In this document: in pieces, positions 1 to 64,000 of the stretch
Position numbering within the stretch: position 1 is the stretch's first letter
Layout of the letters: every line of letters begins with the position of its first letter
Source: Aneurinibacillus thermoaerophilus
Lineage (GTDB): Bacteria > Bacillota > Bacilli > Aneurinibacillales > Aneurinibacillaceae
Length of the DNA: 64,000 nucleotides
Direction of reading: 5' to 3'
Assembly: GCF_900099925.1 (NCBI RefSeq)
Contig: NZ_FNDE01000005.1
Location: 1-64,000, forward strand
Notes under the pieces: generated by a model
What the model saw: only the letters and a program-made list of their open reading frames with translations
Told to the model about the DNA's origin: nothing
The model's database searches: none
Program-made: the position numbers and the translations under genes

Positions 1-26
1 CGGAACAAACCATCTACTACTTCTCG

Positions 27-570
27 CTTAGGCGATCCGTAGATACGTGGGTTTCTGAATTTCAAACGGCAAGGACTGAATCCGGTTTTCATACAACACT
101 TTGGACAGTAGATTCGCCGCACCGTGAATGTCCCGATGTTGGGTATAGCCGCACCACGCACGTTCTTTTTCGCCCCGCAAACCGGACAGGTTTGCGATGT
201 ATAACGTTCCTCGCGCTTGTGGAGCATGATGCCTTCCGCCTTCAGTTTGTACGTTAGGTACTTCTTTACTTTCCCAACCTGCCACTGGCTCATTCGCTGA
301 TTGTGGCAGCGAGAACGTTTCTTTTTCTTCTTTCGCTGGACACCTTCGACATCTCCAAGGTAGACTTCGTTCACTTGCTGGGCGACCACCCATTCGACAA
401 ACTGTTTCGTCGTTTTATGCAAGGCATCCTGTAACTGGCGTTTACTTTTAGAAAGAAGATATTGTTTGGCTCGGTTGTACCGCTTCCACTGGCGGTTGTA
501 TTTCTGGCACTTGCTCATTTTTCATGGTGGAGCGGGATGCGGTAAAAGCGACTTTTACGGTTCGAATCAT
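27..570 (-). pseudogene. tnpB: tnpB (IS200/IS605, IS1341-type) remnant
   Basis: Decayed TnpB/OrfB, an RNA-guided nuclease associated with IS200/IS605 elements. Three pieces lie in different frames on the minus strand. A family-like N-terminus MIRTVKVAFT starts near 570. From about 520 a middle piece carries the YLGDVEGV stretch (RuvC glutamate region) and then SQTCPVCGAKKNVRG, the first half of the zinc ribbon. From about 155 to 28 a third frame gives WCGYTQHRDIHGAANLL, holding the last RuvC aspartate. The second CxxC of the ribbon has lost its first cysteine together with the frame, and most of the N-terminal half is absent. It is therefore very unlikely to be active. A sequence resembling its upstream end (669-698) recurs at 45010-45039. 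Confidence 0.8.
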
Positions 571-668
571 TCGAATCACCTTCTTTCTCACTACGAACGT
601 ACATTCCCAGTGTACAACGAATAGAAGGGAAAAAGAAGCACGATTCATCTCCCACCTACGCCGGAGGC

Positions 669-698
669 GTGGAGGAAGGGGACTTCTCGCGTGTTATG
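669..698. repeat. 30-bp dispersed repeat, copy A (likely IS end)
   Basis: This 30-bp block begins GTGGAGGAAGG and ends CGCGTGTTATG. It matches 45010-45039 at 27 of 30 bases by my count. It lies just upstream of the tnpB remnant, so it is probably the outer end of that insertion sequence. Confidence 0.6.
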
Positions 699-1012
699 TT
701 AAAAAATTTCCGTTAAAAATGGGAACCCAAGCATTTTCGGCAGGTAAATATTCGATAAATACTTTCCCTCTGGCATCAAGCTTCTTTCTTCAAACCTGCA
801 CCTCAACTATTTTTTAACATGACTCCGTTCTGAGTTTTCTTGTCAGACATTGCACAGCAGATATGGTGCTCTAAGATGTTATCCTGGCTTAATTTTAGAA
901 TATCCGCCAGGTTTATCACCTTCGTATTATTATACATTATTTTGGATCAGCTTATCGGACATCGGTGTAGCTTTTGTATCTTCTTTTTCCCAATCATAAT
1001 CAAGCAGACCAA
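699..1012. other. Intergenic stretch between tnpB remnant and nosF
   Basis: No convincing gene. The only structure I see is a 12-bp perfect inverted repeat, ATGTTAAAAAAT at 696-707 and ATTTTTTAACAT at 809-820, which could bound a small mobile-element scar. The ORFs here lack ribosome binding sites. Confidence 0.5.
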
Positions 1013-1738
1013 TCATTTTTCTTGACCGCTGAACAGCTCGGAAAAAGCCGCATGTAATCCAAGGGCGCCATATCTTTTCCGAAACTCTTCTATCGTACCT
1101 TCCTGAATGATCTTCCCATTTCGTAGAAATATAACCCGATCTGCAATCGCCTCAGCAACATGAAGCTGATGAGTTGAAAAAAGCACGGCATGCCCTTTTT
1201 CCTTAATCCCTTTGACAAGACGAACAAACGAATCCATCCAATACGGATCAAGTCCGTTTGTTGGCTCATCCAACACAAGCAGTGGCGGGCGGGACAATAA
1301 TGCCTGGGCGAACAATAGACGCTGCCGCATTCCTTTTGAAAAAGCAGAAACAGGTTGGTTTTTTACCTCTTCTAATCCGACCCATTCTAATGTTTCTAAG
1401 ATCTGTTCTCTCTCAACCCCTCGTAATTTCGCCCAAAAAGTCAATGTCTCTATCGCCGAAAGGGCATTGCCAAATTGATAATCATCCGGCATATATCCAA
1501 TATATTGCGCATAACGTTCACGTTCCTGCTTCCATTGTATCCCCTTTACAAAAATGCTGCCTTTTGAAGGCTGCGACAATCCTACAATCATGCGTATGAT
1601 CGTGCTTTTCCCCGCTCCGTTACCTCCACATAAAGCAATCACTTGCCCTGGAAACAACGTCATATTTATAGACTGGACAATGGTCTGGTTCTCAATCATC
1701 TTATAAACATCTTGCACTTGCAGCACAGGTTCAGTCAC
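1013..1738 (-). CDS. nosF: ABC transporter ATPase, NosF type
   Basis: ATPase subunit of the NosDFY complex, which supports maturation of copper enzymes (classically the Cu centres of N2O reductase) by supplying energy at the membrane. The 241-residue protein has a Walker A GGNGAGKST, a signature FSKGMRQRL and a Walker B LLVLDEPTNGLD followed by the switch histidine in STHQLH. The start is the GTG at 1738, preceded by GGAGAGGGGAC; the longer reading has no ribosome binding site. It overlaps nosY by 8 bases, so the two are translationally coupled. Last gene of the nosD-L-Y-F run. Many small ABC ATPases look alike, so the assignment rests on the neighbours. Confidence 0.85.
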   Translation of the reverse strand: MTEPVLQVQDVYKMIENQTIVQSINMTLFPGQVIALCGGNGAGKSTIIRMIVGLSQPSKGSIFVKGIQWKQERERYAQYIGYMPDDYQFGNALSAIETLTFWAKLRGVEREQILETLEWVGLEEVKNQPVSAFSKGMRQRLLFAQALLSRPPLLVLDEPTNGLDPYWMDSFVRLVKGIKEKGHAVLFSTHQLHVAEAIADRVIFLRNGKIIQEGTIEEFRKRYGALGLHAAFSELFSGQEK

Positions 1739-2549
1739 GTAAGCGTCCCCTCTCCCAAAGCACAACAGCCAAATATATTGAAAATCCAACCCACATCACA
1801 CATGCCCACAGAAAAACAAGTATTCCACTGGGATGATTGATCCATTCAACCCATTGATAATACTCCGGGCCAAGAACAGAACCCCCTCCCAATTTCACGA
1901 TAACAAATAAGCGAACAAGTTCTGCAGGATTCATTAAAGTTAAACATACAAGTGCTGGCTTAATCCAAAGATACGGAAGCAATCCTAAAAAGGAAATAAG
2001 AATCATTGGCCATCCGATAATGGTAAAAAACCAAATACCTACACAAAAGGTTAAAGCTTGCCAGCGGTTTTTAGCCAGCGTACCAACGATAAGAGCAAGC
2101 GCTAGAAACAAAAAAATAAGCAGCATTGAAAAAACAAAAAACAGTATATAAACAGGAAAAGCAAACGATTTTCCAATCAAAGCGCCAATTATGCCTATTA
2201 ATCCATATCCAAAACTAATAATAACCAGCAAAACAATCGTTAAGCCTATGTATTTTCCATTAATAAAGGAAGCTGTACTCATTGGATACGTAGACAGGAG
2301 CTGCCAGCTTCCTTCTTCCTTTTCTCCGGTTAGAGAAAAGGAACCAAGCAGCAGTGTCATAAGCGGTAGCAAGTATAAAATAAGATTTAGCATCGTTCCG
2401 GTTGTACTTGAGTAACCTTCAATGAAATTTTGTGTGTTAATGAGGAGCAACGTAAAGCTAAAAAAAGAGAAAAGAGCCATAAACGAATAGGCCCATGGAT
2501 TACGAAATCCCATTTTAATTTCTCTGAGCGCAATCGCATTCGTATGCAT
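1731..2549 (-). CDS. nosY: ABC permease, NosY type
   Basis: Membrane subunit of the NosDFY transporter, 272 residues with about six hydrophobic segments: one near residues 15-35 after ALREIKMGFRNPWAY, the others spread from about 55 to 265. The N-terminal layout, with a short cytoplasmic start, a large loop around SSTTGTMLNL and then a GSFSLTGEKEEGSW motif, is that of the NosY/ABC-2 family permeases. It works with NosF (overlapping by 8 bases) and the extracellular NosD. The transported sulfur or copper species is not settled for the family. It follows nosL with a 1-base gap. Confidence 0.82.
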   Translation of the reverse strand: MHTNAIALREIKMGFRNPWAYSFMALFSFFSFTLLLINTQNFIEGYSSTTGTMLNLILYLLPLMTLLLGSFSLTGEKEEGSWQLLSTYPMSTASFINGKYIGLTIVLLVIISFGYGLIGIIGALIGKSFAFPVYILFFVFSMLLIFLFLALALIVGTLAKNRWQALTFCVGIWFFTIIGWPMILISFLGLLPYLWIKPALVCLTLMNPAELVRLFVIVKLGGGSVLGPEYYQWVEWINHPSGILVFLWACVMWVGFSIYLAVVLWERGRLRD

Positions 2550-2550
2550 C

Positions 2551-3078
2551 TTATGAATCCGCGCCTTTCTTATCCATCTTCATACTGTCGGAATGGCCGT
2601 GCTTCATTTTGTGCATCATATCCATGTTGCGCTCCCATGTATGAGAGTGTAAGTCATTCGCGTTCATTAGCTTTCCTTTTCCTTGCCCATTCAAAAACGT
2701 TTGTGCTGCTCCCTTGTCCTTAAATGAATAAATTCCATATCCCATCGGTGTTTTGAACGTTTTATCGTAAATAAAAGAGGCTTCTTTAAGAGGAACCCAT
2801 TCTTTTGTATTATAGTCCCGGACATATTCGGCTCCTACTTGTTCTGTTCCGTTTTTCTTCTCCCACTCATTCAGGCAACCAATATCGTCAAATTTCAAGG
2901 CTTTTCCATCTTTAAGAATGATTTCGGTCGAATGTTGATTGTCCGCTACTTGCATATTACAAACTGAACATTTATCCACATTCTCCTCAATGCTTACAGG
3001 ATGATACTCTTTGGTTCCACAGCCTGATAATAAAGCGATGGACAATACTGATGCCATAATAAGCCCTTTTTTCTTCAT
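2551..3078 (-). CDS. nosL: NosL copper-chaperone lipoprotein
   Basis: Lipoprotein that binds Cu(I) and hands it to the Nos machinery outside the membrane. The 175 residues start with a lipoprotein signal ending in LLSGC. The NosL hallmark CSVCNM comes next at about residue 37, then FDDIGCLNEWEKKNG, with a conserved Met/Cys set for copper. A His/Met-rich tail (MDMMHKMKHGHSDSMKMD) adds further likely copper ligands and is unusual in its length. The start overlaps the nosD stop by 4 bases (ATGA). In characterised systems NosL interacts with NosDFY, which fits the order here. Confidence 0.92.
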   Translation of the reverse strand: MKKKGLIMASVLSIALLSGCGTKEYHPVSIEENVDKCSVCNMQVADNQHSTEIILKDGKALKFDDIGCLNEWEKKNGTEQVGAEYVRDYNTKEWVPLKEASFIYDKTFKTPMGYGIYSFKDKGAAQTFLNGQGKGKLMNANDLHSHTWERNMDMMHKMKHGHSDSMKMDKKGADS

Positions 3079-4418
3079 ATTCTTCTTACCCCCAAATAGA
3101 AAATTGTGCTAATAGATGCTACAAACAAAAACACGCCCATCCATAAAGTGTTTTTCGATTGTAAAGAACGGTGTATATCAGTAGTCAAAGGTGGTCTTAT
3201 CAATGGTGAAGTATCTTTTGTCCAGGAATCCTGATTTGTCATAAACATACTTTCTAAAAAAAACATTCCTGGAGATTGGAAAAATAACTGATAGGCAGGA
3301 ACCGCTTCTGTCAGCTTTTGAAAGAAAGGGTTTATCGCATAAGGAATACTGCTATGACCTGTATTCGCCATATCAATTCCTTGAAAATTGTCCCAGTAAT
3401 TCTCTTTTAGTTGATTGTTGCGACTATCAATTCCTTCAGCCTGAATGACATTCGCATAAAACAGGTTGCTGTGGCATGTATTCTGCTGAGCATTTTTAAG
3501 CTGCAAACCAATAAAATTTTGATGAATCACGTTATTCCTCAGATCGTTGTTTTGAGATTGCTCAACATACATGCCAACGCGGTTCCCTTCCAATCTATTT
3601 CGCTCAATAATAGACGTTTGCACATCATACAAAAGCAATCCTTGGGAATTAACATTTTCACTCTGTTTATAAAATGTGTTTCCAATTACCTGGGTGTTTT
3701 TTGCCCCCATAATCATGGCCCCTGTTACATTATAGGAGCCTACATTATGACGAATGATCGTACCGTTTGTGTACATACAATGAATGCCATATCGTGAGTA
3801 ATCAATACGATTGCTTTCCACTTGATTCAAATTACTATTTTCGAGATAAATACCATCATGCAGGTTCACAACCGTATTTTCTATGATGTTGTTTTGATGG
3901 GATTTCCATAAGTCAATGCCGTTTCCTTTTTGCGACATTTTAGCGGGTGGTTCATCCTTTTGTTCCAACCAAATAATCCGTGTTTCTCGAATCGTATTAT
4001 GGCTAGCATTGCTCAATTGAATTCCAGAAGATTTTGTTTGTATCGCTAGATTTTCCAGGATATTATCATTTCCTGTTATAACAATCGCCGCCGATTCTTT
4101 AGATAAAGAATCAACAATCTCTATTCCGGTAAGACGACTGTGATCTGCTTTTATTTGAATAGCAGGCTGCTTGCTTTCATTTCGAATGCGAACCTTACCA
4201 TTTACTACTTTAAGATGAAGAGGCTTGTCAATAATGATGGGGCCCTTATAGTCTCCAGCCTGTATCAGCAATGTCTCACCAGGTTTTGCAAGTCTGATCA
4301 GGTTTTGGAGATTATCTGGGGAACCCTGCTCATTTGCACTCCCTTCTTGATTGGAGAGAAAAGAAAAGATACATATAAAAATTAGACCTTTTATCAGTTT
4401 ATGGGACAATTCGTTCAC
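3075..4418 (-). CDS. nosD: NosD, exported beta-helix copper maturation protein
   Basis: Extracytoplasmic partner of NosFY. The protein has 447 residues: a signal peptide (hydrophobic LIFICIFSFLS), then NosD/CASH parallel beta-helix repeats seen as recurrent N-x-hydrophobic rungs from about residue 95 to 340, and a C-terminal membrane segment (VFLFVASISTIFYLG). The start is uncertain: GTG at 4418, or TTG at 4409, for which AGGTG lies at a better distance. It is the first gene of the nosD-L-Y-F run. The nosZ gene that normally precedes nosD is missing; a response regulator lies 138 bases upstream instead. Confidence 0.88.
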   Translation of the reverse strand: MNELSHKLIKGLIFICIFSFLSNQEGSANEQGSPDNLQNLIRLAKPGETLLIQAGDYKGPIIIDKPLHLKVVNGKVRIRNESKQPAIQIKADHSRLTGIEIVDSLSKESAAIVITGNDNILENLAIQTKSSGIQLSNASHNTIRETRIIWLEQKDEPPAKMSQKGNGIDLWKSHQNNIIENTVVNLHDGIYLENSNLNQVESNRIDYSRYGIHCMYTNGTIIRHNVGSYNVTGAMIMGAKNTQVIGNTFYKQSENVNSQGLLLYDVQTSIIERNRLEGNRVGMYVEQSQNNDLRNNVIHQNFIGLQLKNAQQNTCHSNLFYANVIQAEGIDSRNNQLKENYWDNFQGIDMANTGHSSIPYAINPFFQKLTEAVPAYQLFFQSPGMFFLESMFMTNQDSWTKDTSPLIRPPLTTDIHRSLQSKNTLWMGVFLFVASISTIFYLGVRRI

Positions 4419-4556
4419 CTGCCTATAAACATCCAGTCGTAATTGACACCTCTTCTATTTTAAACCTGTAATAAGAACAGAAAAATGGCCCGAATGAGTC
4501 ATCTTTGCACTCATCTTCTATGATTTTTCAACGTTACCTTTTATGCCGTTCTTTAC

Positions 4557-5204
4557 TTATTCTACTGTCAACCCATGCCGAACAGCATAAGCAGCCAGCT
4601 GTACACGATTATCAAGATGAAGCTTTTCTAACAAATTTTTTATGTGATTTTTTACCGTATTTTCCGCAATCATAAGACGATTCGCTATTTGTTTATTCGT
4701 CTCACCTGCCGCTACCCAAGAAAGGATTTCACGTTCTCTCGGCGTCAAAGAACCCGGATCCGGTTCATTAGATGTCTTCTTTGTACGAAAACGATATAAC
4801 AATCGATTGGCTATTTCTCTCGATACTTCTACATCCTCTCCAAGCAAAGCATGAAGGTATTGTATCCAATCATCCGGCTCCATATTCTTCAATAAATACC
4901 CCTGTGCACCGAATTGAATAGCCGTAAACAAATCCTTTACATCATCCGAAACCGTCAGCATGACAACATGGATTCTTGGATAAGCCATTCTGATCTTCCG
5001 AACCACTTCCAGCCCATTTAACCGCGGCATATTAATATCGAGCAAAAGTAAATGAGGCTGAAGCTCACCACAAAGCTTAAGAGCTTCCTGTCCGTCGGCA
5101 GCTTCTCCAACAATAAAAAAGACTTCGTCGCTCTCCAATACACTGCGGATGCCTGCTCGTGCTAGCGGATGATCATCTGCAATAACTACTCGATATTGCT
5201 TCAT
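4557..5204 (-). CDS. NarL/LuxR-family response regulator
   Basis: DNA-binding response regulator of 215 residues. The receiver domain (1-120) has the acidic pair ADDHP near the N-terminus, the phospho-acceptor Asp in LLLDINMPRLNG and a switch-region lysine in LLKNMEPDDW. The C-terminal LuxR-type helix-turn-helix has LTPREREILSWVAAGETNKQ and AENTVKNHIKNLL. It follows the kinase gene with a 3-base gap. Its position between the kinase and nosD, all on one strand, suggests it controls the nos cassette, perhaps in response to oxygen, nitrogen oxides or copper. The signal cannot be read from the sequence. Confidence 0.9.
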   Translation of the reverse strand: MKQYRVVIADDHPLARAGIRSVLESDEVFFIVGEAADGQEALKLCGELQPHLLLLDINMPRLNGLEVVRKIRMAYPRIHVVMLTVSDDVKDLFTAIQFGAQGYLLKNMEPDDWIQYLHALLGEDVEVSREIANRLLYRFRTKKTSNEPDPGSLTPREREILSWVAAGETNKQIANRLMIAENTVKNHIKNLLEKLHLDNRVQLAAYAVRHGLTVE

Positions 5205-5207
5205 TTT

Positions 5208-5999
5208 TTACTTCTCCTTTGTCACAATTAGTTCTGTTCCCCGCGTCTCTCGCTTAAAGAGACGAAAGCTTGCTCCTAGCTGTTCTGCTCGTTCCTTCAT
5301 CATGAAAACACCATAGTTCTTTACAGATATTGCAGCGCTATCAAACCCACACCCATCATCGATAATTTTCAATTGCCATCCCCCATCTCCCCCTTTAAAT
5401 TCAATGATTACATGAGAAGCTCCAGAGTGCTTCCGAATATTAGCAAATGCTTCTTGAATAATAGCAAAAAGCTGTATTTCTTCTTTTGGCGTAAATAATT
5501 TATGAGGAAGCTCAATGTCTTCCTTTACATCAATTCCTGTTAACGCACTCCACTCCGAAAGCCACTTTGCCAGTCGAGAGGTAAGTACATCTCCCTCCTC
5601 AGGTAAAGAACGCAGATTAAAAATCGCCTGTCGCACATGATTATCGATCATTGAGACAGCATGCATTGCCTCATCAATGTGTCCTTGCTTGAGCTTAATA
5701 TTGAGAAAGAAAAGAGTTTGCGCAATTCCATCATGAAGTTCAGAAGCGAGCCTTTCTCTTTCCTCATACACAGCCCTTTTCGCTTGTTCCTGTGCTAATC
5801 GTTCATTTGTTGCACGAATAATACGAAACATCCATACAGAAAATAAAAGGGAAAGAATAAATGTAAGAATTGTGATATATAGATTTCCCGTTTCCATAGA
5901 TAAATACTCCAAAAGAAATTCATGACGTATATATTCAAATCCACCTATCAGCAACGTAGGCAAAACAACGGCAAGTACTTGTAAAAGACGATAAGACAT
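5208..5999 (-). CDS. Sensor histidine kinase, HisKA_3 type
   Basis: Membrane sensor kinase of 263 residues, partner of the adjacent regulator. Two N-terminal hydrophobic segments (about 5-22 and 41-62) flank a very short outside loop, so there is no large extracellular sensor. The HisKA_3 motif RERLASELHDGIAQTL carries the phosphorylated histidine at about residue 109. The HATPase region has EAFANIRKHSGA (N box) and DDGCGF (G1). The pattern matches small NarX/DesK/LiaS-like kinases in Gram-positives. The lack of an extracellular domain suggests sensing in the membrane or through a partner. Confidence 0.88.
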   Translation of the reverse strand: MSYRLLQVLAVVLPTLLIGGFEYIRHEFLLEYLSMETGNLYITILTFILSLLFSVWMFRIIRATNERLAQEQAKRAVYEERERLASELHDGIAQTLFFLNIKLKQGHIDEAMHAVSMIDNHVRQAIFNLRSLPEEGDVLTSRLAKWLSEWSALTGIDVKEDIELPHKLFTPKEEIQLFAIIQEAFANIRKHSGASHVIIEFKGGDGGWQLKIIDDGCGFDSAAISVKNYGVFMMKERAEQLGASFRLFKRETRGTELIVTKEK

Positions 6000-6396
6000 A
6001 AAGCGTATTCTCCTTTTAACGTTAATCTTAAGTATCTATTTTTATAATAACTGAGTCCTTCACAGATTAAGATAGCTCATCTGGGCTATCACTTTTACTG
6101 TAAGAGATGCTATCATTTGCTGCCCGCCAAAGTAAAAACTTCAGGTATCTCCAAAACAAAAAAACACCATCCTTCGTCCCGTTGATTAGAAAAAGAATCG
6201 TGTTTTAATATGCGGCCTTTCATCAACCCATCAAAAGACCTTGTTTCTTGGTTCTGTATCTTGGACAAAAAATAACATGGTTATCCAACAGGAACCCCCT
6301 TCTATTTCATCATCATATAATACGCATGAAATGATGAAGGATAAAAAAATGTGAACACTTCATAGATAAATTACGTTTATTTAAAGGAGGAGCTTT
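6000..6396. promoter_or_regulatory. Divergent control region with GATAGC inverted repeat
   Basis: This intergenic region of about 400 bases separates the sensor kinase (minus) from the TauE exporter (plus). It holds an inverted repeat GATAGC (6071-6076) and GCTATC (6085-6090), with a third GCTATC at 6109-6114. These lie 70-115 bases upstream of the kinase start, where an operator for the regulator could sit. A second inverted repeat, TTCATCAT...ATGATGAA, lies near 6306-6340. I could not place confident -35/-10 pairs. Confidence 0.4.
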
Positions 6397-7311
6397 ATGC
6401 AACGACTTATCATTTTTGCCATCATTGGATTTTTTGCCCAGTTAGTGGATGGCTCATTAGGGATGGCATATGGAGTCACTTCCAGTTCATTGTTACTTCT
6501 ATTCGGCATTTCCCCTGCGGTTGCATCTGCTTCTGTTCACATGGCCGAAGTGGTCACTACTGCCGCTTCAGGTGTTTCCCACATTCGTTTTGGCAACGTG
6601 GATAAGCGAACCGTTTATCGCCTTATTCTTCCTGGCTCCCTTGGTGCGTTCATCGGTGCTTGCTTTTTAAGTAACTTGCCTGGAAATATGGTTAAGCCTT
6701 ATATCGCGATTTTCTTGTTTTCTCTGGGTGTTTATGTTCTCTTTCGATTTTTGCTCGCCGGGGTTAAGAAGATTCCCGCCGCTCAAACTAATCGCACTCC
6801 AAGTAAAAAATTACTGGTTCCGCTCGGCTTCATTGCGGGATTTGCTGATTCTACAGGAGGAGGTGGCTGGGGGCCTCTTGCTACGCCTGTCTTGCTGTCA
6901 CGCAATGAACTTGAACCTCGCAAAGTAATCGGTTCTGTAGACACCAGTGAATTTGTTATCGCCTCTTCTGCTACTCTTGGCTTCCTCATATCATTAGGCT
7001 TGGAGCAATTCCATTTGGGATGGGTATTCGCATTGATGATTGGAGGGGTGGTAGCTGCTCCAATCGCTGCTTGGCTAGTCCGCAAGATTCCATCTGCCAT
7101 TCTTGGAGTATTAGTCGGGGGACTCATCATGATTACCAACCTCAAAACATTATTCGAAACCTTTGGTATAAGTTCCAATCATGTTCAAAATTTGATTTAT
7201 CTTTTTTTCACCTTCATTTGGGCAGGTACTGTAGCATATAACATTTTACGCCACCGAAAACAGATTCAGCAATCAAAGCAAACGGAATGTTTGGCAACCT
7301 GTGAGAAGTAA
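6397..7311 (+). CDS. TauE/SafE-family membrane exporter
   Basis: Integral membrane protein of 304 residues with about eight hydrophobic segments in the two-half layout of TauE/SafE (anion or sulfite exporter) proteins. The N-terminal half has the family signature VDGSLGMAYGVTSS followed by GISPAVASASVHMAEV. The C-terminal half repeats it as ADSTGGGGWGPLATP and GSVDTSEFVIA. A good ribosome binding site (AAAGGAGGAGC) supports the ATG. It stands alone, 400 bases from the nos two-component genes and before the TPP leader. The substrate is unknown; sulfite, thiosulfate and organosulfonates are typical of relatives. Confidence 0.88.
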   Translation: MQRLIIFAIIGFFAQLVDGSLGMAYGVTSSSLLLLFGISPAVASASVHMAEVVTTAASGVSHIRFGNVDKRTVYRLILPGSLGAFIGACFLSNLPGNMVKPYIAIFLFSLGVYVLFRFLLAGVKKIPAAQTNRTPSKKLLVPLGFIAGFADSTGGGGWGPLATPVLLSRNELEPRKVIGSVDTSEFVIASSATLGFLISLGLEQFHLGWVFALMIGGVVAAPIAAWLVRKIPSAILGVLVGGLIMITNLKTLFETFGISSNHVQNLIYLFFTFIWAGTVAYNILRHRKQIQQSKQTECLATCEK

Positions 7312-7408
7312 TGGAACAAAAAACCGGAATAAGGATTACACGTAAAGAAAGCATTGACAGATAATGAATAACCTGTTATGCTACGAGTAATTTCATAAGA
7401 AAAGAATG

Positions 7409-7500
7409 TCCACTAGGGGTGCCGTTTACGGCTGAGATAAGGTTTTCCTTGATCCCTTTGAACCTGATCTGGATAATACCAGCGTAGGGAAGTGGCAGCG
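7409..7500 (+). promoter_or_regulatory. TPP riboswitch (THI box)
   Basis: The conserved thiamin pyrophosphate aptamer is clear: CACTAGGGGTGCC at the 5' side, GGCTGAGATAAGG, then CCCTTTGAACCTGATCTGG, and ATACCAGCGTAGGGAAGTGG at the 3' side. It is followed by an intrinsic terminator at 7553-7580. The arrangement predicts that TPP binding stops transcription of tenA-ykoEDC. Confidence 0.97.
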
Positions 7501-7552
7501 ACGAATCATAAGCCGGAATATGCCTTCCGGTTTGTCTGTCTTTGTCTCGCGT

Positions 7553-7580
7553 GCCGCTCTGCTACCAGGGCGGCTTTTTT
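7553..7580 (+). terminator. Riboswitch-controlled intrinsic terminator
   Basis: GCCGCTCT pairs with AGGGCGGC (one G-U) around a short loop and is followed by six T. It lies between the TPP aptamer and tenA and is the expression platform. Confidence 0.9.
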
Positions 7581-7645
7581 AGTCGAGAAATGGCGTCCAC
7601 AGTTGGGCTTTCTACATTTTTCATATTGTTCAGGGAGGAATGATT

Positions 7646-8338
7646 ATGTCATTTACACAACAATTACGCGAGGCGGCCGATCCGATTTTTGAAGCGATTT
7701 TCCAGCACCCGTTCGTACAAGGACTAGCAAACGGCGATCTCAAAAAAGAAGCGCTCATTCATTACGTTAAACAAGACTTTGAATATTTGAACGCGTTTGC
7801 CAGAATTTATGGTATCGCCATTTCCAAATGCGAATCGCGCGAAGATATGCAGATGTTCTGCGACCAGCTTCCTGTCGTACTGCACGGAGAAGCGCATCCG
7901 CACAACAATCTCTGCCGCGTCGCTGGCGTGCGTTACGAAGATTTGCAAGGGTATCCACTTGCGCCAACGGCCAGCCACTACATCCGTCATATGCTCACGG
8001 TAGCGCATGAGGGGACGCTCGGCGAAATTTTGGCCGTGCTGCTTCCCTGCCCGTGGACATACTTAGAAATCGGGCAAAAACTGATGCGCGAAGTAAATCC
8101 AGACTCTTCCCATCCATTCTACGAATGGATTACGTTTTACGGCAAGTCAGTTGAAATGACCGTAACCGACAAATTTCGAGCACGACTTGATGAATGGGCA
8201 TTGAATGCATCCGATAAAGAAAAAGAAAAAATGAAACAGCATTTCCTGACCAGTTGTCAACTGGAATACGCGTTTTGGGAAATGGCATACACGGAAGAAG
8301 CATGGCCGGTGAAAATCGGGGAGGCAGCGCGCCGATGA
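7646..8338 (+). CDS. tenA: Thiaminase II / aminopyrimidine aminohydrolase TenA
   Basis: TenA hydrolyses aminopyrimidine breakdown products of thiamin to HMP for salvage. The 230-residue protein has the family landmarks: FEYLNAFARIYGIAI (the Tyr pair of the active site), the catalytic cysteine in LLPCPWTYLEIG, FYEWITFYGK and SCQLEYAFWEMAY near the end with the catalytic glutamate. The second ATG (7646) is chosen because GGGAGGA sits 7 bases away; the first ATG (7640) is too close. It overlaps ykoE by 4 bases and is under the TPP riboswitch. In B. subtilis the ykoFEDC operon has ykoF rather than tenA. Confidence 0.95.
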   Translation: MSFTQQLREAADPIFEAIFQHPFVQGLANGDLKKEALIHYVKQDFEYLNAFARIYGIAISKCESREDMQMFCDQLPVVLHGEAHPHNNLCRVAGVRYEDLQGYPLAPTASHYIRHMLTVAHEGTLGEILAVLLPCPWTYLEIGQKLMREVNPDSSHPFYEWITFYGKSVEMTVTDKFRARLDEWALNASDKEKEKMKQHFLTSCQLEYAFWEMAYTEEAWPVKIGEAARR

Positions 8339-8934
8339 ACTGGAAGATGCGTGAAATTGTGCTGGCCGTCGTTCTCTCGATCGCCTGTGGTGTATTATAT
8401 CTTGGCTGGTCCACCCTCTGGTTGCCCATCTCGGCGCTGGTAGGCCCGGTCGGTGCGGAATTTATGTTCGGCGTATGGGTCGTGGCCAGCCCTCTTGTCG
8501 CTTTTATCGTACGCAAACCGGGAGCCGCACTCATCGCCGAAGTGGCCGCAGCTGCTGTTGAAGTGTTCACCGGCAGCCACTTCGGCCTCTCTTCCCTGCT
8601 TATCGGCATCCTGCAGGGGCTTGGCGCCGAAATCGCGTTTTTCATGTTCCGTTATAAAAAATATTCGGTGCCTGTGTTAATGCTGTCCGGGGTATTGGCC
8701 GCGATCGGAAGCATGGTATATAGCTTACTGGCTAACGGGTTTGCCTATTATACAACCGGTGTGCTGCTCGCCACATTCGGCCTCCGCGTCATAAGCGGTG
8801 CCATTCTCGGAGGCCTGCTTGCAAAGATCATTGCCGAATCGCTCGCAAAAACCGGCATTCTTTCTTCCTATGAAATGATGAAACAACGCAGACACCACGG
8901 TGGTGACCCGTATGACTCCGCATCTGGCGTGTAA
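8335..8934 (+). CDS. ykoE: ECF transporter S component YkoE (thiamin precursor)
   Basis: Substrate-binding membrane component of an energy-coupling-factor transporter, believed to take up the HMP moiety. 199 residues and five to six membrane segments, with the YkoE-type stretch GWSTLWLPISALVGPVG and the later TGSHFGLSSLLIGILQGLGA. The start ATG overlaps the tenA stop (ATGA), so the genes are coupled. The three ECF parts YkoE-D-C follow in order with overlaps. Confidence 0.93.
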   Translation: MNWKMREIVLAVVLSIACGVLYLGWSTLWLPISALVGPVGAEFMFGVWVVASPLVAFIVRKPGAALIAEVAAAAVEVFTGSHFGLSSLLIGILQGLGAEIAFFMFRYKKYSVPVLMLSGVLAAIGSMVYSLLANGFAYYTTGVLLATFGLRVISGAILGGLLAKIIAESLAKTGILSSYEMMKQRRHHGGDPYDSASGV

Positions 8935-10528
8935 GGATGTCTCCGTCCGATTCTTTGATTCTCGCTTTTTTACGTTAAAGGATGTTACCCTCTCCATTGA
9001 GAAGGGAGAAAAAGTTCTCTTCCTCGGACCGAGCGGTTGCGGCAAGTCGACGCTTCTTGCCGCGCTGGCCGGCCTTATTCCTGGCTCTATCGAGGCGGAA
9101 ATAACAGGCGAAATCGTCCGTCCGGACAGAATTGGCATCATGTTTCAGGACCCTGACGCACAGTTTTGCATGCTAACGGTCGGAGACGAAATCGCATTTA
9201 GTTTGGAAAACCGCTGTGTGCCCCGGAACCAGATGGATTCACTCATCGAAAAGGCGATGGCACAAGCTGGGCTATCTTTGCCGAAAGATACTCCCATCGC
9301 CACGCTATCTGGCGGAATGAAACAGCGGCTCGCGCTCGCCTGCCTGCTCGCTTTGGACGCGGACACGTTATTTTTCGACGAACCAACCGCCCAGCTCGAT
9401 CCGCAAGGAAGACAGGAGATTTTCGAGTTATTGCGATCTTTTTCCGATAGCGACGTTACAATGGTATTTGTTGAACACGTGCTGGACGAATTAATTGACT
9501 GGATGGATCGCGTCGTTCTGTTCGATGCTGGCGGCCGCCTTATCGGCGAAGGTACGCCAGAGGACGTGCTGTCCTTATATGGGAAAGAAATGGAAGAGGC
9601 CGGAATTTGGAAGCCGCGCCTCTTTCCTCATACAATGGAAGAAATATGCGCCGACCCTTCCCACCCTTTACAAACAGAGTGGTCGTCCCAACTCCAGCGA
9701 AGCAAGGCGAAGCATACAACTTCCTCTCTGAGAACGAATGAACCGGTTTATACGGTGCATGATCTGTCGATTTCCTATGGAAAAAAACAAGTGCTCACTT
9801 CCATCAACTTCTCGCTGCATGCGGGGGAATGGGTGGCCATAGTCGGAAAAAATGGGGCCGGAAAGAGCACATTGCTCAAAGTGTTGGTTGGCTTGGAAAA
9901 ATGGAAGCAGGGCGACATTCTGTTTGCAGGCCGGTCGCTAAAAAAATGGCCAACTAAGGCATTGTTCGAACAAGTCGGCTTTGTTTTTCAAAATCCAGAG
10001 TTGCAGTTTGTAACCGATCGGGTATATGACGAAGTAGCATTCGGCGGGAAAGTAAGGGGCTGGAATGAAACAGCGCTGCATGAGAAAACGATACGGTTGC
10101 TTCAGGAGTTTGCGCTTGAACCGTTCAGCGAAAAACATCCATTTACATTAAGCCAGGGACAAAAGCGCCGGTTAAGCGTGGCTACTATGCTTTTGTTTGA
10201 CCAAAAAGTACTATTGCTGGACGAGCCTACGTTTGGTCAGGATGCAGGCACGTGTGCGCAGCTTCTTTCCCGCCTCCAACAACGCAAGGAACAGGGTACA
10301 TCGATTATCATGGTTACCCATGATATGGATCTGGTAGATCAGTATGCGGATCGGGTGCTGTTGCTTGACAATGGAACCATACAATTCGACGGTACACCGT
10401 ACGAGTTGTTTTCTTCTCAGCTTCCCCTTCCCGGCCTGATTCGTCCGCTGCCGTACGAATGGGAAAGGAGGATAAAAGATGACGCACGATTCGGGCTCGT
10501 TTCTTACGCGCGTGAATCCATCCGTTAA
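8912..10528 (+). CDS. ykoD: ECF transporter duplicated ATPase YkoD
   Basis: Energising subunit: two ABC ATPase domains fused in one chain of about 538 residues, as in B. subtilis YkoD. First domain: Walker A GPSGCGKST, signature LSGGMKQRL, Walker B FFDEPTAQLD. Second domain: Walker A GKNGAGKST, signature LSQGQKRRL, Walker B LLLDEPTFGQD. I prefer the ATG at 8912 because the family N-terminus begins near HLACKDVSV; a GTG at 8900 is possible. The gene overlaps both ykoE and ykoC, so stoichiometry is probably set by coupling. Confidence 0.93.
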   Translation: MTPHLACKDVSVRFFDSRFFTLKDVTLSIEKGEKVLFLGPSGCGKSTLLAALAGLIPGSIEAEITGEIVRPDRIGIMFQDPDAQFCMLTVGDEIAFSLENRCVPRNQMDSLIEKAMAQAGLSLPKDTPIATLSGGMKQRLALACLLALDADTLFFDEPTAQLDPQGRQEIFELLRSFSDSDVTMVFVEHVLDELIDWMDRVVLFDAGGRLIGEGTPEDVLSLYGKEMEEAGIWKPRLFPHTMEEICADPSHPLQTEWSSQLQRSKAKHTTSSLRTNEPVYTVHDLSISYGKKQVLTSINFSLHAGEWVAIVGKNGAGKSTLLKVLVGLEKWKQGDILFAGRSLKKWPTKALFEQVGFVFQNPELQFVTDRVYDEVAFGGKVRGWNETALHEKTIRLLQEFALEPFSEKHPFTLSQGQKRRLSVATMLLFDQKVLLLDEPTFGQDAGTCAQLLSRLQQRKEQGTSIIMVTHDMDLVDQYADRVLLLDNGTIQFDGTPYELFSSQLPLPGLIRPLPYEWERRIKDDARFGLVSYARESIR

Positions 10529-11252
10529 GCTAACCGCACATCTTCTAATTATGATGTTTCTAATGACCATCGGCGATCCAGGTACATCTGCCTTACTCTG
10601 GCTACTTTCGCTTATCATCGGTGTCGCGCTCGGAGGCTGGACATGGCAGTATATAAAACGACGCATCCTGCCATATCTCGGCTTCTTTGTTCTCGTATTC
10701 TGGATGCTGGCTGCTTTCGGCAAAGGCGAGGCAGTACTGTGGCAGTTCGCCTGGTTTCGGATCACGGAAGAGGGCGTCTATCATGGTTTGGTCATCGCGT
10801 TCCGAATGCTCGGTTTCGTAACATACGGTCTACTATTTACATCCACGACCGATACAACGCAACTTGTCATGAGCCTAATTCAACAGTACAAACTTTCTCC
10901 AAAATGGGGATACGGACTGATGGCAGGGATGCGGTTCATTCCGCTATTTGAAAGCGAGCTGAAACAAATGAAAGCCGCGCATAAAATCCGCGGTTTTCAT
11001 ACGCAGGGAAAGCTGAAGGCTTTTGCACGCTATACGCTACCTTTATTCGCGCAAGGCATCCGTAAAGCAGAACGGGTGGCTGTGGCAATGGAAGCAAGAG
11101 GATTCAACGGTTCCCGCAAGCGGACGTATTATCATACACCGATCGTGGCGAACCTGGACTATCTGTATTGTACTTTTCTCTTTTTGGCCGTATTGGTTAT
11201 TACATTTTCCTCTTATTTATTTGGATGGTTCACCTGGGTATGGGATTCATAA
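10479..11252 (+). CDS. ykoC: ECF transporter T component YkoC
   Basis: Transmembrane coupling subunit of the ECF complex, 257 residues. It has the EcfT topology with several N-terminal membrane helices, and the two coupling-helix motifs: GLMAGMRFIPLFESEL with AHKIRGF, and KAERVAVAMEARGFNG, whose Ala-Arg-Gly motifs dock to the ATPases. A clear AAAGGAGG precedes the ATG, which lies inside the end of ykoD. It is the last gene of the riboswitch-controlled operon, followed by a hairpin. Confidence 0.93.
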   Translation: MTHDSGSFLTRVNPSVKLTAHLLIMMFLMTIGDPGTSALLWLLSLIIGVALGGWTWQYIKRRILPYLGFFVLVFWMLAAFGKGEAVLWQFAWFRITEEGVYHGLVIAFRMLGFVTYGLLFTSTTDTTQLVMSLIQQYKLSPKWGYGLMAGMRFIPLFESELKQMKAAHKIRGFHTQGKLKAFARYTLPLFAQGIRKAERVAVAMEARGFNGSRKRTYYHTPIVANLDYLYCTFLFLAVLVITFSSYLFGWFTWVWDS

Positions 11253-11255
11253 CAT

Positions 11256-11294
11256 GCACACAAACCAGCTCGATCATTGGGCTGGTTTGTGTGC
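11256..11294 (+). terminator. Hairpin after ykoC
   Basis: A 14-bp perfect stem (GCACACAAACCAGC with GCTGGTTTGTGTGC) around an 11-base loop. No clean T-run follows, so termination may be weak or the hairpin may protect the 3' end. Confidence 0.6.
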
Positions 11295-11352
11295 TCAGCT
11301 TCCTTTCTTTTGTAAAAGATAAAACCGTTTATCTTTGTACGTTCTCATAGAC

Positions 11353-11397
11353 AAAATCCCCGAATCCGGCAGACAATAGTAGAATTCGAGGATTTTT
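11353..11397. terminator. Bidirectional terminator between ykoC and qhpE
   Basis: AAAATCCCCGAAT pairs with ATTCGAGGATTTT (one mismatch). T-rich on both strands, so it can end both the thiamin operon (plus) and the amine dehydrogenase operon (minus). Confidence 0.75.
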
Positions 11398-11428
11398 GCT
11401 TTATAGTTGGCGAAAAAAATGAGGCAGG

Positions 11429-12157
11429 CTACCCTATTAGAGAAAAATCAAACGTTAATAGTTTCTTAATCTCCCGTGACGAACGAAGCGCATACTTTTC
11501 CATCCACTTGGCGATAAATCCGGTCATATGAGCGGCAGCGAAGCTATGCCCCTGCAAATTAAATTTTTGCAGGGGTCCTTCCAGACGCTTGGGAAGTCCA
11601 AGAGCGGAAAATGACACCGGCTCATCTGCATGATAATAAAACTCATCGGCCCGGCAATCTTCACTTGCTTGCACCGCGAATACAGACGGATAATAACCGG
11701 GCCACAACAATCCCCGCCCTTTATCACAAGCGGAAACAATCACGATTCCCGCCCGCTCTGCTTTCTCGCACACATCCCGCAACTCCTTAACATCGCGGCG
11801 GACACCAAGACTCAAGTTAATGATATGCATTCGCGCGTCGATACACCATTCGATCGCGGCACATAGTACCTCAATGTGCGCGCTCAGTGTCTCGTGAAAA
11901 ATTTTGACCGCCCAAATCTCAGCATCCGGTACATGTTCGTACAACACACCAGCCACCGCCGTTCCATGTCCTAGCCGATCGTGATAAGCATCCGATATTC
12001 GGATCATCCCTTCGTCCGACACATGGAACGCAAGACCACCGGCGACCTTTCCGATATGGGAATGATGCGCGTTCACTCCGCTGTCAATCTGGGCAATACG
12101 TATGTTTTCGCCTCTTCCCCAAACCTGTTTAGCCATGTCGCCTTTCCAACGCCGCAT
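11429..12157 (-). CDS. qhpE: QhpE, subtilisin-like leader peptidase of QHNDH
   Basis: Serine protease of the S8 family that, in Paracoccus, removes the leader of the crosslinked gamma subunit inside the cell. The 242-residue protein has the catalytic triad Asp25 (IAQIDSGVNAHH), His64 (RLGHGTAVAG) and Ser205 (LQGHSFAAAH). It has no signal peptide or prodomain, fitting cytoplasmic work. The ATG at 12157 is chosen because GGGGGGA lies about 7 bases away; an earlier ATG at 12163 is too close. It overlaps qhpF by 29 bases and is the last gene of the operon. Confidence 0.88.
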   Translation of the reverse strand: MRRWKGDMAKQVWGRGENIRIAQIDSGVNAHHSHIGKVAGGLAFHVSDEGMIRISDAYHDRLGHGTAVAGVLYEHVPDAEIWAVKIFHETLSAHIEVLCAAIEWCIDARMHIINLSLGVRRDVKELRDVCEKAERAGIVIVSACDKGRGLLWPGYYPSVFAVQASEDCRADEFYYHADEPVSFSALGLPKRLEGPLQKFNLQGHSFAAAHMTGFIAKWMEKYALRSSREIKKLLTFDFSLIG

Positions 12158-13817
12158 TCTCATTCCCCCCTATAGACGAATGAACACGTTCAAGCAAACC
12201 CCCATCCTCCATGAACCAAATCCGATCCGCCCATCCAATATGTTGCATACGATGGGTAATCATCAACACCGTCTTGTGCCATAAATGCCGGCGAATAAAT
12301 GAAACAATGTCCTGTTCCATCTTCTCGTCAAGATGGCACATCGCCTCATCGAAAATAAAAATATCGGGGTCTCGCAAAAATGCCCGGGCCAGCGCCAGAC
12401 GCTGCTTCTGTCCCGTCGACAATGCCCTGCCGCGTTCTCCTAATTTGCTATTCAGTCCCTCCGGCATCTCCATGATTTCCTGCCATAATCCTACCGCCAC
12501 AAGCGCCTGCTTGATTTCTTGTTGTGAAAACGAATATGCGCCCATTTGCAAATAATCGACTACCGTTTCATGCCATACCGGCGTGTCATGTGTGACAAGA
12601 CATACGCGACGATTCCAGGAGTCGCGCGTAAAGGTTCGGATATCGATACCGTCGCAATAAATCGCGCCGGACACCGGAGTATACAGTCGCGCCAGCAAAT
12701 CAGCAAGCGTGCTTTTTCCAGCCCCGTTCGGCCCGACAATCGCTACCTTCTCTCCTTTTTTTACGGAACAAGTAATCTCTTGTAAAATATCGCGTTCCTC
12801 TTCATGGCGAAAACGCACCCGGCGAAACTCTAAAACGGAGCGAAATTCAGGCATGACTTGCGTCCCATCTTCTTGCACAGGCAAATTCAGAAGCTCCTGA
12901 ACCCGCACGATCGCGGCTTTTCCTTTTTGAAAACGAATGTACAATTGGGCAAACCCCTGAACAGAACTGAAAAATTTCGCCTGGTATGCGCTAAACGCCA
13001 GCAACGCGCCAAGAGTCGTCTCGCCCGCCAGCACTTTTCCCCCCAGTACACTGACCGTACCGATGGTCGAAAGCAAAATCACCAACTGTGGAATGCCCTG
13101 CGCGCAACCGGAAAAAAACGTAAGCTTCATATGTTGGCGGTTTATCGTTTGCAACTCGTTCCTGTATTTTTCGGCGCACCACATTTCCAAACTTCCGGCC
13201 TGGATAAAGCGCAGCGAAGACAGCGTATCGAATAAAAAGCTTTGATTGCCGGCGGACAGCTTGCGCAACTGTAAATTCTCCATATACAATAAATGGCGAA
13301 ATTTTTGTAAGCCGACCAGCAAAACGGGCAAGAGCAAAAAACAGCACAGCGCCATCGACCAGTCAAGATAAAGCAGGAAACCAACTTCCAAAACAACATT
13401 CAGGCTGACAATCACCGTCTGCAATATCCAATCGGTATACATACGCTGCGCTTCTCCCGCATCTTCATTCAACCGGGAAATGGCATCTCCCGCTCTTTTT
13501 TTGGAAAAAGCGCATAAAGTCGTACTCAACAGCCGCTCATACAATGCGCCTCTTATGTTTGCTGCCATATGCAAATGAACGCGCAGATGATAATACTTCG
13601 TCGCCAGGAAAAAGACATACATTAGCAAAATACACCCGATCCCCCACGCCAGCGCAAGCGAAAACGGATACGCGCGCTGGATAAACACCCGGTCAACGAT
13701 AAACTTTCCTATCATTGGCTGCAACGCCAATAAGACGGTGGCGATCATATTCAGCCATAACATCAACAACAGCGATTTCCAATATGGAACAATAAAAGCG
13801 GACAGCTTTTGCGGCAT
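12129..13817 (-). CDS. qhpF: QhpF, ABC exporter for the gamma subunit
   Basis: ABC exporter with the membrane domain (residues 1-310, six helices) and ATPase in one chain of 562 residues. The ATPase has Walker A GPNGAGKST, signature LSTGQKQRLALARAF and Walker B IFIFDEAMCHLDE, with the following H-loop MITHRMQHI. Paracoccus QhpF is needed to move the processed, crosslinked gamma subunit across the membrane; the same role is inferred here from the neighbours. In this Gram-positive the product would leave the cell or stay at the outer face of the membrane. GGAGGTGCAGG precedes the start; 10 bases separate it from the U32 gene. Confidence 0.85.
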   Translation of the reverse strand: MPQKLSAFIVPYWKSLLLMLWLNMIATVLLALQPMIGKFIVDRVFIQRAYPFSLALAWGIGCILLMYVFFLATKYYHLRVHLHMAANIRGALYERLLSTTLCAFSKKRAGDAISRLNEDAGEAQRMYTDWILQTVIVSLNVVLEVGFLLYLDWSMALCCFLLLPVLLVGLQKFRHLLYMENLQLRKLSAGNQSFLFDTLSSLRFIQAGSLEMWCAEKYRNELQTINRQHMKLTFFSGCAQGIPQLVILLSTIGTVSVLGGKVLAGETTLGALLAFSAYQAKFFSSVQGFAQLYIRFQKGKAAIVRVQELLNLPVQEDGTQVMPEFRSVLEFRRVRFRHEEERDILQEITCSVKKGEKVAIVGPNGAGKSTLADLLARLYTPVSGAIYCDGIDIRTFTRDSWNRRVCLVTHDTPVWHETVVDYLQMGAYSFSQQEIKQALVAVGLWQEIMEMPEGLNSKLGERGRALSTGQKQRLALARAFLRDPDIFIFDEAMCHLDEKMEQDIVSFIRRHLWHKTVLMITHRMQHIGWADRIWFMEDGGLLERVHSSIGGNENAALERRHG

Positions 13818-13827
13818 CCTGCACCTC

Positions 13828-14823
13828 CTATCTGTAGTAGCACATCAGCCCTGACTCGCAGAAAGAAGGCTGGTTTCTCACCTTTTTGGCAAAGCGCTGC
13901 ACGTCTTCCGCTTCTTCCTGCGCCCGCACGCGGTCTACTACCGCTTTTACCAGCTGTACGCTCGCCAGTTTCCGATAAGGAGAGCCTTCCCTTCCGACAA
14001 TTTTCAACGAATCCACTCCGGCCCGATACAAAGCGGGAAGCGCGCACAGACCGCACGGGCCGAGGGGAAGCCCGTCTTCCGCGAGCTGGCAGCCGCAATC
14101 ATTCACAAACCAGACAAACTCACGGTAATCCTGCACTTGTCTTGTCAGCATCTCCACCTCGGCGGGTTCCAGTATCCGATCGCCGTCCGTCGGTATGCCG
14201 ATATATTCCCACTGGCTCTGGGAGCAAAAGGCGCCGACCCGGTTATGGGTTGTATGGCAAAAACTTTCTTCATATACACACCCATCGTTTAAAATAAACA
14301 TTTCGAGCTCGATCTCACCGGCGGCCTGCTTCAGTCTTAAAACTTCATCTACCTGTACCGTACGCGGCAGTACAATCCTGCTTGCTCCAAGCTCTCTGTA
14401 CAGTTCGATACTTCCGACATTCAGCGGCGCTGCCAGGCTGCTCACATGAAGATTGGCCCGCGGCACATGATGCTTGATGGCCATCATGAAACCAATATCG
14501 CTTACAATGAAAGCATCCACCCCGATGCTCTCCGCGCAATGCGTAACCAAATCCAGCAACATCGGGTATTGTTCCTCTACGTAATATGGGGCGTTCAGCG
14601 TAATATAAACCGGAATCCCGTACCGATGCGAAACATCAACAATACGTCGCAATTCCTGAAAAGACAGGACGCCCGCAAACGGATTCCGCCGATTTATCCA
14701 CACGCCGGCTGAATATTTCTCCATCCATTCCAGCGGAGTAATTCCACAATAAAATTCTTCGGCACCGTTTTCCGCCAGCATTTCCACTTCCTGCGCCGAG
14801 CCTAATGGAGCTAGTATTTTCAT
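13828..14823 (-). CDS. U32-family protein, UbiU-like (putative hydroxylase)
   Basis: A 331-residue U32 'peptidase' family protein. The start MKILAPLGSA is chosen because GGAGGAAGGGG lies at the right distance. Family features are FYCGITPLEWMEKY near residue 24, IVLPRTVQVDEV, NDGCVYEESFCH and the U32 motif SLKIVGREGSPY. Cysteines C182 and C189 are spaced C-x6-C, as in the [4Fe-4S] site of UbiU, and C200, C243/C245, C257 and C260 follow. UbiU-UbiV and related pairs carry out oxygen-independent hydroxylation or tRNA hydroxylation. Here the gene lies between qhp genes in an operon that lacks the flavin hydroxylase QhpG. I infer that with its neighbour it may modify the gamma-subunit tryptophan. 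A different role, such as tRNA modification, is not excluded. Confidence 0.75.
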   Translation of the reverse strand: MKILAPLGSAQEVEMLAENGAEEFYCGITPLEWMEKYSAGVWINRRNPFAGVLSFQELRRIVDVSHRYGIPVYITLNAPYYVEEQYPMLLDLVTHCAESIGVDAFIVSDIGFMMAIKHHVPRANLHVSSLAAPLNVGSIELYRELGASRIVLPRTVQVDEVLRLKQAAGEIELEMFILNDGCVYEESFCHTTHNRVGAFCSQSQWEYIGIPTDGDRILEPAEVEMLTRQVQDYREFVWFVNDCGCQLAEDGLPLGPCGLCALPALYRAGVDSLKIVGREGSPYRKLASVQLVKAVVDRVRAQEEAEDVQRFAKKVRNQPSFCESGLMCYYR

Positions 14824-14854
14824 ATGTCTGTCCCCTTCCTCCATCTTTTGGATT

Positions 14855-15790
14855 TCACACGGGAATCCGCGGGCTGTATACCACTCTCCCACTCTCCGCT
14901 TTGGCCATGTTCGCTAATCCCCGCTTTACGATATCCCGGTTATGGGTATAAAAAGCGGTGTTGCCTTTTTGGAAAATGCGATGCCTCATATCCGGGATGT
15001 GCCTGTTTTTCAGCTCAAACGTATAGCGTTGACATTGCTGTCGGCAGTTCGGATCACCGCGAAACTTATCTTTTTTTTCCGCTTCCATAAATCCCACCAT
15101 ACAGGCGCTCCCGCTGGCCACGCAGCCGAACGGAAAATGAAAGGACAGCATGTACGGCGATGAATATTCAAGCAGCGCATGCTCCTGAATCAGTTCATCA
15201 AACTCAAGTCCTGCCACATTCCCCTCCTGCAAAAAACGTCCAAACCATTCCGACAACAACCCGCTCCCTGCAAACACACGGCGAGCGTCTGTTGGCGCGT
15301 TCTCATCCGCATAATAATCCGCTACCCGCGGATCCCGAATCGTCCTGTTTAACAATCGTCCTATCACAATACGCAAAACGGGAAAATGCTTGCGGATATG
15401 GTGATATACCCCCCAGTCATTAACTACAACTTCAAGCGGCCGCTCTTCCTTTACAGCCATTGTCTGCAAGTAAACAAGAATTTCAGGCAGCGCCTCAAAT
15501 TTCACGGTATGGACATACGGGATGACAAACGTAAACGCCAGACCGTGCTCCTGACTATATGCAAGTGCTTGCTTTACAGCAGTGAGAGAAGGAAGGCGAT
15601 ACTGGCAAAATTCAGATCCAAAGTACAAGCGATCAGGCTGCCGCCTAGCCCCGCACATTTGCTCCCATACCGAAAAAAACATCGTCTGCATATTTCTCTC
15701 TATTTCATTTAAATGCGTGCAAGCCGACCACGGTTGCCTCGAAAGCTCCAAATCCCGCAGCGATTGGATCGCGACCGCAAATTCTTTCAT
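14855..15790 (-). CDS. U32-family protein, UbiV-like (putative hydroxylase)
   Basis: Second U32-type protein, 311 residues, from the ATG at 15790 (AAGGAAGG about 8 bases upstream; the longer reading to 15847 has no such site). Landmarks are YFGSEFCQYR (C62), VVVNDWGVYHH and IVIGRLLNRTIRDPR, a tail-half cysteine set C223-x6-C230 in FGCVASGSACMVG, and C249-x3-C253 in DPNCRQQCQRY. The C-x3-C pair plus an N-terminal cysteine resembles UbiV. UbiV works as a heterodimer with UbiU, and this gene is followed after 31 bases by the UbiU-like one. Function in tryptophylquinone formation is an inference from position only. Confidence 0.72.
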   Translation of the reverse strand: MKEFAVAIQSLRDLELSRQPWSACTHLNEIERNMQTMFFSVWEQMCGARRQPDRLYFGSEFCQYRLPSLTAVKQALAYSQEHGLAFTFVIPYVHTVKFEALPEILVYLQTMAVKEERPLEVVVNDWGVYHHIRKHFPVLRIVIGRLLNRTIRDPRVADYYADENAPTDARRVFAGSGLLSEWFGRFLQEGNVAGLEFDELIQEHALLEYSSPYMLSFHFPFGCVASGSACMVGFMEAEKKDKFRGDPNCRQQCQRYTFELKNRHIPDMRHRIFQKGNTAFYTHNRDIVKRGLANMAKAESGRVVYSPRIPV

Positions 15791-15852
15791 GATATATGCA
15801 CCTTCCTTCCGTTTCATCGGCGGCGCCGCCATATGAACCGTAAACAAAACAG

Positions 15853-16917
15853 TTAGTTACGAATCGCCTTTACTTTAATATCCATTCCGTCTGTTGGTGT
15901 TTTTAAAATTTTCTCTACATTCAAATCTGTATCCGCGATAATAAAGTCATTACCGCCACCGCCTAAATAAATCTTCTTTCCATCTGTGCTCATGTTAATG
16001 CCGTAAATCGTACCTGTAGGTGCTTTTACGTCTTTTATCACATGCCCGGTTTTTGCGTCTACTTTATACCAATGGTTCATAATGGAATATCCGTAACGTT
16101 CGTCCGGATCGATAATGGCAGAAAACATACCGACAGGCTCTTTGTCAAAGTCTTTCTTTTTGACTTCTCCGGTTTCCAAATTAGTCCAGCTCATTCCTTC
16201 TTTCACCGTTCCATCCGGATAGGTGGTCACCGTCGGGAAAGAATTAAACTTGCTGTTATCCCCCCGCGGAAAAAGCAGCAAAACATTCGTAGAACCATCC
16301 TTGCCGTTTTTGATTCCTTCCTTTTCTTTTAGCTGCCATTGCTTCGTATCCAACGTGTAAAGATCATATCCCCATACAAACAATGTGTGCGGATCATTCT
16401 TTTTAAATACCATGGCGTGAATGCCGTAAGGAGCTTCCAAATCGCGCGTAACCTTTTTGGTTTGCAAATCGATCTCGATAATTTTGCTTGGAAGCGCCTT
16501 GAAAATATTGGTTCGTTTTTCCCCTTGTGTCACAAACGCATACGCTTTAGAGCCATCCGGAGATATCGCCGAACCCCATACCCGGCGATCCAGCATGCCC
16601 TGATCCGTTCTTCCTGTCAGATTGATTTCATCCATCACTTTGTTTTGCAATGTGTCAATCACATACAACGTCGTTCGCCCATTTGCGAGCAACAACGCCT
16701 TTGTCCCATCTTCCGTAAAACTCAAATCCCGGGTCGGTCCTTTGACTTTAACACTGGCGATAACTTTCGGAATCGCAGGATCGATCACCGTCAGTTCGCC
16801 GTATCCTGTCACAAATACCCGTTCGGTGTACCCCTGAGCTGTTGTTGTATGTGCGCCGGAAAAGCTGAACATAAGCAATGTCAACCATATGCTAAGAACA
16901 GCGATTACTTTTTTCAT
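15853..16917 (-). CDS. qhpB: QHNDH beta subunit (beta-propeller)
   Basis: Beta subunit of quinohemoprotein amine dehydrogenase, a seven-bladed propeller that packs against alpha and gamma at the active site. 354 residues from the ATG at 16917, whose first base is shared with the qhpD TGA stop (coupled translation); a GTG at 16935 is possible. A signal peptide (VIAVLSIWLTLLMFSFSG) is followed by repeats of the YVTN type: GYGELTVIDPAIPKVI, TTLYVIDTLQNKVMDEI, KIIEIDLQTKKVT. The order qhpD-qhpB and the length match the family. The mature protein would sit outside the membrane with the haem subunit. Confidence 0.9.
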   Translation of the reverse strand: MKKVIAVLSIWLTLLMFSFSGAHTTTAQGYTERVFVTGYGELTVIDPAIPKVIASVKVKGPTRDLSFTEDGTKALLLANGRTTLYVIDTLQNKVMDEINLTGRTDQGMLDRRVWGSAISPDGSKAYAFVTQGEKRTNIFKALPSKIIEIDLQTKKVTRDLEAPYGIHAMVFKKNDPHTLFVWGYDLYTLDTKQWQLKEKEGIKNGKDGSTNVLLLFPRGDNSKFNSFPTVTTYPDGTVKEGMSWTNLETGEVKKKDFDKEPVGMFSAIIDPDERYGYSIMNHWYKVDAKTGHVIKDVKAPTGTIYGINMSTDGKKIYLGGGGNDFIIADTDLNVEKILKTPTDGMDIKVKAIRN

Positions 16918-18380
16918 CACGAATGACTCACGCACCCTTCTTTCCCGATGCCGGAAATCCGATCAAGAAACGCTGGATTTGCCTTGGCAATTTTGACATA
17001 TGCTTTCAATCCGATCACCATCCATTCGTGCATCCATTCACAGTAGTGTGCGTTCGGGCGACGAAAATCCCCCTGCCGCTCCATCGCTTCATAATAACAG
17101 CCTCCTGAGCAAATATGCTTCAGGGCACACATCGTACATGATTCTTTCCGCTCTACATGCAGCTGCTCCAACATCTCCCGTTGACGTTCGCGCTGAATGC
17201 CCGAATAAATATCGCCCATTTTAAAACGTTCATCCTCATTAAAACGATGGCACAAATACAGTCCCCCGTCGGGACTAACAGCAAAAAAGCCCAGCCCTGC
17301 CCCGCACCCGTACGCTTTATTTGTTCCGATATGGAGTTCTTTTAGCAAATTGGTTAAGTTGGAAAATCCGAGGTAACGTCCGTTGACCGCATGCTCCACA
17401 TATAAGTCGGCAATGTCTGCGAATTGCCGGAGCAATTCTCGCAACTCTTCACCGTTTAATAGCAGGTTTGCATCTGTTTCGGTAACAGGAGCGAATCCTA
17501 CTTCATAAAACCCTTTGGCCAGCAAATGTGAAAGCGACGTTTCCACCGCCTCAAATCCTCTGGATACGGTCACCCGCGCACCAACCGGAGCGGTGCGGTG
17601 GCCTTCCACCAGCCGCTCCACATTTTGGCTCACTCGCTCATACGATCCTTGTCCTCCAGCGAAGAGACGATGCTTGTCATGCGCTTCTTGCGTACCGTCC
17701 ATGCTGACCGACACCCCTATGGAATACCTATTTAAAAACGCAATGCGCTCAGGTGAAAGCAGCGTCCCGTTCGTGGTCAACGAATAACTAATTTTTTTGC
17801 CATAAAGTTCGGCTTGTTCCGTGCCGTACTCAACCAAATGCTGTAGTACATCCCAGTTTAGAAAAGGTTCGCCGCCAAACAATACAATGGTCACTTCCTG
17901 TTCATGAAAACTGTTTTCCATCAGAAAATGAACAGCCTGCTCGGCTACTTCTTTGGATAAATATTTTTTCGGGGCACCGTATTCCCCATCTCCTGCATAG
18001 CAATACGTACACCGCAAATTGCATTCATTGACCAGATGAACGACAAGCGTTTTTACAGGCATATTATCTGTTTGGCGGGGAGCAGAAGGGGTGCGGGAAA
18101 ACACCCCCTCACCCTCCGCGCCTTCATCGTGCACGATTTCCATTTTTGCCAGCTCTCTTATGGCTTCCTGCCATTTTTCGTCCCTTTGCATTTGAACGGC
18201 ATACACATCTTCTGCCAGAACCGTACAATCCCCTATGGGTTGCCCATGCTGTTTAGCGAAGGAAAGAAATGAAGAGGCCGCCTCATCCAATTCCATAATA
18301 TTCCCTGTTAAACCATGAAATAAGTAATGATGTCCATCAACGAAAAAGTCAATATAATTGCGAATCTGCATCGTTCCCAT
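16917..18380 (-). CDS. qhpD: QhpD, radical SAM thioether-crosslinking enzyme
   Basis: Radical SAM/SPASM enzyme of 487 residues that forms the Cys-to-Asp/Glu thioether bridges in the QHNDH gamma subunit. The cluster motif CNLRCTYC places C120, C124 and C127. The C-terminal auxiliary-cluster region has CTMCALKHICSGGCYY and a later Cys in AHYCEW. The N-terminal 100 residues include a PqqD-like region that would bind the substrate leader. GGGGGG precedes the start. It lies between alpha and beta genes in one run, as expected for this pathway. Confidence 0.93.
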   Translation of the reverse strand: MGTMQIRNYIDFFVDGHHYLFHGLTGNIMELDEAASSFLSFAKQHGQPIGDCTVLAEDVYAVQMQRDEKWQEAIRELAKMEIVHDEGAEGEGVFSRTPSAPRQTDNMPVKTLVVHLVNECNLRCTYCYAGDGEYGAPKKYLSKEVAEQAVHFLMENSFHEQEVTIVLFGGEPFLNWDVLQHLVEYGTEQAELYGKKISYSLTTNGTLLSPERIAFLNRYSIGVSVSMDGTQEAHDKHRLFAGGQGSYERVSQNVERLVEGHRTAPVGARVTVSRGFEAVETSLSHLLAKGFYEVGFAPVTETDANLLLNGEELRELLRQFADIADLYVEHAVNGRYLGFSNLTNLLKELHIGTNKAYGCGAGLGFFAVSPDGGLYLCHRFNEDERFKMGDIYSGIQRERQREMLEQLHVERKESCTMCALKHICSGGCYYEAMERQGDFRRPNAHYCEWMHEWMVIGLKAYVKIAKANPAFLDRISGIGKEGCVSHS

Positions 18381-18399
18381 AATATCCCCCCTTTTTTCG

Positions 18400-20034
18400 T
18401 TAATTTACAATATTATTGTAGTCAGGCACCGTTACGATAAGGTGCGTTTTTCCGATGAGTGTTTTTCCACCGCTTTCATATTTTGCGATAACGGTTGCAC
18501 TTCCTACATTTTCTGCGGTAAACACCCGTTTCGCATTGGTTCCTTCCGTTCCCGGAGTAAACAAGCCGCTTTGATCTATCTTTCCGATATAAGCCAGATC
18601 CTCGCCCTTGTTTCCTTCCGGATACGGAGCAAGCGACCATTTAGCTTTGACCGGCATCAGTTGCATATCATCCGCCGTTCCTTTCTTTCTGTCCGGGCCA
18701 TTGCTATAAGCGTATGCCACGAATTGGGTGCTTACTTTATGCATCGGTCCAGCCCCTCCTACCCGCGAAACGGCGTATGAAGGCGTCACCTTGACATAAT
18801 CCACACGGTGATACACCGCAAGCTTTTTATGGCTGATTACCTGTCCAGATCCGATAGCAAACGAGCCTTCGGCAACGTTTTTGCCCACCGCTACCGTGAC
18901 TTTTATTTCTTCATTTGATACGGGCGTTATTTTTTGCACGGAAACACCCGCCGGAAGCCGCATATCTTTTGCCGTAAGTTGCTGCAAATTCATCCCGTAT
19001 AATGTAATGTCCTGCGTTTTTCCCCGCTCGATCGCCTGCGGTTCCATATGAATAATCTCCGGCTTTTCCGTCTGCACCTTATAATATATCTCTTCCCCCG
19101 TAATGCCCGGATCACTTGCATCAGACCAATCTCCCTTAATGACCGTTCCACCTTCCAGCACATTAAACGTACCGGTGAGCTTCTTTTTGTCCTGCTGATA
19201 CTGCGTCCTTAGCGCATAACCTGTATACAGGCGCGCCTGTCCGCGCATAGTAAGTGAACCCGGTTCATGAAGATATCGGATGGTTTTTGTTTCCACAAAA
19301 CCGTCTTTGTCTTTCACGAATTCACTATCCCCAATGTATGTCCCTTTTGTGCCTCTAAATCCGACGACTTTCCATTTTCCCTGCACATCATAACCTTTTC
19401 CTTTCCACTGCCTCCACTCTTCTGTTTCCAGCGGATATTGCTCAGCAAGATAGCGAATGGCCGCATCCGCCACCACCGGCCAGTCCATATGACGATGGTT
19501 CAAATAAATAGAAGGAAGCATGACGAGATGGAAATCTTTCAAATTTTTCCATTCTTCTTCGGTCCGTCGCTGGGCCATGAAACGCCCACCCGCATGACAG
19601 GTCATACATGCGTTTTGTACATTTTCATTCTTTACAGATTCCGTATAGGATGGTTTATTTGCCGTCCAATACTGCACAGCTTCGGCTTCCTCAGGAGCAA
19701 GGCCACGCTCCGCGCTTAAATCTTGAATCAATTGCCGCCGCTGCTCATCGGTCAACTTCAACCCGTGAATCCGTTCCATTCTGGCGATCGTTTGCGACCA
19801 TCCTTCCGGCGTTTTCCGCATGTACTCGATGCGTGCCAGCTTTCCGTTTTCATCTACCGCATGGCAGCCCATACACGACGCTTCGACTTGTTTACTGACA
19901 TGGACGGCGCCTTCAACCTTCATAACTGAAGCGCTTTCTTTTACGTCCGACTGATTTTGAAACCAAATAAAAAGAATTCCTAGGCAACCTACCACAAGTA
20001 ACAGTAAAATCACGCGCATGCTTGTTTTCTTCAT
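18400..20034 (-). CDS. qhpA: QHNDH alpha subunit (dihaem cytochrome c)
   Basis: Large subunit of quinohemoprotein amine dehydrogenase, 544 residues. Two haem c sites are visible, C54-C57-H58 (CMGCH) and C143-C146-H147 (CMTCH). They would carry electrons from the gamma-subunit CTQ to an outside acceptor as primary amines are oxidised to aldehydes. The rest is beta-rich, with the Ig-like family repeats (for example PEIIHMEPQAIERGK). The N-terminus is a single hydrophobic segment with LVVGC, which could be a lipobox. The enzyme is therefore probably anchored to the membrane, unlike the soluble periplasmic form of Gram-negatives. It follows qhpC after 16 bases. Confidence 0.93.
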   Translation of the reverse strand: MKKTSMRVILLLLVVGCLGILFIWFQNQSDVKESASVMKVEGAVHVSKQVEASCMGCHAVDENGKLARIEYMRKTPEGWSQTIARMERIHGLKLTDEQRRQLIQDLSAERGLAPEEAEAVQYWTANKPSYTESVKNENVQNACMTCHAGGRFMAQRRTEEEWKNLKDFHLVMLPSIYLNHRHMDWPVVADAAIRYLAEQYPLETEEWRQWKGKGYDVQGKWKVVGFRGTKGTYIGDSEFVKDKDGFVETKTIRYLHEPGSLTMRGQARLYTGYALRTQYQQDKKKLTGTFNVLEGGTVIKGDWSDASDPGITGEEIYYKVQTEKPEIIHMEPQAIERGKTQDITLYGMNLQQLTAKDMRLPAGVSVQKITPVSNEEIKVTVAVGKNVAEGSFAIGSGQVISHKKLAVYHRVDYVKVTPSYAVSRVGGAGPMHKVSTQFVAYAYSNGPDRKKGTADDMQLMPVKAKWSLAPYPEGNKGEDLAYIGKIDQSGLFTPGTEGTNAKRVFTAENVGSATVIAKYESGGKTLIGKTHLIVTVPDYNNIVN

Positions 20035-20050
20035 CGCCTCTCCCCTCGCA

Positions 20051-20371
20051 CTACGGCTTTACATACTGCAATTTTCGCCAATCGTTCGCCGCAACCGGGC
20101 AAACATCAGAGTATGTGCTATAATTTGTAAGACCATCAGGCACTTGCGCCGCCCACCAGCAATCGCCATAACATCCGTAAATATCGCGATAATGCGGCTG
20201 GCAAAGGCCATCAAGCACCATCCCCGAGAAATCCGTCTCCCATCCCGGGTCAAACAACGTGGAGCATCCCATCGGCAGCAAAGCCAGCCCTTCCACTTCC
20301 GGCTCTTTTTTGAGATCAATACGTTTTTCCAGTTGTTTTCCTTTCCAGTTCAACGGTTTGATATGTTTCAC
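20051..20371 (-). CDS. qhpC: QHNDH gamma subunit (CTQ precursor)
   Basis: Small catalytic subunit carrying cysteine tryptophylquinone. The start is GTG at 20371 (AAGGGGAG 7 bases upstream) rather than the longer reading; it gives 106 residues beginning MKHIKPLN. A leader of about 28-34 residues precedes the core. All crosslink partners known from Paracoccus keep their spacing: C36-E45, C57-D63, C71-D79, and C67-W73 as the CTQ pair within GCYGDCWW. Other family marks are FDPGWETDF, LCQPHYRDIYG and NDWRKLQ. One extra cysteine, C91, is present. The gene is first in this operon, ahead of the alpha gene. Confidence 0.95.
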   Translation of the reverse strand: MKHIKPLNWKGKQLEKRIDLKKEPEVEGLALLPMGCSTLFDPGWETDFSGMVLDGLCQPHYRDIYGCYGDCWWAAQVPDGLTNYSTYSDVCPVAANDWRKLQYVKP

Positions 20372-20388
20372 TTTACACTCCCCTTCCA

Positions 20389-20468
20389 GTTTAAACTTTT
20401 TAAATAGTTTAAACTTTGTAAGACAAATTAGCGTCACACTTTCATCAAAAAACGATAAACTTTTTATC
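20389..20468. promoter_or_regulatory. Repeats AGTTTAAACTTT upstream of qhpC (putative operator)
   Basis: Two identical 12-mers AGTTTAAACTTT lie at 20389-20400 and 20406-20417; each contains the palindrome AGTTTAAACT, and they start 17 bases apart. A related GATAAACTTTTTATC, also palindromic, lies at 20454-20468. They fall 20-100 bases upstream of qhpC. An OmpR-type regulator encoded next door is the obvious candidate binder. Confidence 0.4.
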
Positions 20469-20568
20469 AACTTCTTTTGATAGTTCTCCTATAAAACCTT
20501 TATATTTTTCAAAAAAATTTAAGCAATAGTTGACTTATGAGGTATAATTATAAGAAAATTTCGATAAA

Positions 20569-20582
20569 GAGATGTACATCTC
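20569..20582. promoter_or_regulatory. 14-bp palindrome before the regulator gene
   Basis: GAGATGTACATCTC is a perfect palindrome, followed at 20587-20598 by the small inverted repeat AGCGA-TG-TCGCT. Both lie within 75 bases upstream of the response regulator start. TATAAT occurs at 20543-20548, but no -35 element sits at normal spacing. Confidence 0.35.
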
Positions 20583-20639
20583 AGAAAGCGATGTCGCTAT
20601 ATGGATACATCAAGTCAAATGTATAAAGAGGTGAACGAA

Positions 20640-21335
20640 ATGGAGCCTATACTCATTGTAGAAGACGATAAGGATATTCAAAAACTGCTCTCTACTTGCT
20701 TTGAACAAGAAGCCTTGCCGTACTCCATTACTTCGTCAGGCCTCGAAGCGGTGGAAAAAGTTAAAAAAAGCTCCCCTTCCCTTATCCTTCTTGATATTAT
20801 GCTGCCGGATTCGGATGGTATTGAAATCTGCCAGCAACTCCGTATGCTCACTTCTTGCCCGATTATTTTTTTAAGCTGCAAGAATAAGGATACCGATAAA
20901 GTGTTGGGATTAAGCATCGGCGCGGACGATTATGTGGAAAAGCCTTTTAACATTAGCGTACTGATGGCCCGTGTGCGCGCCCATCTTAGGCGAAACCGCA
21001 TTTTGCAAAAGTTTCAAAAACAACAGACAAAACAGCATATTCAATTCGATAATATTTGCATTAATCTTCACGCAAGAGAAGTTTACCGCGACGGAAAAAG
21101 CATTCCTCTTACCGCTAAAGAATTCGATTTGCTCGCATTTCTGGCGCAACATCCGAATCGGGTCTTCTCTGCTGAGCAACTGCTTGATCATGTGTGGGGA
21201 ATGAATACGTTAAGCGAGAAACGAACCGTCGTCGTCCATATCTCAAGTCTCAGGAAAAATATTGAAGAAAACGCTCTTCAGCCAAGATATATTCTGACGG
21301 TCAGAGGAGTTGGATATAAATTTGCGGCTTTTTAA
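20640..21335 (+). CDS. OmpR/PhoB-family response regulator
   Basis: Response regulator of 231 residues; the ATG at 20640 is chosen for its AGAGGTGA site and because MEPILIVEDD is the usual receiver start. The receiver has acidic D9/D10, phospho-acceptor D52 (LLDIMLPDSDG) and a lysine in YVEKPFN. The winged-helix output domain has LTAKEFDLLAFLAQHPNR and the terminal RGVGYKF. It is divergent from the qhp operon and overlaps the kinase gene, so it probably controls amine oxidation genes. Gram-negative qhp operons are instead controlled by the AraC-type QhpR. Confidence 0.92.
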   Translation: MEPILIVEDDKDIQKLLSTCFEQEALPYSITSSGLEAVEKVKKSSPSLILLDIMLPDSDGIEICQQLRMLTSCPIIFLSCKNKDTDKVLGLSIGADDYVEKPFNISVLMARVRAHLRRNRILQKFQKQQTKQHIQFDNICINLHAREVYRDGKSIPLTAKEFDLLAFLAQHPNRVFSAEQLLDHVWGMNTLSEKRTVVVHISSLRKNIEENALQPRYILTVRGVGYKFAAF

Positions 21336-23502
21336 CATCATACGTAAATCTTTTTTTCTTAAAATCGTCTGTTTTACGACCTTGCTTTCCTTTATTCCGT
21401 ATGTCCTGCTCGGTTGTTATAGTTTGATCCAGGTTCATTCGCTGTCGAGCACAATGGCAAACGAACAAATTCAGAAAACGATTACCAATGTGCTCATGCA
21501 AAAATTGGCGTTACTAGAAAAGGAAACAGAGATCAATAATGCTGAATTTACCAAAATCGAACACAATTTAAAACTGATTCGCAAGCAAGCCGAATATTTA
21601 TTTGCGAAAAAGTCCGATTTTATAGCTTTGCGCAAGCCAACGATCACGTTACAACGGGATCCGAAAGGGTATTTCTTTTATCCTGATAGGCAAAACTCCC
21701 GTTTTTTTCTCAGCGCTTTGACCCCTATAACGAAAAATGTGCAAAGCGATTTGGAGATCGTATCTCAGTTGGAACCATTATTAAAAGAAACGGTGCAAAA
21801 CGAACCAGGATTAAAAGCCGCCTTTTTCGGCTTTGCTGAATTCGGATTTTTTATCTATCCACCGATAAACGCTGAATATGAAGTGTCCACGGGCCGACTT
21901 CCTCCTGATATTCGGATCCAACAGTATGAGTTTTATTATATTGCGGATGCCGAGCATAATCCGGAACGGGCGGTAAAATGGACCCGCCCGTATGAAGATG
22001 TTACGCATTGGAAATGGGTAGTAACAGCTGTCATTCCTGTATATTCGCCAAACGGAGTATTACAAGGAGTTATTGGGGTGGACTTTCCGCTTGACCGTAT
22101 GGTACGCAAATTTCTCGATTTCACTTTCACTGAACCGAATGCTTTCGCCTTTATCGTAGACGAGAATGGCCATATGATCGCCAGCAATCAGCCATCCGGG
22201 CGGAAGTTGTCCACCCCTCTTCCCGGTTTTGGAAGCTCTTCGGACGCCTTCAAACCATACATAGAAAAGATGAAACAAAAGAAAAAAGGCATCGTGAAGA
22301 TGGCTACAGCAGAGGGAAACGCGTATCTTTTGTTTGCCAACATTCCCAGCAGCAGATGGATGATGAGCTTTTATATCCCCGAAGCGGATATTGCGAATCC
22401 TATTATCGCCGAAACGAAAGTGCAAATATCTTCGCAAATGAAACAATTCGTCATTCCGTTTTTGTTCTTTTTGTTCGTCGGCGCGTTCCTTCTCATTTTC
22501 TTTTCTTATCGTTTTTCGCGAACGGTAACCGAGCCTGTGAAAAATTTGGCCATAGCGCTAAAACAAAGCGGGAAAGGTCATTATCATCAGGAAATACCGA
22601 TTACCTCACAGGATGAAATCGGCAATTTGACGAAAACGTTCAACAGGATGAGCCAAACGATTGAACAGCTCATCGCAGAACTGAAGAAGCGGGCAAATGA
22701 ACTTGAAGAAAAAGTAGGGGAACGAACAAAAGAGTTGCAGGAAGCGAATACAAAACTAACGGAAATGTATGAGAAGTTGAAGGGAGCAGAACAGGCGCGG
22801 GCGGAACTTATTGCACAGGTATCCCATGATTTAAAAACGCCGCTGACAACCATTAAGGGATATTTGCAAGCTTTGCATAAGTACGAATTTCCGCCGGAGA
22901 AAGAACGAGAATTTATTCGCACGATTCCCACCCGAATTAATCATACGATTCAATTGATTGACGATTTGTTTGAACTTTCTTCTTTGCACATGGATCAGCT
23001 GTCTTTTCAAAAAGAATGGATAAACCTCGATTTCTTAATCGACTATGCCCTGGAAATGGTCATCGCAGAGTTCGCGGAACCGAACATCGACGTTTATACT
23101 TCATACGAACCTGAATTGCCGCTCGTATTTGTTGATCCTGCGAAAATCAACCGCGCGCTCGTAAACATTTTGAGCAATGCGGTGAAATATTCGCGGGAAA
23201 AAGAAAAAATCCGCATCGAGATTGCGTGCTATCAAAAAGGAGAGGTTATTATAACGGAAATTAAAGACAATGGCATGGGGATATCAGAAGAAAACATGGA
23301 AAAAATTTTTACGATGTTTTATCGCGAACCGAAAATGAAAGAAGCGAAAATAACCGGGAGCGGGCTGGGAACCAGCATCGCGAAAGGTATCATCGAAAAG
23401 CATAACGGTACCATTTCGATTACGACAAATTCCGATGTTGGCACTACAATTATTATCTCTCTTCCAGTTATGCATATGGAGAAGGAAGATAGCAGGAGTT
23501 AA
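21310..23502 (+). CDS. Sensor histidine kinase with extracellular CACHE-like domain
   Basis: Kinase of about 730 residues, partner of the upstream regulator. Order: a membrane segment at about 13-35, an extracellular part of about 340 residues with a double-CACHE-like pattern (WKWVVTAVIPVYSPNG, GVIGVDFPLDRM, IVDENGHMIAS), a second membrane segment near 381-402, HAMP, a coiled coil, HisKA with H at about 506 (VSHDLKTPLTTIKGYL) and HATPase (NILSNAVKYS, DNGMG, GSGLGTSIAKGII). dCACHE domains often bind amines or amino acids, which would suit sensing of a dehydrogenase substrate. Start TTG at 21310 or 21322, inside the regulator's end. Confidence 0.9.
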   Translation: MDINLRLFNIIRKSFFLKIVCFTTLLSFIPYVLLGCYSLIQVHSLSSTMANEQIQKTITNVLMQKLALLEKETEINNAEFTKIEHNLKLIRKQAEYLFAKKSDFIALRKPTITLQRDPKGYFFYPDRQNSRFFLSALTPITKNVQSDLEIVSQLEPLLKETVQNEPGLKAAFFGFAEFGFFIYPPINAEYEVSTGRLPPDIRIQQYEFYYIADAEHNPERAVKWTRPYEDVTHWKWVVTAVIPVYSPNGVLQGVIGVDFPLDRMVRKFLDFTFTEPNAFAFIVDENGHMIASNQPSGRKLSTPLPGFGSSSDAFKPYIEKMKQKKKGIVKMATAEGNAYLLFANIPSSRWMMSFYIPEADIANPIIAETKVQISSQMKQFVIPFLFFLFVGAFLLIFFSYRFSRTVTEPVKNLAIALKQSGKGHYHQEIPITSQDEIGNLTKTFNRMSQTIEQLIAELKKRANELEEKVGERTKELQEANTKLTEMYEKLKGAEQARAELIAQVSHDLKTPLTTIKGYLQALHKYEFPPEKEREFIRTIPTRINHTIQLIDDLFELSSLHMDQLSFQKEWINLDFLIDYALEMVIAEFAEPNIDVYTSYEPELPLVFVDPAKINRALVNILSNAVKYSREKEKIRIEIACYQKGEVIITEIKDNGMGISEENMEKIFTMFYREPKMKEAKITGSGLGTSIAKGIIEKHNGTISITTNSDVGTTIIISLPVMHMEKEDSRS

Positions 23503-23503
23503 G

Positions 23504-23535
23504 AAAAACTTGCGGGCAATGCCCGCAAGTTTTTC
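23504..23535. terminator. Bidirectional terminator, kinase/glnA
   Basis: AAAAACTTGCGGGC pairs with GCCCGCAAGTTTTT around a 3-base loop, with A-tract and T-tract on each side. It serves both converging genes. Confidence 0.95.
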
Positions 23536-23543
23536 TTAAGCTA

Positions 23544-24878
23544 TTAATAATTAATGTACTGATCGCGTTCCCACGAGTGAACAGTGGTACGGAACATATC
23601 CCATTCGATCTCTTTTGCTTCAATGAAGTGCTCAAGTGCGTGTTCACCGAGCGCCTTGCAAATCACTTCGTCGGCTTTCAGTTCTTCAATCGCTTCTTTC
23701 AACGTAGCCGGCAGACTTGCGATGCCCGCTTCTTGGCGTTCTGTTTCATTCATTACATAGATATTGCGGTCAATCGCCGGAGGTGCCTGCAATTTGTTTT
23801 TAATGCCATCCAGACCGGCAGCCAGCAATGCCGTTAATGCCAGATACGGATTTGCGGCCGGGTCCGGATTGCGTACTTCAATCCGGGTACTCAAGCCACG
23901 GGAAGCCGGAATACGAATTAACGGGCTGCGGTTTTTTGCAGACCATGCTACATAGCAAGGTGCTTCATAACCAGGAACAAGACGTTTATAGGAGTTTACA
24001 GTCGGGTTTGTGATGGCTGCAAAGCCACGGGCATGCTTGATGATGCCAGCCAAGAAATGCATAGCTGTTTCGCTTAGTCCCAGTTCAGTTGACGGATCTT
24101 CAAACGCGTTCTTGTTGCCTGCGAATAGAGACAGGTTGCAATGCATACCGGAACCGTTAATACCGAACAACGGTTTCGGCATGAAGGTCGCGTGCAGACC
24201 GTGTTTACGTGCGATCGTTTTGACTACCAGCTTAAATGTTTGGATCTGGTCAGCCGCCTCTACAGCATTCGCATATTTGAAGTCGATTTCGTGCTGACCA
24301 GGTGCTACTTCATGATGAGACGCTTCAACTTGGAAGCCCATTTGCTCGAGCGTCAGCACGATGTCACGCCGACAGTTTTCACCAAGATCCAGCGGGGCAA
24401 AGTCAAAATATCCGCCTTGGTCGTTCAACTCGTTTGTCGGCTGACCGTGTTCATCCAGCTTGAATAGAAAGAACTCCGGCTCCGGTCCGAGATTAAACGA
24501 AGTGAAGCCGAATGATTCCATTTCTTGCAGCGCCGCTTTCAGGATTTGGCGCGGATCCCCCATGAACGGTTTGCCATCTGGTGTGTATACATCGCAAATG
24601 AAGCGAGCCACTTTGCCATCTTCCGTCGTCCACGGAAAGACAACGAATGTGTCAAGATCCGGATACAGGTACATGTCGGATTCTTCGATGCGTACAAAAC
24701 CTTCGATGGAAGAACCGTCAAACATCATCTTGTTATTGAGCGCCTTTTCGAGCTGGCTTACCGGAATTTCTACGTTTTTAATCGTTCCAAGTAGATCCGT
24801 GAACTGCAAGCGGATATATTTTACATTCTCTTCCTTGACTAAGCGATAAATATCCTCTTTCGTGTACTTTGCTGCCAT
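23544..24878 (-). CDS. glnA: Glutamine synthetase, type I
   Basis: Converts glutamate, ammonia and ATP to glutamine. 444 residues, the usual length of the Gram-positive GSI-alpha form, without an adenylylation tail. Motifs: FDGSSIEGF near the N-terminus, [11 protein letters not shown], the metal/glutamate site [15 protein letters not shown], and the GS active-site stretch [17 protein letters not shown]. The C-terminal [10 protein letters not shown] is the usual tail. AAGGAGG precedes the ATG. It follows glnR in the same direction, as in B. subtilis, and would be feedback-regulated with GlnR. Confidence 0.98.
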
Positions 24879-24947
24879 CTCAAACTACCTCCTTAAAAAT
24901 CTCTCCTCATAAGCAAGGAGACTCCCTTATTTTTGCTTTTATTTTTT

Positions 24948-25355
24948 TTAATGGAAGAAGCGGGAAAGCTCCCCCCAGTTAAGCGGCGTCTGTCCCGGCC
25001 GATTCGCGTGCATAATCTGCTGCTTGAGCAGTTCATGCAGCTCGCGGTCGGTAAGTTCCCTGCGTTTCTGCTCTGTTTTTTCATCAATCATGTTCTCGTT
25101 GCGCTTTTCCTCGTGTTTCATTTCCAGCACTTGTTTGATGCCAGCAATGTTTAATCCTTTCTCCAGCAACGCTTTAATCTCCAGCAGGCGGTCGACATCG
25201 TTGAATGAAAACAGGCGTTGGTTTCCTTTCGTCCGCGCCGGGGAAATAAGCTGTTGCTGTTCATAATAACGGATTTGACGGGCCGATAATTCAGTCAGCT
25301 GCATCACAATCCCTATCGGAAAAAGAGCCATATTACGGCGAATTTTGTCTTTCAC
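24948..25355 (-). CDS. glnR: GlnR, MerR-family nitrogen repressor
   Basis: MerR-type DNA-binding protein of 135 residues that represses glnRA and other nitrogen genes when feedback-inhibited glutamine synthetase is present. The helix-turn-helix is [20 protein letters not shown] with wing [16 protein letters not shown]-terminal tail ([15 protein letters not shown]) resembles the autoinhibitory tail of GlnR. Start GTG at 25355 with AAAGGAG upstream. A perfect GlnR/TnrA box and a good sigma-A promoter lie just before it. Confidence 0.96.
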
Positions 25356-25402
25356 GTTTTTATCTCCTTTCGCCGGCGAATCTCCTTGCTTCCTTAGTTC
25401 TT

Positions 25403-25431
25403 ATTCTACACATGTCAGGTTTTATCGTCAA
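25403..25431 (-). promoter_or_regulatory. Sigma-A promoter of glnRA
   Basis: Read on the minus strand: TTGACG (25426-25431), a 17-base spacer and TAGAAT (25403-25408). The glnR start is about 48 bases downstream. Confidence 0.85.
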
Positions 25432-25435
25432 TACA

Positions 25436-25452
25436 TGTAAGATAATTTTACA
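25436..25452. promoter_or_regulatory. GlnR/TnrA box
   Basis: TGTAAGATAATTTTACA fits the consensus TGTNA-N7-TNACA exactly. It lies just upstream of the -35 element of glnRA. A second, imperfect half (TGTCA) overlaps the promoter spacer. Confidence 0.9.
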
Positions 25453-25480
25453 TATATTTTTTGAAAGATACCGCCTCTTT

Positions 25481-26749
25481 TTAAATTTGTAACAAATTCT
25501 TTTTTAACATTTCGTCGAGCGCGGTCAGTACACCAACTTTAACATGGGAAGCAGTCAGGCCACCCTGGACGAACCCCAGGTACGGCGAGCGGATCGGGCC
25601 ATCCGCGGACAACTCGATGCTGGCACCTTGAATAAACGTGCCGGCCGCCATAATGACCGGATCGGCGTATCCCGGCATCGCACCCGGCTGCGGTACAACG
25701 TGCGAATCGACTGGCGAGGCTTTCTGGATTCCTTGGCAGAATGTCACCAGCCCTTCTGCCGTGCCGAATTCGACAGATTGGATCAAATCGGTACGTGGCG
25801 CGTCCCAGCGCGGGTTCGTTTTGAATCCGAGCTTTTCCAAAAGGCCTGCGGTAAATACCGCTCCCTTCAGCGCTTCACCAACGACATGCGGCGCTAAGAA
25901 AAAGCCCTGGAACATTTCCAGCGTCCCATACTGCGTCGAACCGACCTCGGCGCCGAGCCCCGGTGCGGTCATCCGGTAGGACGCCATCTCCACAAGATCC
26001 GCCCGACCAACGATATATCCCCCACTCTTGGCAAGACCGCCGCCAGGGTTCTTAACAAGCGACCCGGCCATAATGTCAGCACCAACTTCCAACGGCTCCT
26101 TGCTCTCGGTGAACTCTCCGTAACAATTATCCACAAAGACAATGATGTCCGGACGAATTGCTTTTACGAAATCAATCATTTCCTTTATTTTTTCGATCGT
26201 AAAAGAAGGACGGTCAGCATAGCCGCGAGAGCGCTGAATGCCGATCACTTTTGTCCGACTGTTGATGGCACGAGCCACCGCTTCTTTGTCGATCTCTCCC
26301 GCTTCCGTCAGCGGTACGGCGGCATAGCTCACCCCGAACTCTTTGAGCGAACCTTTGCCGTGACCTCTTACGCCGACGATTTCTTCCAGCGTATCATACG
26401 GTGCGCCGGTAATATACAAAAGCTCATCTCCCGGACGAAGAAGGCCGAACAAGGTGATCGCAATGGCATGTGTACCGCTCAAAATATGCGTGCGCACGAG
26501 CGCCGTTTCCCCGCCGAATACTTCGGCATACACTTTTTCCAATGTTTCCCGTCCCATATCGTCGTATCCATATCCGGTCGACGGAGCAAAGTGAAAATCG
26601 CTGACTTGGTGTTTTTGAAACGCCCTCAGCACTTTGAACTGGTTGTAATCTGCTATTTTTTCAATCTCGCGCAGGCGTGGATAAATCTCCGCTTCTACCT
26701 GCTCTACATAAGGGGCCAGTTTATCTCCATGCATCAAGTACGAAAACAC
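25481..26749 (-). CDS. ynbB: YnbB, PLP-dependent methionine gamma-lyase-like protein
   Basis: Pyridoxal-phosphate fold-type I enzyme of the YnbB/'aluminium resistance' family, similar to Cys/Met metabolism enzymes; its substrate is not established. About 422 residues from the GTG at 26749, preceded by AGAGAGGGAAG; the longer reading upstream has no family-like sequence. Motifs: THILSGTHAIAITLFGLLRPGD (cofactor phosphate region, N-side), IFVDNCYGEFTE (Asp for PLP nitrogen) and the lysine region MAGSLVKNPGGGLAKSGGY. The order hflX-ynbB-glnR-glnA is the same as in B. subtilis. Confidence 0.9.
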   Translation of the reverse strand: MFSYLMHGDKLAPYVEQVEAEIYPRLREIEKIADYNQFKVLRAFQKHQVSDFHFAPSTGYGYDDMGRETLEKVYAEVFGGETALVRTHILSGTHAIAITLFGLLRPGDELLYITGAPYDTLEEIVGVRGHGKGSLKEFGVSYAAVPLTEAGEIDKEAVARAINSRTKVIGIQRSRGYADRPSFTIEKIKEMIDFVKAIRPDIIVFVDNCYGEFTESKEPLEVGADIMAGSLVKNPGGGLAKSGGYIVGRADLVEMASYRMTAPGLGAEVGSTQYGTLEMFQGFFLAPHVVGEALKGAVFTAGLLEKLGFKTNPRWDAPRTDLIQSVEFGTAEGLVTFCQGIQKASPVDSHVVPQPGAMPGYADPVIMAAGTFIQGASIELSADGPIRSPYLGFVQGGLTASHVKVGVLTALDEMLKKNLLQI

Positions 26750-26777
26750 GCTATCTTCCCTCTCTACCTCTACTTTT

Positions 26778-28037
26778 TTATATGATAAACTGCAAAAGTT
26801 CCGGGGAAAGTTGTGTAACATTTCGACCTTCCACTTGCAGTTCATAGTACATGCCGTCCTCGCTAATATTTTCGTGGACGATATGCAAGTTACGGCGCAC
26901 AAGCGCGTATAAATCGCCACGTATGGTCGGCAGGCGCAGCGTATACCGGGCATACCGACTCTTTATGTGTGCTTCGATGACCATAAGTAGACGCTTTATA
27001 TCCTCCGGACGGTGTGCGGATATGTACAAGACTTCGCCTGTTACCGGCGCAATCGGTGCTTCGGCAACCACATCCATCTTATTGAATACTGTCAAGCGCG
27101 GGATCATGCCCGCCCCAAGTTCGGTAAGCACGCTGTCTACCACTTCCATGTGGATTTGGTGGTCTGGATGGGATGCATCGACGATCTGAACGATAACATC
27201 CGCTTCTGCCGCTTCTTCCAGCGTGGAACGGAACGCGGCTACCAACTGGTGCGGCAAGTCCTGAATAAATCCCACCGTGTCGGTCATGATAATTTCTTCG
27301 CCTCCAGGCAACCGTACGCGGCGCGATGTCGGATCAAGCGTAGCGAATAGCTTGTCCTCTTCCAGAACGCCCGCCCCGGTGAGACGGTTCAAAATGGTCG
27401 ATTTTCCTGCGTTCGTGTAACCGACAAGTGCTGCCTGAAACACTTCGTTCTTTTTACGACGTTCACGGTACAACAGACGGTGCCTTTTTACTTCTGCCAA
27501 CTGGTGTTCGATTTCGCTGATACGGCGGCGGATGTGGCGCCGATCCGTCTCCAGCTTGGTTTCCCCCGGCCCCCGGGTTCCGATGCCGGCTCCAAGTCGC
27601 GACAGCCCCGCCCCTTTCCCTGTCAAACGCGGTAATCTATACTGTAATTGGGCCAGCTCAACCTGCAATTTTCCTTCGCGCGAATGGGCACGTTGGGCAA
27701 AAATGTCGAGGATGAGCTGGGTGCGGTCAATCACTTTGCATTCAATGGCCTGCTCAAGGTTGCGGATTTGCATCGGAGTCAGCTCATCATTGAAAATGAC
27801 GAGATCGGCTTTCAGCTCAAGCGCAAGCTGATTGATTTCTTCGACTTTGCCCTTGCCTACATACAAGCGTGCATCTATTTGATTCCGCTCTTGTGTCAGC
27901 GAAGCGATAACCTCCGCCTGCGCCGTCCGGGTTAGCTCCGCCAATTCCTCCATAGACAGCTCGAATTGGCGCTGGTCACCGTGTTTCTTATAGCAGCCGA
28001 CGAGGATCGCCTGCTCGGTTTTTTGTTCATCGACAAT
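26778..28037 (-). CDS. hflX: GTPase HflX (ribosome-associated), non-standard start
   Basis: HflX binds 50S subunits and splits stalled ribosomes. The G domain has G1 [10 protein letters not shown]3 DTVGF and G4 NKMD; the N-terminal HflX domain has [13 protein letters not shown] and [18 protein letters not shown]. The first in-frame ATG (27953, 391 residues) would cut off conserved sequence. Reading upstream in frame continues [20 protein letters not shown], the usual start of the family, back to ATT at 28037 or ATA at 28043; AAGGAGG lies 8 bases before the ATA. No ATG, GTG or TTG occurs between these and the stop codon upstream. An A6 tract near 28020 also allows a one-base indel as the explanation. 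The length to ATT is 419, normal for HflX. Confidence 0.85.
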
Positions 28038-28184
28038 GTGTATAAAAAACGCCTCCTTTCACACACGTAATATGCAAGCTTCTATGTTAGCCACAGAACG
28101 TGCTTGCGTTGTAGAAGTTTCTTTATTATCTTACCAAATCTCTATCACATAAACACGAAGATTCCAGCAGAAAGGAGGAAGAAG

Positions 28185-28490
28185 ATGGCTTTCGGCGTGA
28201 AACGTGCAGAGCTTGAAGCATGGAAAGAACAAGTTCGCAGAGGAGAAGTGGCGTTCATTACCCATTTCTGGCTCCATCCGCGCTGCCCTGATATTACGAC
28301 GGTCACAAAAGCAGGATGCGCCGATCTCGCTGCTTTACTCGCATGGGGTGAAAAATATGGCCTGGGCAGCCAACATCTTCATCACCGCGAAGAATTCCCT
28401 CATTTTGACTTGATTGGCGACAAGCAAAAAGAAGTGTTGGTAGGCGAAGCGCTCTGGGACCAGATCAAACGTTTTCGTATTAAAATATAG
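28185..28490 (+). CDS. Conserved hypothetical protein, YneQ-like
   Basis: A 101-residue soluble protein starting MAFGVKRAELEAWK, with AGAAAGGAGG upstream (the longer reading to 28104 has none). It contains EVAFITHFWLHPRCP, TTVTKAGCADLAALLAWGEK and FPHFDLIGDKQ, with several Cys/His residues. From memory it resembles the short B. subtilis protein YneQ, of unknown function. Divergent from hflX, alone between two promoter regions. Confidence 0.8.
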   Translation: MAFGVKRAELEAWKEQVRRGEVAFITHFWLHPRCPDITTVTKAGCADLAALLAWGEKYGLGSQHLHHREEFPHFDLIGDKQKEVLVGEALWDQIKRFRIKI

Positions 28491-28579
28491 GGAAAGGTAA
28501 ACATTCCTTCCCTCTAAACGCAACCTATTTTATAAAAGAATCGTCTATACAGTAAAACATGGACATAGGAGAGATAAAT

Positions 28580-29341
28580 ATGAAGAATATACCTACTGTT
28601 AGAACATTATCTTGTGCTCTACTTCTCGGGATGTCTATTATTTCCGGATGGGTGCCTGCCGCCTATGCCCAAACATCCGTGCAAAGTTCAGAAGTTGTTG
28701 CCCCCGCCGCGCTGCGCACAATCACCGTGACCGGTCATGGAGAAGTTACGGTACAACCAGATATCGCCTACATTCAGCTCGGGTTATATACAACAGGAAA
28801 AACAGCCCGGGAAGCACAGGAAAAGAATGCCCAGCAATTCAAAACGATTCATAACGCGCTCATCCGCCTGCAAATCGCCGAAAAAGACATACAAACCGTG
28901 CGTTTTTCCACCATGCCGGAGTATACGTGGGAAAACAACAAGCAGCAATTTAAAGGGTATCAAGTCGAACAAATCGTCCAGATCAAATACCGTAATCTGG
29001 AGAAGATCGGACAGGTGATGGATACCGCTGTCGCTGTCGGAGCCAACCGGATTGAAAATGTCTGGTTTAGTTCGGAAAAAATCGAGGAGCACAAACTCGC
29101 AGCCATGGATAAAGCGATGGATAATGCCCGTCTAAAGGCGGAACGCATAGCGAAACATGCCGGCGTGAAAATTAAAGACATCGTGCAGATCACTGACAAC
29201 ATTACCCCTCAGCCTATTCCTATGTACCGCCAGTCAGTGGTTGCCGACTATAGCGCACAAGAAAAGAGCAACGCGAGCAGCCAGGTGTATCCGGGCGAAT
29301 TGAAGATCGAAAGCACTGTAACAGCAACCTATTCATACTGA
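28580..29341 (+). CDS. Secreted SIMPL-domain (DUF541) protein
   Basis: Exported protein of 253 residues. The ATG at 28580 follows AGGAGAG at 7 bases. A signal peptide ends near VPAAYAQ. The SIMPL domain runs from ITVTGHGEVTVQPDIAYIQLG, through KDIQTVRFSTMPEYTW, to GELKIESTVTATY at the very end. Members form oligomers outside the membrane; roles are mostly unknown, with links to stress resistance and signalling. Single gene with its own terminator at 29378. Confidence 0.9.
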   Translation: MKNIPTVRTLSCALLLGMSIISGWVPAAYAQTSVQSSEVVAPAALRTITVTGHGEVTVQPDIAYIQLGLYTTGKTAREAQEKNAQQFKTIHNALIRLQIAEKDIQTVRFSTMPEYTWENNKQQFKGYQVEQIVQIKYRNLEKIGQVMDTAVAVGANRIENVWFSSEKIEEHKLAAMDKAMDNARLKAERIAKHAGVKIKDIVQITDNITPQPIPMYRQSVVADYSAQEKSNASSQVYPGELKIESTVTATYSY

Positions 29342-29377
29342 CTTCACGTTCTTCACAAAAGGAGCTAGAAAGACGAA

Positions 29378-29413
29378 GAAAATGCCCCGCAGGTTTACTT
29401 GTGGGGCATTTTC
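29378..29413. terminator. Bidirectional terminator after the SIMPL gene
   Basis: GAAAATGCCCC pairs with GGGGCATTTTC around a 14-base loop. It sits between the SIMPL gene (plus) and a small converging gene (minus). Confidence 0.85.
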
Positions 29414-29415
29414 TC

Positions 29416-29574
29416 CTATTCCTCTTCTCTTTCGGCTTCCGTCATAGAAATGAACCGCGGCGGCTCCTGCCCAGTAATCGGAATTTGTCCGTCCCGGCCA
29501 AACTGATCCAAACGCGACGGGTGGCTGCGCGGATGTACCCGCTCCATCGCCTGGCGTTTATTTTCGTCAGTCAT
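29416..29574 (-). CDS. Small hydrophilic protein, 52 residues
   Basis: A short gene with ATG at 29574, a strong GGGGGAG site 7-8 bases upstream and a stop right at the shared terminator. The product starts MTDENKRQAMERVHPRSHPS and continues with RLDQFGRDGQIPITG, EPPRFISMTEAEREEE. It is charged, proline-rich and has no membrane segment or cysteine. I do not recognise it. The ribosome binding site and exact fit to the terminator make it a likely real gene. Confidence 0.7.
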   Translation of the reverse strand: MTDENKRQAMERVHPRSHPSRLDQFGRDGQIPITGQEPPRFISMTEAEREEE

Positions 29575-29649
29575 GAAAGCTCCCCCTTTTTATAAACGCT
29601 ATTTTTAGTATGGCCGAATCGCAAAAAATTATCGAAGACAAAAGCCAAG

Positions 29650-30561
29650 TTACAAAATTAAACCGTCAATCACTTTCACAAGATTTACAATTTCCGGCTT
29701 ACTTACCTGTGCATCTGCACCCACTTTCTCTCCTTTATGGCGCAAATCATCCGTAATCAGCGACGAAAAAATGACAACCGGTAGCTTCTGCAACTCCGGA
29801 TGTTCTTTAATGCGTTTTGTCAGATGATGCCCGTCCATTCCCGGCATTTCGATATCTGTAATTACCAGTTGAATATGCTCGGTTACATCCTGCCCTGTGC
29901 CGACAAGGTGTTCAAGATAGCGCCATGCCTCGTTTCCGTCCTCGCATGCTTCAACGTGCGTATATCCTGCCTTATGAAGCGTCTCTTCGATCAGCTTGCG
30001 CAGAATGGCAGAATCTTCCGCCAGCAAAATGCGCTTGGCCGAAATGGGCCGCTCGCCAAGCTCCCGCATCTGTCCGCTTTGGAATCCCGCTTCCGGGCTA
30101 ATGTCCACCACGATCTTTTCAAAATCAAGCAACAAAATAAAGCGATCTTCCATTTTCACCACACCGGTTGTACTGCTTTCAAGGCCGCGTGTGAGCTCGG
30201 ATGGTTTCTCGATTTGTTCCCAAGAAATCCGATGAATGCGCGAAACTGAATGCACATGAAAGGCCACCTTCATCTGATTGAGTTCCGCAATGATAAATTT
30301 GTCCTGTTCCGGATGCTCAGATGGCGGAAAGCAGAGCGCTTTTGCCAAATCAATGACTGGAAGCACTTCTCCACGCAACTGAATAATGCCCATTACATGA
30401 GGATGGGATTTCGGCGTGCGCGTCACCGGCAGTGGATTAATGACTTCACGTACTTTAATGACGTTAATGCCAAACACTTCCCCAGCAATGCCAAACTCGA
30501 TAATCTCCAGTTCATTTGTACCACTTTCCAGAAGAATTCCTTTGTTATTTTCTATGTCCAT
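29650..30561 (-). CDS. cheV: CheV, chemotaxis coupling protein with receiver
   Basis: Fusion of a CheW-like coupling domain (about 1-150; FGINVIKVREVINP, MGIIQLRGEVLPVIDL) with a response-regulator receiver (about 175-303; LLAEDSAILRKLIEETL, phospho-acceptor in LVITDIEMPGMDGHH, lysine in VSKPEIV). CheV links chemoreceptors to CheA and aids adaptation. 303 residues, normal for the family. GGAGACAGG precedes the ATG. It stands alone, away from other chemotaxis genes. Confidence 0.95.
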   Translation of the reverse strand: MDIENNKGILLESGTNELEIIEFGIAGEVFGINVIKVREVINPLPVTRTPKSHPHVMGIIQLRGEVLPVIDLAKALCFPPSEHPEQDKFIIAELNQMKVAFHVHSVSRIHRISWEQIEKPSELTRGLESSTTGVVKMEDRFILLLDFEKIVVDISPEAGFQSGQMRELGERPISAKRILLAEDSAILRKLIEETLHKAGYTHVEACEDGNEAWRYLEHLVGTGQDVTEHIQLVITDIEMPGMDGHHLTKRIKEHPELQKLPVVIFSSLITDDLRHKGEKVGADAQVSKPEIVNLVKVIDGLIL

Positions 30562-31021
30562 GTTCCTGTCTCCTTTCGACTTGCTCCATAAGCAAACTAT
30601 GATTTATAAGACATTATTTCTAGTAATAGAGTACCTTATAAATTTAGGTTTTTTCTACATAAATATTGATATATTTTTAGAAATTTGTTTGTTTTTTCTT
30701 GTTGTACGCAGTATTTTAATACTATTCCTGGCCTTTCCATACTGCGACATTTACGACATTGACATTGTGGACAAAAATAACGATAGTCCGGTACCCTGTC
30801 ATGGGGCCCGGACTGTCTGCCATTTAAGATTGCCTTCTAACCGCATTCAGCACGTATAGTATTCCGTCTTATTTTAATCTTAAGGATTGTAATCGCTCCG
30901 TTTTCTCTCTCGTCAGAATCCCTTTTTGTCATTTTTTAATATCCAGAAGACTGGGCAATAAATTTCCTTCGCCCAATCATCATAACAGCGCTGTTCAAAT
31001 TCACTCAAATGCATACAATCT
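30562..31021. other. AT-rich gap between cheV and the orphan GerC gene
   Basis: No gene supported. It holds three GACATT repeats (30746, 30755, 30761) and a strong hairpin at 30785-30814. The first 190 bases are AT-rich and should contain the cheV promoter, but I cannot assign a clear sigma-A or sigma-D site. Confidence 0.5.
30785..30814 (-). terminator. Hairpin downstream of the orphan GerC gene
   Basis: AGTCCGG pairs with CCGGACT, with an inner CCC/GGG extension. On the minus strand it is followed by ATCGTTATTTTTG, an imperfect T-run. It lies about 200 bases past the GerC stop, so it may be a late terminator or a structured leader of cheV. Confidence 0.45.
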
Positions 31022-32164
31022 TTATTGAATCACACCATGAGCTTTGATTTGTATCATTGGTGCTACTCTAACAGTCGCCCTTGAAAATTCATCCATCCAG
31101 TGAGTATCAATCTTTTTCCATTGCTGATATTGGTAAGCACGTGCATACCATCCAAATCCAAACGGATCGAGATGGTGCTTCTGCACTTTTTTAACCAACC
31201 TATTTAATTCTTTTTCGAGTTGATCCGTGATGAGAAGAGTTAATTGTTCTTTCTCCTTCTCATTTTCCATATCGATATGAAACGTACGTTCCACTAATGT
31301 AACATCAAGTTTCATCTTTACATCAAATGAAAAATGGTTTTTTCTATAATTTGTCGAAATACGACGGTTAATTTTATTTACATTTATTGTTACAAAGTTA
31401 GTCCCTTTTACGTTTTCACGAAAATTCAGGGTTTTAAATGATCCTGGAGGCATACGGATTGTAAGGGATACCGGCAACTTTGCTTCGTCCTGCAAAATAA
31501 GAAGTAACGCACTTTCTCGACGAGTTAGCGACAGTTTATACATTCCTCTATCATTTAAAAGCGCAGACCCAGTGACAACAATTCCCGTCTTATCTGCTTT
31601 TATTTCTGAAATCGCAGGCGTAATCCCTTTATCAAAAAACATTTTATGGAATTTTTGCAGCGTGGTAAAAACCGTTTCATTGGACTGATTTGCCACATCA
31701 ATTACATTATTTATATACACAGGAAAGCGAGGCTTATCGCTAAACTTACTGTTCAAAACAGAAGAAACTGGCCCCTTCACAGCAACCATACGCATATTTC
31801 CCGTGTTTTTCGGATCTCGATAAGCCACGTCCAGATAAGGTACGCTGCCCTCTTTTTTCAATATTTTGTCACCCAATAGAAATACTTGCACTTTTCCGGT
31901 AGCAATCTGACCGTTCGCTGTACTGTTAAACCTCTCCCTTGCCTGCCTGACTGTGTTCACTTTGGATCCATACACTTCGTATTTCTTTTTTGTATCTTTA
32001 CTAAAAACCGGACTTATTTGATAAACCATTAGCTCATTATCTTTATCTAAATCAATCCCATACGCTAAAGATAGCGTTAAGTCCTCCACATCAAGCCGAT
32101 CGCCACAGCCCGACATAAAAAATAGCCATAAACATACCACAATAAATTTTGCCCGCTTTCTCAT
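31022..32164 (-). CDS. Ger(x)C-family spore germination lipoprotein (orphan)
   Basis: C-subunit type germinant receptor lipoprotein, 380 residues. Start ATG at 32164 (AGGAAGAGAAG upstream). The lipobox is FFMSGC, followed by GDRLDVEDLTLSLAYGIDLD, the usual GerC beginning. The C-terminal GerAC domain includes DVKMKLDVTLVERTF and HHLDPFGFGWYARAYQYQQW. No A or B subunit genes are adjacent; a full operon lies 6-9 kb away. It may pair with other receptors or be a leftover of a lost operon. Expression in the forespore (sigma-G) is expected for the family. Confidence 0.88.
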   Translation of the reverse strand: MRKRAKFIVVCLWLFFMSGCGDRLDVEDLTLSLAYGIDLDKDNELMVYQISPVFSKDTKKKYEVYGSKVNTVRQARERFNSTANGQIATGKVQVFLLGDKILKKEGSVPYLDVAYRDPKNTGNMRMVAVKGPVSSVLNSKFSDKPRFPVYINNVIDVANQSNETVFTTLQKFHKMFFDKGITPAISEIKADKTGIVVTGSALLNDRGMYKLSLTRRESALLLILQDEAKLPVSLTIRMPPGSFKTLNFRENVKGTNFVTINVNKINRRISTNYRKNHFSFDVKMKLDVTLVERTFHIDMENEKEKEQLTLLITDQLEKELNRLVKKVQKHHLDPFGFGWYARAYQYQQWKKIDTHWMDEFSRATVRVAPMIQIKAHGVIQ

Positions 32165-32515
32165 CGATCTTCTCTTCCTTCCAATAACGTATAACCCATT
32201 ACATCTAAAAACACACAACGAGAAAAGCAGAGAAGTTCTGAAGCATACAATAACTACAAAAAGCAGAAATGAAAAACACGATAGTTGCCAGTCTTTTTAC
32301 TATACAGGCAAGAAAGGTTATACGTCACAAAAAGTGTAAGGGATACCCGATGTTAAGAAATAAAAATATAAATTGACTTCTTTGGCGTAGTATATTCTTA
32401 GGAGTAGTATGGACAAGAGCTCCGTCAATTACCCAAAGATTACAGAAGAAAAATCCTCTTCGTTGCTATTTTAAGTTAGCACTTGGTAACAGCTTCGCTG
32501 ATACGACTCCGAATA
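32165..32515. other. Gap between orphan GerC and NUDIX genes
   Basis: I see no supported gene. A 21-codon plus-strand ORF at 32409-32474 has AGGAG at about 5 bases, but nothing else supports it. GerC promoter elements are not clear to me. Confidence 0.5.
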
Positions 32516-32956
32516 CTAGCGAAGAAACGGAAGATCATGGTTAGCCAGCGCATCTCCCAGCCATTTTGGATGCATTGGCAAAAGCTCTGAAGGCAGACGA
32601 TCGTGCGGAAAATAAGCCAGTTCAAGCGTCTCGGCGCAGCGGGGAGATAATTTTCCCCCTATAACCTGCGCTTGAAAACATGTAGTAACAAACTGTACGA
32701 CGCGACCATCCGGATAATAAAACGTTTGCGAAACAGGATCAGAATAAATCCCAATTAACCGTGTTATCGCAACTCGTAAGCCTGTCTCCTCCCATGCTTC
32801 ACGGACAGCAGCCTGCAACACCGTCTCACCAGGTTCTACATGTCCTGATGGAATTCCCCACAACCCGACATCCGCCCTTTTTTGAAGTAACACCCGATTT
32901 TGTTCGTCGAAAATAATAATGGCCACCCCGGGACGAATTTGTGTCGCTTTTTTCAT
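32516..32956 (-). CDS. NUDIX hydrolase
   Basis: Nucleoside-diphosphate-linked hydrolase of 146 residues from the ATG at 32956 (AAGGAGG about 10 bases upstream). The NUDIX box GHVEPGE...REAWEETGL is complete, with the metal-binding glutamates. N-terminal IRPGVAIIIFDEQNRVLLQK and the later GIYSDPVSQTFYYPDGR resemble the YtkD/MutT-like ADP-ribose and nucleotide hydrolases. A structured leader with a terminator precedes it. That leader looks like ykkC subtype 2c, known to control NUDIX genes, so the substrate may be a nucleoside diphosphate derivative. The exact substrate cannot be read here. Confidence 0.92.
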   Translation of the reverse strand: MKKATQIRPGVAIIIFDEQNRVLLQKRADVGLWGIPSGHVEPGETVLQAAVREAWEETGLRVAITRLIGIYSDPVSQTFYYPDGRVVQFVTTCFQAQVIGGKLSPRCAETLELAYFPHDRLPSELLPMHPKWLGDALANHDLPFLR

Positions 32957-32981
32957 TACGTATTCAACCTCCTTAAAAAAT

Positions 32982-33042
32982 AAAAAAGCCCAAAGAAGGA
33001 AAGCAGCGCAAATACGCTGAACTTTCCCCCTCGGGCTTTTTG
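32982..33042 (-). terminator. Leader terminator of the NUDIX riboswitch
   Basis: On the minus strand AAAAAGCCC pairs with GGGCTTTTTT, GGAAAG with CTTTCC and CAGCG with CGCTG, ending in a T-run. Its 5' half overlaps the 3' strand of the aptamer stem P1, so the two folds exclude each other. That predicts expression when ligand is bound. Confidence 0.85.
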
Positions 33043-33144
33043 TGCCAATAGGTGCCTCTTGCACAAAGCAAGATCTGTAGCGCTCGGTCGCAGTCCTTCA
33101 TATCGAATATAAAGCGGAACCCTAGCTACTTATTCCCAGTTCAG
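33018..33144 (-). promoter_or_regulatory. Candidate ykkC subtype 2c riboswitch
   Basis: Read on the minus strand, the leader has the ykkC core TAGCTAGGGTTCCG (33115-33128), then GCGACCGAGCGC (33080-33091) and AAAAAGCCCGAGGGGG near the 3' side. An outer stem CTGAACT (33138-33144) with AGTTCAG (33018-33024) closes it. The downstream gene is a NUDIX hydrolase. Subtype 2c RNAs are described as sensing ADP, dADP, CDP and dCDP and as controlling NUDIX genes. The guanidine-I, ppGpp and PRPP subtypes share the core but control other genes, so the subtype call leans on context. Confidence 0.78.
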
Positions 33145-33175
33145 TCAAAGGAAACCCATCGCTTTTTTATTTTTT

Positions 33176-33205
33176 ACTATACCTGCACAAGATCAACCAT
33201 TTCAA
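33176..33205 (-). promoter_or_regulatory. Probable sigma-A promoter of the NUDIX leader
   Basis: Minus strand: TTGAAA (33200-33205), 18-base spacer, TATAGT (33176-33181). The predicted transcript begins shortly before the aptamer. Confidence 0.6.
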
Positions 33206-33590
33206 TAAAAACTTACGCTTTATAATCATCATTCAAAATTCAATGCAAAAAAAATAGCAAAATATACGCCATTTTTTTTGCATTTGCTATTTTTCTTGCA
33301 GGAAAAATTCCCCTTCCATCCTGCTTCTTGCACCGGACACAACGAATAAAGCTTGTTCTTCTCTATTGTTTTGTCAATAAAAGAGCTTAAGCCTGAAATT
33401 TTTTCTACGAGCTTCCCATTTTTGTGCCCAAATTGGCGAAATAATTGCAATAAAATTTAGTAAATTGAAAAACAAATTATATACTTTATTCTTTTTATTT
33501 TGTGCGAAGGTGAATGCTAAAAATTCGCATATCGGTTCATCTCCAAAACTTTTCTTCTCTATACTACAAATCAAAAAATGAGGTGGTTAC
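33206..33590. other. AT-rich upstream region of lysP
   Basis: No gene supported; short minus-strand ORFs here have no ribosome binding sites. It holds two overlapping inverted repeats: ATGCAAAAAAAAT (33243-33255) with ATTTTTTTTGCAT (33271-33283), and AAAATAGCAAA with TTTGCTATTTT (33283-33293). I looked for a lysine riboswitch and did not see one. The last 20 bases carry the AGGTGG ribosome binding site of lysP. Confidence 0.5.
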
Positions 33591-35078
33591 ATGAGCCAAT
33601 CTCCATTGCAAGTAAACGAAATGATCGAACCGGTAACCGATACTTCCAGCCAGTTGCATCGCGGATTAAGAGCGCGGCATTTGACCATGATTGCCATCGG
33701 TGGTTCAATCGGAACCGGCCTCTTCTTGGCAAGCGGTGCAACCATTCACTCAGCCGGCCCCGGCGGCGCGCTCGTCGCGTACCTAGCTATTAGCATTATG
33801 GTCTACTTTTTAATGACGAGCCTTGGTGAGATGGCTACATTTTTACCAGTATCTGGTTCTTTTAGCAGCTATGCATCCAGATTTGTCGATCCGGCGCTTG
33901 GCTTCGCACTTGGTTGGAACTACTGGTATAACTGGGCCGTGACCATCGCGGTAGAAATCTCGGCCGGGGCTCTTATCATGAAGTTCTGGTTTCCTGATAG
34001 CTCTTCGCTTCTCTGGAGCGTCCTCTTCCTCGGTATCATGTTTGGCCTTAACTATTTATCGGTCAAAGGATACGGGGAAGGCGAATACTGGTTCGCATTA
34101 ATCAAAGTTATTTCCATTCTCGCTTTTATTATTGTCGGTATCAGTATGATTTTCGGCATTATGGGAGGGGAAGCGGTCGGATTCAAAAACTTCACCGTAG
34201 GGGACGCCCCGTTCCACGGCGGATTTATGGCCATATTCAGCGTCTTTATAATCGCAGGCTTCTCTTTCCAGGGCACCGAGCTGGTCGGCATCGCGGCAGG
34301 GGAAAGCGAAAAACCAGGGAAAAACGTACCAAGAGCCATCAAACAAGTATTTTGGCGAATTCTTTTATTTTACATTTTGGCTATTCTGATCATTGGCCTG
34401 ATGATTCCATACACGGATGAACGTCTCATCAATTCTGATATTGAAAATATTGCTGTAAGCCCTTTCACTCTAGTGTTTGAAAAGGCGGGACTGGCATTTG
34501 CGGCTTCAGTTATGAACGCCATTATTCTGACCGCCGTCCTTTCAGCGGGCAACTCCGGCATGTACGCCTGTACGAGGATGCTATGGATGCTGGCCAAGGA
34601 AGGTAAGGCACCGAAATTCCTTGGCAAAGTAAATAAACGCGGCATTCCTGTCAATGCTCTCTACATAACGTCGCTTGTGGGCATGTTAGCGTTCTTGTCC
34701 TCGCTGTTTGGTGACGGTACCGTGTACATCTGGTTGCTGAACGCGAGCGGTATGTCCGGATTTATCGCCTGGGTTGGCATCGCAATCTGTCATTACCGCT
34801 TTCGCAGGGCATACGTGGCTCAGGGAGGAGATATAAACGCGCTTCCTTACAAAGCGAAATGGTTCCCGTTCGGTCCGCTCTTCGCCCTTGTGCTCTGTAT
34901 TATCATCATTCTCGGCCAGAACTACGGCGCGTTTATGGAGGAGAAAATCGACTGGAATGGCGTGCTCGTTTCCTATATCGGTCTGCCATTGTTTCTCATT
35001 CTCTGGCTGGGATATAAGTTTATTAAGAAAACAAAAGTCATTCCTTTGCATGAGTGCGATTTTAGCCGCGATCAATAA
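33591..35078 (+). CDS. lysP: Lysine-type amino acid permease LysP
   Basis: APC-superfamily amino acid:proton symporter, 495 residues and 12 hydrophobic segments. Strong resemblance to E. coli LysP along the length: LRARHLTMIAIGGSIGTG near the start, PVSGSFSSYASRFVDPALG, ALGWNYWYNWAVTIA, GFSFQGTELVGIAAGESE, LSAGNSGMYACTRMLWMLA and HYRFRRAYVAQGGD. The ATG has AGGTGG upstream. A terminator follows at 35098. Close relatives take other basic amino acids, so lysine is likely rather than proven. Confidence 0.88.
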   Translation: MSQSPLQVNEMIEPVTDTSSQLHRGLRARHLTMIAIGGSIGTGLFLASGATIHSAGPGGALVAYLAISIMVYFLMTSLGEMATFLPVSGSFSSYASRFVDPALGFALGWNYWYNWAVTIAVEISAGALIMKFWFPDSSSLLWSVLFLGIMFGLNYLSVKGYGEGEYWFALIKVISILAFIIVGISMIFGIMGGEAVGFKNFTVGDAPFHGGFMAIFSVFIIAGFSFQGTELVGIAAGESEKPGKNVPRAIKQVFWRILLFYILAILIIGLMIPYTDERLINSDIENIAVSPFTLVFEKAGLAFAASVMNAIILTAVLSAGNSGMYACTRMLWMLAKEGKAPKFLGKVNKRGIPVNALYITSLVGMLAFLSSLFGDGTVYIWLLNASGMSGFIAWVGIAICHYRFRRAYVAQGGDINALPYKAKWFPFGPLFALVLCIIIILGQNYGAFMEEKIDWNGVLVSYIGLPLFLILWLGYKFIKKTKVIPLHECDFSRDQ

Positions 35079-35097
35079 GCTTGACGTACAAAAAGAT

Positions 35098-35121
35098 AGC
35101 CCGGCACATAGCCGGGCTTTG
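35098..35121 (+). terminator. Terminator after lysP
   Basis: AGCCCGGC pairs with GCCGGGCT around a 5-base loop; only a short T-run (TTTG) follows. Confidence 0.7.
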
Positions 35122-35224
35122 TACTAGCGCAAAAAAGCGACAATATGCCTCTTCCTCCTGTGTGGTCTCGCGGAAAGTCAACATAAGCCCAGGAAGAAGA
35201 GGGATATTTGTCAACAGACCGAAG

Positions 35225-35356
35225 TTATGTAGCCGGAGCATTCGGCCCCTCCAGCTTCTTATCCCCGTAACCCGGTGCTCTTTCCGTATCCTTTTCTTTA
35301 TCCGCCTGCTTCATTCTCTGTTCTGTGCTTTGATTTTTCGTTTCTTGATCCTTCAT
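35225..35356 (-). CDS. Small charged protein, 43 residues
   Basis: ATG at 35356 with AAGGAAAGGG about 10 bases upstream; stop at 35225. The product starts MKDQETKNQSTEQRMKQADK and continues KEKDTERAPGYGDKKLEG, ending GPNAPAT. It is very hydrophilic, lysine/glutamate-rich, and lacks cysteine and aromatic residues apart from one tyrosine. I do not recognise a family. Such composition is common among small stress or spore-associated proteins of Bacillales, but that is only a resemblance. Confidence 0.6.
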   Translation of the reverse strand: MKDQETKNQSTEQRMKQADKEKDTERAPGYGDKKLEGPNAPAT

Positions 35357-35479
35357 AACTTTGTAACCCTTTCCTTATTATCAATTATGATTTGCATGTA
35401 TATTTTTTGTTAGAAGCAGAGAAAGAAACACGGAAAATTTTTACGTTAGATTGTACAACGCGGGAAAACACTTCTTAAA

Positions 35480-35926
35480 TTATGCTATTACAACATCGGC
35501 CTCCACAAGCACTTCCACATTTCCTTGGACAGCTTTGGAAACCATGCACGCTTTTTCGGCGCGTTCAGCCAGCACAACTACGGTCTCGATCTGCTCTTCT
35601 GCAGCTTCCGCTTCCAACGTAATGCGGGGACGGTGGATAATTTTTTGAAAACGCGGGCTGCTGCCCTCCATGATCACGATTCCTTCTGACTCCAAATGCA
35701 AATCCGATACGCCAATTCCCCTGTTTTGGAGAATGGCTGCCAGCGTAATCAAATAGCAGGTCGCCGCCGCGCCGATCAGCATCTCATCAGGATTCGTGCC
35801 AACACCTGGACCGTTCATCTCTTTTGGAACGGAAATCGGCGCTTGCAGGTTGCCCACGGAAATGCGCCCTTCTCCGTCCCGTCCTCCTTTCCAATCTGCC
35901 TTCAAATAAAAATGGTGTTCCGCCAT
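35480..35926 (-). CDS. OsmC-family peroxiredoxin-like protein
   Basis: OsmC/Ohr superfamily thiol peroxidase, 148 residues. Two family cysteines are present: one in IGAAATCYLITLAAIL (about residue 57) and one in AERAEKACMVSKAV (about 128). The N-terminal FYLKADWKGGRDGEG and PEEMLIG-like TNPDEMLIG fit the family. It would reduce organic peroxides or act on other electrophiles. GGGGGGATGGG precedes the ATG. A single gene. Confidence 0.92.
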   Translation of the reverse strand: MAEHHFYLKADWKGGRDGEGRISVGNLQAPISVPKEMNGPGVGTNPDEMLIGAAATCYLITLAAILQNRGIGVSDLHLESEGIVIMEGSSPRFQKIIHRPRITLEAEAAEEQIETVVVLAERAEKACMVSKAVQGNVEVLVEADVVIA

Positions 35927-36102
35927 AGTCCCATCCCCCCCTTTAAAAATAAACCAGCGATTTTTTCTGCCTATTCGCTTTCACATCCACAATCCGCATA
36001 TAAAAAGTATTAATTATGATATTCATTCGCTGTGGTAGTCAAAATTCCTTTTTCTTTCTATTTTTTATTTATGTGGCCTGGCGCTGTAAAATAAAAGCCT
36101 CA

Positions 36103-37680
36103 TCAGTGGATCAACCGTAAAATCCAATCCTTCATATCCACAATCCGCAAATGTTTTGGGGAAAGATCCGTACCGCTGACAATAAGGGGCACAAGGGAAT
36201 CCTGTTCGTGCAACGAACCATGCCCGGCCCCATTAATGTGCGTATGAATACTCGGCCCCGTCAATTCGCACCCTGGTCTAGCTGTTAGTATAAGATAGCG
36301 CCCCGGATGTGAATGCAGGGCACCATATAATCTAGCCAGGCCATCAGGATAGCTGCCATATGCGATTCGGTTTCCTGTTACAGATAGATCCAGAACGGAA
36401 GCATCTCCTTGCATAGACCACGTCTGTCCATACGTATCAATGTACCGACCGTTCCGCCGGTAGAAAAAACCCCCTTCTTTTCCTCCGTTTACGATCCGAA
36501 TGAAAGAACCTTCTTTCCAGGCAATCACATCGATCCGTTTATCCTTTTGCAGGGAACGGGCAATTTCGGACAGGGACAACCGCTCATCCAGCGCATAAAC
36601 ATACGCCATTCTCTCATTAAAACCAAGCACGATTTGATCCGTTTTCCGAGCTGGCTTTCCTTCCTCTGCAATCCGATAAGAAGACAAAAGGGAAGGCAAA
36701 TCGATCAATGCCTCTTTCCGTTCGCCGCCGATCGACGTTTGTCCACTGTCGCCCATAACAATCCAAATCGCCTCTTTGAGCGCTGTCTCCCACGATCCAT
36801 ACGCCGCAAATATCTCCTGTATCTGTCGATCAGCCCTCTCAATCTCTCTGGTAACTGTGATTCCCTTTTTATGGATGGCCTGATCCAACTCAGGAAAATA
36901 AGCGATGGTAAAAGCGGGAAGCTTTCTCTTTTGAATTAGGTACTTGATCTCATCAGCAGCGAATTTGTTATTAAATCCGAACTTTTTCCAAGCATGATGG
37001 TAGCGACTATCCGGCTCAATTTGCGATAGCACGCCTAGCGAGAACCATTCCGGCCCAAACGTTTTCAAACGGGCAGGAAATGTTTTATCTACCGGAATCA
37101 TTGCAGATGTATGTAATATATGAGGCGTCTTGCCTCTATAAATAAGCGCATTAACAGAGGCGGACGCTTTTCCTTTGGCAGCCAGCTCTTCATGGATCGT
37201 TTTAACATTGCGGCTTAGATGAACATTATTTAAATTATACAGGCTGTCATACAACATTTGTCCAAGCCCCGTCTTCAACGTTTCCCTTATTCCCCCGCTA
37301 CCGTAATTGACGATACGGTTCTCGGCTGCGTCATACCAGACAAGTCCGGGCACGCGATGCAGGTCAGGATATGTTCCGGTTAAAAGCGTCGCGTCAATCG
37401 TAACGGACATGGTGGGAAAAGAACTTACCATTTTGGGAAAATACCGTCCATGCTTGAGCAAAAACGCGAGCGCAGGAGCGCGTCCGTCCCTGATCACTTC
37501 CTGTAGCGGCTTGTGCATCAATGAATCAATCATGAGCAGAATGACAGGTTTCTCCACAGGCGAAGAGGATTTCATTTTTATATCGATTGGGTTCGGAAGA
37601 CGAAAAAAAAGATTCCATCCTCCTGCAAGCGCAGTCAGCATGACAACAATAGCAATGGTCAAATATCGTTTACCCTTCAT
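36103..37680 (-). CDS. Type I phosphodiesterase / alkaline phosphatase-superfamily protein
   Basis: Membrane-anchored or secreted hydrolase of 525 residues. An N-terminal hydrophobic segment (LTIAIVVMLTALAGGWNLF) precedes the metal-binding core: VILLMIDSLMH (first metal Asp), SSFPTMSVTIDATLLTGTYP (nucleophile Thr/Ser), YFPELDQAIHKKG (metal site) and IWIVMGDSGQ (Asp), then HINGAGHGS (His). It resembles Bacillus nucleotide pyrophosphatase/phosphodiesterase-type proteins (PF01663). The substrate is not apparent. It stands alone, downstream of the gerA operon in the same direction. Confidence 0.9.
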   Translation of the reverse strand: MKGKRYLTIAIVVMLTALAGGWNLFFRLPNPIDIKMKSSSPVEKPVILLMIDSLMHKPLQEVIRDGRAPALAFLLKHGRYFPKMVSSFPTMSVTIDATLLTGTYPDLHRVPGLVWYDAAENRIVNYGSGGIRETLKTGLGQMLYDSLYNLNNVHLSRNVKTIHEELAAKGKASASVNALIYRGKTPHILHTSAMIPVDKTFPARLKTFGPEWFSLGVLSQIEPDSRYHHAWKKFGFNNKFAADEIKYLIQKRKLPAFTIAYFPELDQAIHKKGITVTREIERADRQIQEIFAAYGSWETALKEAIWIVMGDSGQTSIGGERKEALIDLPSLLSSYRIAEEGKPARKTDQIVLGFNERMAYVYALDERLSLSEIARSLQKDKRIDVIAWKEGSFIRIVNGGKEGGFFYRRNGRYIDTYGQTWSMQGDASVLDLSVTGNRIAYGSYPDGLARLYGALHSHPGRYLILTARPGCELTGPSIHTHINGAGHGSLHEQDSLVPLIVSGTDLSPKHLRIVDMKDWILRLIH

Positions 37681-37864
37681 TGCTTATCCCCTATTCCAGC
37701 GCCGCCTCGGTTTGAGGAAACCGTCCAGCCGTTCATATTCCGGTTTTGCTGTCGCGGCATTTCTTTATTCCTTTGGTTCGCTTCTGGCAATGGATAATCT
37801 TAAGCTTCCACAGAAAAACGATATTATACATTCACCCGCTCATCGCCAGCTGAATGACTTTGTA

Positions 37865-39064
37865 TTACATCTTCGTTCCTCTCGTTCCGAATTCGCTGAT
37901 TTGCACTTTCACGTTAATATCTACAGGTATTTTGCTAAAATGTTTATCCCAGTCTTTTTTGACTTCCTTCCAAACTTTGGGGTAGTAGATACTGAGCTGT
38001 TTGCCAAATCCGGCCACATCAACTTTAAACTTCTTCTGTGTTTTTGTCAGCGCCTTCTGAGTTAAACGTTTAATTTCCATCTCTGCTGCCTTCTCGGCTC
38101 TTTTTATTAAGTTTTCTTTGAAAGCATTTCCCGGCTCCAACCAGTCTTCACGAAGTGACCCTTCCGTCTCGATGTCTACGGTGAAAGAGATGTTATTTCC
38201 CTGCACTTTCGGCTTAATCCTGCTTCTCATTTTTCCTACTTCATACACCATGGTTTTTCCTGTTTTTTGGTCTGTTCCTTTCACAATGCCTGCTTTTCCT
38301 TTTCCGCTCATCCAGTTTAGCCCTTCCATTTCGTCCTCACCCAGCCAACCGACCATTTTGTGGGTTTTTCCGTTTATTACGGTGGCTCCGGCTACTTTTG
38401 TTCCCGTTTTGGAGGTGACTACACGCTGCATAACAAAGCTGGTTTCCGACGTTAGTTTTTCCGACATGTCACCCAGTGTCATTTCGGGTGCCATCCGCAG
38501 GGTTTTCTTGGTGTTTTCAATCATTTTCGCCATTTTTAAGGCTGGATTAGCCATAATCGGTGGCTTTTTTTCGAACGTTTCCCGTGCTTTTCCTTTCGCG
38601 ATAAGCATTTTGATCGTCCGTCTTGATTCAGGATTGCGAAGGAAAAAATTGATAATATCGCGTAAATCAGTAGAACGAGCTATCTCTTCGCTAATGACGA
38701 TCACTTTTAGATGCTCATAGTTTGGGGGACGTGCTACGCGGGTTGACAGCTCTCGGACAATTTCAAAGATGGTTTCGCCTTCATTGACAACGTTGGAATA
38801 CGGCTTATTCTTTCCCGTTCTGGTTTTTCCTTCCACTTCTTGTGGTATGATAAAATGGTGAACCATCAAAATATGCTTACGTTCCTTTGCTTGTCCCTTT
38901 AACTCTTCCTTTTCCTGTTTTTTCGCTGCTTTCGTTGCAGATTCGTCAATAGCGACTCCAAGCACGATACCAATGTCTTCAAGTTCTACCCGATCCCAGC
39001 AACCTGTTATCATGATGAGGGAGAGGAGAAGAGAGAACATGAATGTCCTTTTAGTTTTTTTCAT
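37865..39064 (-). CDS. gerAC: Germinant receptor C subunit (lipoprotein)
   Basis: C subunit of a GerA-type nutrient receptor in the spore inner membrane, 399 residues. ATG at 39064 (AAGGAGGGGG upstream). Lipobox in LIMITGC, then WDRVELEDIGIVLGVAID, the family start; later EIVRELSTRVARPPNYEHLKV and a C-terminal GerAC domain ending KISEFGTRG-like. It overlaps the end of gerAB by 14 bases. Order AA-AB-AC is the usual one; the specific amino-acid or sugar signal cannot be predicted. Confidence 0.94.
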   Translation of the reverse strand: MKKTKRTFMFSLLLSLIMITGCWDRVELEDIGIVLGVAIDESATKAAKKQEKEELKGQAKERKHILMVHHFIIPQEVEGKTRTGKNKPYSNVVNEGETIFEIVRELSTRVARPPNYEHLKVIVISEEIARSTDLRDIINFFLRNPESRRTIKMLIAKGKARETFEKKPPIMANPALKMAKMIENTKKTLRMAPEMTLGDMSEKLTSETSFVMQRVVTSKTGTKVAGATVINGKTHKMVGWLGEDEMEGLNWMSGKGKAGIVKGTDQKTGKTMVYEVGKMRSRIKPKVQGNNISFTVDIETEGSLREDWLEPGNAFKENLIKRAEKAAEMEIKRLTQKALTKTQKKFKVDVAGFGKQLSIYYPKVWKEVKKDWDKHFSKIPVDINVKVQISEFGTRGTKM

Positions 39065-40151
39065 GATTCCCCCTCCTTGCTTTAGCCACAAGCCATAAGA
39101 AGATTGGAATAATCATAGTAAAGAATATTGCTAAATATCCCATAAACTCGCCCAGTTTAAAAGTGGCGTTTAAATCTTTCGGATACATAGCGATAATGTA
39201 GATGGCCGGTAACACTCCAAAAACAAAATAATACATGTTTTTTTGGAAAAGTTGTCCCAAACCCAGACTGGCTGCATAATGATAAGGGACAAAAGTTGTA
39301 TAGATGGCCATAATCCAGACAATCACCAGAAAAGAGTCAAAACGTTCGAAAAAAGCGCCGGGAAACTCGATATCTTTCGCCAGCGTCATGGTCGGCCATG
39401 TCAGCGTCTTCAGCTCCTCTACCGTAAAGATACCAATGGCCACCACGACCACCGATATATATAAAACGATTATCGTACTAATTGCCGTAATAGTTGATCT
39501 TACGGCCTTGTTTGGCTCTGTCATGAATGCGGTCACAATGAACATGATTTCAAATCCCGTGAAAGAAAAGGCGGTATTTTTTACCCCTTCCCATACAGGC
39601 GTGAACCCTTCACTTAGCAGTGGACGAAGATTGTCCAGTTCAAAATGGCTAAAACTTAACGTCAAAGTTAAAAAAAGAATCAGGACGATAGGGAGGGTAA
39701 ACAATTCGCACAGCCGTGCGATCGGATTGATGCCCCCCACTGTTAGATAAGTGGCTACACTCATAAATACAATGATTACCACTTCAATCGGTGTTTTTTC
39801 TAACACAAAGACATGGATGACTTCCCCTAAAATCCGCACTACGTATCCACAGACAAAAATACAATAGACAATCAGGAGCACGTTAAGAATCGTACCAATA
39901 AACTTTCCGGTAAGAGCTTGACTGTACTGATAGAAAGTGTACTCGGGAAATAGGAGGCTTACTTTTGTGATCATATACCCGGCAAACAAGGAAATAAGGC
40001 CACCTAAAAGCAGAGAAATCCAGGCATCCGCTGTTCCGGCAGCATCCAATACTCTGCGGGGCAGCGTAAGAATGCCTGTTGCTAACATGGTATTGGCTAC
40101 GACGATAGTAGCCTGTGTCTGCGTGATTCGATCTTTCGGATGGCTAATCAT
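39051..40151 (-). CDS. gerAB: Germinant receptor B subunit (permease-like)
   Basis: GerAB-family spore permease of 366 residues with about ten membrane segments, related to APC amino acid transporters and thought to bind the germinant. Family marks: the N-terminal TQATIVVANTMLATGILTLP and the central NTAFSFTGFEIMFIV. Starts 20 bases after gerAA, ends inside gerAC. Confidence 0.94.
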   Translation of the reverse strand: MISHPKDRITQTQATIVVANTMLATGILTLPRRVLDAAGTADAWISLLLGGLISLFAGYMITKVSLLFPEYTFYQYSQALTGKFIGTILNVLLIVYCIFVCGYVVRILGEVIHVFVLEKTPIEVVIIVFMSVATYLTVGGINPIARLCELFTLPIVLILFLTLTLSFSHFELDNLRPLLSEGFTPVWEGVKNTAFSFTGFEIMFIVTAFMTEPNKAVRSTITAISTIIVLYISVVVVAIGIFTVEELKTLTWPTMTLAKDIEFPGAFFERFDSFLVIVWIMAIYTTFVPYHYAASLGLGQLFQKNMYYFVFGVLPAIYIIAMYPKDLNATFKLGEFMGYLAIFFTMIIPIFLWLVAKARRGNHEKN

Positions 40152-40171
40152 GAAAGGCCTCCTTCTCCTGT

Positions 40172-41721
40172 TTATTGCCGTTTGCGATCTTGCGTTTTGT
40201 TCATTTCCGGTCGCTGCTTCATCATCATCAGAGGGGCTCTAATCACCATATCTTTCCAATCCTTTGGCCGATAAGGGGTAAAAGAAGCCGTGTAATGAAC
40301 GCCAAAGCTTTTCAATTTTACAAGATGAGCATTAATCAGAATGAAAAACAAAATAACACCGTACAGACCAAGCACAGCAGCCGACATCATCATTCCGAAG
40401 CGGAGCATCCGAATCGCAATCCCAGCCCCATATTGGGGAAAAGCGAAGGATGAGATGGCGGTTAAGGCAACGACAATAACCATGATCGGGCTTACAATTC
40501 CGGCTTCCACCGCTGCTTGACCAATAACGAGCCCTCCTACGATGCCGACAGCCTGTCCTACCGGTTTGGGTAGGCGAACCCCGGCTTCCCGCAAAATTTC
40601 AATGATAACTTCCATCATCAACGCTTCAATAAGAGAAGGAAAGGGAACCCCCTCTCTTGTTGCAGCAATGGAGATCGCTAACTTTGTTGGAATAAGCCCC
40701 TGGTTATATGAAATTAAAGAAATGTATAAGGCAGGGAGAAACAAGGCAGTAAAAGTGGCACCATATCGCATAGCCCGAATTAAAGAGCCAGGCAACCAGC
40801 GCTCATAGTAATCTTCTGGTGAACTCATAAGCATAGAAAATGTAACTGGTACGATAAGAGCGAAGGGAGTACCGTCCAATAGAAGAGCTACACGTCCTTC
40901 CATTAATGCACTCATCACCCGATCGGGTCTTTCCGTGTTTTGTACTTGAGGAAAAGGGGAAAGGTAATTATCCTCAATTAATTGTTCAACATACCCTGAT
41001 TCCGGAACATCATCAATATTGATCCTTTCCACCCTTCTTTTTACTTCCGCTACTAACTCCTCATTAGCGATTCCTTTTATATAAACAATCGCTAAATCTT
41101 TTTTTGCACGTTGGCCTACTTTGTAAACAACCATTGTGAAATTTGGATCTTTGATTCGCCGCCGAAGCATCGCCGTATTGTTGCGAAGCGTTTCCACAAA
41201 ACCGTCCCGCGGTCCCCGTACAAGCGATTCGGTAACCGGTTCATCGATGGAACGACCCTCCCAGCCGGTTATGCCGAGAATGAAACCACTGTCTATTCCA
41301 TCAATGAACAAAAGCGCATTTCCGGAAAGTACCTCAAGAATACAATCGTTCAGGTTATGTGCCTCTTTTATTTCCGCTATCGGAATGCCAGAATTTATCA
41401 CCCAATTTTTTATGTGTGCTGCTCCATCAGAAAGTTGTTTTGCCTTTTCTGCTGCTGTAGGCTCTTGCATTAAAGGTTTCATGATTTGTTCGTGCAAAGC
41501 TGTCTTATCTACTAAACCATCAATATAAACAATAGCTGCTTTCCATAATGTGCCACAAAAGGAAAACTGGCGAAAAATTACATCAGGACTATGTCCAATT
41601 TGCTCTCTTACTACTTGTAGGTTGCGCTGTAAACTGCTTGTCAACGGACGTACCTCGCTCGGATGACTGGCAGCAGAAGAAGTTTGGCTTTTTTTTTACG
41701 TGAATTCAACCACTTAAACAT
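40172..41721 (-). CDS. gerAA: Germinant receptor A subunit, N-terminus out of frame at A9
   Basis: GerAA/SpoVAF-family membrane protein, about 515 residues if complete. Soluble N-terminal half (FFCGTLWKAAIVYIDGLVDK-like, ALLFIDGIDSGFILGITGWE), then a C-terminal membrane half with PTKLAISIAATREGVPFPS and EAGVRLPKPVGQAVGIVGGL. The main open frame begins at TTG 41644, but a strong GGAGG site precedes an ATG at 41721 that opens in another frame: MFKWLNSRKKK. After nine A (41689-41697) the main frame continues KSQTSSAASHPSEVRPL. Together these look like an ordinary GerAA start split by a -1 shift (one missing A). Slippage, phase variation or a sequence error are all possible. Confidence 0.88.
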
Positions 41722-41739
41722 AACAAAATCCTCCGTTTT

Positions 41740-41853
41740 TTATCCGCGTAGCCACTTAAATAGGCTAAAGATACCGAATGGGACAAGAAAAGATACCAGG
41801 GCTCCGATCAATATATCCCAAGTTGGTAAATAAGAAAGAATGGTTTTTAACAC
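41740..41853 (-). CDS. Small single-span membrane protein upstream of gerAA
   Basis: A 37-residue product from GTG at 41853, with AAAGGA 9 bases upstream. It starts MLKTILSYLPTWDILIGALV and ends with FSLFKWLRG, giving one membrane helix and a basic tail. It ends 18 bases before the gerAA ATG. Some gerA-type operons have small D subunits, usually with two helices, so it could be a short relative; it could also be a remnant or leader peptide. Confidence 0.5.
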   Translation of the reverse strand: MLKTILSYLPTWDILIGALVSFLVPFGIFSLFKWLRG

Positions 41854-41930
41854 TGTTGATAATCCTTTACCACTTTTTTTGTATTTTGCTGTATTTATGA
41901 TTTTTTTATTCTTCAAACAATCAATCCCAC

Positions 41931-41966
41931 AAAAAAAGACTGCCACCCCCGTACAGCTGACAGTCC
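41931..41966 (-). terminator. Terminator of lutABC
   Basis: On the minus strand GACTGTCA pairs with TGGCAGTC (one G-U) and is followed by seven T. Confidence 0.88.
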
Positions 41967-41976
41967 TCATTTGTTT

Positions 41977-42690
41977 CTATCGGTTTTCTACCACGATATA
42001 TGTGGCTTTTATCGGTCCGTGTACGCCGACAATCAAATTCATCTCAATATCCGCACTGTTGCTCGGACCGGAAATGAAATTGATGCATGAAGGAAACGTG
42101 CCTTTTTCTTGCGCCATCTCATGGATGCGCCGGGTCGCCTGCGTCATGCGCGGCACAATCGTACTCTTCGGAATAACCGCGATATAATACTTGGGCAAAA
42201 GGCTTACGACCCGCCCTTTCTCCCCGCTGTCAAATAGTACGACCGTTCCCGACTCGGCCAGTGTCATATCACTAAACGTAATTCCGATATCCGCTTTTTC
42301 CGCGGCGCGTATATTTTCCTCTCCTCGTTCCGGATTCCATACATACACATCAAGGTTTTTGTCTGCTTTCTGGCGATCGAAACATACATCGAGTCCGTAC
42401 TCTGCAAACCGTTGATCTTCCCATCTGATGATGGATTTCGCCCTGTAAAACGCAATCGTTTCTTCCATCACACGCGGAAGCGTTGCGCTTGTCGCCAGCT
42501 TCAGATCCGTGTGGATCCGAAGACACTGCTCTTTAAGTACATCAACAAGTTCTTCCATGGAACGATCCTTATATTTGCGCAACTGCGGACCATGCGTCCG
42601 GTCGGGCCGCACGACGCCGTCCGTCCGTCGTTCGCGTCCGAGTCTTACCGCAATCTGATTCAAAAACGCTTCACGGTTTCGGATGGTCAT
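41977..42690 (-). CDS. lutC: Lactate utilization protein LutC
   Basis: LUD-domain protein of 237 residues, third part of the LutABC lactate oxidation complex. Motifs: [18 protein letters not shown] and [20 protein letters not shown] with the final VHGP typical of the family. It has no cluster cysteines itself. It overlaps lutB by 4 bases and ends at a terminator. Confidence 0.95.
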
Positions 42691-44117
42691 AACTTTTTCC
42701 CTTCTTTCTGCCGTTTTTCAAACCACTCTCTGAACGATTCGCGCGCCGGTGCCGGGAAATCCCGGATATCCGTCCATGGTTTGACCGGTTTCGGGCCTTC
42801 TTTGATAGTATCACCGTTCATGAACGGCCCCAAGACGAACGGCGCCGCTTTTTCGCCCATTGCAAACAACTTTGGCGAGCGCGCCGCCAGCCCGAATCCT
42901 TTCATGGCCAACTTTTCTCCAAACGATGAACGCCCCTCGTCCTCTACAATTTTGCGACGGTGTTTAATCAACAGTTCATGAAGTGGAATCCGCACCGGAC
43001 ATGCTTCCGTACAAGCCACGCACAAACTGGACGCATACGGAAGTTCCTTGTAATCATCGTATCCACCCAGCAAAGGGGAAAGCACGGCACCGATCGGGCC
43101 TGGGTAGATCGAACCGTACGAATGACCACCGATATGCCGGTATACGGGACAAACGTTAATGCAGGCAGCGCAGCGGATACAATGCAACACGCTCTGAAAC
43201 TCCGTGCCCAAAATGTTAGAACGGCCATTATCAATAATGACCAAATGAAATTCCTCCGGACCGTCCACCGCTTTTTCGCTTCGTGGGCCAGTTAATCCCG
43301 TCACATAGCTCGTTAATTTCTGTCCGACAGCGCTACGGCACAGAAGCGATACGAGAATGTCAAGCTCTTCCCATGTCGGTACGATACGTTCCATGCCCAT
43401 TACGGTAATTTGCGTCTTCGGTAGCGCTGTCACAAGCCGGGCATTGCCTTCATTCGTCACAAGCGTAATCGAACCTGACTCCGCCACCGCGAAATTACAT
43501 CCGGTAATCCCAATATCTGCTGTCAAAAACTCTTTGCGCAACTGTTCGCGCGCAAACCAGGCAAGCTCCTCCGGTTTCTCCGTCCGATCGTAGCCCCGCT
43601 TTTTCGCAAAAACATCCCGGATTTGTTCTTTGTTTTTATGAAGGGACGGAACGACGATATGAGACGGAGCATCATGGTCGTCCAACTGCAAAATGTATTC
43701 CGCTAGATCAGTCTCGATCACCTCGCAACCGATCGCCTCCAATGCAGCATTCATACTGATTTCTTCCGTCACCATCGATTTTGCTTTGACAACTTTTTTG
43801 CCGTTGCGCTTTTTGACCACATCAGTAATGTATTCGTTCGCTTCTTCAGCTGTCTGGGCGAAAAACACGTGGCCACCAGCCTTCTCGACGTTTTCGCTGA
43901 GCTGGTACAAATAATAATCCAGATTCTCCAGCGTATGGCGGCGAATATCTTCACCAAGCTTTCGCCACTCTTCCCAATCTCCCAATTCTTCGGCCGCCGT
44001 TAACCTCCGGCCGCGCAGCCGTTCCTGCGCGGAACTGACCGCACCACGCATGAATCCGTTTTCAATCCCCTGAGCAACCCGGCTAAAAAATTTGTCATTC
44101 CCGATTTTCATCGGCAT
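42687..44117 (-). CDS. lutB: Lactate utilization iron-sulfur protein LutB
   Basis: LutB, 476 residues from ATG at 44117 (AAGGGGGCGG upstream). It joins an N-terminal LUD domain ([19 protein letters not shown]) to a ferredoxin-like part with two [4Fe-4S] motifs, [14 protein letters not shown] and [13 protein letters not shown]. With LutA and LutC it oxidises L-lactate to pyruvate at the membrane. It overlaps lutA by 23 bases. Confidence 0.96.
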
Positions 44118-44853
44118 AGCTTCCGCCCCCTTCACGTTTTGAATGGTTTAACACCTGAGCAATGTGCATCACTTTAATCGGCTTTCCTTTGCGGTTGATT
44201 CGGCCGCCTATATTCATCAGGCATCCGCAATCGGCTCCGATCAGTACCTCCGCATCCGTTTCCTCGATATGTCGTATTTTTTCATCCACCATTTGTTCGG
44301 ATATTGGCACCATCTTAACGGAGAACGTACCACCGAACCCACAGCAGTCATGAGCGTTCGGCAACGGAGTAACACGAAGACCTTCCACATGCTCCAGAAG
44401 CTTCATCGGCGCTTCCTTTACACCCAACAGACGAGTCATATGGCAGGAACGGTGATAAGTGGCGTTTGCCCGAAAGGCGGCGCCCACATCCTCCACGCGT
44501 AACACTTCGACGATAAATTGGGTAAACTCATACGTTTTTGCCGCCAATACCCGCGCTTTCTCCAGCCATTCCGGCTCATCTTCAAACAATTTGACGTAAT
44601 CGTGAAGCATTGCGGCGCATGAACCGGACGGTGTCACCACATATTCGGCACCGGCAAACGTTTCGATCATGTGCCTCGCAATGTTTTTCGTTTCTTTATG
44701 GTATCCGCTATTGTACGCAGGCTGTCCGCAACATGTTTGCGCCTGCGGAAACTCCACTTCGCAGCCAAGTCGCTCCAACACTTCTACCGCATCCTTTGCC
44801 ACACCCGGATAAAATACATCAGCGAGACATGTAACAAAAAACGAAATTTTCAT
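44095..44853 (-). CDS. lutA: Lactate utilization protein LutA
   Basis: LutA, 252 residues from ATG at 44853 (GAAAGGATG upstream). It has the two CCG domains of heterodisulfide reductase/glycolate oxidase GlcF-like subunits: [12 protein letters not shown] and [11 protein letters not shown], which bind an iron-sulfur cluster. First gene of lutABC. A LutR-like operator lies 29 bases upstream, suggesting induction by lactate. Confidence 0.96.
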
Positions 44854-44881
44854 AAATTCATCATCCTTTCTGATGATCGAG

Positions 44882-44892
44882 TCATCTGATGA
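44882..44892. promoter_or_regulatory. LutR-like operator
   Basis: TCATCTGATGA is a perfect palindrome matching the TCATC-N-GATGA pattern I recall for the GntR-type regulator LutR. It lies just before lutA. A nearby TCATCC...TGATGA adds half-sites at 44860-44877. No lutR gene is in the window. Confidence 0.65.
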
Positions 44893-45009
44893 TATGATAT
44901 TAAAAAACGCACCTACTACTCGTTCCATTTCAGTATACAAACATCTCGCCAAATGTTCAACGTGTTATATTGCTTTTCACGTGTGTCACACAACAACCGA
45001 ATGTGGCAT

Positions 45010-45039
45010 GTGGAGGAAGAAGACTTCTCGCGTGTTGTG
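45010..45039. repeat. 30-bp dispersed repeat, copy B
   Basis: Matches 669-698 at 27 of 30 bases. No transposase sequence surrounds it, so it is either a scar of the same insertion sequence family or a separate short element. It sits between lutA and the following ATPase gene. Confidence 0.6.
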
Positions 45040-45128
45040 AAAGAGGCGGTAAACAAACAAGTTTCATCCATATAGCGCCGGCTATATAATAAACAGCCGA
45101 CGCTTTCAACTTAGTACTTTTCTCACTC

Positions 45129-46232
45129 TTATTGATTTTCCACAGAAATAATCAGGCTATCTATCTTAGACAAGATGTTGCTTTGTATCACCTTCACCTT
45201 TCCGAAATCCGTCGCTTCTGCATAAATGTTTTTACGTTCATCATGAATCGCTTTCGCTTCCGCAAGATAAGCGGTGCCTTCTTTCATAACAGCAGAATAT
45301 TTTGCTTTGATTTCTTGCAATTCAGCAGCATACTTTTCATCCGTTCCCGGAGCGATAAGCCGAGTATACATGTCAATGATCTCATCACTGTCTCTAGTCG
45401 GGAAATGTTCGTGAGGTGCGGTACTATCAAAAATGGCAATGCTTTTTTCAGGGATGATCACCATATCAAGGCTGTGCGGATCTAAGCCGCAATGGTATAT
45501 TTCCACATTATATCCGCGCTGTTCCGCTACAGCCGCCAGTTTTTTCAGCATTGTCGATTTGCCTGAACCCGGACGACCCTTAATGAAATATCTCTTCGCT
45601 ATGTCTTCGGTAAGATTTTGAATATGATCGACCGGCCCTTCCGGTGTAGCTGCTCCTAAAAACATTCGGCGCACCGTTGCCGCCTTCGGGAGTACCTGCT
45701 CTCCGATAATACGTTCAATCACCTCATCCGTAACCTTATTCGCCTCAACAACATTCATGTTTTCAATATAAAACCGCTCCCACTCGTCATGTATGCGCAA
45801 AGCTTGAGCAAAAGCATCATACGCTTTCTGAAAGGCGCGCCCTACCGCATCATTCAACTGCATAATATTCACCTTATGCGCACGCAAATAACTGACATCC
45901 CACGCTGTTCCTATATCAACGTACTCTTCAACCGCCCCCGGAGCGTTCGACTTAATGACCCGGGGAGCCGTTCCATCTACGATACCTACTTTCAATCCTG
46001 CAATGATGACGCCATCAACGGAATGATTGTCAGAGGGGCAATGGATCCACTCAATCTCATAGCCCCGTTCCATCATTTCTTCACCTATGGCTTTTATCAA
46101 AGACGATTTACCTGTTCCCGGCCCTCCTTGAAGAATGAAGAGACGCTCAAGGTTCTGGAGGACGGATTCATAAAAATGATAATAACCTCGAGCAGTATTT
46201 CCCGCAGCGTAAATATTTCGCACCTTTCCCAT
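45129..46232 (-). CDS. Two-P-loop ATPase-like protein (PRK06851 type)
   Basis: A 367-residue protein with two related nucleotide-binding halves: Walker A GGPGTGKSSLIKAIGEEM near residue 37 and GRPGSGKSTMLKKLAAVAEQ near 220. Each half is followed by a similar strand with HCPSDNHSVDGVII or HCGLDPHSLDMVIIPE, pointing to internal duplication. The family occurs in spore-forming Firmicutes and its role is not known to me. The duplicated H-C-x(3)-hydrophilic-H-S-(V/L)-D pattern is notable, as both halves keep it. Single gene. Confidence 0.82.
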   Translation of the reverse strand: MGKVRNIYAAGNTARGYYHFYESVLQNLERLFILQGGPGTGKSSLIKAIGEEMMERGYEIEWIHCPSDNHSVDGVIIAGLKVGIVDGTAPRVIKSNAPGAVEEYVDIGTAWDVSYLRAHKVNIMQLNDAVGRAFQKAYDAFAQALRIHDEWERFYIENMNVVEANKVTDEVIERIIGEQVLPKAATVRRMFLGAATPEGPVDHIQNLTEDIAKRYFIKGRPGSGKSTMLKKLAAVAEQRGYNVEIYHCGLDPHSLDMVIIPEKSIAIFDSTAPHEHFPTRDSDEIIDMYTRLIAPGTDEKYAAELQEIKAKYSAVMKEGTAYLAEAKAIHDERKNIYAEATDFGKVKVIQSNILSKIDSLIISVENQ

Positions 46233-46424
46233 CTACAATCACCTCTTAGAGTAAGTGGATAACTTTAGTATATTCACCACGTGACTCTGAGATGTTTGCC
46301 TACTTTGTATTCGTTTCTATTCGCATATTTATCTTTTTGCGAAATAAGCTATATAGTATGACTATCATATCCTCACTCTTTGCCGGTTCAAAAGACTTAA
46401 AGAAACGGGAGATAAACGCACCTT

Positions 46425-46760
46425 TTATGTTGGTGTGTGTAAATTATCATCCGTGCCCAGAATCCCTCTAATTTCGTTAACAGCCGATATGACTTCATGA
46501 TTCTGCGTATTTTGAACGTTTTTTTCTATCTCGGGAAAAACTTCGTTTAATAAGAACCGAACACTCTGATCAGGATAAGGATGTTCTCCTGCTGGTGAAG
46601 TGGTCGCCATACTCATATTGCTTTCGAACTGTTCATCTGACATCCCCACTACTTTTTCTTTTATATTTCTTATTCTACTGGAAAGCTCGGCGGCAGATGG
46701 AAGAAATGTGTTCTCTAATGTTTCAAGCGCCTGAGTCAGAATGGATTGTTTATTATTCAT
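46425..46760 (-). CDS. Hypothetical protein, 111 residues
   Basis: Likely start MNNKQSILTQALETL at 46760, with GGAGAG about 11 bases upstream. The protein looks helical and acidic: LSSRIRNIKEKVVGMSDEQ, EVFPEIEKNVQN, then a low-complexity end. No signal peptide, cysteine or recognisable domain. Not a family I know. It lies between an ATPase and comB, alone. Confidence 0.65.
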   Translation of the reverse strand: MNNKQSILTQALETLENTFLPSAAELSSRIRNIKEKVVGMSDEQFESNMSMATTSPAGEHPYPDQSVRFLLNEVFPEIEKNVQNTQNHEVISAVNEIRGILGTDDNLHTPT

Positions 46761-46940
46761 AAAACCAATTTCTCTCCTTTTACGATTTCTTTTATTTACG
46801 CTTTCCCCCATCATGATTTTTCATACATCCCGTTTGCTGATTCACTGGCGTTTCTCTTCATTCTTGCTTACAGTACGCATGAATTCCGAGCATTTCGCTC
46901 CCGAATCACTTGGCCATACATATGAGAGGGAGGAAACAGA

Positions 46941-47657
46941 ATGGAGATTCAAACCGTACAAACCGTTGCGGCCATTCGCCCCGAGCAAATGGCCGGACGA
47001 ACGGTAATTGTGATTGATGTGCTCAGGGCGTCAAGTACGATTGTAACTGCCTTCAACTGCGGCTTTGCCTCTGTGATTCCGGTTGAAACAAGCGAGCAGG
47101 CGTATGCTTTACGCTCTTCTGATACTGTTTTGGCCGGAGAACGGCATTGTAAAAAGATCGCCGATTTTGATTACAATAACTCTCCTGCTGCCGTGCGTGC
47201 AGGCAAGCATACAGGAAAGCACCTCGTTCTAACAACGACAAATGGCACAAGAGCTATTCAAAAGACAAAAAAAGCAAAACATGTATTAATTGGATGTTTT
47301 CTTAATGCCCTCGCATGCATCGAAGAAGCGCTGAATAAAAATTGTAATATTACGCTGTACTGCGCGGGTACTCGTGGAGAATTTGCTTTGGAGGACGGCC
47401 TTGCCGCGGGATTGATGGTTCATTTGGCCAAAAAGCGTGCCGCTGCCATCCATACCTGTGATGTATCCGAGGCACTGGAAGCCTGTTACCTTCAAATGGC
47501 TCCCCAGCTTCCCGAGCGCCTCCTTACCACTACCACAGGCAGGCGTTTGGTTCAGCATCAATACACAGAGGACATTCTATACTGTGGCCAAATCGATCTT
47601 TTAAAAATTGTCCCTATTGTCCGAGAAAAAAGAATACTTTCCTCCGTTTCTTCATAG
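46941..47657 (+). CDS. comB: 2-phosphosulfolactate phosphatase (ComB)
   Basis: Removes phosphate from 2-phospho-3-sulfolactate. 238 residues with the family start [20 protein letters not shown] (metal-binding Asp), [26 protein letters not shown] and [20 protein letters not shown]. In Bacillus the pathway yields sulfolactate during sporulation; in methanogens it leads to coenzyme M. GAGGGAGG precedes the ATG. The synthase gene (comA) lies 2.8 kb further on the opposite strand. Confidence 0.94.
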
Positions 47658-47682
47658 AAGTGAAGAAAAGGACAGGGGTTGG

Positions 47683-48159
47683 ATGCGGATGCACGTATCT
47701 TCAGGCGAAGCAGCACTTGTTATTCTGATTATTGTCGGCCTAATCGGTCGCTCGCCGATCATCGCTACGGCGGCAAGCATGCTGTTAATGCTCAAGCTTA
47801 CCTCTCTGGAGCGCTTTTTTCCGGCGGTAGAACGGCGTGGAATGGAACTGGGTCTCCTCTTTTTAACCATATCCGTTTTAGTGCCGTTTGCCAGCGAACG
47901 AATCACCGCCAAGGATCTTCTCCCGCTCTTTACTACGCTTATGGGGGTTATCGCGCTGACAGGAGGGGCGCTCGCCACTTATTTGAATGGAAAAGGATTG
48001 GATATGCTCCGAGCTCAACCGCACCTAATCGTCGGTCTTGTCGTCGGCTCCATTATCGGCATTGTCTTTCTGCGCGGTATTCCGGTTGGCCCGTTGATGG
48101 CGGCCGCGATTACCGCCCTCTTATTGAAATTTATTTATTTTGTTTCAAAATTTTTCTAG
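47683..48159 (+). CDS. DUF441 / UPF0756 membrane protein
   Basis: Small membrane protein of 158 residues, four to five helices, from the ATG at 47683 (a second ATG at 47689 is equally possible). [39 protein letters not shown] and the [19 protein letters not shown] region mark the UPF0756 (YtwI) family, of unknown function. It begins 25 bases after comB and may be co-transcribed. It converges with the MFS gene at 48164. Confidence 0.88.
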
Positions 48160-48163
48160 ACCA

Positions 48164-49423
48164 TTACGTAGGCGCTTTTTCTCTTTTTCTGAAAAGGGTG
48201 GTTGGGCCATGCTCTTCCGTTGTATCCCCCTTGTTTTTTATGCCGGGTTTAATGAAAAAAAGAGACAGCATCAACGTTGCAAGGCTTACTCCCGTCATGC
48301 TCAAAAAAACTGTCTTATGCGAAATTTTCATTAACCAACTGAAAAGAGGAGGGCCAAACGCGACACCAAGAAAACGAACGCTCCCGTATAAGGATGTAAT
48401 CATGCCTCTTTCCGCCTTTTCCACAGCTCCTGTGATCAGCGTATTTAAACAAGGCAACAAAAGACCCGTTCCGATGCTTCCTAACGTCAGCAATCCAATC
48501 ATAAGATAAATCTGTTTAAAAAAAGCGACACCAAACATAGAACCGGTTAAAATCACAAGCCCGGCTACCATTACTTTTCGAATAAGCGGCTTATTCTGCT
48601 TAATTTTTGCTCCCGTAATGTATGCGGTAACAACCATTCCGAACAACGGAATCGCAAGAATACTTCCTTTAAGAACCCCATCGATTTTAAAGGTTTCTTC
48701 CAATACATCGGACAGATAAAATAAAACGCCGAAAAGAATAAATAGCCCAGCAGAACCAACAAAAAAAGCGGGAATAAGCCATCTTCCTTTATTTTTAAAA
48801 ATTTGCTTTAATGCTTTAAGATATTGAAAAAAAGACTTTTCTTCCATCTTTTTCTTTTCCTTCACTCCAAACCATACATAGGCAGCCACAGCAAAGCAGA
48901 GGACGGGAAACGTAAAAAATACGGCATACCACGTAACGAGAGCAATCAGCGAGCCAATAATTGGCGATAAAATTTTCCCTAATCCGTTAGATGATTCAAT
49001 AATCCCCAGCGCTTTGCTTTCCTGAGCTCCCGAATACAAGTCGCCGATAAGCGCCATAGCGACATACGCTGTTCCTGCTGCTCCGATTCCCTGAACGATC
49101 CGCCCGATCAGAATCATCGTATAGGAATTTTCCATCAGCCAAGCGGCCAGTCCCGACATAATTCCTCCGATTCCATACAAGATTAATGAGGGAACAATCA
49201 CCCACTTACGGCTAAAGCGATCAGACAAATAACCGACCACAGGAATAATGATACCTGCCGCAAGGGAGAACAGCGTAATCATGAGACTTGTCTGAAACTG
49301 GGATAAACCCAGTTTTGCCTTCATCGTGGGAAGAACGGGTACTAACATCGAGTTCCCCAATACCATTACTAAAGGGATAAAGGCAATCGCAATCATGGCT
49401 GATGTCCCTTGTTTTGCCTCCAT
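48164..49423 (-). CDS. MFS multidrug-type exporter
   Basis: Major facilitator of 419 residues with 12 membrane segments; start ATG at 49423 (GGAGGAAG upstream). Landmarks: PVLPTMKAKLGLSQFQTSL, motif A-like GYLSDRFSRKWVI, and motif C-like VQGIGAAGTAYVAMALIGDLY. It resembles Bacillus drug/proton antiporters such as YwoG and tetracycline-like pumps. The position beside comA/comB could hint at sulfonate export, but the sequence does not show that. It converges on the DUF441 gene with a 4-base gap. Confidence 0.85.
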   Translation of the reverse strand: MEAKQGTSAMIAIAFIPLVMVLGNSMLVPVLPTMKAKLGLSQFQTSLMITLFSLAAGIIIPVVGYLSDRFSRKWVIVPSLILYGIGGIMSGLAAWLMENSYTMILIGRIVQGIGAAGTAYVAMALIGDLYSGAQESKALGIIESSNGLGKILSPIIGSLIALVTWYAVFFTFPVLCFAVAAYVWFGVKEKKKMEEKSFFQYLKALKQIFKNKGRWLIPAFFVGSAGLFILFGVLFYLSDVLEETFKIDGVLKGSILAIPLFGMVVTAYITGAKIKQNKPLIRKVMVAGLVILTGSMFGVAFFKQIYLMIGLLTLGSIGTGLLLPCLNTLITGAVEKAERGMITSLYGSVRFLGVAFGPPLFSWLMKISHKTVFLSMTGVSLATLMLSLFFIKPGIKNKGDTTEEHGPTTLFRKREKAPT

Positions 49424-49701
49424 TCGACTTCCTCCAATTTTTTGCTTCTTTAATTTCGGCTCTTTATTTACCCTTTCCTTTACGATTATTTTTGATACCA
49501 ATCCACTTTATCCAAATTGCCCAGAAGCCTCCTCCCTCAACGCCTGTCGCGTAAGGAGAGGACAAATCGACTCAGGACAAGACGTGTCTTCTGAATATGT
49601 TCATTGTCCGCCTGTTCTCTTTAGATTTTGAAAAAGATACGTAATCGAAGCGAAGGAGGTGAAAAACGAAAGAAACGGCACAAAGCATTCATCATAAGAT
49701 G

Positions 49702-50637
49702 TTAAATGGTGGGAGTGTTCAAGCCAATTTGCTTATCATCCGCAAGATAGGTTGCCTGCAAACCGGAACTCGTATGCCCTAAAATAAACGTGTCAAACCT
49801 TAGGCCACGACGCAGGCATTCAAGGTTGTAAGCATCCTCGAACTGGATGTTTCCCATATTTACATTTCGTCCCCAAAAATGAATCAGTCCTATCTGCTGG
49901 TTTTTCTGCGGCGCTTCCCATATAAGGTGTTTTCTTACATCAACCGGAATCTTTTTTTCAACAGCGCTCAAAAACTCTGTATCAAGCTTTCCTTCTTTAT
50001 CGTATATGCCTACATTTTTTCCTGATTCCCTGCCCTCAACAATAACGTACGAAGCCCCGCACTCCAGATCAGAATAAAGGGTTTGTTGCAGGTCTTCTAC
50101 GCTAAGATGGCTGCCGCTTGCTTTCTTGCCGCATTCCGTAATAACAGTGAATCCTCTTGCTACTATTTTTCGTATCACAGTACGCCGCTCACTGGCAGGC
50201 AACTCAATGGTTCCATCAGAAATTTCCAAATGACTAAACCCCATCTGTTCCATATAATCCAAATGTTCTTTGAGCACAAATTGACAAAACTTGTTGCATA
50301 TCTTTTCGGGGAGTTCCATATAATCCAAATGTTCTTTGAGCACACCTTGATGGTATGCGACTTCGAACATTGTCCCCCCTGGATATAGGAAAACGCCGGC
50401 TTTTTTGGCTAACAAAAGCTTCTTTTGCAAAATTTCGGACGGATACAGGGCTACAGTGCCGAACCCGAGTTTAATATAATCAACATATTGACCGGCAAGC
50501 TGTAAAAATTCTTCAAATGAAGCCAAGCCAACTCCTTTATCAATTAACATGGTCAAACCAACATCTTTCGGCTTTCCTGCTCTTTCTCCCGACGGATCAA
50601 CAAGCCGTGGATGATAAACGCTGTCTGGATGGTTCAC
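49702..50637 (-). CDS. comA: Phosphosulfolactate synthase (ComA) with internal repeat
   Basis: Adds sulfite to phosphoenolpyruvate to make 2-phospho-3-sulfolactate. About 311 residues from GTG at 50637 (AAGGAGG 11 bases upstream; a TTG at 50676 is poorer). Family motifs: GLTMLIDKGVGLASFEEFL, YIKLGFGTVALYP, LYPGGTMFEVAYHQG, HLEISDGTIELP and IVEGRESGKNVGIYD. Between YHQG and the HLEIS strand the segment VLKEHLDYME occurs twice, 22 residues apart, owing to a 32-bp direct repeat (50247-50278, 50313-50344). The insertion keeps the frame. Whether it disturbs the barrel is unknown. Confidence 0.92.
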   Translation of the reverse strand: MNHPDSVYHPRLVDPSGERAGKPKDVGLTMLIDKGVGLASFEEFLQLAGQYVDYIKLGFGTVALYPSEILQKKLLLAKKAGVFLYPGGTMFEVAYHQGVLKEHLDYMELPEKICNKFCQFVLKEHLDYMEQMGFSHLEISDGTIELPASERRTVIRKIVARGFTVITECGKKASGSHLSVEDLQQTLYSDLECGASYVIVEGRESGKNVGIYDKEGKLDTEFLSAVEKKIPVDVRKHLIWEAPQKNQQIGLIHFWGRNVNMGNIQFEDAYNLECLRRGLRFDTFILGHTSSGLQATYLADDKQIGLNTPTI

Positions 50638-50713
50638 AGCTACAAGTTCCTCCTTATGGGCGGGTGTCTTCTGCAAACCATCCTATGCGTAACAACCTAT
50701 ACAGGTTCTTCTT

Positions 50714-51013
50714 TTATTTCTCTTCACCGTTATCCTCATTGTCCAGTTGAAGCAACTGGCCGCCCAAATGAATGTATATATTCGGTTCTTTCTCGCCATC
50801 TCCAAGAATCGCCTTTTTTAGGCCATCAATAAAGCTGGCTGTCATGTCAATAAAATTCTGTTTCTCCCCTTCCTCATTCAACTGTCCCATAATGTAAAGC
50901 TCCTTGTCCTCTTTATATAGATAAGCAATATAACCAATCGCCCTGCCTTTTGCATTCACTACATTTACGATCTCTCCCTGCTGATTCCGAAATTCTGGTT
51001 TAAAAAATATCAA
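50714..51013 (-). CDS. Hypothetical protein, about 99 residues
   Basis: TTG start at 51013 is supported by GGGGGGAG; the upstream ATG (51031) has no site. The product has a beta-strand-like pattern (IFFKPEFRNQQGEIVNV, AIGYIAYLYKEDKELYIMG), then a helix with FIDMTASFIDGLKKA, ending in an acidic tail. Soluble, no cysteine. I do not recognise the family. It is 76 bases upstream of comA in the same direction and may share its transcript. Confidence 0.65.
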   Translation of the reverse strand: MIFFKPEFRNQQGEIVNVVNAKGRAIGYIAYLYKEDKELYIMGQLNEEGEKQNFIDMTASFIDGLKKAILGDGEKEPNIYIHLGGQLLQLDNEDNGEEK

Positions 51014-51221
51014 TAGTCTCCCCCCTTTCATGTATGTACATGCAAAACAACGATTCTATGCGATGGCCTGTATACCTGTATATAGGGTGGCTAAATCTTG
51101 TTCTTCTTAACCTTAAAACAGGTAAAAAAGAACAATTAAAATTGAGCTTTCCACTCTTTTTTTGTTACAATAAATGTAGTTTTATATTCTTTAAATCTTA
51201 TGAAAGAGTTGGAGCTTACTT

Positions 51222-52454
51222 ATGAGTAATGTTACGAATAGTTTGGATGCTACTTCACAAATAGCCACACGATCACGTCGACTATGGATGGCTGTTGTGT
51301 TAGGTTCGCTGTCTGCTTTCGGACCACTGTCTCTAGATATGTATCTACCTTCTCTCCCTATACTGGCCAGAGATTTGCATACGAGTACATCACTGGCCCA
51401 GTTCAGCTTAACATTTTGCTTACTCGGGCTTGCGCTTGGACAATTACTTGCCGGACCGTTTAGTGATGTACGAGGACGCCGTCTGCCTCTTCTTGCTAGT
51501 CTCATTATTTACGCCGTCACATCACTGTTATGCGCTTTTGCGCCTTCTATTTTGGCATTGATCTTGTTGCGGTTTGTTCAGGGATTAGCAGGAGCTGCCG
51601 GGATTGTCATTTCGCGTGCTATCGTACGGGACTTATACTCCGGTTCAGAATTGACAAAATTTTATTCTCTTTTAATGCTAGTCAACGGGGTTGCTCCAAT
51701 CGTTGCTCCTATCGCAGGCGGGCAACTATTGCGGATGACAGCCTGGCCGGGAGTATTCATCGTACTTGGAATCATTGGTATACTTATGTTTCTTGCTGTT
51801 CTTTTCGGTTTACCGGAAACACTGTCCTCTCAAAATCGCTCAGCGGGTGGTATCAAGAACACGCTATCTACATTTCGAGGGCTCGTTAGCGATCGTGTCT
51901 TTATGGGATATGCGCTGGCCCAAGGGCTGGTCGTAGCCGCTATGTTTGCATACATATCCGGTTCGCCGTTCGTCCTTCAGAATATATACGGTGTTTCACC
52001 TCAGATGTTCAGCATGTTCTTTGCTATTAACGGACTTGGTATTATTATCGCTACTCAAATCACTGGCAGATTAGTGGATCGGGTGGGTGAAACAAAGCTG
52101 TTCATCAGCGGGCTTGGTCTTGCTTTTCTGGGTGGCATTATGCTCCTTGTCATGATTCTTATCGGAGCCCGGCTTTCTGCTGTCCTACTACCATTGTTCG
52201 TCGTTGTGTCAAGCGTCGGAATCGTAACGACTACCGGTTTTTCTCTGGCAATGCAAAATCAAGGACAATCGGCAGGCAGCGCATCTGCATTGCTTGGATT
52301 GCTATCATTTATCTTTGGAGGAATGGTGGCCCCTCTCGTCGGCCTTGGCGGAAGCTACACGGCTGTACCAATGGGCATTGTAATCGCCGTCGCTGAAGCC
52401 AGCGCTATATTATGCTATGCCACCCTTACACGGCATAAATCATTCAAATGCTAA
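51222..52454 (+). CDS. Bcr/CflA-family drug efflux MFS transporter
   Basis: Drug:proton antiporter of 410 residues and 12 membrane segments. Family marks: FGPLSLDMYLPSLPILARDL in helix 1, GQLLAGPFSDVRGRRLPLL (motif A) and RFVQGLAGAAGIVISRAIVRD (motif C area). Substrates of relatives include bicyclomycin, chloramphenicol and sulfonamides; this one is unknown. A strong terminator follows. Confidence 0.93.
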   Translation: MSNVTNSLDATSQIATRSRRLWMAVVLGSLSAFGPLSLDMYLPSLPILARDLHTSTSLAQFSLTFCLLGLALGQLLAGPFSDVRGRRLPLLASLIIYAVTSLLCAFAPSILALILLRFVQGLAGAAGIVISRAIVRDLYSGSELTKFYSLLMLVNGVAPIVAPIAGGQLLRMTAWPGVFIVLGIIGILMFLAVLFGLPETLSSQNRSAGGIKNTLSTFRGLVSDRVFMGYALAQGLVVAAMFAYISGSPFVLQNIYGVSPQMFSMFFAINGLGIIIATQITGRLVDRVGETKLFISGLGLAFLGGIMLLVMILIGARLSAVLLPLFVVVSSVGIVTTTGFSLAMQNQGQSAGSASALLGLLSFIFGGMVAPLVGLGGSYTAVPMGIVIAVAEASAILCYATLTRHKSFKC

Positions 52455-52480
52455 AATATTAAGACATGTGTAAATGCGAA

Positions 52481-52516
52481 GAAGCCAATCTTGAAAGCAG
52501 TCAAGATTGGCTTCTT
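52481..52516 (+). terminator. Terminator after the Bcr/CflA gene
   Basis: A 14-bp perfect stem, GAAGCCAATCTTGA with TCAAGATTGGCTTC, 6-base loop, then TTCTTATTT. Confidence 0.9.
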
Positions 52517-52672
52517 CTTATTTCCGCAATAAGCATGGCTATTTTTATTCTTCATGCTGCATCGTTTTTACGAAAATAAAAGAATGGACAGAATGTATAA
52601 ATAGTTGATATTTTATAGACTAAATTTTATAATGTCTATTATATTACAAACTAAAAAGGAGTTTGTTTGCTT

Positions 52673-53806
52673 ATGAATAATTCAGAACGATTTTGGAATG
52701 CATCGTTGGAGGAACTTAAATGTGGGTATATTCTAGAAAATGAGCATTATATATGTCTTCTCTGTGGTGCAAAGTTTGAAAAAGGCATTATTTACCCTGA
52801 TGAAGGCACTCTATATGAAGCTGAAAGGTACATACGGCTCCATATTGAGAAAAACCATCAATCAGTGTTCGATTACCTGATCCAGCTGGACAAGAAACTC
52901 ACAGGTTTAACAGACCGTCAGAACCTTCTTCTTCGGCTACTTTATCAGGGAAAAAGCGATGCCGAAGTCCAAAAAGAAATGAATATCGGAAGTGCTTCCA
53001 CGATTCGAAATTACCGCTTTGTACTAAAAGAGAAGGAACGTCAATCCAAAGTGTTTTTAGCCATAATGGAACTGTTAAAAGAAAAGGACAAACATGTGCC
53101 GGCTTTTATGAGCCTTCATAAAACATTCGAGATTTTGGATGAACGTTACAATGTTACCGAGCAAGAAAGAGAGAAGATTTTGAAAAAGTATTTTCCTGAA
53201 GGCACGGATGGACCATTGGATACTTTTCCTAAAAAGGAAAAAAATAAACTGGTTGTCCTTTATGAAATCGCAAAGCGCTTTGATAGTGAACGAACCTATA
53301 ATGAAAAAGAAATCAATCAGATTTTAAAGGAAGTTTATCATGATTATGTAATGGTAAGAAGGTACTTAATTGATTACGGATTTTTAGATAGAAAGTCAGA
53401 TGGAAGCCAGTATTGGTTAAAAAGTGATTCTAAAAGAAAGGAAGAGGAACACATGGAGCGTAAAAAAGAATTGAAACGACTATACAAAGAATGGAAACCC
53501 CAGGCTGGAGTTTATCAGATTAAGAATACTAAAAATCAGAAGATTTTTATAGATAGTACTATGAATTTGAAGACAATAAATGGAAAGAAGTTTGCGTTGA
53601 ACCTGGGTGGTCACGTAAACAAATCGCTTCAAGAGGATTGGAATCGATTCGGAGAAGAAGCCTTCGTCTTTGAAGTATTAGAGACCTTAAAAGTGAAAGA
53701 GAACGGATATTTTGACGCAAAAGATGCGTTAAAAAAACTGAAACAAAAATGGCTGGATACACTACAACCTTATGGTGAACGTGGATATAATCAAAAGAAA
53801 TCCTAA
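52673..53806 (+). CDS. Zinc-finger / DUF2087 / GIY-YIG-like fusion regulator
   Basis: A 377-residue protein made of several parts. Residues about 20-65: a C2H2-like finger (ICLLCGAKF then RLHIEKNH). Residues 80-125: LuxR-like helix-turn-helix (LTDRQNLLLRLLYQGKSDAE, STIRNYRFVLKEKE). Residues 160-255: DUF2087 (KILKKYFPEG, RTYNEKEINQILKEVYHDY, YLIDYGFLDRKSDGSQYW). Residues 275-370: GIY-YIG-like fold (AGVYQIKNTKNQKIFIDST, LQEDWNRFGEEAFVFEVLE) without the YIG tyrosine motif. Probably DNA-binding; the nuclease-like part may be inactive. Start ATG 52673 or TTG 52667. A MATE pump follows 19 bases later, which it may regulate. Confidence 0.85.
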   Translation: MNNSERFWNASLEELKCGYILENEHYICLLCGAKFEKGIIYPDEGTLYEAERYIRLHIEKNHQSVFDYLIQLDKKLTGLTDRQNLLLRLLYQGKSDAEVQKEMNIGSASTIRNYRFVLKEKERQSKVFLAIMELLKEKDKHVPAFMSLHKTFEILDERYNVTEQEREKILKKYFPEGTDGPLDTFPKKEKNKLVVLYEIAKRFDSERTYNEKEINQILKEVYHDYVMVRRYLIDYGFLDRKSDGSQYWLKSDSKRKEEEHMERKKELKRLYKEWKPQAGVYQIKNTKNQKIFIDSTMNLKTINGKKFALNLGGHVNKSLQEDWNRFGEEAFVFEVLETLKVKENGYFDAKDALKKLKQKWLDTLQPYGERGYNQKKS

Positions 53807-53825
53807 CAAAAAGGAGAAATAAAAG

Positions 53826-55235
53826 TTGAAACCACCCCAAAATATAAACAAAGAAGATACGAGTTCACAGAGTAAGGAAACGAGCAACCACCCAGTGTGG
53901 TACTCTATGTTCATGTTTCTTATCCCTCTGATTATTAGCAATGCTCTGCAATCGATTGGTCAATTAGCTGGCAGTGTTGTTGTCGGTCGTTGGCTTGGCG
54001 TAGACGCCCTGGCTGCTATTTCTGCCTTTTTTCCATTATTTTTTCTACTTATTTCATTCACTATCGGAATAGGTTCAGGCAGTTCCATCTTGATCGGTCA
54101 GGCATATGGTGCACGTAATGAAGAGCGTGTTAAAGCAATCGTTGGTACCACACTCACCTTTACTTTCATTCTTGGAGTGGTGTTAGCGGTGGTTGGGGGT
54201 CTATTCACTTGGGATATCCTGCAACTAATAGGCACACCAGAAAATATCATTGCCGTAAGTGTCCATTATGCGCGAATTTTATTTTGGTTTATGCCGGTTA
54301 TGTTTTTATATATTGCCTATACCACTTTTATACGTGGTATAGGTGACTCCAAGACACCGTTTTACTTTCTTATTATTAGCACGGTACTCGATGTAGGATT
54401 GTTACCCCTTCTGATTTTTGGTTGGCTGGGTCTGCCAAAACTCGGTATATACGGGGCAGCGTACGCGTCCATAGTATCAACGGTTCTAACATTTGTCATC
54501 ATGCTTATCTACCTAGACAAAATAAAGCATCCACTTCGATTCGATGCATCCGTTCGGAAGCACCTACGGATGGATGTAGGATTGCTCAAGTTGCTATTGC
54601 GTCTTGGCATTCCATCCAGCATCAATATGATACTCGTATCCCTGGCTGAAGTTGCCGTCATCACATTCGTGAATCGTTTTGGTTCCGATGCTACCGCAGC
54701 GTATGGTGCAGTAAATCAAGTGGTCAGTTACGTATCAATGCCAGCAATAAGTCTAAGCATTGCCGTCTCCATATTTGCCGCACAGTCTATAGGAGGGAAT
54801 CAGTTCGATCGACTAAAGAAAGTGATTCGGGCAGGTGTGCTGCTTAATTATGTAATCGGTGGGATTTTAATCATACTTGTCTATGTGTTCTCGCAGGATA
54901 TTTTGTCATGGTTCTTAACAAGCAAGCATACGCTTGATATCGCACATAGTTTGCTAATGATCACTCTGTGGAGTTATTTGATTTTTGGCCATGCACTGGT
55001 CATTGCCGCTACAATGCGTGCGAGTGGAACTGTACTGTGGCCAACTGTGTTCAGCATAATATCGATCTGGTGTGTTGAAGTGCCTGTTGCTTACCTGCTT
55101 TCACACTTTAGCAGCCTTGGCATTAAAGGAATATGGGTTGGATATCCAGCTGCATTCATCATCAGTCTCGCTTTACAATATTCCTACTATCGATGGTCAT
55201 GGAAGAAGAAGCGGATCGTGCGTCTCATCCATTAA
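53826..55235 (+). CDS. MATE-family efflux transporter
   Basis: Multidrug and toxin extrusion protein, 469 residues with 12 membrane segments in two homologous halves: VVGRWLGVDALAAISAFFPL, IGSGSSILIGQAYGARNEE in the first and GAVNQVVSYVSMPAISLSIA, AAQSIGGNQFDR in the second. Start TTG at 53826 with AAGGAGAAA upstream. It lies directly after the DUF2087 fusion gene and probably forms an operon with it. Confidence 0.93.
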   Translation: MKPPQNINKEDTSSQSKETSNHPVWYSMFMFLIPLIISNALQSIGQLAGSVVVGRWLGVDALAAISAFFPLFFLLISFTIGIGSGSSILIGQAYGARNEERVKAIVGTTLTFTFILGVVLAVVGGLFTWDILQLIGTPENIIAVSVHYARILFWFMPVMFLYIAYTTFIRGIGDSKTPFYFLIISTVLDVGLLPLLIFGWLGLPKLGIYGAAYASIVSTVLTFVIMLIYLDKIKHPLRFDASVRKHLRMDVGLLKLLLRLGIPSSINMILVSLAEVAVITFVNRFGSDATAAYGAVNQVVSYVSMPAISLSIAVSIFAAQSIGGNQFDRLKKVIRAGVLLNYVIGGILIILVYVFSQDILSWFLTSKHTLDIAHSLLMITLWSYLIFGHALVIAATMRASGTVLWPTVFSIISIWCVEVPVAYLLSHFSSLGIKGIWVGYPAAFIISLALQYSYYRWSWKKKRIVRLIH

Positions 55236-55568
55236 GAAAGTAACATGCCAATGGATTGCGTATCATCGAACTAAAAAGTATAGATATGGATACAGACATT
55301 ATGATTGGCTATGATTGACGTAGAAAAACTGTAAAGATGAAGAAGCGGGGGAGGCTGGAGAGCTTGGCACCATTCCCTACCCTTTCTCTCTGCCTCCCCA
55401 TTTCTTTGTAGTTATCCCCCCCTTTTCATATAGTGACTGACCAATCGCATTCGAAATAACAAATAAATCGTTCAATATCGCTATTTTTTCACCATAGTAG
55501 TGCTAGCAGTTCCGCCACCATTTTTGCGCTCCCACCTTTGACGCAAACAACAATCTCGGGATCCTTTT
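55236..55568. other. Intergenic gap, MATE gene to DeoR gene
   Basis: Two converging genes. Apart from the hairpin at 55348-55399 I see no gene or clear signal. Confidence 0.5.
55348..55405. terminator. Probable terminator between converging genes
   Basis: GGGGAGGC (55348-55355) pairs with GCCTCCCC (55392-55399), with GGAGAG/CTCTCT inside; followed by ATTTCTTTG on the plus strand. Confidence 0.65.
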
Positions 55569-56354
55569 CTAATCAGCAACCAGCCATTCCGCTCCTGTAG
55601 CTCTGACTGCCTTTTCCCACTCAACGGGTATGGAAACATTGCTAATCAGAACATCCGTATCTTCAAGATCAGCCAGCTTATAAAAATTGCTTACACCAAT
55701 TTTTGAGCCATCAAACATGACAATGGTTTGTGTAGCTTGTTCCATAAACTTTCGGGACAGCATCGCTCGCTCAACATCATAACTTGTGATGCCTCTTTCC
55801 GGAGAAATTCCATCAATCGCAATAAACGCTTTATCTACATAAAAGTTTTCCATCATTTTTTCCGCTAACGAACCGGATGTACGGGAATAGCGCGGATTTA
55901 CCTTGCCACCAATAAAAAAAATTTCCCCGGAAAACAACCCTTGATTTTCATACTGCAACAGAAGCGATAAAACAGGTACAGACGCGGTAATCACCGTAAG
56001 GTTCTCTTTTCCCGTAAGATAATGCACAAGTTGAATCGTCGTCGTGCCGTCATCAATTGCGATAATTTCATTATCCTGAATCAAGCTGGCAGCAGCTCTT
56101 CCTATCCGCTTCTTCTCTTCCGCATAAAGAATCTCGCGCGTGTAGATAGAAGGCTCTTCTTTGCCGTAGTTTACTTTTACAGCCCCACCATATACCCGTT
56201 TCAGTTTCTTTTCATTTTCAAGCTCTTCCAGGTAACGCCGGATCGTTTCAGACGACACTTCCAGCTTCTCTACGAGCTCCGTCGTTCTTACTTTTCCGGA
56301 TTCATGCAATAGATGCAAAATAAACTGTTTTCTTTCTTCTCCAATGAGTGACAC
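55569..56354 (-). CDS. DeoR/GlpR-family transcriptional regulator
   Basis: DeoR-type repressor of 261 residues, GTG start at 56354. N-terminal helix-turn-helix: EERKQFILHLLHESGKVRTT, LEVSSETIRRYLEELE, followed by the RVYGGAV motif. The C-terminal effector domain (DeoRC) has AIDDGTTTIQLVHYLTG, IFFIGGKVNPRYSRTSG and DKAFIAIDGISPERGITS, which usually binds a phosphorylated ligand. Last gene of the phosphonate run, so it probably regulates it. Phosphonoacetaldehyde, 2-AEP or a sugar phosphate are possible ligands. The unusual direct repeats upstream of the binding-protein gene are a candidate site. Confidence 0.92.
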   Translation of the reverse strand: MSLIGEERKQFILHLLHESGKVRTTELVEKLEVSSETIRRYLEELENEKKLKRVYGGAVKVNYGKEEPSIYTREILYAEEKKRIGRAAASLIQDNEIIAIDDGTTTIQLVHYLTGKENLTVITASVPVLSLLLQYENQGLFSGEIFFIGGKVNPRYSRTSGSLAEKMMENFYVDKAFIAIDGISPERGITSYDVERAMLSRKFMEQATQTIVMFDGSKIGVSNFYKLADLEDTDVLISNVSIPVEWEKAVRATGAEWLVAD

Positions 56355-56394
56355 GTCACCAAAGCCCCCTGTTTTATTGCTTAATCCTTTTTGA

Positions 56395-57594
56395 TTAGCG
56401 TGACATAGACTCTACTATCGCCTGCGTTTCCGCACCAATCTCCGTAATTTCCTCATGAACAAAAATTTGACGCTTCTCCAACTCTTTGAAAATAGCAGCC
56501 GGATCAAACGCTTCTTCCGGTGTAATGACACCTGTCGCCTTTACCATCCCTTTTGCCAGCATTTCCGTTGCAATGGCCATCGGGATACCGACGTTACGTG
56601 TATACGCACGCAGTTTTTCCCATCCTTCTACCGAGCCATCTGAAGCCGGGTGCGTATGATACAACGTATGGCACATCCGTTTTCCATCCTTCATGCCTAC
56701 GACTTCCACATGCAGTGAATATCCGTACAGCTCGGTTTCCGTTCCTTCTTTGGAATTGAACAAATATTCGCTAATGCAATCAAGAATGCCAACTTCTACG
56801 CCTTTAACATTAATTTTTTCATTGCGCAAAAAGCCCCATTCGTACAGCGCGCGAACTAATTGCATGTTTTTCTTCGGCCATGTGCCGCGCACTTCAATCA
56901 ATTTTATACCTTTATGCGCCAACGCTTTCGCTAGGGTCTTTGTTTCCGCATGCGGAATGATATACTGCACCGTTGTGCCATATGGCTCCGGCAGGCGAAT
57001 TTCACGGGGTCTTGCAAACGGCGGAACTTGTACAAATTCGCCATTCTCATATATAACACGGTCTGGCAAATTCGGATCATATTCATAGGTGGTCGTCTCC
57101 GCAATCGAACGCGAAAAAGCAATCGGACGAAACGCGCCATGGCTTACACGAATGCTTTCCACTTCATCTAATTGGTTAGCAGCATGCATCGCCATCATTT
57201 GCGTTACGCCTGGTGTCATCCCGAAGCCCGGTACGCATGTTTTTCCATTCTTTTTGAACACTTTATCAGACGCACTCTCTTCACCGAATCCGTTCAGGTT
57301 AATACCGTGGCACCCCGCTTCCGCAATGCATGCCGTAGACAACCCATTCAGTGTAATGGTCGTACCATCCATTACGACATCGTATCCTTTCATTTGCTGT
57401 ACCGTCGCCTCGCGGTTCCGCACATCAACTTTTTGGAAATCGACACGTGGGTCGTTCAGCCACTTTACCACTTTGTGACCTTCCTCTTCGTTAAAATCGG
57501 CCACTGTAATTTTTTCAAACGAAGAATGCTGCACCAAATCCAGAATCGCTTCCCGACAAATTCGTCCTGCCCCACCTAAGCAAAATACTTTCAT
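56395..57594 (-). CDS. Saccharopine dehydrogenase-like NAD(P) oxidoreductase
   Basis: Rossmann-fold oxidoreductase of 399 residues from the second ATG (57594), which has AAAGGAG at 8 bases. The N-terminal KVFCLGGAGRICREAILDLV is the nucleotide-binding start (GxGxxG variant) and VTVADFNEEEGHKVV-like follows. Then VPGFGMTPGVTQMMAMHAAN, the family motif, and a C-terminal domain typical of saccharopine/carboxynorspermidine-type enzymes (EVRGTWPKKNMQLVRALYEW). It sits between phnW and the DeoR gene, 40 and 35 bases from its neighbours, clearly in the operon. It would act on a secondary amine or imine; nothing in the known PhnWX route needs such a step. Confidence 0.85.
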   Translation of the reverse strand: MKVFCLGGAGRICREAILDLVQHSSFEKITVADFNEEEGHKVVKWLNDPRVDFQKVDVRNREATVQQMKGYDVVMDGTTITLNGLSTACIAEAGCHGINLNGFGEESASDKVFKKNGKTCVPGFGMTPGVTQMMAMHAANQLDEVESIRVSHGAFRPIAFSRSIAETTTYEYDPNLPDRVIYENGEFVQVPPFARPREIRLPEPYGTTVQYIIPHAETKTLAKALAHKGIKLIEVRGTWPKKNMQLVRALYEWGFLRNEKINVKGVEVGILDCISEYLFNSKEGTETELYGYSLHVEVVGMKDGKRMCHTLYHTHPASDGSVEGWEKLRAYTRNVGIPMAIATEMLAKGMVKATGVITPEEAFDPAAIFKELEKRQIFVHEEITEIGAETQAIVESMSR

Positions 57595-57629
57595 GTTCAT
57601 TCTCCTTTACTATATATCATCTCATCTTT

Positions 57630-58751
57630 TTACCAAAATATGTTTTTCTCGATAGCCTCTACCAGTCGTTTCATATCATCCGGGTACACTTCTCCAATAT
57701 TTCCGATGCGGAACGTATCCATCGTCGTAATTTTTCCTGGATAAATCACAAATCCTTCCCTCTTCAACCGGGCATAAAACTCTTTAAACGTAAATAATGA
57801 GCTTTCTGGATAATAGAAGGATGTAATGATCGGCGATTGATGCTGCTCATCCAACAACGGCATAAATCCAAGGTGCTTCATCCCTTCTATCAACGTGCGC
57901 TGATTCTGCCGGTAGCGCGCTTCCCGTACCGCAATACCGCCTTCTTCCTCCAATTCTTGCAATGCAACGTAAAAAGCATGTACAACATGCGTCGGAGAAG
58001 TAAAACGCCATTTTCCATTTTGCTTCTCCATTGTGTTCCACTGGTCATATAAATCAAGCGATAATGAGCGGGCCTGTCCTTTACACCCAGCAAGCACTTC
58101 TTTTTTTGCCAGAATAAATCCGAAGCCCGGAACACCTTGAATGCACTTGTTCGCACTGCTGATTAAAAAGTCGATATCCAGTGCCGCTACGTCGAGCGCA
58201 ATGCCGCCGAAGCTGCTCATCGCATCGACAATAAAGCATTTGCCATACGCTTTAGCTACCTTCCCAACATCCGCGATCGGATTCAGCATCCCAGTGGTCG
58301 TCTCCGTATGTACCACTGCAATATGCGTAATATCCGGATCGTGCTTTAGTTCTTCTTCCAGGCGCGCGACATCTACCGGCGCAACTTCTCCTGCATCGAG
58401 AACCATCGTTTCAATGCGCAGCATGCGGGCCATCTGTGCAATCCGCTGGCCGTACGCACCGTTGGTCAGCACAAGCAGCTTGCCGTTTTCCGGAATCGCT
58501 GTGCCAATAACGGACTCAACGCAAAACGTTCCGCTTCCCTGCATGAGCACAGCCGTATAGTCTTCCATATTCGAACCAGCCAATTGCACCAGCTTCCGGC
58601 GAATGGCTTGTACGAGTTCTTTGTAATCGTCATCCCATGTGCACCAATCACGCAACATTGCTGCTTTGACCCGCTTCGTTGTTGAAAGCGGTCCAGGCGT
58701 TAATAACAAATAAGAATTGTCTGGCAATTGATGGAGCATCACTTTGGACAT
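57630..58751 (-). CDS. phnW: 2-aminoethylphosphonate-pyruvate transaminase PhnW
   Basis: PLP enzyme that converts 2-AEP and pyruvate to phosphonoacetaldehyde and alanine. 373 residues, family length. Motifs: [62 protein letters not shown] and the Schiff-base lysine in [24 protein letters not shown]-type site upstream. Upstream neighbour is PhnX, which uses its product. Confidence 0.96.
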
Positions 58752-58775
58752 TTTCTTCTTCCTTTCTTTCTCTGA

Positions 58776-59573
58776 TTACGGGCGTTCGCCTTGCCGCATG
58801 CGCTCATTTATCTCGGCAATCACTTCTTCCAGTTCACCGATCGTTTCAATGACAAAATGGGCCCCGGCGTGGAGGAATCTATCACGGACATCCGTCATTT
58901 TTCTGCTGAGTACATCTGTATCACATGCATGTACTTCCTCCTCTGTCATACCAAGCTCGCTGCTTCCTTTAATTACACCTACCGTCCATGCTCCAGCGTT
59001 TCTTCCTTCCTGAATGTCGCTCAGCGTATCGCCTACCTTTACAATCCGCCACATTGGATATACACCTAAGCGCATCGCGTTCGTATAGCACATCCAGGGG
59101 AACGGACGGCCTGCCGGCACTTCATCCGGTGTCACAAGCGTATCCGGCTCATACCCGTGCTTCTTCGCTTTCGGTACGATAACATGCATCATATCTGTCG
59201 TGTATCCTGTCGTAGAGCCGATTTTCATCCCTTGTTCACGCAAACGATTGACCAACTGGACGGCTCCCGGAACCGGTTTCGCATGATTCGCAAGCACGGA
59301 AAACAATCTGGCTTCAAAATCGGCATATAACTCATCAATATCTGCATGATCCGGGCGTTTGCCATGCTTTTCCTCCCATGCACCGGCAACACGCTCCATA
59401 GCACAAATCGCCGCAATATGCTCACGCTTCAAAAGCCCCATCGGCTCCCGCGCTTCTTCCACGGTAATCTCCACACCTTTGTGTTTGAAAGCTTCCATAA
59501 ATGCCGCCAGCGGGGCGAAGCATCCGTAATCAATCATTGTTCCTGCCCAGTCGAAAATCACAGCCTGTATCAT
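58776..59573 (-). CDS. phnX: Phosphonoacetaldehyde hydrolase PhnX
   Basis: HAD-superfamily enzyme that cleaves the C-P bond of phosphonoacetaldehyde to acetaldehyde and phosphate. 265 residues from ATG at 59573 (GGAGGAGAAG upstream). Nucleophile Asp in IFDWAGTMIDYGCFAP; the Schiff-base lysine in AREPMGLLKREHI (cap domain), GSTTGYTTDMM and VKVGDTLSDIQEGRNAGAW follow. It overlaps no gene but lies 21 bases after the permease. Confidence 0.96.
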   Translation of the reverse strand: MIQAVIFDWAGTMIDYGCFAPLAAFMEAFKHKGVEITVEEAREPMGLLKREHIAAICAMERVAGAWEEKHGKRPDHADIDELYADFEARLFSVLANHAKPVPGAVQLVNRLREQGMKIGSTTGYTTDMMHVIVPKAKKHGYEPDTLVTPDEVPAGRPFPWMCYTNAMRLGVYPMWRIVKVGDTLSDIQEGRNAGAWTVGVIKGSSELGMTEEEVHACDTDVLSRKMTDVRDRFLHAGAHFVIETIGELEEVIAEINERMRQGERP

Positions 59574-59594
59574 TGTCTTCTCCTCCTCTATCAT

Positions 59595-61346
59595 TTATCG
59601 TTTTTGCCATGCTTGCGTACGCTGACGCAATTTGAACGTCAGCCCTTCATATATGGTTCGCACAATAATATTTGTTAGCACAATCAGGATTGACATCGCT
59701 GCTGCCGGGGCAATATCGCCGGCGTCATCCATATTGACAATCGCCACCGATGCCAGTTTGAAATCCGCTGAATAAAGGAAGACTACAGCCGAAATCGTAA
59801 CCATCGAATTCACAAAATAATAGACAGCTATTTCAAGAATCGCTGGCAATGTCAACGGTACGGTAACCCGGAAAAACGTTTTATAAAACGGCACCCTCAT
59901 AGACTCAGAAACAAGTTCAAATTCCTTGTCCAGCTTTTTCAACGCACTTGTTGCCGTAATGAATGCCACCGAATAAAAATGCGTAATGTTCGCCAATATG
60001 ATGATATATATCGTTCCATACATCCAATTCAGCGGATTGCCTGGCTGGTTAAAGAAAAAGATGTAGGCGAGACCAATCACCAACCCTGGAACCGCCATTG
60101 GCAAAATCGAGATAAAATAACCAAATTGACGCAGCATCGGCATAAATCTAGTTTTTTCAATCAAGTACGCATTTACAAACGTGATCACGGTTCCGACAAC
60201 TGCACTTAACGCAGCTACCAGCACGCTATTCCAATAAGAAGTCATTCCATCGCCGCCAGCGACCGTTGTAAAATCAAAGTGTGCCAGCGTAAACGTTACA
60301 TCATACGGCCATACTTTCACGAACGCCGCCAGCGCTACCGCGCCAAGCAGAACAAGAATGGCGCCTGCTACAAATGAGCAATACACAAAACAAAGACGAT
60401 CACGCAGCGGCTTTTTGTCCGCTCGGTAAGGAATGGACTTAGCCGTAATAAATGAGCCTTGCTTTCGTTCTACCAAGCGATCTACGATAAATGCGAGCAC
60501 GGCCGGAATCAACAAGAGCATTCCCACAGTGGAACCCATGCCCATATCTTGCTGTCCAATCACATACTTATAAATGTCCGTTGCCAACACGTTATATTGT
60601 CCACCAACAATTTTCGGAGCACCGAAATCGGTAAAACACAGTGTAAATGTAACAAATGCGGAGCTAACAAGCCCATATTTAATGCTAGGCAATGTAATGG
60701 TGAAAAACTTGCGGATTTTGCCTGCACCTAGCGTATCCGCCGCCTCGTACAACGTATAATCCGCGACCGCCAGCGAAACGCTTACGATCAGAAACGCCTG
60801 CGGGAATGTGTACACAATTTCCGCCAGAATGATGCCAACCGGACCGTACAGATCAATATTAATACCCTTAGAGAAGTACCCGAACAGCCCTGTTGTTACC
60901 ACTCCCTGATTGCCAAACAAATAGGTCAATCCAATGCCATACATCATCGTCGGTGCAAACAGCGGAAGCAAGGCCACATATTTGAAAAATCCTTTCCCCC
61001 TCATCGCCGTACGATGGAGCGCATAAGCATACAGGAACGCTAGCATGACGGATACAACTGTCGTAACAGTGGAAACGTATATCGTATTCACAAGAGACTG
61101 TGCCAGCGTTGAATTGGAAAAATACGAAATGAAATGGGCAAACCCGACAAACGCTCCTGTTTTATCGAATAATGCCTGGCGAAACAAAACACCAAGGGGT
61201 ATGACTATACTGACAAAGAGCGAAACAAGCATTACAAGTAACAGCGCTTTTTGAATCCATTCATCTTTTCCGGTTTTCTGGCGAATCATCGGCGAATCCA
61301 GCAATCTCGCTTCCCCGCGCTCATTTTGCCACCATGCTTTCTTCAA
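59595..61346 (-). CDS. ABC permease, two fused membrane domains (2-AEP uptake)
   Basis: Inner-membrane subunit with two BPD_transp_1 domains in a single chain of 583 residues and about 12 helices; other organisms have separate PhnU and PhnV. Each half has an EAA-like loop: YEAADTLGAGKIRKFFTITLP in the first, LVSESMRVPFYKTFFRVTVP in the second. The fused layout resembles Fe(3+)-type FbpB permeases and some 2-AEP transporters. Start TTG at 61346 inside the end of the ATPase gene (26-base overlap), so coupled. Confidence 0.9.
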   Translation of the reverse strand: MKKAWWQNERGEARLLDSPMIRQKTGKDEWIQKALLLVMLVSLFVSIVIPLGVLFRQALFDKTGAFVGFAHFISYFSNSTLAQSLVNTIYVSTVTTVVSVMLAFLYAYALHRTAMRGKGFFKYVALLPLFAPTMMYGIGLTYLFGNQGVVTTGLFGYFSKGINIDLYGPVGIILAEIVYTFPQAFLIVSVSLAVADYTLYEAADTLGAGKIRKFFTITLPSIKYGLVSSAFVTFTLCFTDFGAPKIVGGQYNVLATDIYKYVIGQQDMGMGSTVGMLLLIPAVLAFIVDRLVERKQGSFITAKSIPYRADKKPLRDRLCFVYCSFVAGAILVLLGAVALAAFVKVWPYDVTFTLAHFDFTTVAGGDGMTSYWNSVLVAALSAVVGTVITFVNAYLIEKTRFMPMLRQFGYFISILPMAVPGLVIGLAYIFFFNQPGNPLNWMYGTIYIIILANITHFYSVAFITATSALKKLDKEFELVSESMRVPFYKTFFRVTVPLTLPAILEIAVYYFVNSMVTISAVVFLYSADFKLASVAIVNMDDAGDIAPAAAMSILIVLTNIIVRTIYEGLTFKLRQRTQAWQKR

Positions 61347-62364
61347 ATGAGATCAGCCTTTCCATTGGTAATTCAAGTGATAACCTTTTATCCTTTTCCA
61401 GGCGAATCCGCTCTGATACATGCGCCGATACATCAAGCATCACCATCTGATCCGTTAGTGTATTGCGCTCGTCTATCATTTGCAGCATGACCCGGTAAAA
61501 CGGGCCACGAAATTCGACATCCCGAATCACAGCCTGCAAGCCAACTTCACTTTCCACTTCCATGATGCGAATATGTTCAGGACGTACGGCCATCAACGCT
61601 TCCTTTCCTGATGTAACGTCGCTCAACTGGGAAGCAGATAAGAAATTAATGGCTCCGATAAAGTCAGCCACAAACGGAGAGTTTGGATACTGATATACGT
61701 CCTCCGGTGTCCCGACTTGCACAATTTCTGCATGATTCATCACCATAATCCGATCTGCCATTGTTAATGCTTCTTCCTGATCATGTGTAACCATAATCGT
61801 TGTAATTCCTAATCTGTCTTGCAAGGCGCAAATTTCTCGCCGCAGTTTCATGCGTACTTTTGCATCGAGTGCCGACAATGGTTCATCCAAGAGTAGAAAA
61901 TCAGGTGACAAAGCAATGGCACGCGCCAGTGCAATGCGCTGCTGCTGTCCTCCCGAAAGCTGAGACGGATACTTGTCTCGGATATGTTCTAAATCCACCA
62001 TTGCCAGTGCTTCCCGCACTTTTTCATCAATCTCCCGTTTGGACAGCTTTCTGTTCTTCAAGCCATACGCAATATTTTGATAGGCCGTTAAATTCGGAAA
62101 CAAAGCGTACGATTGGAATACCATCCCGAAATTACGCTGTGCAGGAGGAAGGGACGTTACTTCCTTCCCCCCGACGAAAATTCGCCCCTGATTCGGCTGT
62201 TCCAATCCGGCTAAAATTCGAAGAAGCGTCGTTTTTCCACACCCACTCGGACCAAGCAGGCAAACAAACTCACCCTTACGAATCTCAAAGCTAATATCAC
62301 GTAACGCGGTAAATGTACCAAATTGCTTGGAAATGTTATGTACAGAAAGGTATGCATCGTTCAT
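61321..62364 (-). CDS. ABC ATPase of the 2-AEP transporter
   Basis: ATP-binding subunit of 347 residues, spermidine/iron-type (PotA/FbpC-like): Walker A GPSGCGKTT, signature LSGGQQQRIALARA, Walker B LLLDEPLSALD, H-loop TMVTHDQEEA, with a C-terminal TOBE domain (MAVRPEHIRIMEVESEVGL). It lies 20 bases after the binding protein gene and overlaps the permease. Its substrate assignment comes from phnW and phnX. Confidence 0.92.
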   Translation of the reverse strand: MNDAYLSVHNISKQFGTFTALRDISFEIRKGEFVCLLGPSGCGKTTLLRILAGLEQPNQGRIFVGGKEVTSLPPAQRNFGMVFQSYALFPNLTAYQNIAYGLKNRKLSKREIDEKVREALAMVDLEHIRDKYPSQLSGGQQQRIALARAIALSPDFLLLDEPLSALDAKVRMKLRREICALQDRLGITTIMVTHDQEEALTMADRIMVMNHAEIVQVGTPEDVYQYPNSPFVADFIGAINFLSASQLSDVTSGKEALMAVRPEHIRIMEVESEVGLQAVIRDVEFRGPFYRVMLQMIDERNTLTDQMVMLDVSAHVSERIRLEKDKRLSLELPMERLISFEESMVAK

Positions 62365-62384
62365 AAGCCCATCTCTTCTCCTTT

Positions 62385-63461
62385 CTACTTTTTCGGTTCG
62401 CTTTTTGCGCTATAGCGCTTGTCCCATTCCGCTAAAATCTTATCACGCTCAGTCGCTGCTTTATTAAAATCATAAGGAATGAGTTGCTTTAACGGATCTT
62501 GAGTATACCCTTCCGGAATGCCCTGTCCTTCATTTTTCACACTAACAATCGCAAAGTTCTTGTTGTATTCTTTCATCGCTTCACCGCTAATCGCCCAATC
62601 AAGAAATAGCTTCGCTTCCGGCTTGATCTCCTTCTTTTTCACCAGCGCATTTGCCTCCAGATCCCATCCAGAGCCCTCTTTCAGGAATACAACTTCCACC
62701 GGCGCTCCTTTTTTCTTCTCCGTAATCCCACGATAACCAAAGGAAATCCCGATTGGATATTCCCCTTGCGCCGCCATTTTCGCTGGCTTGGAACCGGAAT
62801 GCGTATATAGCGCAATATTTTCATGCAGCTTATCCATGTACTCCCATGCCTTTTGCTCCCCAAGCAATTGATGTAAACCTGAAACCGTCAGAAACCCTGT
62901 GCCGGAAGAAGACGGGTTCGGCATGACGATTAACCCTTTGTATTCTGGCTTAATTAAATCAGCATACGTTTGCGGAATCGGAAGCTTACGCTTTTCTAAC
63001 TCTTTTGTATTTACAATTATCGCTGTTTCCCAAGCGTCAATTCCCACCCAATGCGCAGGCTCTGCTTTATCTTTAAACTGTGGAACAATACGTTCAATTC
63101 CTTTTGGTGAATAACCTTCCAGCATTTGATTTTGATCTAACACCAGCAGGCTTGTCGCTGCTGTCCCCCACACAACATCCGCTTGCGGATTTTCTTTTTC
63201 CGCGAGAAGCTTAGCAGTAATGACACCAGTCGAGTCGCGCACAATATTCAGTTTAATATCAGGATATTTTTTCTTGAATGATTCCAAATACGTTTGAATT
63301 TGGTCATCTTCTAGTGCCGTATAGATCGTTAACTCTTTTGCTTTTCCTTCCCCATTTCCCTGCGTTTTTTCTCCCGTCGTTGCCTTTCCACCGCCGCATC
63401 CTGTCAAGATAGCTAACAGCAATAGCGTCATCACCAGCAACAGCTTGCTCCATCGCTTCAT
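62385..63461 (-). CDS. Phosphonate (2-AEP) ABC substrate-binding lipoprotein
   Basis: Extracellular binding protein of 358 residues, Fe(3+)/PotD-like family 1. Lipoprotein signal with ILTGC at residues about 18-22, then ELTIYTALEDDQIQTYLESF, NPQADVVWGTAATSLLVLDQ, and GLIVMPNPSSSGTGFLTVSG, the phosphonate-binding loop region in relatives. First gene of the operon; strong upstream A/T-rich control region with TGTTTTT repeats. Confidence 0.9.
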   Translation of the reverse strand: MKRWSKLLLVMTLLLLAILTGCGGGKATTGEKTQGNGEGKAKELTIYTALEDDQIQTYLESFKKKYPDIKLNIVRDSTGVITAKLLAEKENPQADVVWGTAATSLLVLDQNQMLEGYSPKGIERIVPQFKDKAEPAHWVGIDAWETAIIVNTKELEKRKLPIPQTYADLIKPEYKGLIVMPNPSSSGTGFLTVSGLHQLLGEQKAWEYMDKLHENIALYTHSGSKPAKMAAQGEYPIGISFGYRGITEKKKGAPVEVVFLKEGSGWDLEANALVKKKEIKPEAKLFLDWAISGEAMKEYNKNFAIVSVKNEGQGIPEGYTQDPLKQLIPYDFNKAATERDKILAEWDKRYSAKSEPKK

Positions 63462-63572
63462 CTTTTTCTCCCTCGCTTCGTTTTATCAAATTTGTAATTG
63501 CTTGACACCTCTCACTATAAAGAAGAAATGTTAATCTAATATTAATTCCACATTAATTTTTGTTTGTTTCGT

Positions 63573-63600
63573 TGTTTTTACCTGTTTTTAATTTGTTTTT
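63573..63600. promoter_or_regulatory. Helically spaced TGTTTTT repeats (putative DeoR operator)
   Basis: TGTTTTT occurs at 63573-63579, 63583-63589 and 63594-63600, and a related TGTTTGTTT at 63561-63569. The spacing of 10-11 bases puts them on one face of the helix, 110-140 bases upstream of the binding-protein start. Confidence 0.4.
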
Positions 63601-63650
63601 CTCTTTTCCTTTCACCTTGGTGTGTTACCATTCGTGTTAATTAAATGTAA

Positions 63651-63701
63651 AAAAACTCGCAGACATGCAAAAAAAGTTTTTGGCACGCACTGCGAGTTTT
63701 T
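63651..63701. terminator. Bidirectional terminator at the right end
   Basis: AAAAACTCGCAG pairs with CTGCGAGTTTTT around a long A/T-rich loop. It would separate the truncated gene at the edge from the phosphonate operon. Confidence 0.75.
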
Positions 63702-63823
63702 GTCTGATGTGAAAATATTCATAGAAAAAAGAGTGTCTCTTTGCAGCTTGTAGACCTGTCTGAAAGTTAGACTTTGTCTACAATCAAAGAGTGACTTCTT
63801 TAATTGTTTACCTTTATTTCCTG

Positions 63824-64000
63824 TTATCGTAACCTCAGTTTTGGAACAGGAAGTTGAATGATAAAGCCTTCTGGAGCCATGTTAATAGCGTTTTGAATAG
63901 CAGCGGTATCATCTTGTACTCCATCAAAATTCGCCTCATAATCAGAACCATTAATTACGGTTTTAGCTTGGACTTTCTCTTGAAAAAGACATGCATTCAA
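63824..64000 (-). CDS. Pectate-lyase-like protein, 3' part only
   Basis: The open frame enters from the right edge and ends at TAA at 63824. The visible 58 residues contain DYEANFDGVQDDTAAIQNAI, the DGxxDDTxAIQ motif near the start of right-handed beta-helix pectate-lyase/tailspike-type proteins (Pectate_lyase_3). Normally about 300 more residues follow; here the frame stops about 15 residues later. Either this is a broken gene or a short form. The rest lies outside the window. Confidence 0.6.
   Translation of the reverse strand: MNACLFQEKVQAKTVINGSDYEANFDGVQDDTAAIQNAINMAPEGFIIQLPVPKLRLR

Follow-up and report, generated by a model that had tools for sequence, protein, structure and literature searches.

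A U32 protein pair as probable substitute for QhpG within the QHNDH operon of Aneurinibacillus thermoaerophilus, a candidate O2-independent route to cysteine tryptophylquinone

The window analysed here, a stretch of 64,000 nucleotides from Aneurinibacillus thermoaerophilus, carries on its minus strand an intact qhpC-A-D-B-u32V-u32U-F-E operon (20371-11429; Table 1), where qhpA, B, C, D, E and F are all found together, as expected for QHNDH. NCBIfam models for QH_gamma, QH_alpha and QhpE scored above their cut-offs and those for QhpD and QhpB below the curated ones, whereas the ABC protein in the place of qhpF matched general ABC exporter models only and was assigned by its domains and position. 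The start codons of u32V (ATG at 15790) and u32U (ATG at 14823) are preceded by GGAAGGAAGG and GGAGGAAGGGG, respectively, and the gaps between qhpB and u32V, u32V and u32U, and u32U and qhpF measure 62, 31 and 10 bases. Frames and coordinates thus bear out the preliminary description of this DNA, which had placed two U32 genes between qhpB and qhpF on one strand with small gaps. Such a position is not a matter of chance: the survey of 398 Bacilli genomes found five further qhp operons, and in every one of them qhpB and qhpF flank the same two genes. Pfam matched no other candidate oxygenase in the window operon.

Table 1. Genes of the qhp operon in the window, with the evidence for each assignment
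Gene	Product	Positions	Strand	Evidence
qhpC	gamma subunit, CTQ-bearing precursor with leader	20051..20371	-	GTG start at 20371; NF037958 E 5e-39, above cut-off
qhpA	alpha (dihaem) subunit	18400..20034	-	TIGR03908 426.6 bits, cut-off 274; four QHNDH alpha Pfam domains
qhpD	radical SAM thioether crosslinking maturase	16917..18380	-	TIGR03906 446 bits, just below 453 cut-off
qhpB	beta subunit	15853..16935	-	TIGR03907 105 bits, cut-off 223 (divergent); position conserved
u32V	divergent protein of probable U32 fold; proposed Fe-S subunit of tryptophan hydroxylase	14855..15790	-	invariant C62, C230, C249, C253 (numbering from ATG at 15790)
u32U	U32 protein; proposed catalytic Fe-S subunit	13828..14823	-	PF01136 E 7e-36; own clade 100/100; eight invariant Cys
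qhpF	ABC exporter of processed gamma subunit	12129..13817	-	ABC_membrane and ABC_tran; conserved position
qhpE	subtilisin-like leader protease	11429..12163	-	NF049966 173.7 bits, cut-off 165

Both proteins had been read as U32 from the start, which holds clearly for U32U (PF01136, 124 bits against a cut-off of 22.4) but, for U32V, comes from predicted fold and profile comparison. Fold comparisons were done with AlphaFold models, which carry no metals, and for U32U the U32 structure 5d88 was top among the chains compared with VIA-align (Z 17.3), being also the single match, at E 0.46, of a PDB sequence search with its profile. U32V of the window is too divergent to be recognised as U32 by either Pfam or NCBIfam; three of 24 family members match PF01136 at E<=1 (best E 0.044), the window protein not among them, and the four PDB matches of the U32V profile, at E 0.3 or worse, include no U32 protein. 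A U32 fold is nevertheless probable for U32V, since VIA-align of its model put 5d88 first among the chains compared (Z 12.8, rmsd 4.0, 200 aligned), with the following TIM barrel about 1 Z lower (11.8), and by Foldseek E-value the same structure came third, after two chitinase-like folds. Moreover, hhalign gave the U32V profile a probability of 81-92% against U32U and of 90% against another U32 pair, from Acidobacteriota, with weak values for the other U32 profiles (UbiV 9% or 75% depending on the direction, TrhP 54%, RlhA 13%, UbiU 2% and TrhP1 0.4%).

Cysteine sets are invariant in both families, in 41 of 41 alignment rows each: exactly four residues in U32V, arranged in the window protein as C62-Xn-C230-X18-C249-X3-C253, and eight in U32U (C26, C182, C189, C200, C257, C260, C322 and C328, numbered from its ATG). 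The C-x6-C motif initially noted in U32V is not conserved. These sets resemble the reported [4Fe-4S] ligands of UbiU-UbiV, likewise encoded by two adjacent U32-type genes, and ring hydroxylation is the activity presumed for the pair. UbiV is reported to have a CXnCX12CX3C pattern with the first cysteine far upstream, and U32V of the window shows CXnCX18CX3C, its first residue also lying far upstream, which hhalign aligns with the upstream cysteine of UbiV; the four cysteines of UbiU follow CX6CX16CX38C, whereas U32U of the window has CX6CX10C and five further invariant residues. The labels UbiU-like and UbiV-like first given to the pair were right in kind, but neither protein is UbiU or UbiV: U32U reaches 90.8 bits with NF047963 against a cut-off of 440, 43 qhp-linked U32U form a single clade (100/100) and four UbiU another (100/99), and U32V hardly aligns with UbiV by sequence profile. 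Two further differences from UbiU-UbiV are that Pfam matched no SCP2 (UbiT-like) family among the eight operon proteins and that the substrate predicted for the pair is a protein tryptophan. TrhP (TrhP1/TrhP2) and RlhA share with the pair the U32 family, hydroxylation (presumed for the pair) and, in the available part of the source, an implication of prephenate (PMC11574389), but their substrates are RNAs and they stand apart from the qhp U32U clade in the tree. That the two genes are an ordinary TrhP or UbiUV pair placed here by chance was rejected, since the window genome has its own separate TrhP-like pair, on contig C51, and the qhp-linked U32U form one distinct clade.

As the preliminary description had remarked, the operon is devoid of qhpG, and searches with a canonical and a wider profile found none in the rest of this 99.99%-complete genome. 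The canonical profile gave two matches, of 29.7 bits over 31 positions and 29.1 bits over 110 positions, when six QhpG-bearing genomes or records scored 474-531 bits in the same search, and the wider profile returned nothing at E<=1e-15. A QhpG encoded elsewhere in the genome, which had been named at the outset as an observation that would speak against the pair's role, was rejected on these weak or missing matches.

The distribution of the pair was followed in two clade samples drawn evenly from larger groups, 398 Bacilli and 160 genomes of the Thauera family (558 in total). U32V occurs in 21 of them, all among the 27 with qhpC: the six Bacilli with qhpC are the same six with U32V, and in the Thauera family 15 of the 21 qhpC genomes carry it (Fisher p 2e-13 and 1e-16, respectively, ancestry ignored). 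U32V, the member of the pair followed in this census, was found in none of the 531 qhpC-negative genomes, although a diverged copy could be missed because the best 5 (Bacilli) or 14 (Thauera family) candidates per genome were scored; the presence of both U32 genes without qhpC, another observation initially put forward against the proposal, was thus not encountered for U32V, which depends on qhpC throughout these samples. A plasmid search with a Thauera U32V gave no match.

Among the 27 qhpC genomes, 17 have the pair only, six QhpG only, four both and none neither; within the Thauera family the figures are 11, 6, 4 and 0, and all six qhpC genomes without U32V carry QhpG (395-500 bits). A wider set of 80 qhpC loci, in at most 78 genomes of several phyla, is not an unbiased sample, since the scan kept the 80 relatives most similar to the query out of 514, and shows at the genome level 23 cases with the pair only, 48 with QhpG or a QhpG-like protein only, three with both and four where neither was found (p ~1e-12 for the alternation, ancestry ignored). 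Two of these last four loci (L028, L064, L074 and L088) lie on short contigs, of 7.0 kb for L028 and 3.4 kb for L074, and a QhpG-like match of 177 bits is present in the L064 genome. The replacement is near-exclusive but not strict, since six of 42 U32V-bearing genomes hold both systems. On a QhpD tree of 72 rows, no fewer than six changes on starred branches are required to account for the pair-only state, and in phylogenetically independent pairs QhpG goes opposite to the U32 pair in 4-5 of 7 (72 rows) or 4-6 of 10 comparisons (95 rows) and the same way in none, a borderline result in this ancestry-aware test (median p 0.0625; range 0.0625-0.125 with 72 rows and 0.031-0.125 with 95). In Bacilli loci the pair is found between qhpB and qhpF; in Proteobacteria it follows qhpE or precedes qhpA, and it remains with the maturation genes even when qhpA is elsewhere. 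We also rejected a Bacilli-only oddity, as Acidobacteriota, Nitrospinota and Pseudomonadota have the pair in their qhp clusters too.

The QhpC target is unchanged across both kinds of loci. Cys66 and Trp72 of CTQ (numbered without the start residue; this tryptophan is Trp73 with it and Trp43 of the Pseudomonas subunit), as well as the crosslink Cys, Asp and Glu residues, are invariant in 86 of 86 QhpC frames, so that oxygenation of the tryptophan is presumably still needed, and, at the thresholds set, no QhpC column told the substrates of pair-only loci apart from those of QhpG-only ones. Replacement of QhpG by the pair, the role initially suggested for it, is well supported by this comparative genomics: the two systems appear to occupy the same place in the pathway, by genomic complementarity, although QhpG of Pseudomonas and Paracoccus is a FAD monooxygenase using O2 and the pair consists of unrelated U32 proteins with Fe-S type cysteine sets. 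U32V and U32U are thus very probably a dedicated heteromeric Fe-S hydroxylase standing in for QhpG in CTQ building, predicted to form a complex with [4Fe-4S] clusters and to catalyse tryptophan di-hydroxylation. The invariant cysteines might correspond to two clusters in U32U, with its eight, and to one in U32V, with its four. In the cytoplasm, QhpD would install the thioether crosslinks in QhpC, the pair would then place two oxygen atoms on the CTQ tryptophan, in its indole ring, QhpE would cut off the leader, QhpF would export the subunit and a last oxidation would yield CTQ, presumably in this order. A convergent oxygenation of the precursor of a tryptophan-derived cofactor is carried out by MauG, LodB and GoxB, which are, however, dihaem or flavin enzymes acting on mono-hydroxy-Trp, as described in the available part of PMC7876137.

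The same part of PMC7876137 reports that QhpG itself helps QhpD crosslinking in vitro and that the first hydroxylation is thought to be autocatalytic in other tryptophylquinone enzymes, so one could consider that the pair serves another maturation step of QhpC (the Cys-Trp thioether, assistance to QhpD in its crosslinking or, like QhpG, a chaperone function), the tryptophan being hydroxylated by an unrelated oxygenase or autocatalytically. We regard this as improbable, given that the pair replaces in several phyla a shown hydroxylase of this very tryptophan, that the U32 enzymes with a demonstrated modification role (UbiUV, RlhA and TrhP) are hydroxylases in the excerpts of the literature consulted, and that Pfam matched no second oxygenase candidate in the window operon. 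Still much less credible are U32 peptidases processing QhpC or other subunits, as the family name, the PF01136 match of U32U and the collagenase-like proteases under which other U32 proteins were studied, in excerpts of the literature, might suggest: the leader protease QhpE is already in the operon and adjoins pair-type and QhpG-type loci alike, the invariant cysteines are of Fe-S type, and the enzyme with which the pair alternates is a hydroxylase.

If the hydroxylase assignment is true, the pair would be, within the literature searched, the first known case of a U32 hydroxylase with a protein substrate; in that literature we found no published description of a U32-pair route to CTQ. Moreover, O2, used by the known qhp route, could be dispensed with in making this quinone cofactor, a possibility that could also explain amine dehydrogenase maturation in low-oxygen bacteria. 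The poorly understood U32 enzymes would gain in QhpC a small protein substrate that is encoded by a gene and made on ribosomes. Its product can be read by mass spectrometry (+32 Da) and should be simpler to assay than RNA or a hydrophobic quinone.

Judging from the characterised U32 hydroxylases, the reaction probably proceeds without O2. Many hosts, such as Bacillus and Aneurinibacillus, are usually grown with air, and an O2-free enzyme is therefore not obviously needed in them. This habit, together with the eight invariant cysteines of U32U against the four reported for UbiU, which could entail a different chemistry, would fit a pair that oxygenates the tryptophan as an O2-using Fe-S oxygenase, a new enzyme but not an O2-free route. 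We hold that to be unlikely, though less so than a role in another maturation step, since UbiUV hydroxylates without O2 even in aerated cells, according to the available part of PMC10470549, and prephenate is implicated for RNA-modifying U32 enzymes too, in that of PMC11574389. It is likely, by analogy with what is reported for UbiUV, that CTQ is made without O2 by a U32 hydroxylase family specialised in a protein substrate, with prephenate or another organic donor supplying both quinone oxygens. This family would be an O2-free counterpart of QhpG that some bacteria keep beside it. Organisms with both systems may use them under different O2 conditions, which also argues against an O2-using pair. 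E. coli keeps UbiUV beside UbiIHF, and Thauera sp. Sel9 has retained both the U32 pair and QhpG.

Both U32-type genes, u32V and u32U, lie between qhpB and qhpF on the minus strand of the window, which bears out the preliminary description of a U32 pair inside a QHNDH operon lacking QhpG, the flavoprotein monooxygenase of the known route to cysteine tryptophylquinone (CTQ). Adjacent genes are spaced by -35 to 62 bases, and u32V, u32U and qhpF are each preceded by a purine-rich ribosome-binding site, as judged by eye.

Genes of the qhp operon in the window
Gene	Coordinates	Strand	Remarks
qhpC	20371-20051	minus	gamma subunit; above its NCBIfam cut-off
qhpA	20034-18400	minus	alpha subunit; above its NCBIfam cut-off
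qhpD	18380-16917	minus	radical SAM maturase; NCBIfam 446 against a cut-off of 453, slightly below
qhpB	16935-15853	minus	beta subunit; NCBIfam 105 against a cut-off of 223, divergent
u32V	15790-14855	minus	no Pfam or NCBIfam match
u32U	14823-13828	minus	PF01136, 124 bits
qhpF	13817-12129	minus	exporter; named from ABC domains and position
qhpE	12163-11429	minus	leader protease; above its NCBIfam cut-off

Candidate QhpG proteins were taken from two annotated plasmid loci, of Paracoccus (L007) and Pseudomonas (L009), and a profile iterated on the loci gathered 36 frames of QhpG or QhpG-like type, of which 21 are canonical and the other 15, shorter in length, score 157-273 bits. The canonical profile, run against 31 genomes or records, scored 474-531 bits in four QhpG-bearing controls and two genomes with both systems, and at most 69 bits in all remaining matches. 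A qhpG elsewhere in the window genome (3.66 Mb, 99.99% complete), which had been named as evidence against the proposal, was not found: the canonical profile gave two matches alone (29.7 bits over 31 positions, 29.1 bits over 110) and a wider profile none at E 1e-15. The shorter, divergent flavoprotein, of about 300-350 aa, occurs in qhp loci mostly of Acidobacteriota (L042, L043, L045, L046, L048, L050, L057, L062, L063, L068, L069, L072, L075, L087) and also on a Novosphingobium plasmid (L008, 10946-11839), where it escapes a simple tblastn search that starts from known QhpG.

Tabulating QhpG against the U32 pair across qhp genomes, a check advanced in the preliminary description, revealed near-mutual replacement, QhpG being present in 6 of the 42 U32V-bearing genomes seen overall. 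Among 21 qhpC genomes of the Thauera family, 11 hold the pair only, 6 QhpG only, 4 both (G418, G464, G520, G523) and none neither, the six with QhpG only being exactly those six without U32V; QhpG was called here at 386 bits at least or, in G523, from the two parts (317 and 163 bits) of a gene interrupted by contig ends, and what G515, G446 and G480 show at 131-137 bits was taken for another flavoprotein. A scan of genome contigs yielded 514 QhpC relatives, and within the best 80 loci from it, any U32V or U32U counting as the pair, we find 22 with the pair only, 17 with canonical QhpG only, 14 with the short QhpG-like gene only, 2 with both (L067, L098) and 25 with neither. At L067 U32V is present only as a contig-edge part and no U32U was seen, a complete pair not being evident there. 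Whole-genome searches for the 25 loci with neither uncovered U32V in four genomes (G592, G596, and the already counted G409 and G411) and QhpG or QhpG-like matches of at least 280 bits in 18, the best elsewhere reaching at most 177 bits. At the genome level, the best 80 loci represent at most 78 genomes, 23 of them with the pair only, 48 with QhpG or QhpG-like only and 3 with both, neither system being assigned for L028, L064, L074 and L088. The wider profile detected QhpG in two of 38 pair-bearing genomes (G415, G418), and its 106-112-bit matches in two others were taken for other flavoproteins. Fifty loci have the full set of six core genes; of these, 18 carry the pair only, 15 canonical QhpG, 8 the short form, 2 both systems and 7 neither. 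Fisher tests, which ignore ancestry, gave p values of 1e-12 (78 genomes), 6e-6 (50 six-core-gene loci) and 0.0039 (Thauera family).

Ancestry was considered on a QhpD tree with genome-level states, three rows without an assigned state being kept out of the pairing. With 72 rows, 4-5 of 7 independent pairs showed QhpG changing in the direction opposite to the U32 genes and none in the same direction (median p 0.0625); a quick tree of 95 rows gave 4-6 of 10 opposite and again none in the same direction (p 0.031-0.125). Near-sisters with opposite states are L035 (pair) and L032 (QhpG), and L044 (pair) and L059 (QhpG). The QhpD sequences of L062 (a MAG titled Bordetella parapertussis), L063 (Nevskia soli) and L050 (Rhodospirillaceae) branch among Acidobacteriota, for which either mislabelled bins or gene transfer may be offered.

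The tie of the pair to the qhp system was followed through U32V, scoring at most 5 or at most 14 candidates per genome, so that a diverged copy could escape. In a sample of 398 Bacilli genomes qhpC occurs in 6 and U32V in the same 6, the other five sharing with the window the location of both genes between qhpB and qhpF; in 160 Thauera-family genomes U32V occurs in 15, all inside the 21 with qhpC. Pooling both samples, U32V was detected in 21 of the 27 genomes with qhpC and in 0 of the 531 others, so the U32 genes without qhpC that would have spoken against the proposal did not appear as far as U32V is concerned. Thirteen of 18 Thauera-family copies lie within a stretch also holding several qhp genes, four about 13-31 kb from qhpC on the same contig, and one (G457) on a separate contig. 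Two qhpC copies occur in each of G418 (L126, L127), G520, G523 and G455, of this family, and the first three also carry two U32V copies each.

The pair accompanies the maturation genes. The Acidobacteriota loci L038 and L040 read qhpD-qhpC-u32V-u32U-qhpF-qhpE and have neither a qhpA nor a qhpB match close by. G592 reads qhpD-u32V-u32U-qhpF-qhpE and, provided that contig C100 corresponds to that of L077, has its qhpA-C-B cluster about 66 kb away. In Proteobacteria the pair often stands after qhpE or before qhpA. G409 (L038/L061) and G411 (L040/L065) each have two qhpC clusters, one of them retaining qhpD, the pair, qhpF and qhpE away from any qhpA or qhpB match.

Profile comparison related U32U to UbiU (99.85%) and TrhP (99.88%), and for its AlphaFold model (pLDDT 86) Foldseek (E 7e-8) and VIA-align (Z 17.3, next 16.7) agreed in placing the solved U32 structure 5d88 first. 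Identity with UbiU was rejected, the NCBIfam UbiU model scoring 91 bits where its cut-off is 440 and the clade standing apart from UbiU. In a careful tree the 43 qhp-linked U32U form one clade (support 100/100) beside 4 UbiU, 4 TrhP, 2 TrhP1, 4 RlhA and 2 other U32 rows, the non-E. coli references being labelled from similarity; judged from its sequences, U32U is a family of its own. Eight cysteines (C26, C182, C189, C200, C257, C260, C322, C328) are invariant in 41 of 41 rows, after removal of seven loci (edge fragment L067 and duplicates L010, L011, L016, L017, L126, L128), and could be enough for two clusters; the UbiU pattern is given as CX6CX16CX38C in the available part of PMC6747719. 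A second adjacent U32 gene pair in the window genome (C51:61564-63284) is TrhP-like by similarity.

U32V is more elusive. PF01136 was reached at E<=1 by 3 of 24 members (best 0.044). In VIA-align the AlphaFold model (pLDDT 85) scored best against 5d88, with Z 12.8 and rmsd 4.0 over 200 aligned positions (next Z 11.8); in Foldseek, ranked by E-value, 5d88 took third place (1.0e-3, probability 1.00) after two chitinase-like TIM barrels. Comparison by hhalign gave 81-92% to U32U, 90% to another Acidobacteriota U32 pair, 54% to TrhP, 9% or 75% to UbiV depending on direction, 13% to RlhA, 2% to UbiU, 0.4% to TrhP1 and 0.1% to the QhpG control. U32V thus probably belongs to U32, model and profiles leaving its nearest kin there unsettled. 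Four cysteines (C62, C230, C249, C253) are invariant in 41 of 41 rows; the window protein reads CXnCX18CX3C, whereas UbiV has CXnCX12CX3C (same part of PMC6747719), with the upstream cysteine of UbiV aligned to the first of U32V.

According to the available part of PMC7876137, QhpG introduces two O2-derived oxygens into the tryptophan of crosslinked QhpC within a QhpC-QhpD-QhpG complex. The CTQ cysteine and tryptophan and the crosslinking residues, mapped by us from a QhpC alignment and the numbering in parts of PMC8172795 and PMC7876137, are kept in 86 of 86 QhpC frames, pair-type and QhpG-type alike, and therefore the same product is presumably made in both systems. Hydroxylation takes place on a ring in the case of UbiUV and on nucleotides in that of RlhA and TrhP; prephenate is the implicated oxygen source, and labelling excluded O2 for UbiUV (PMC10470549 and PMC11574389, in the parts available). 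The simplest reading is that U32U-U32V would hydroxylate the QhpC tryptophan, by analogy probably without O2. The pair had been suggested as something that may act in QhpG's role; replacement of QhpG now appears very likely. In the open-licence literature, preprints aside, no description of a CTQ route via U32 proteins was found; the main text of PMC7876137 does not mention "U32", and the available parts of PMC11002830 and PMC8172795 mention qhp genes and not U32. Pathway and superfamily are known, the U32 family of the pair is new, and its substrate class probably so.

Divergent from qhpC, a response regulator of the OmpR type and a histidine kinase with dCache and HAMP domains (20601-23502, plus strand) possibly regulate the window operon; a similar response regulator adjoins qhpC at L013, and an AraC-type regulator takes this place on the Paracoccus plasmid. 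On the other side (7640-11252, plus strand), a TenA-family gene stands ahead of transporter genes (ABC_cobalt-type permease, double ABC ATPase, CbiQ-type permease), a set that we take to serve thiamine-precursor uptake.
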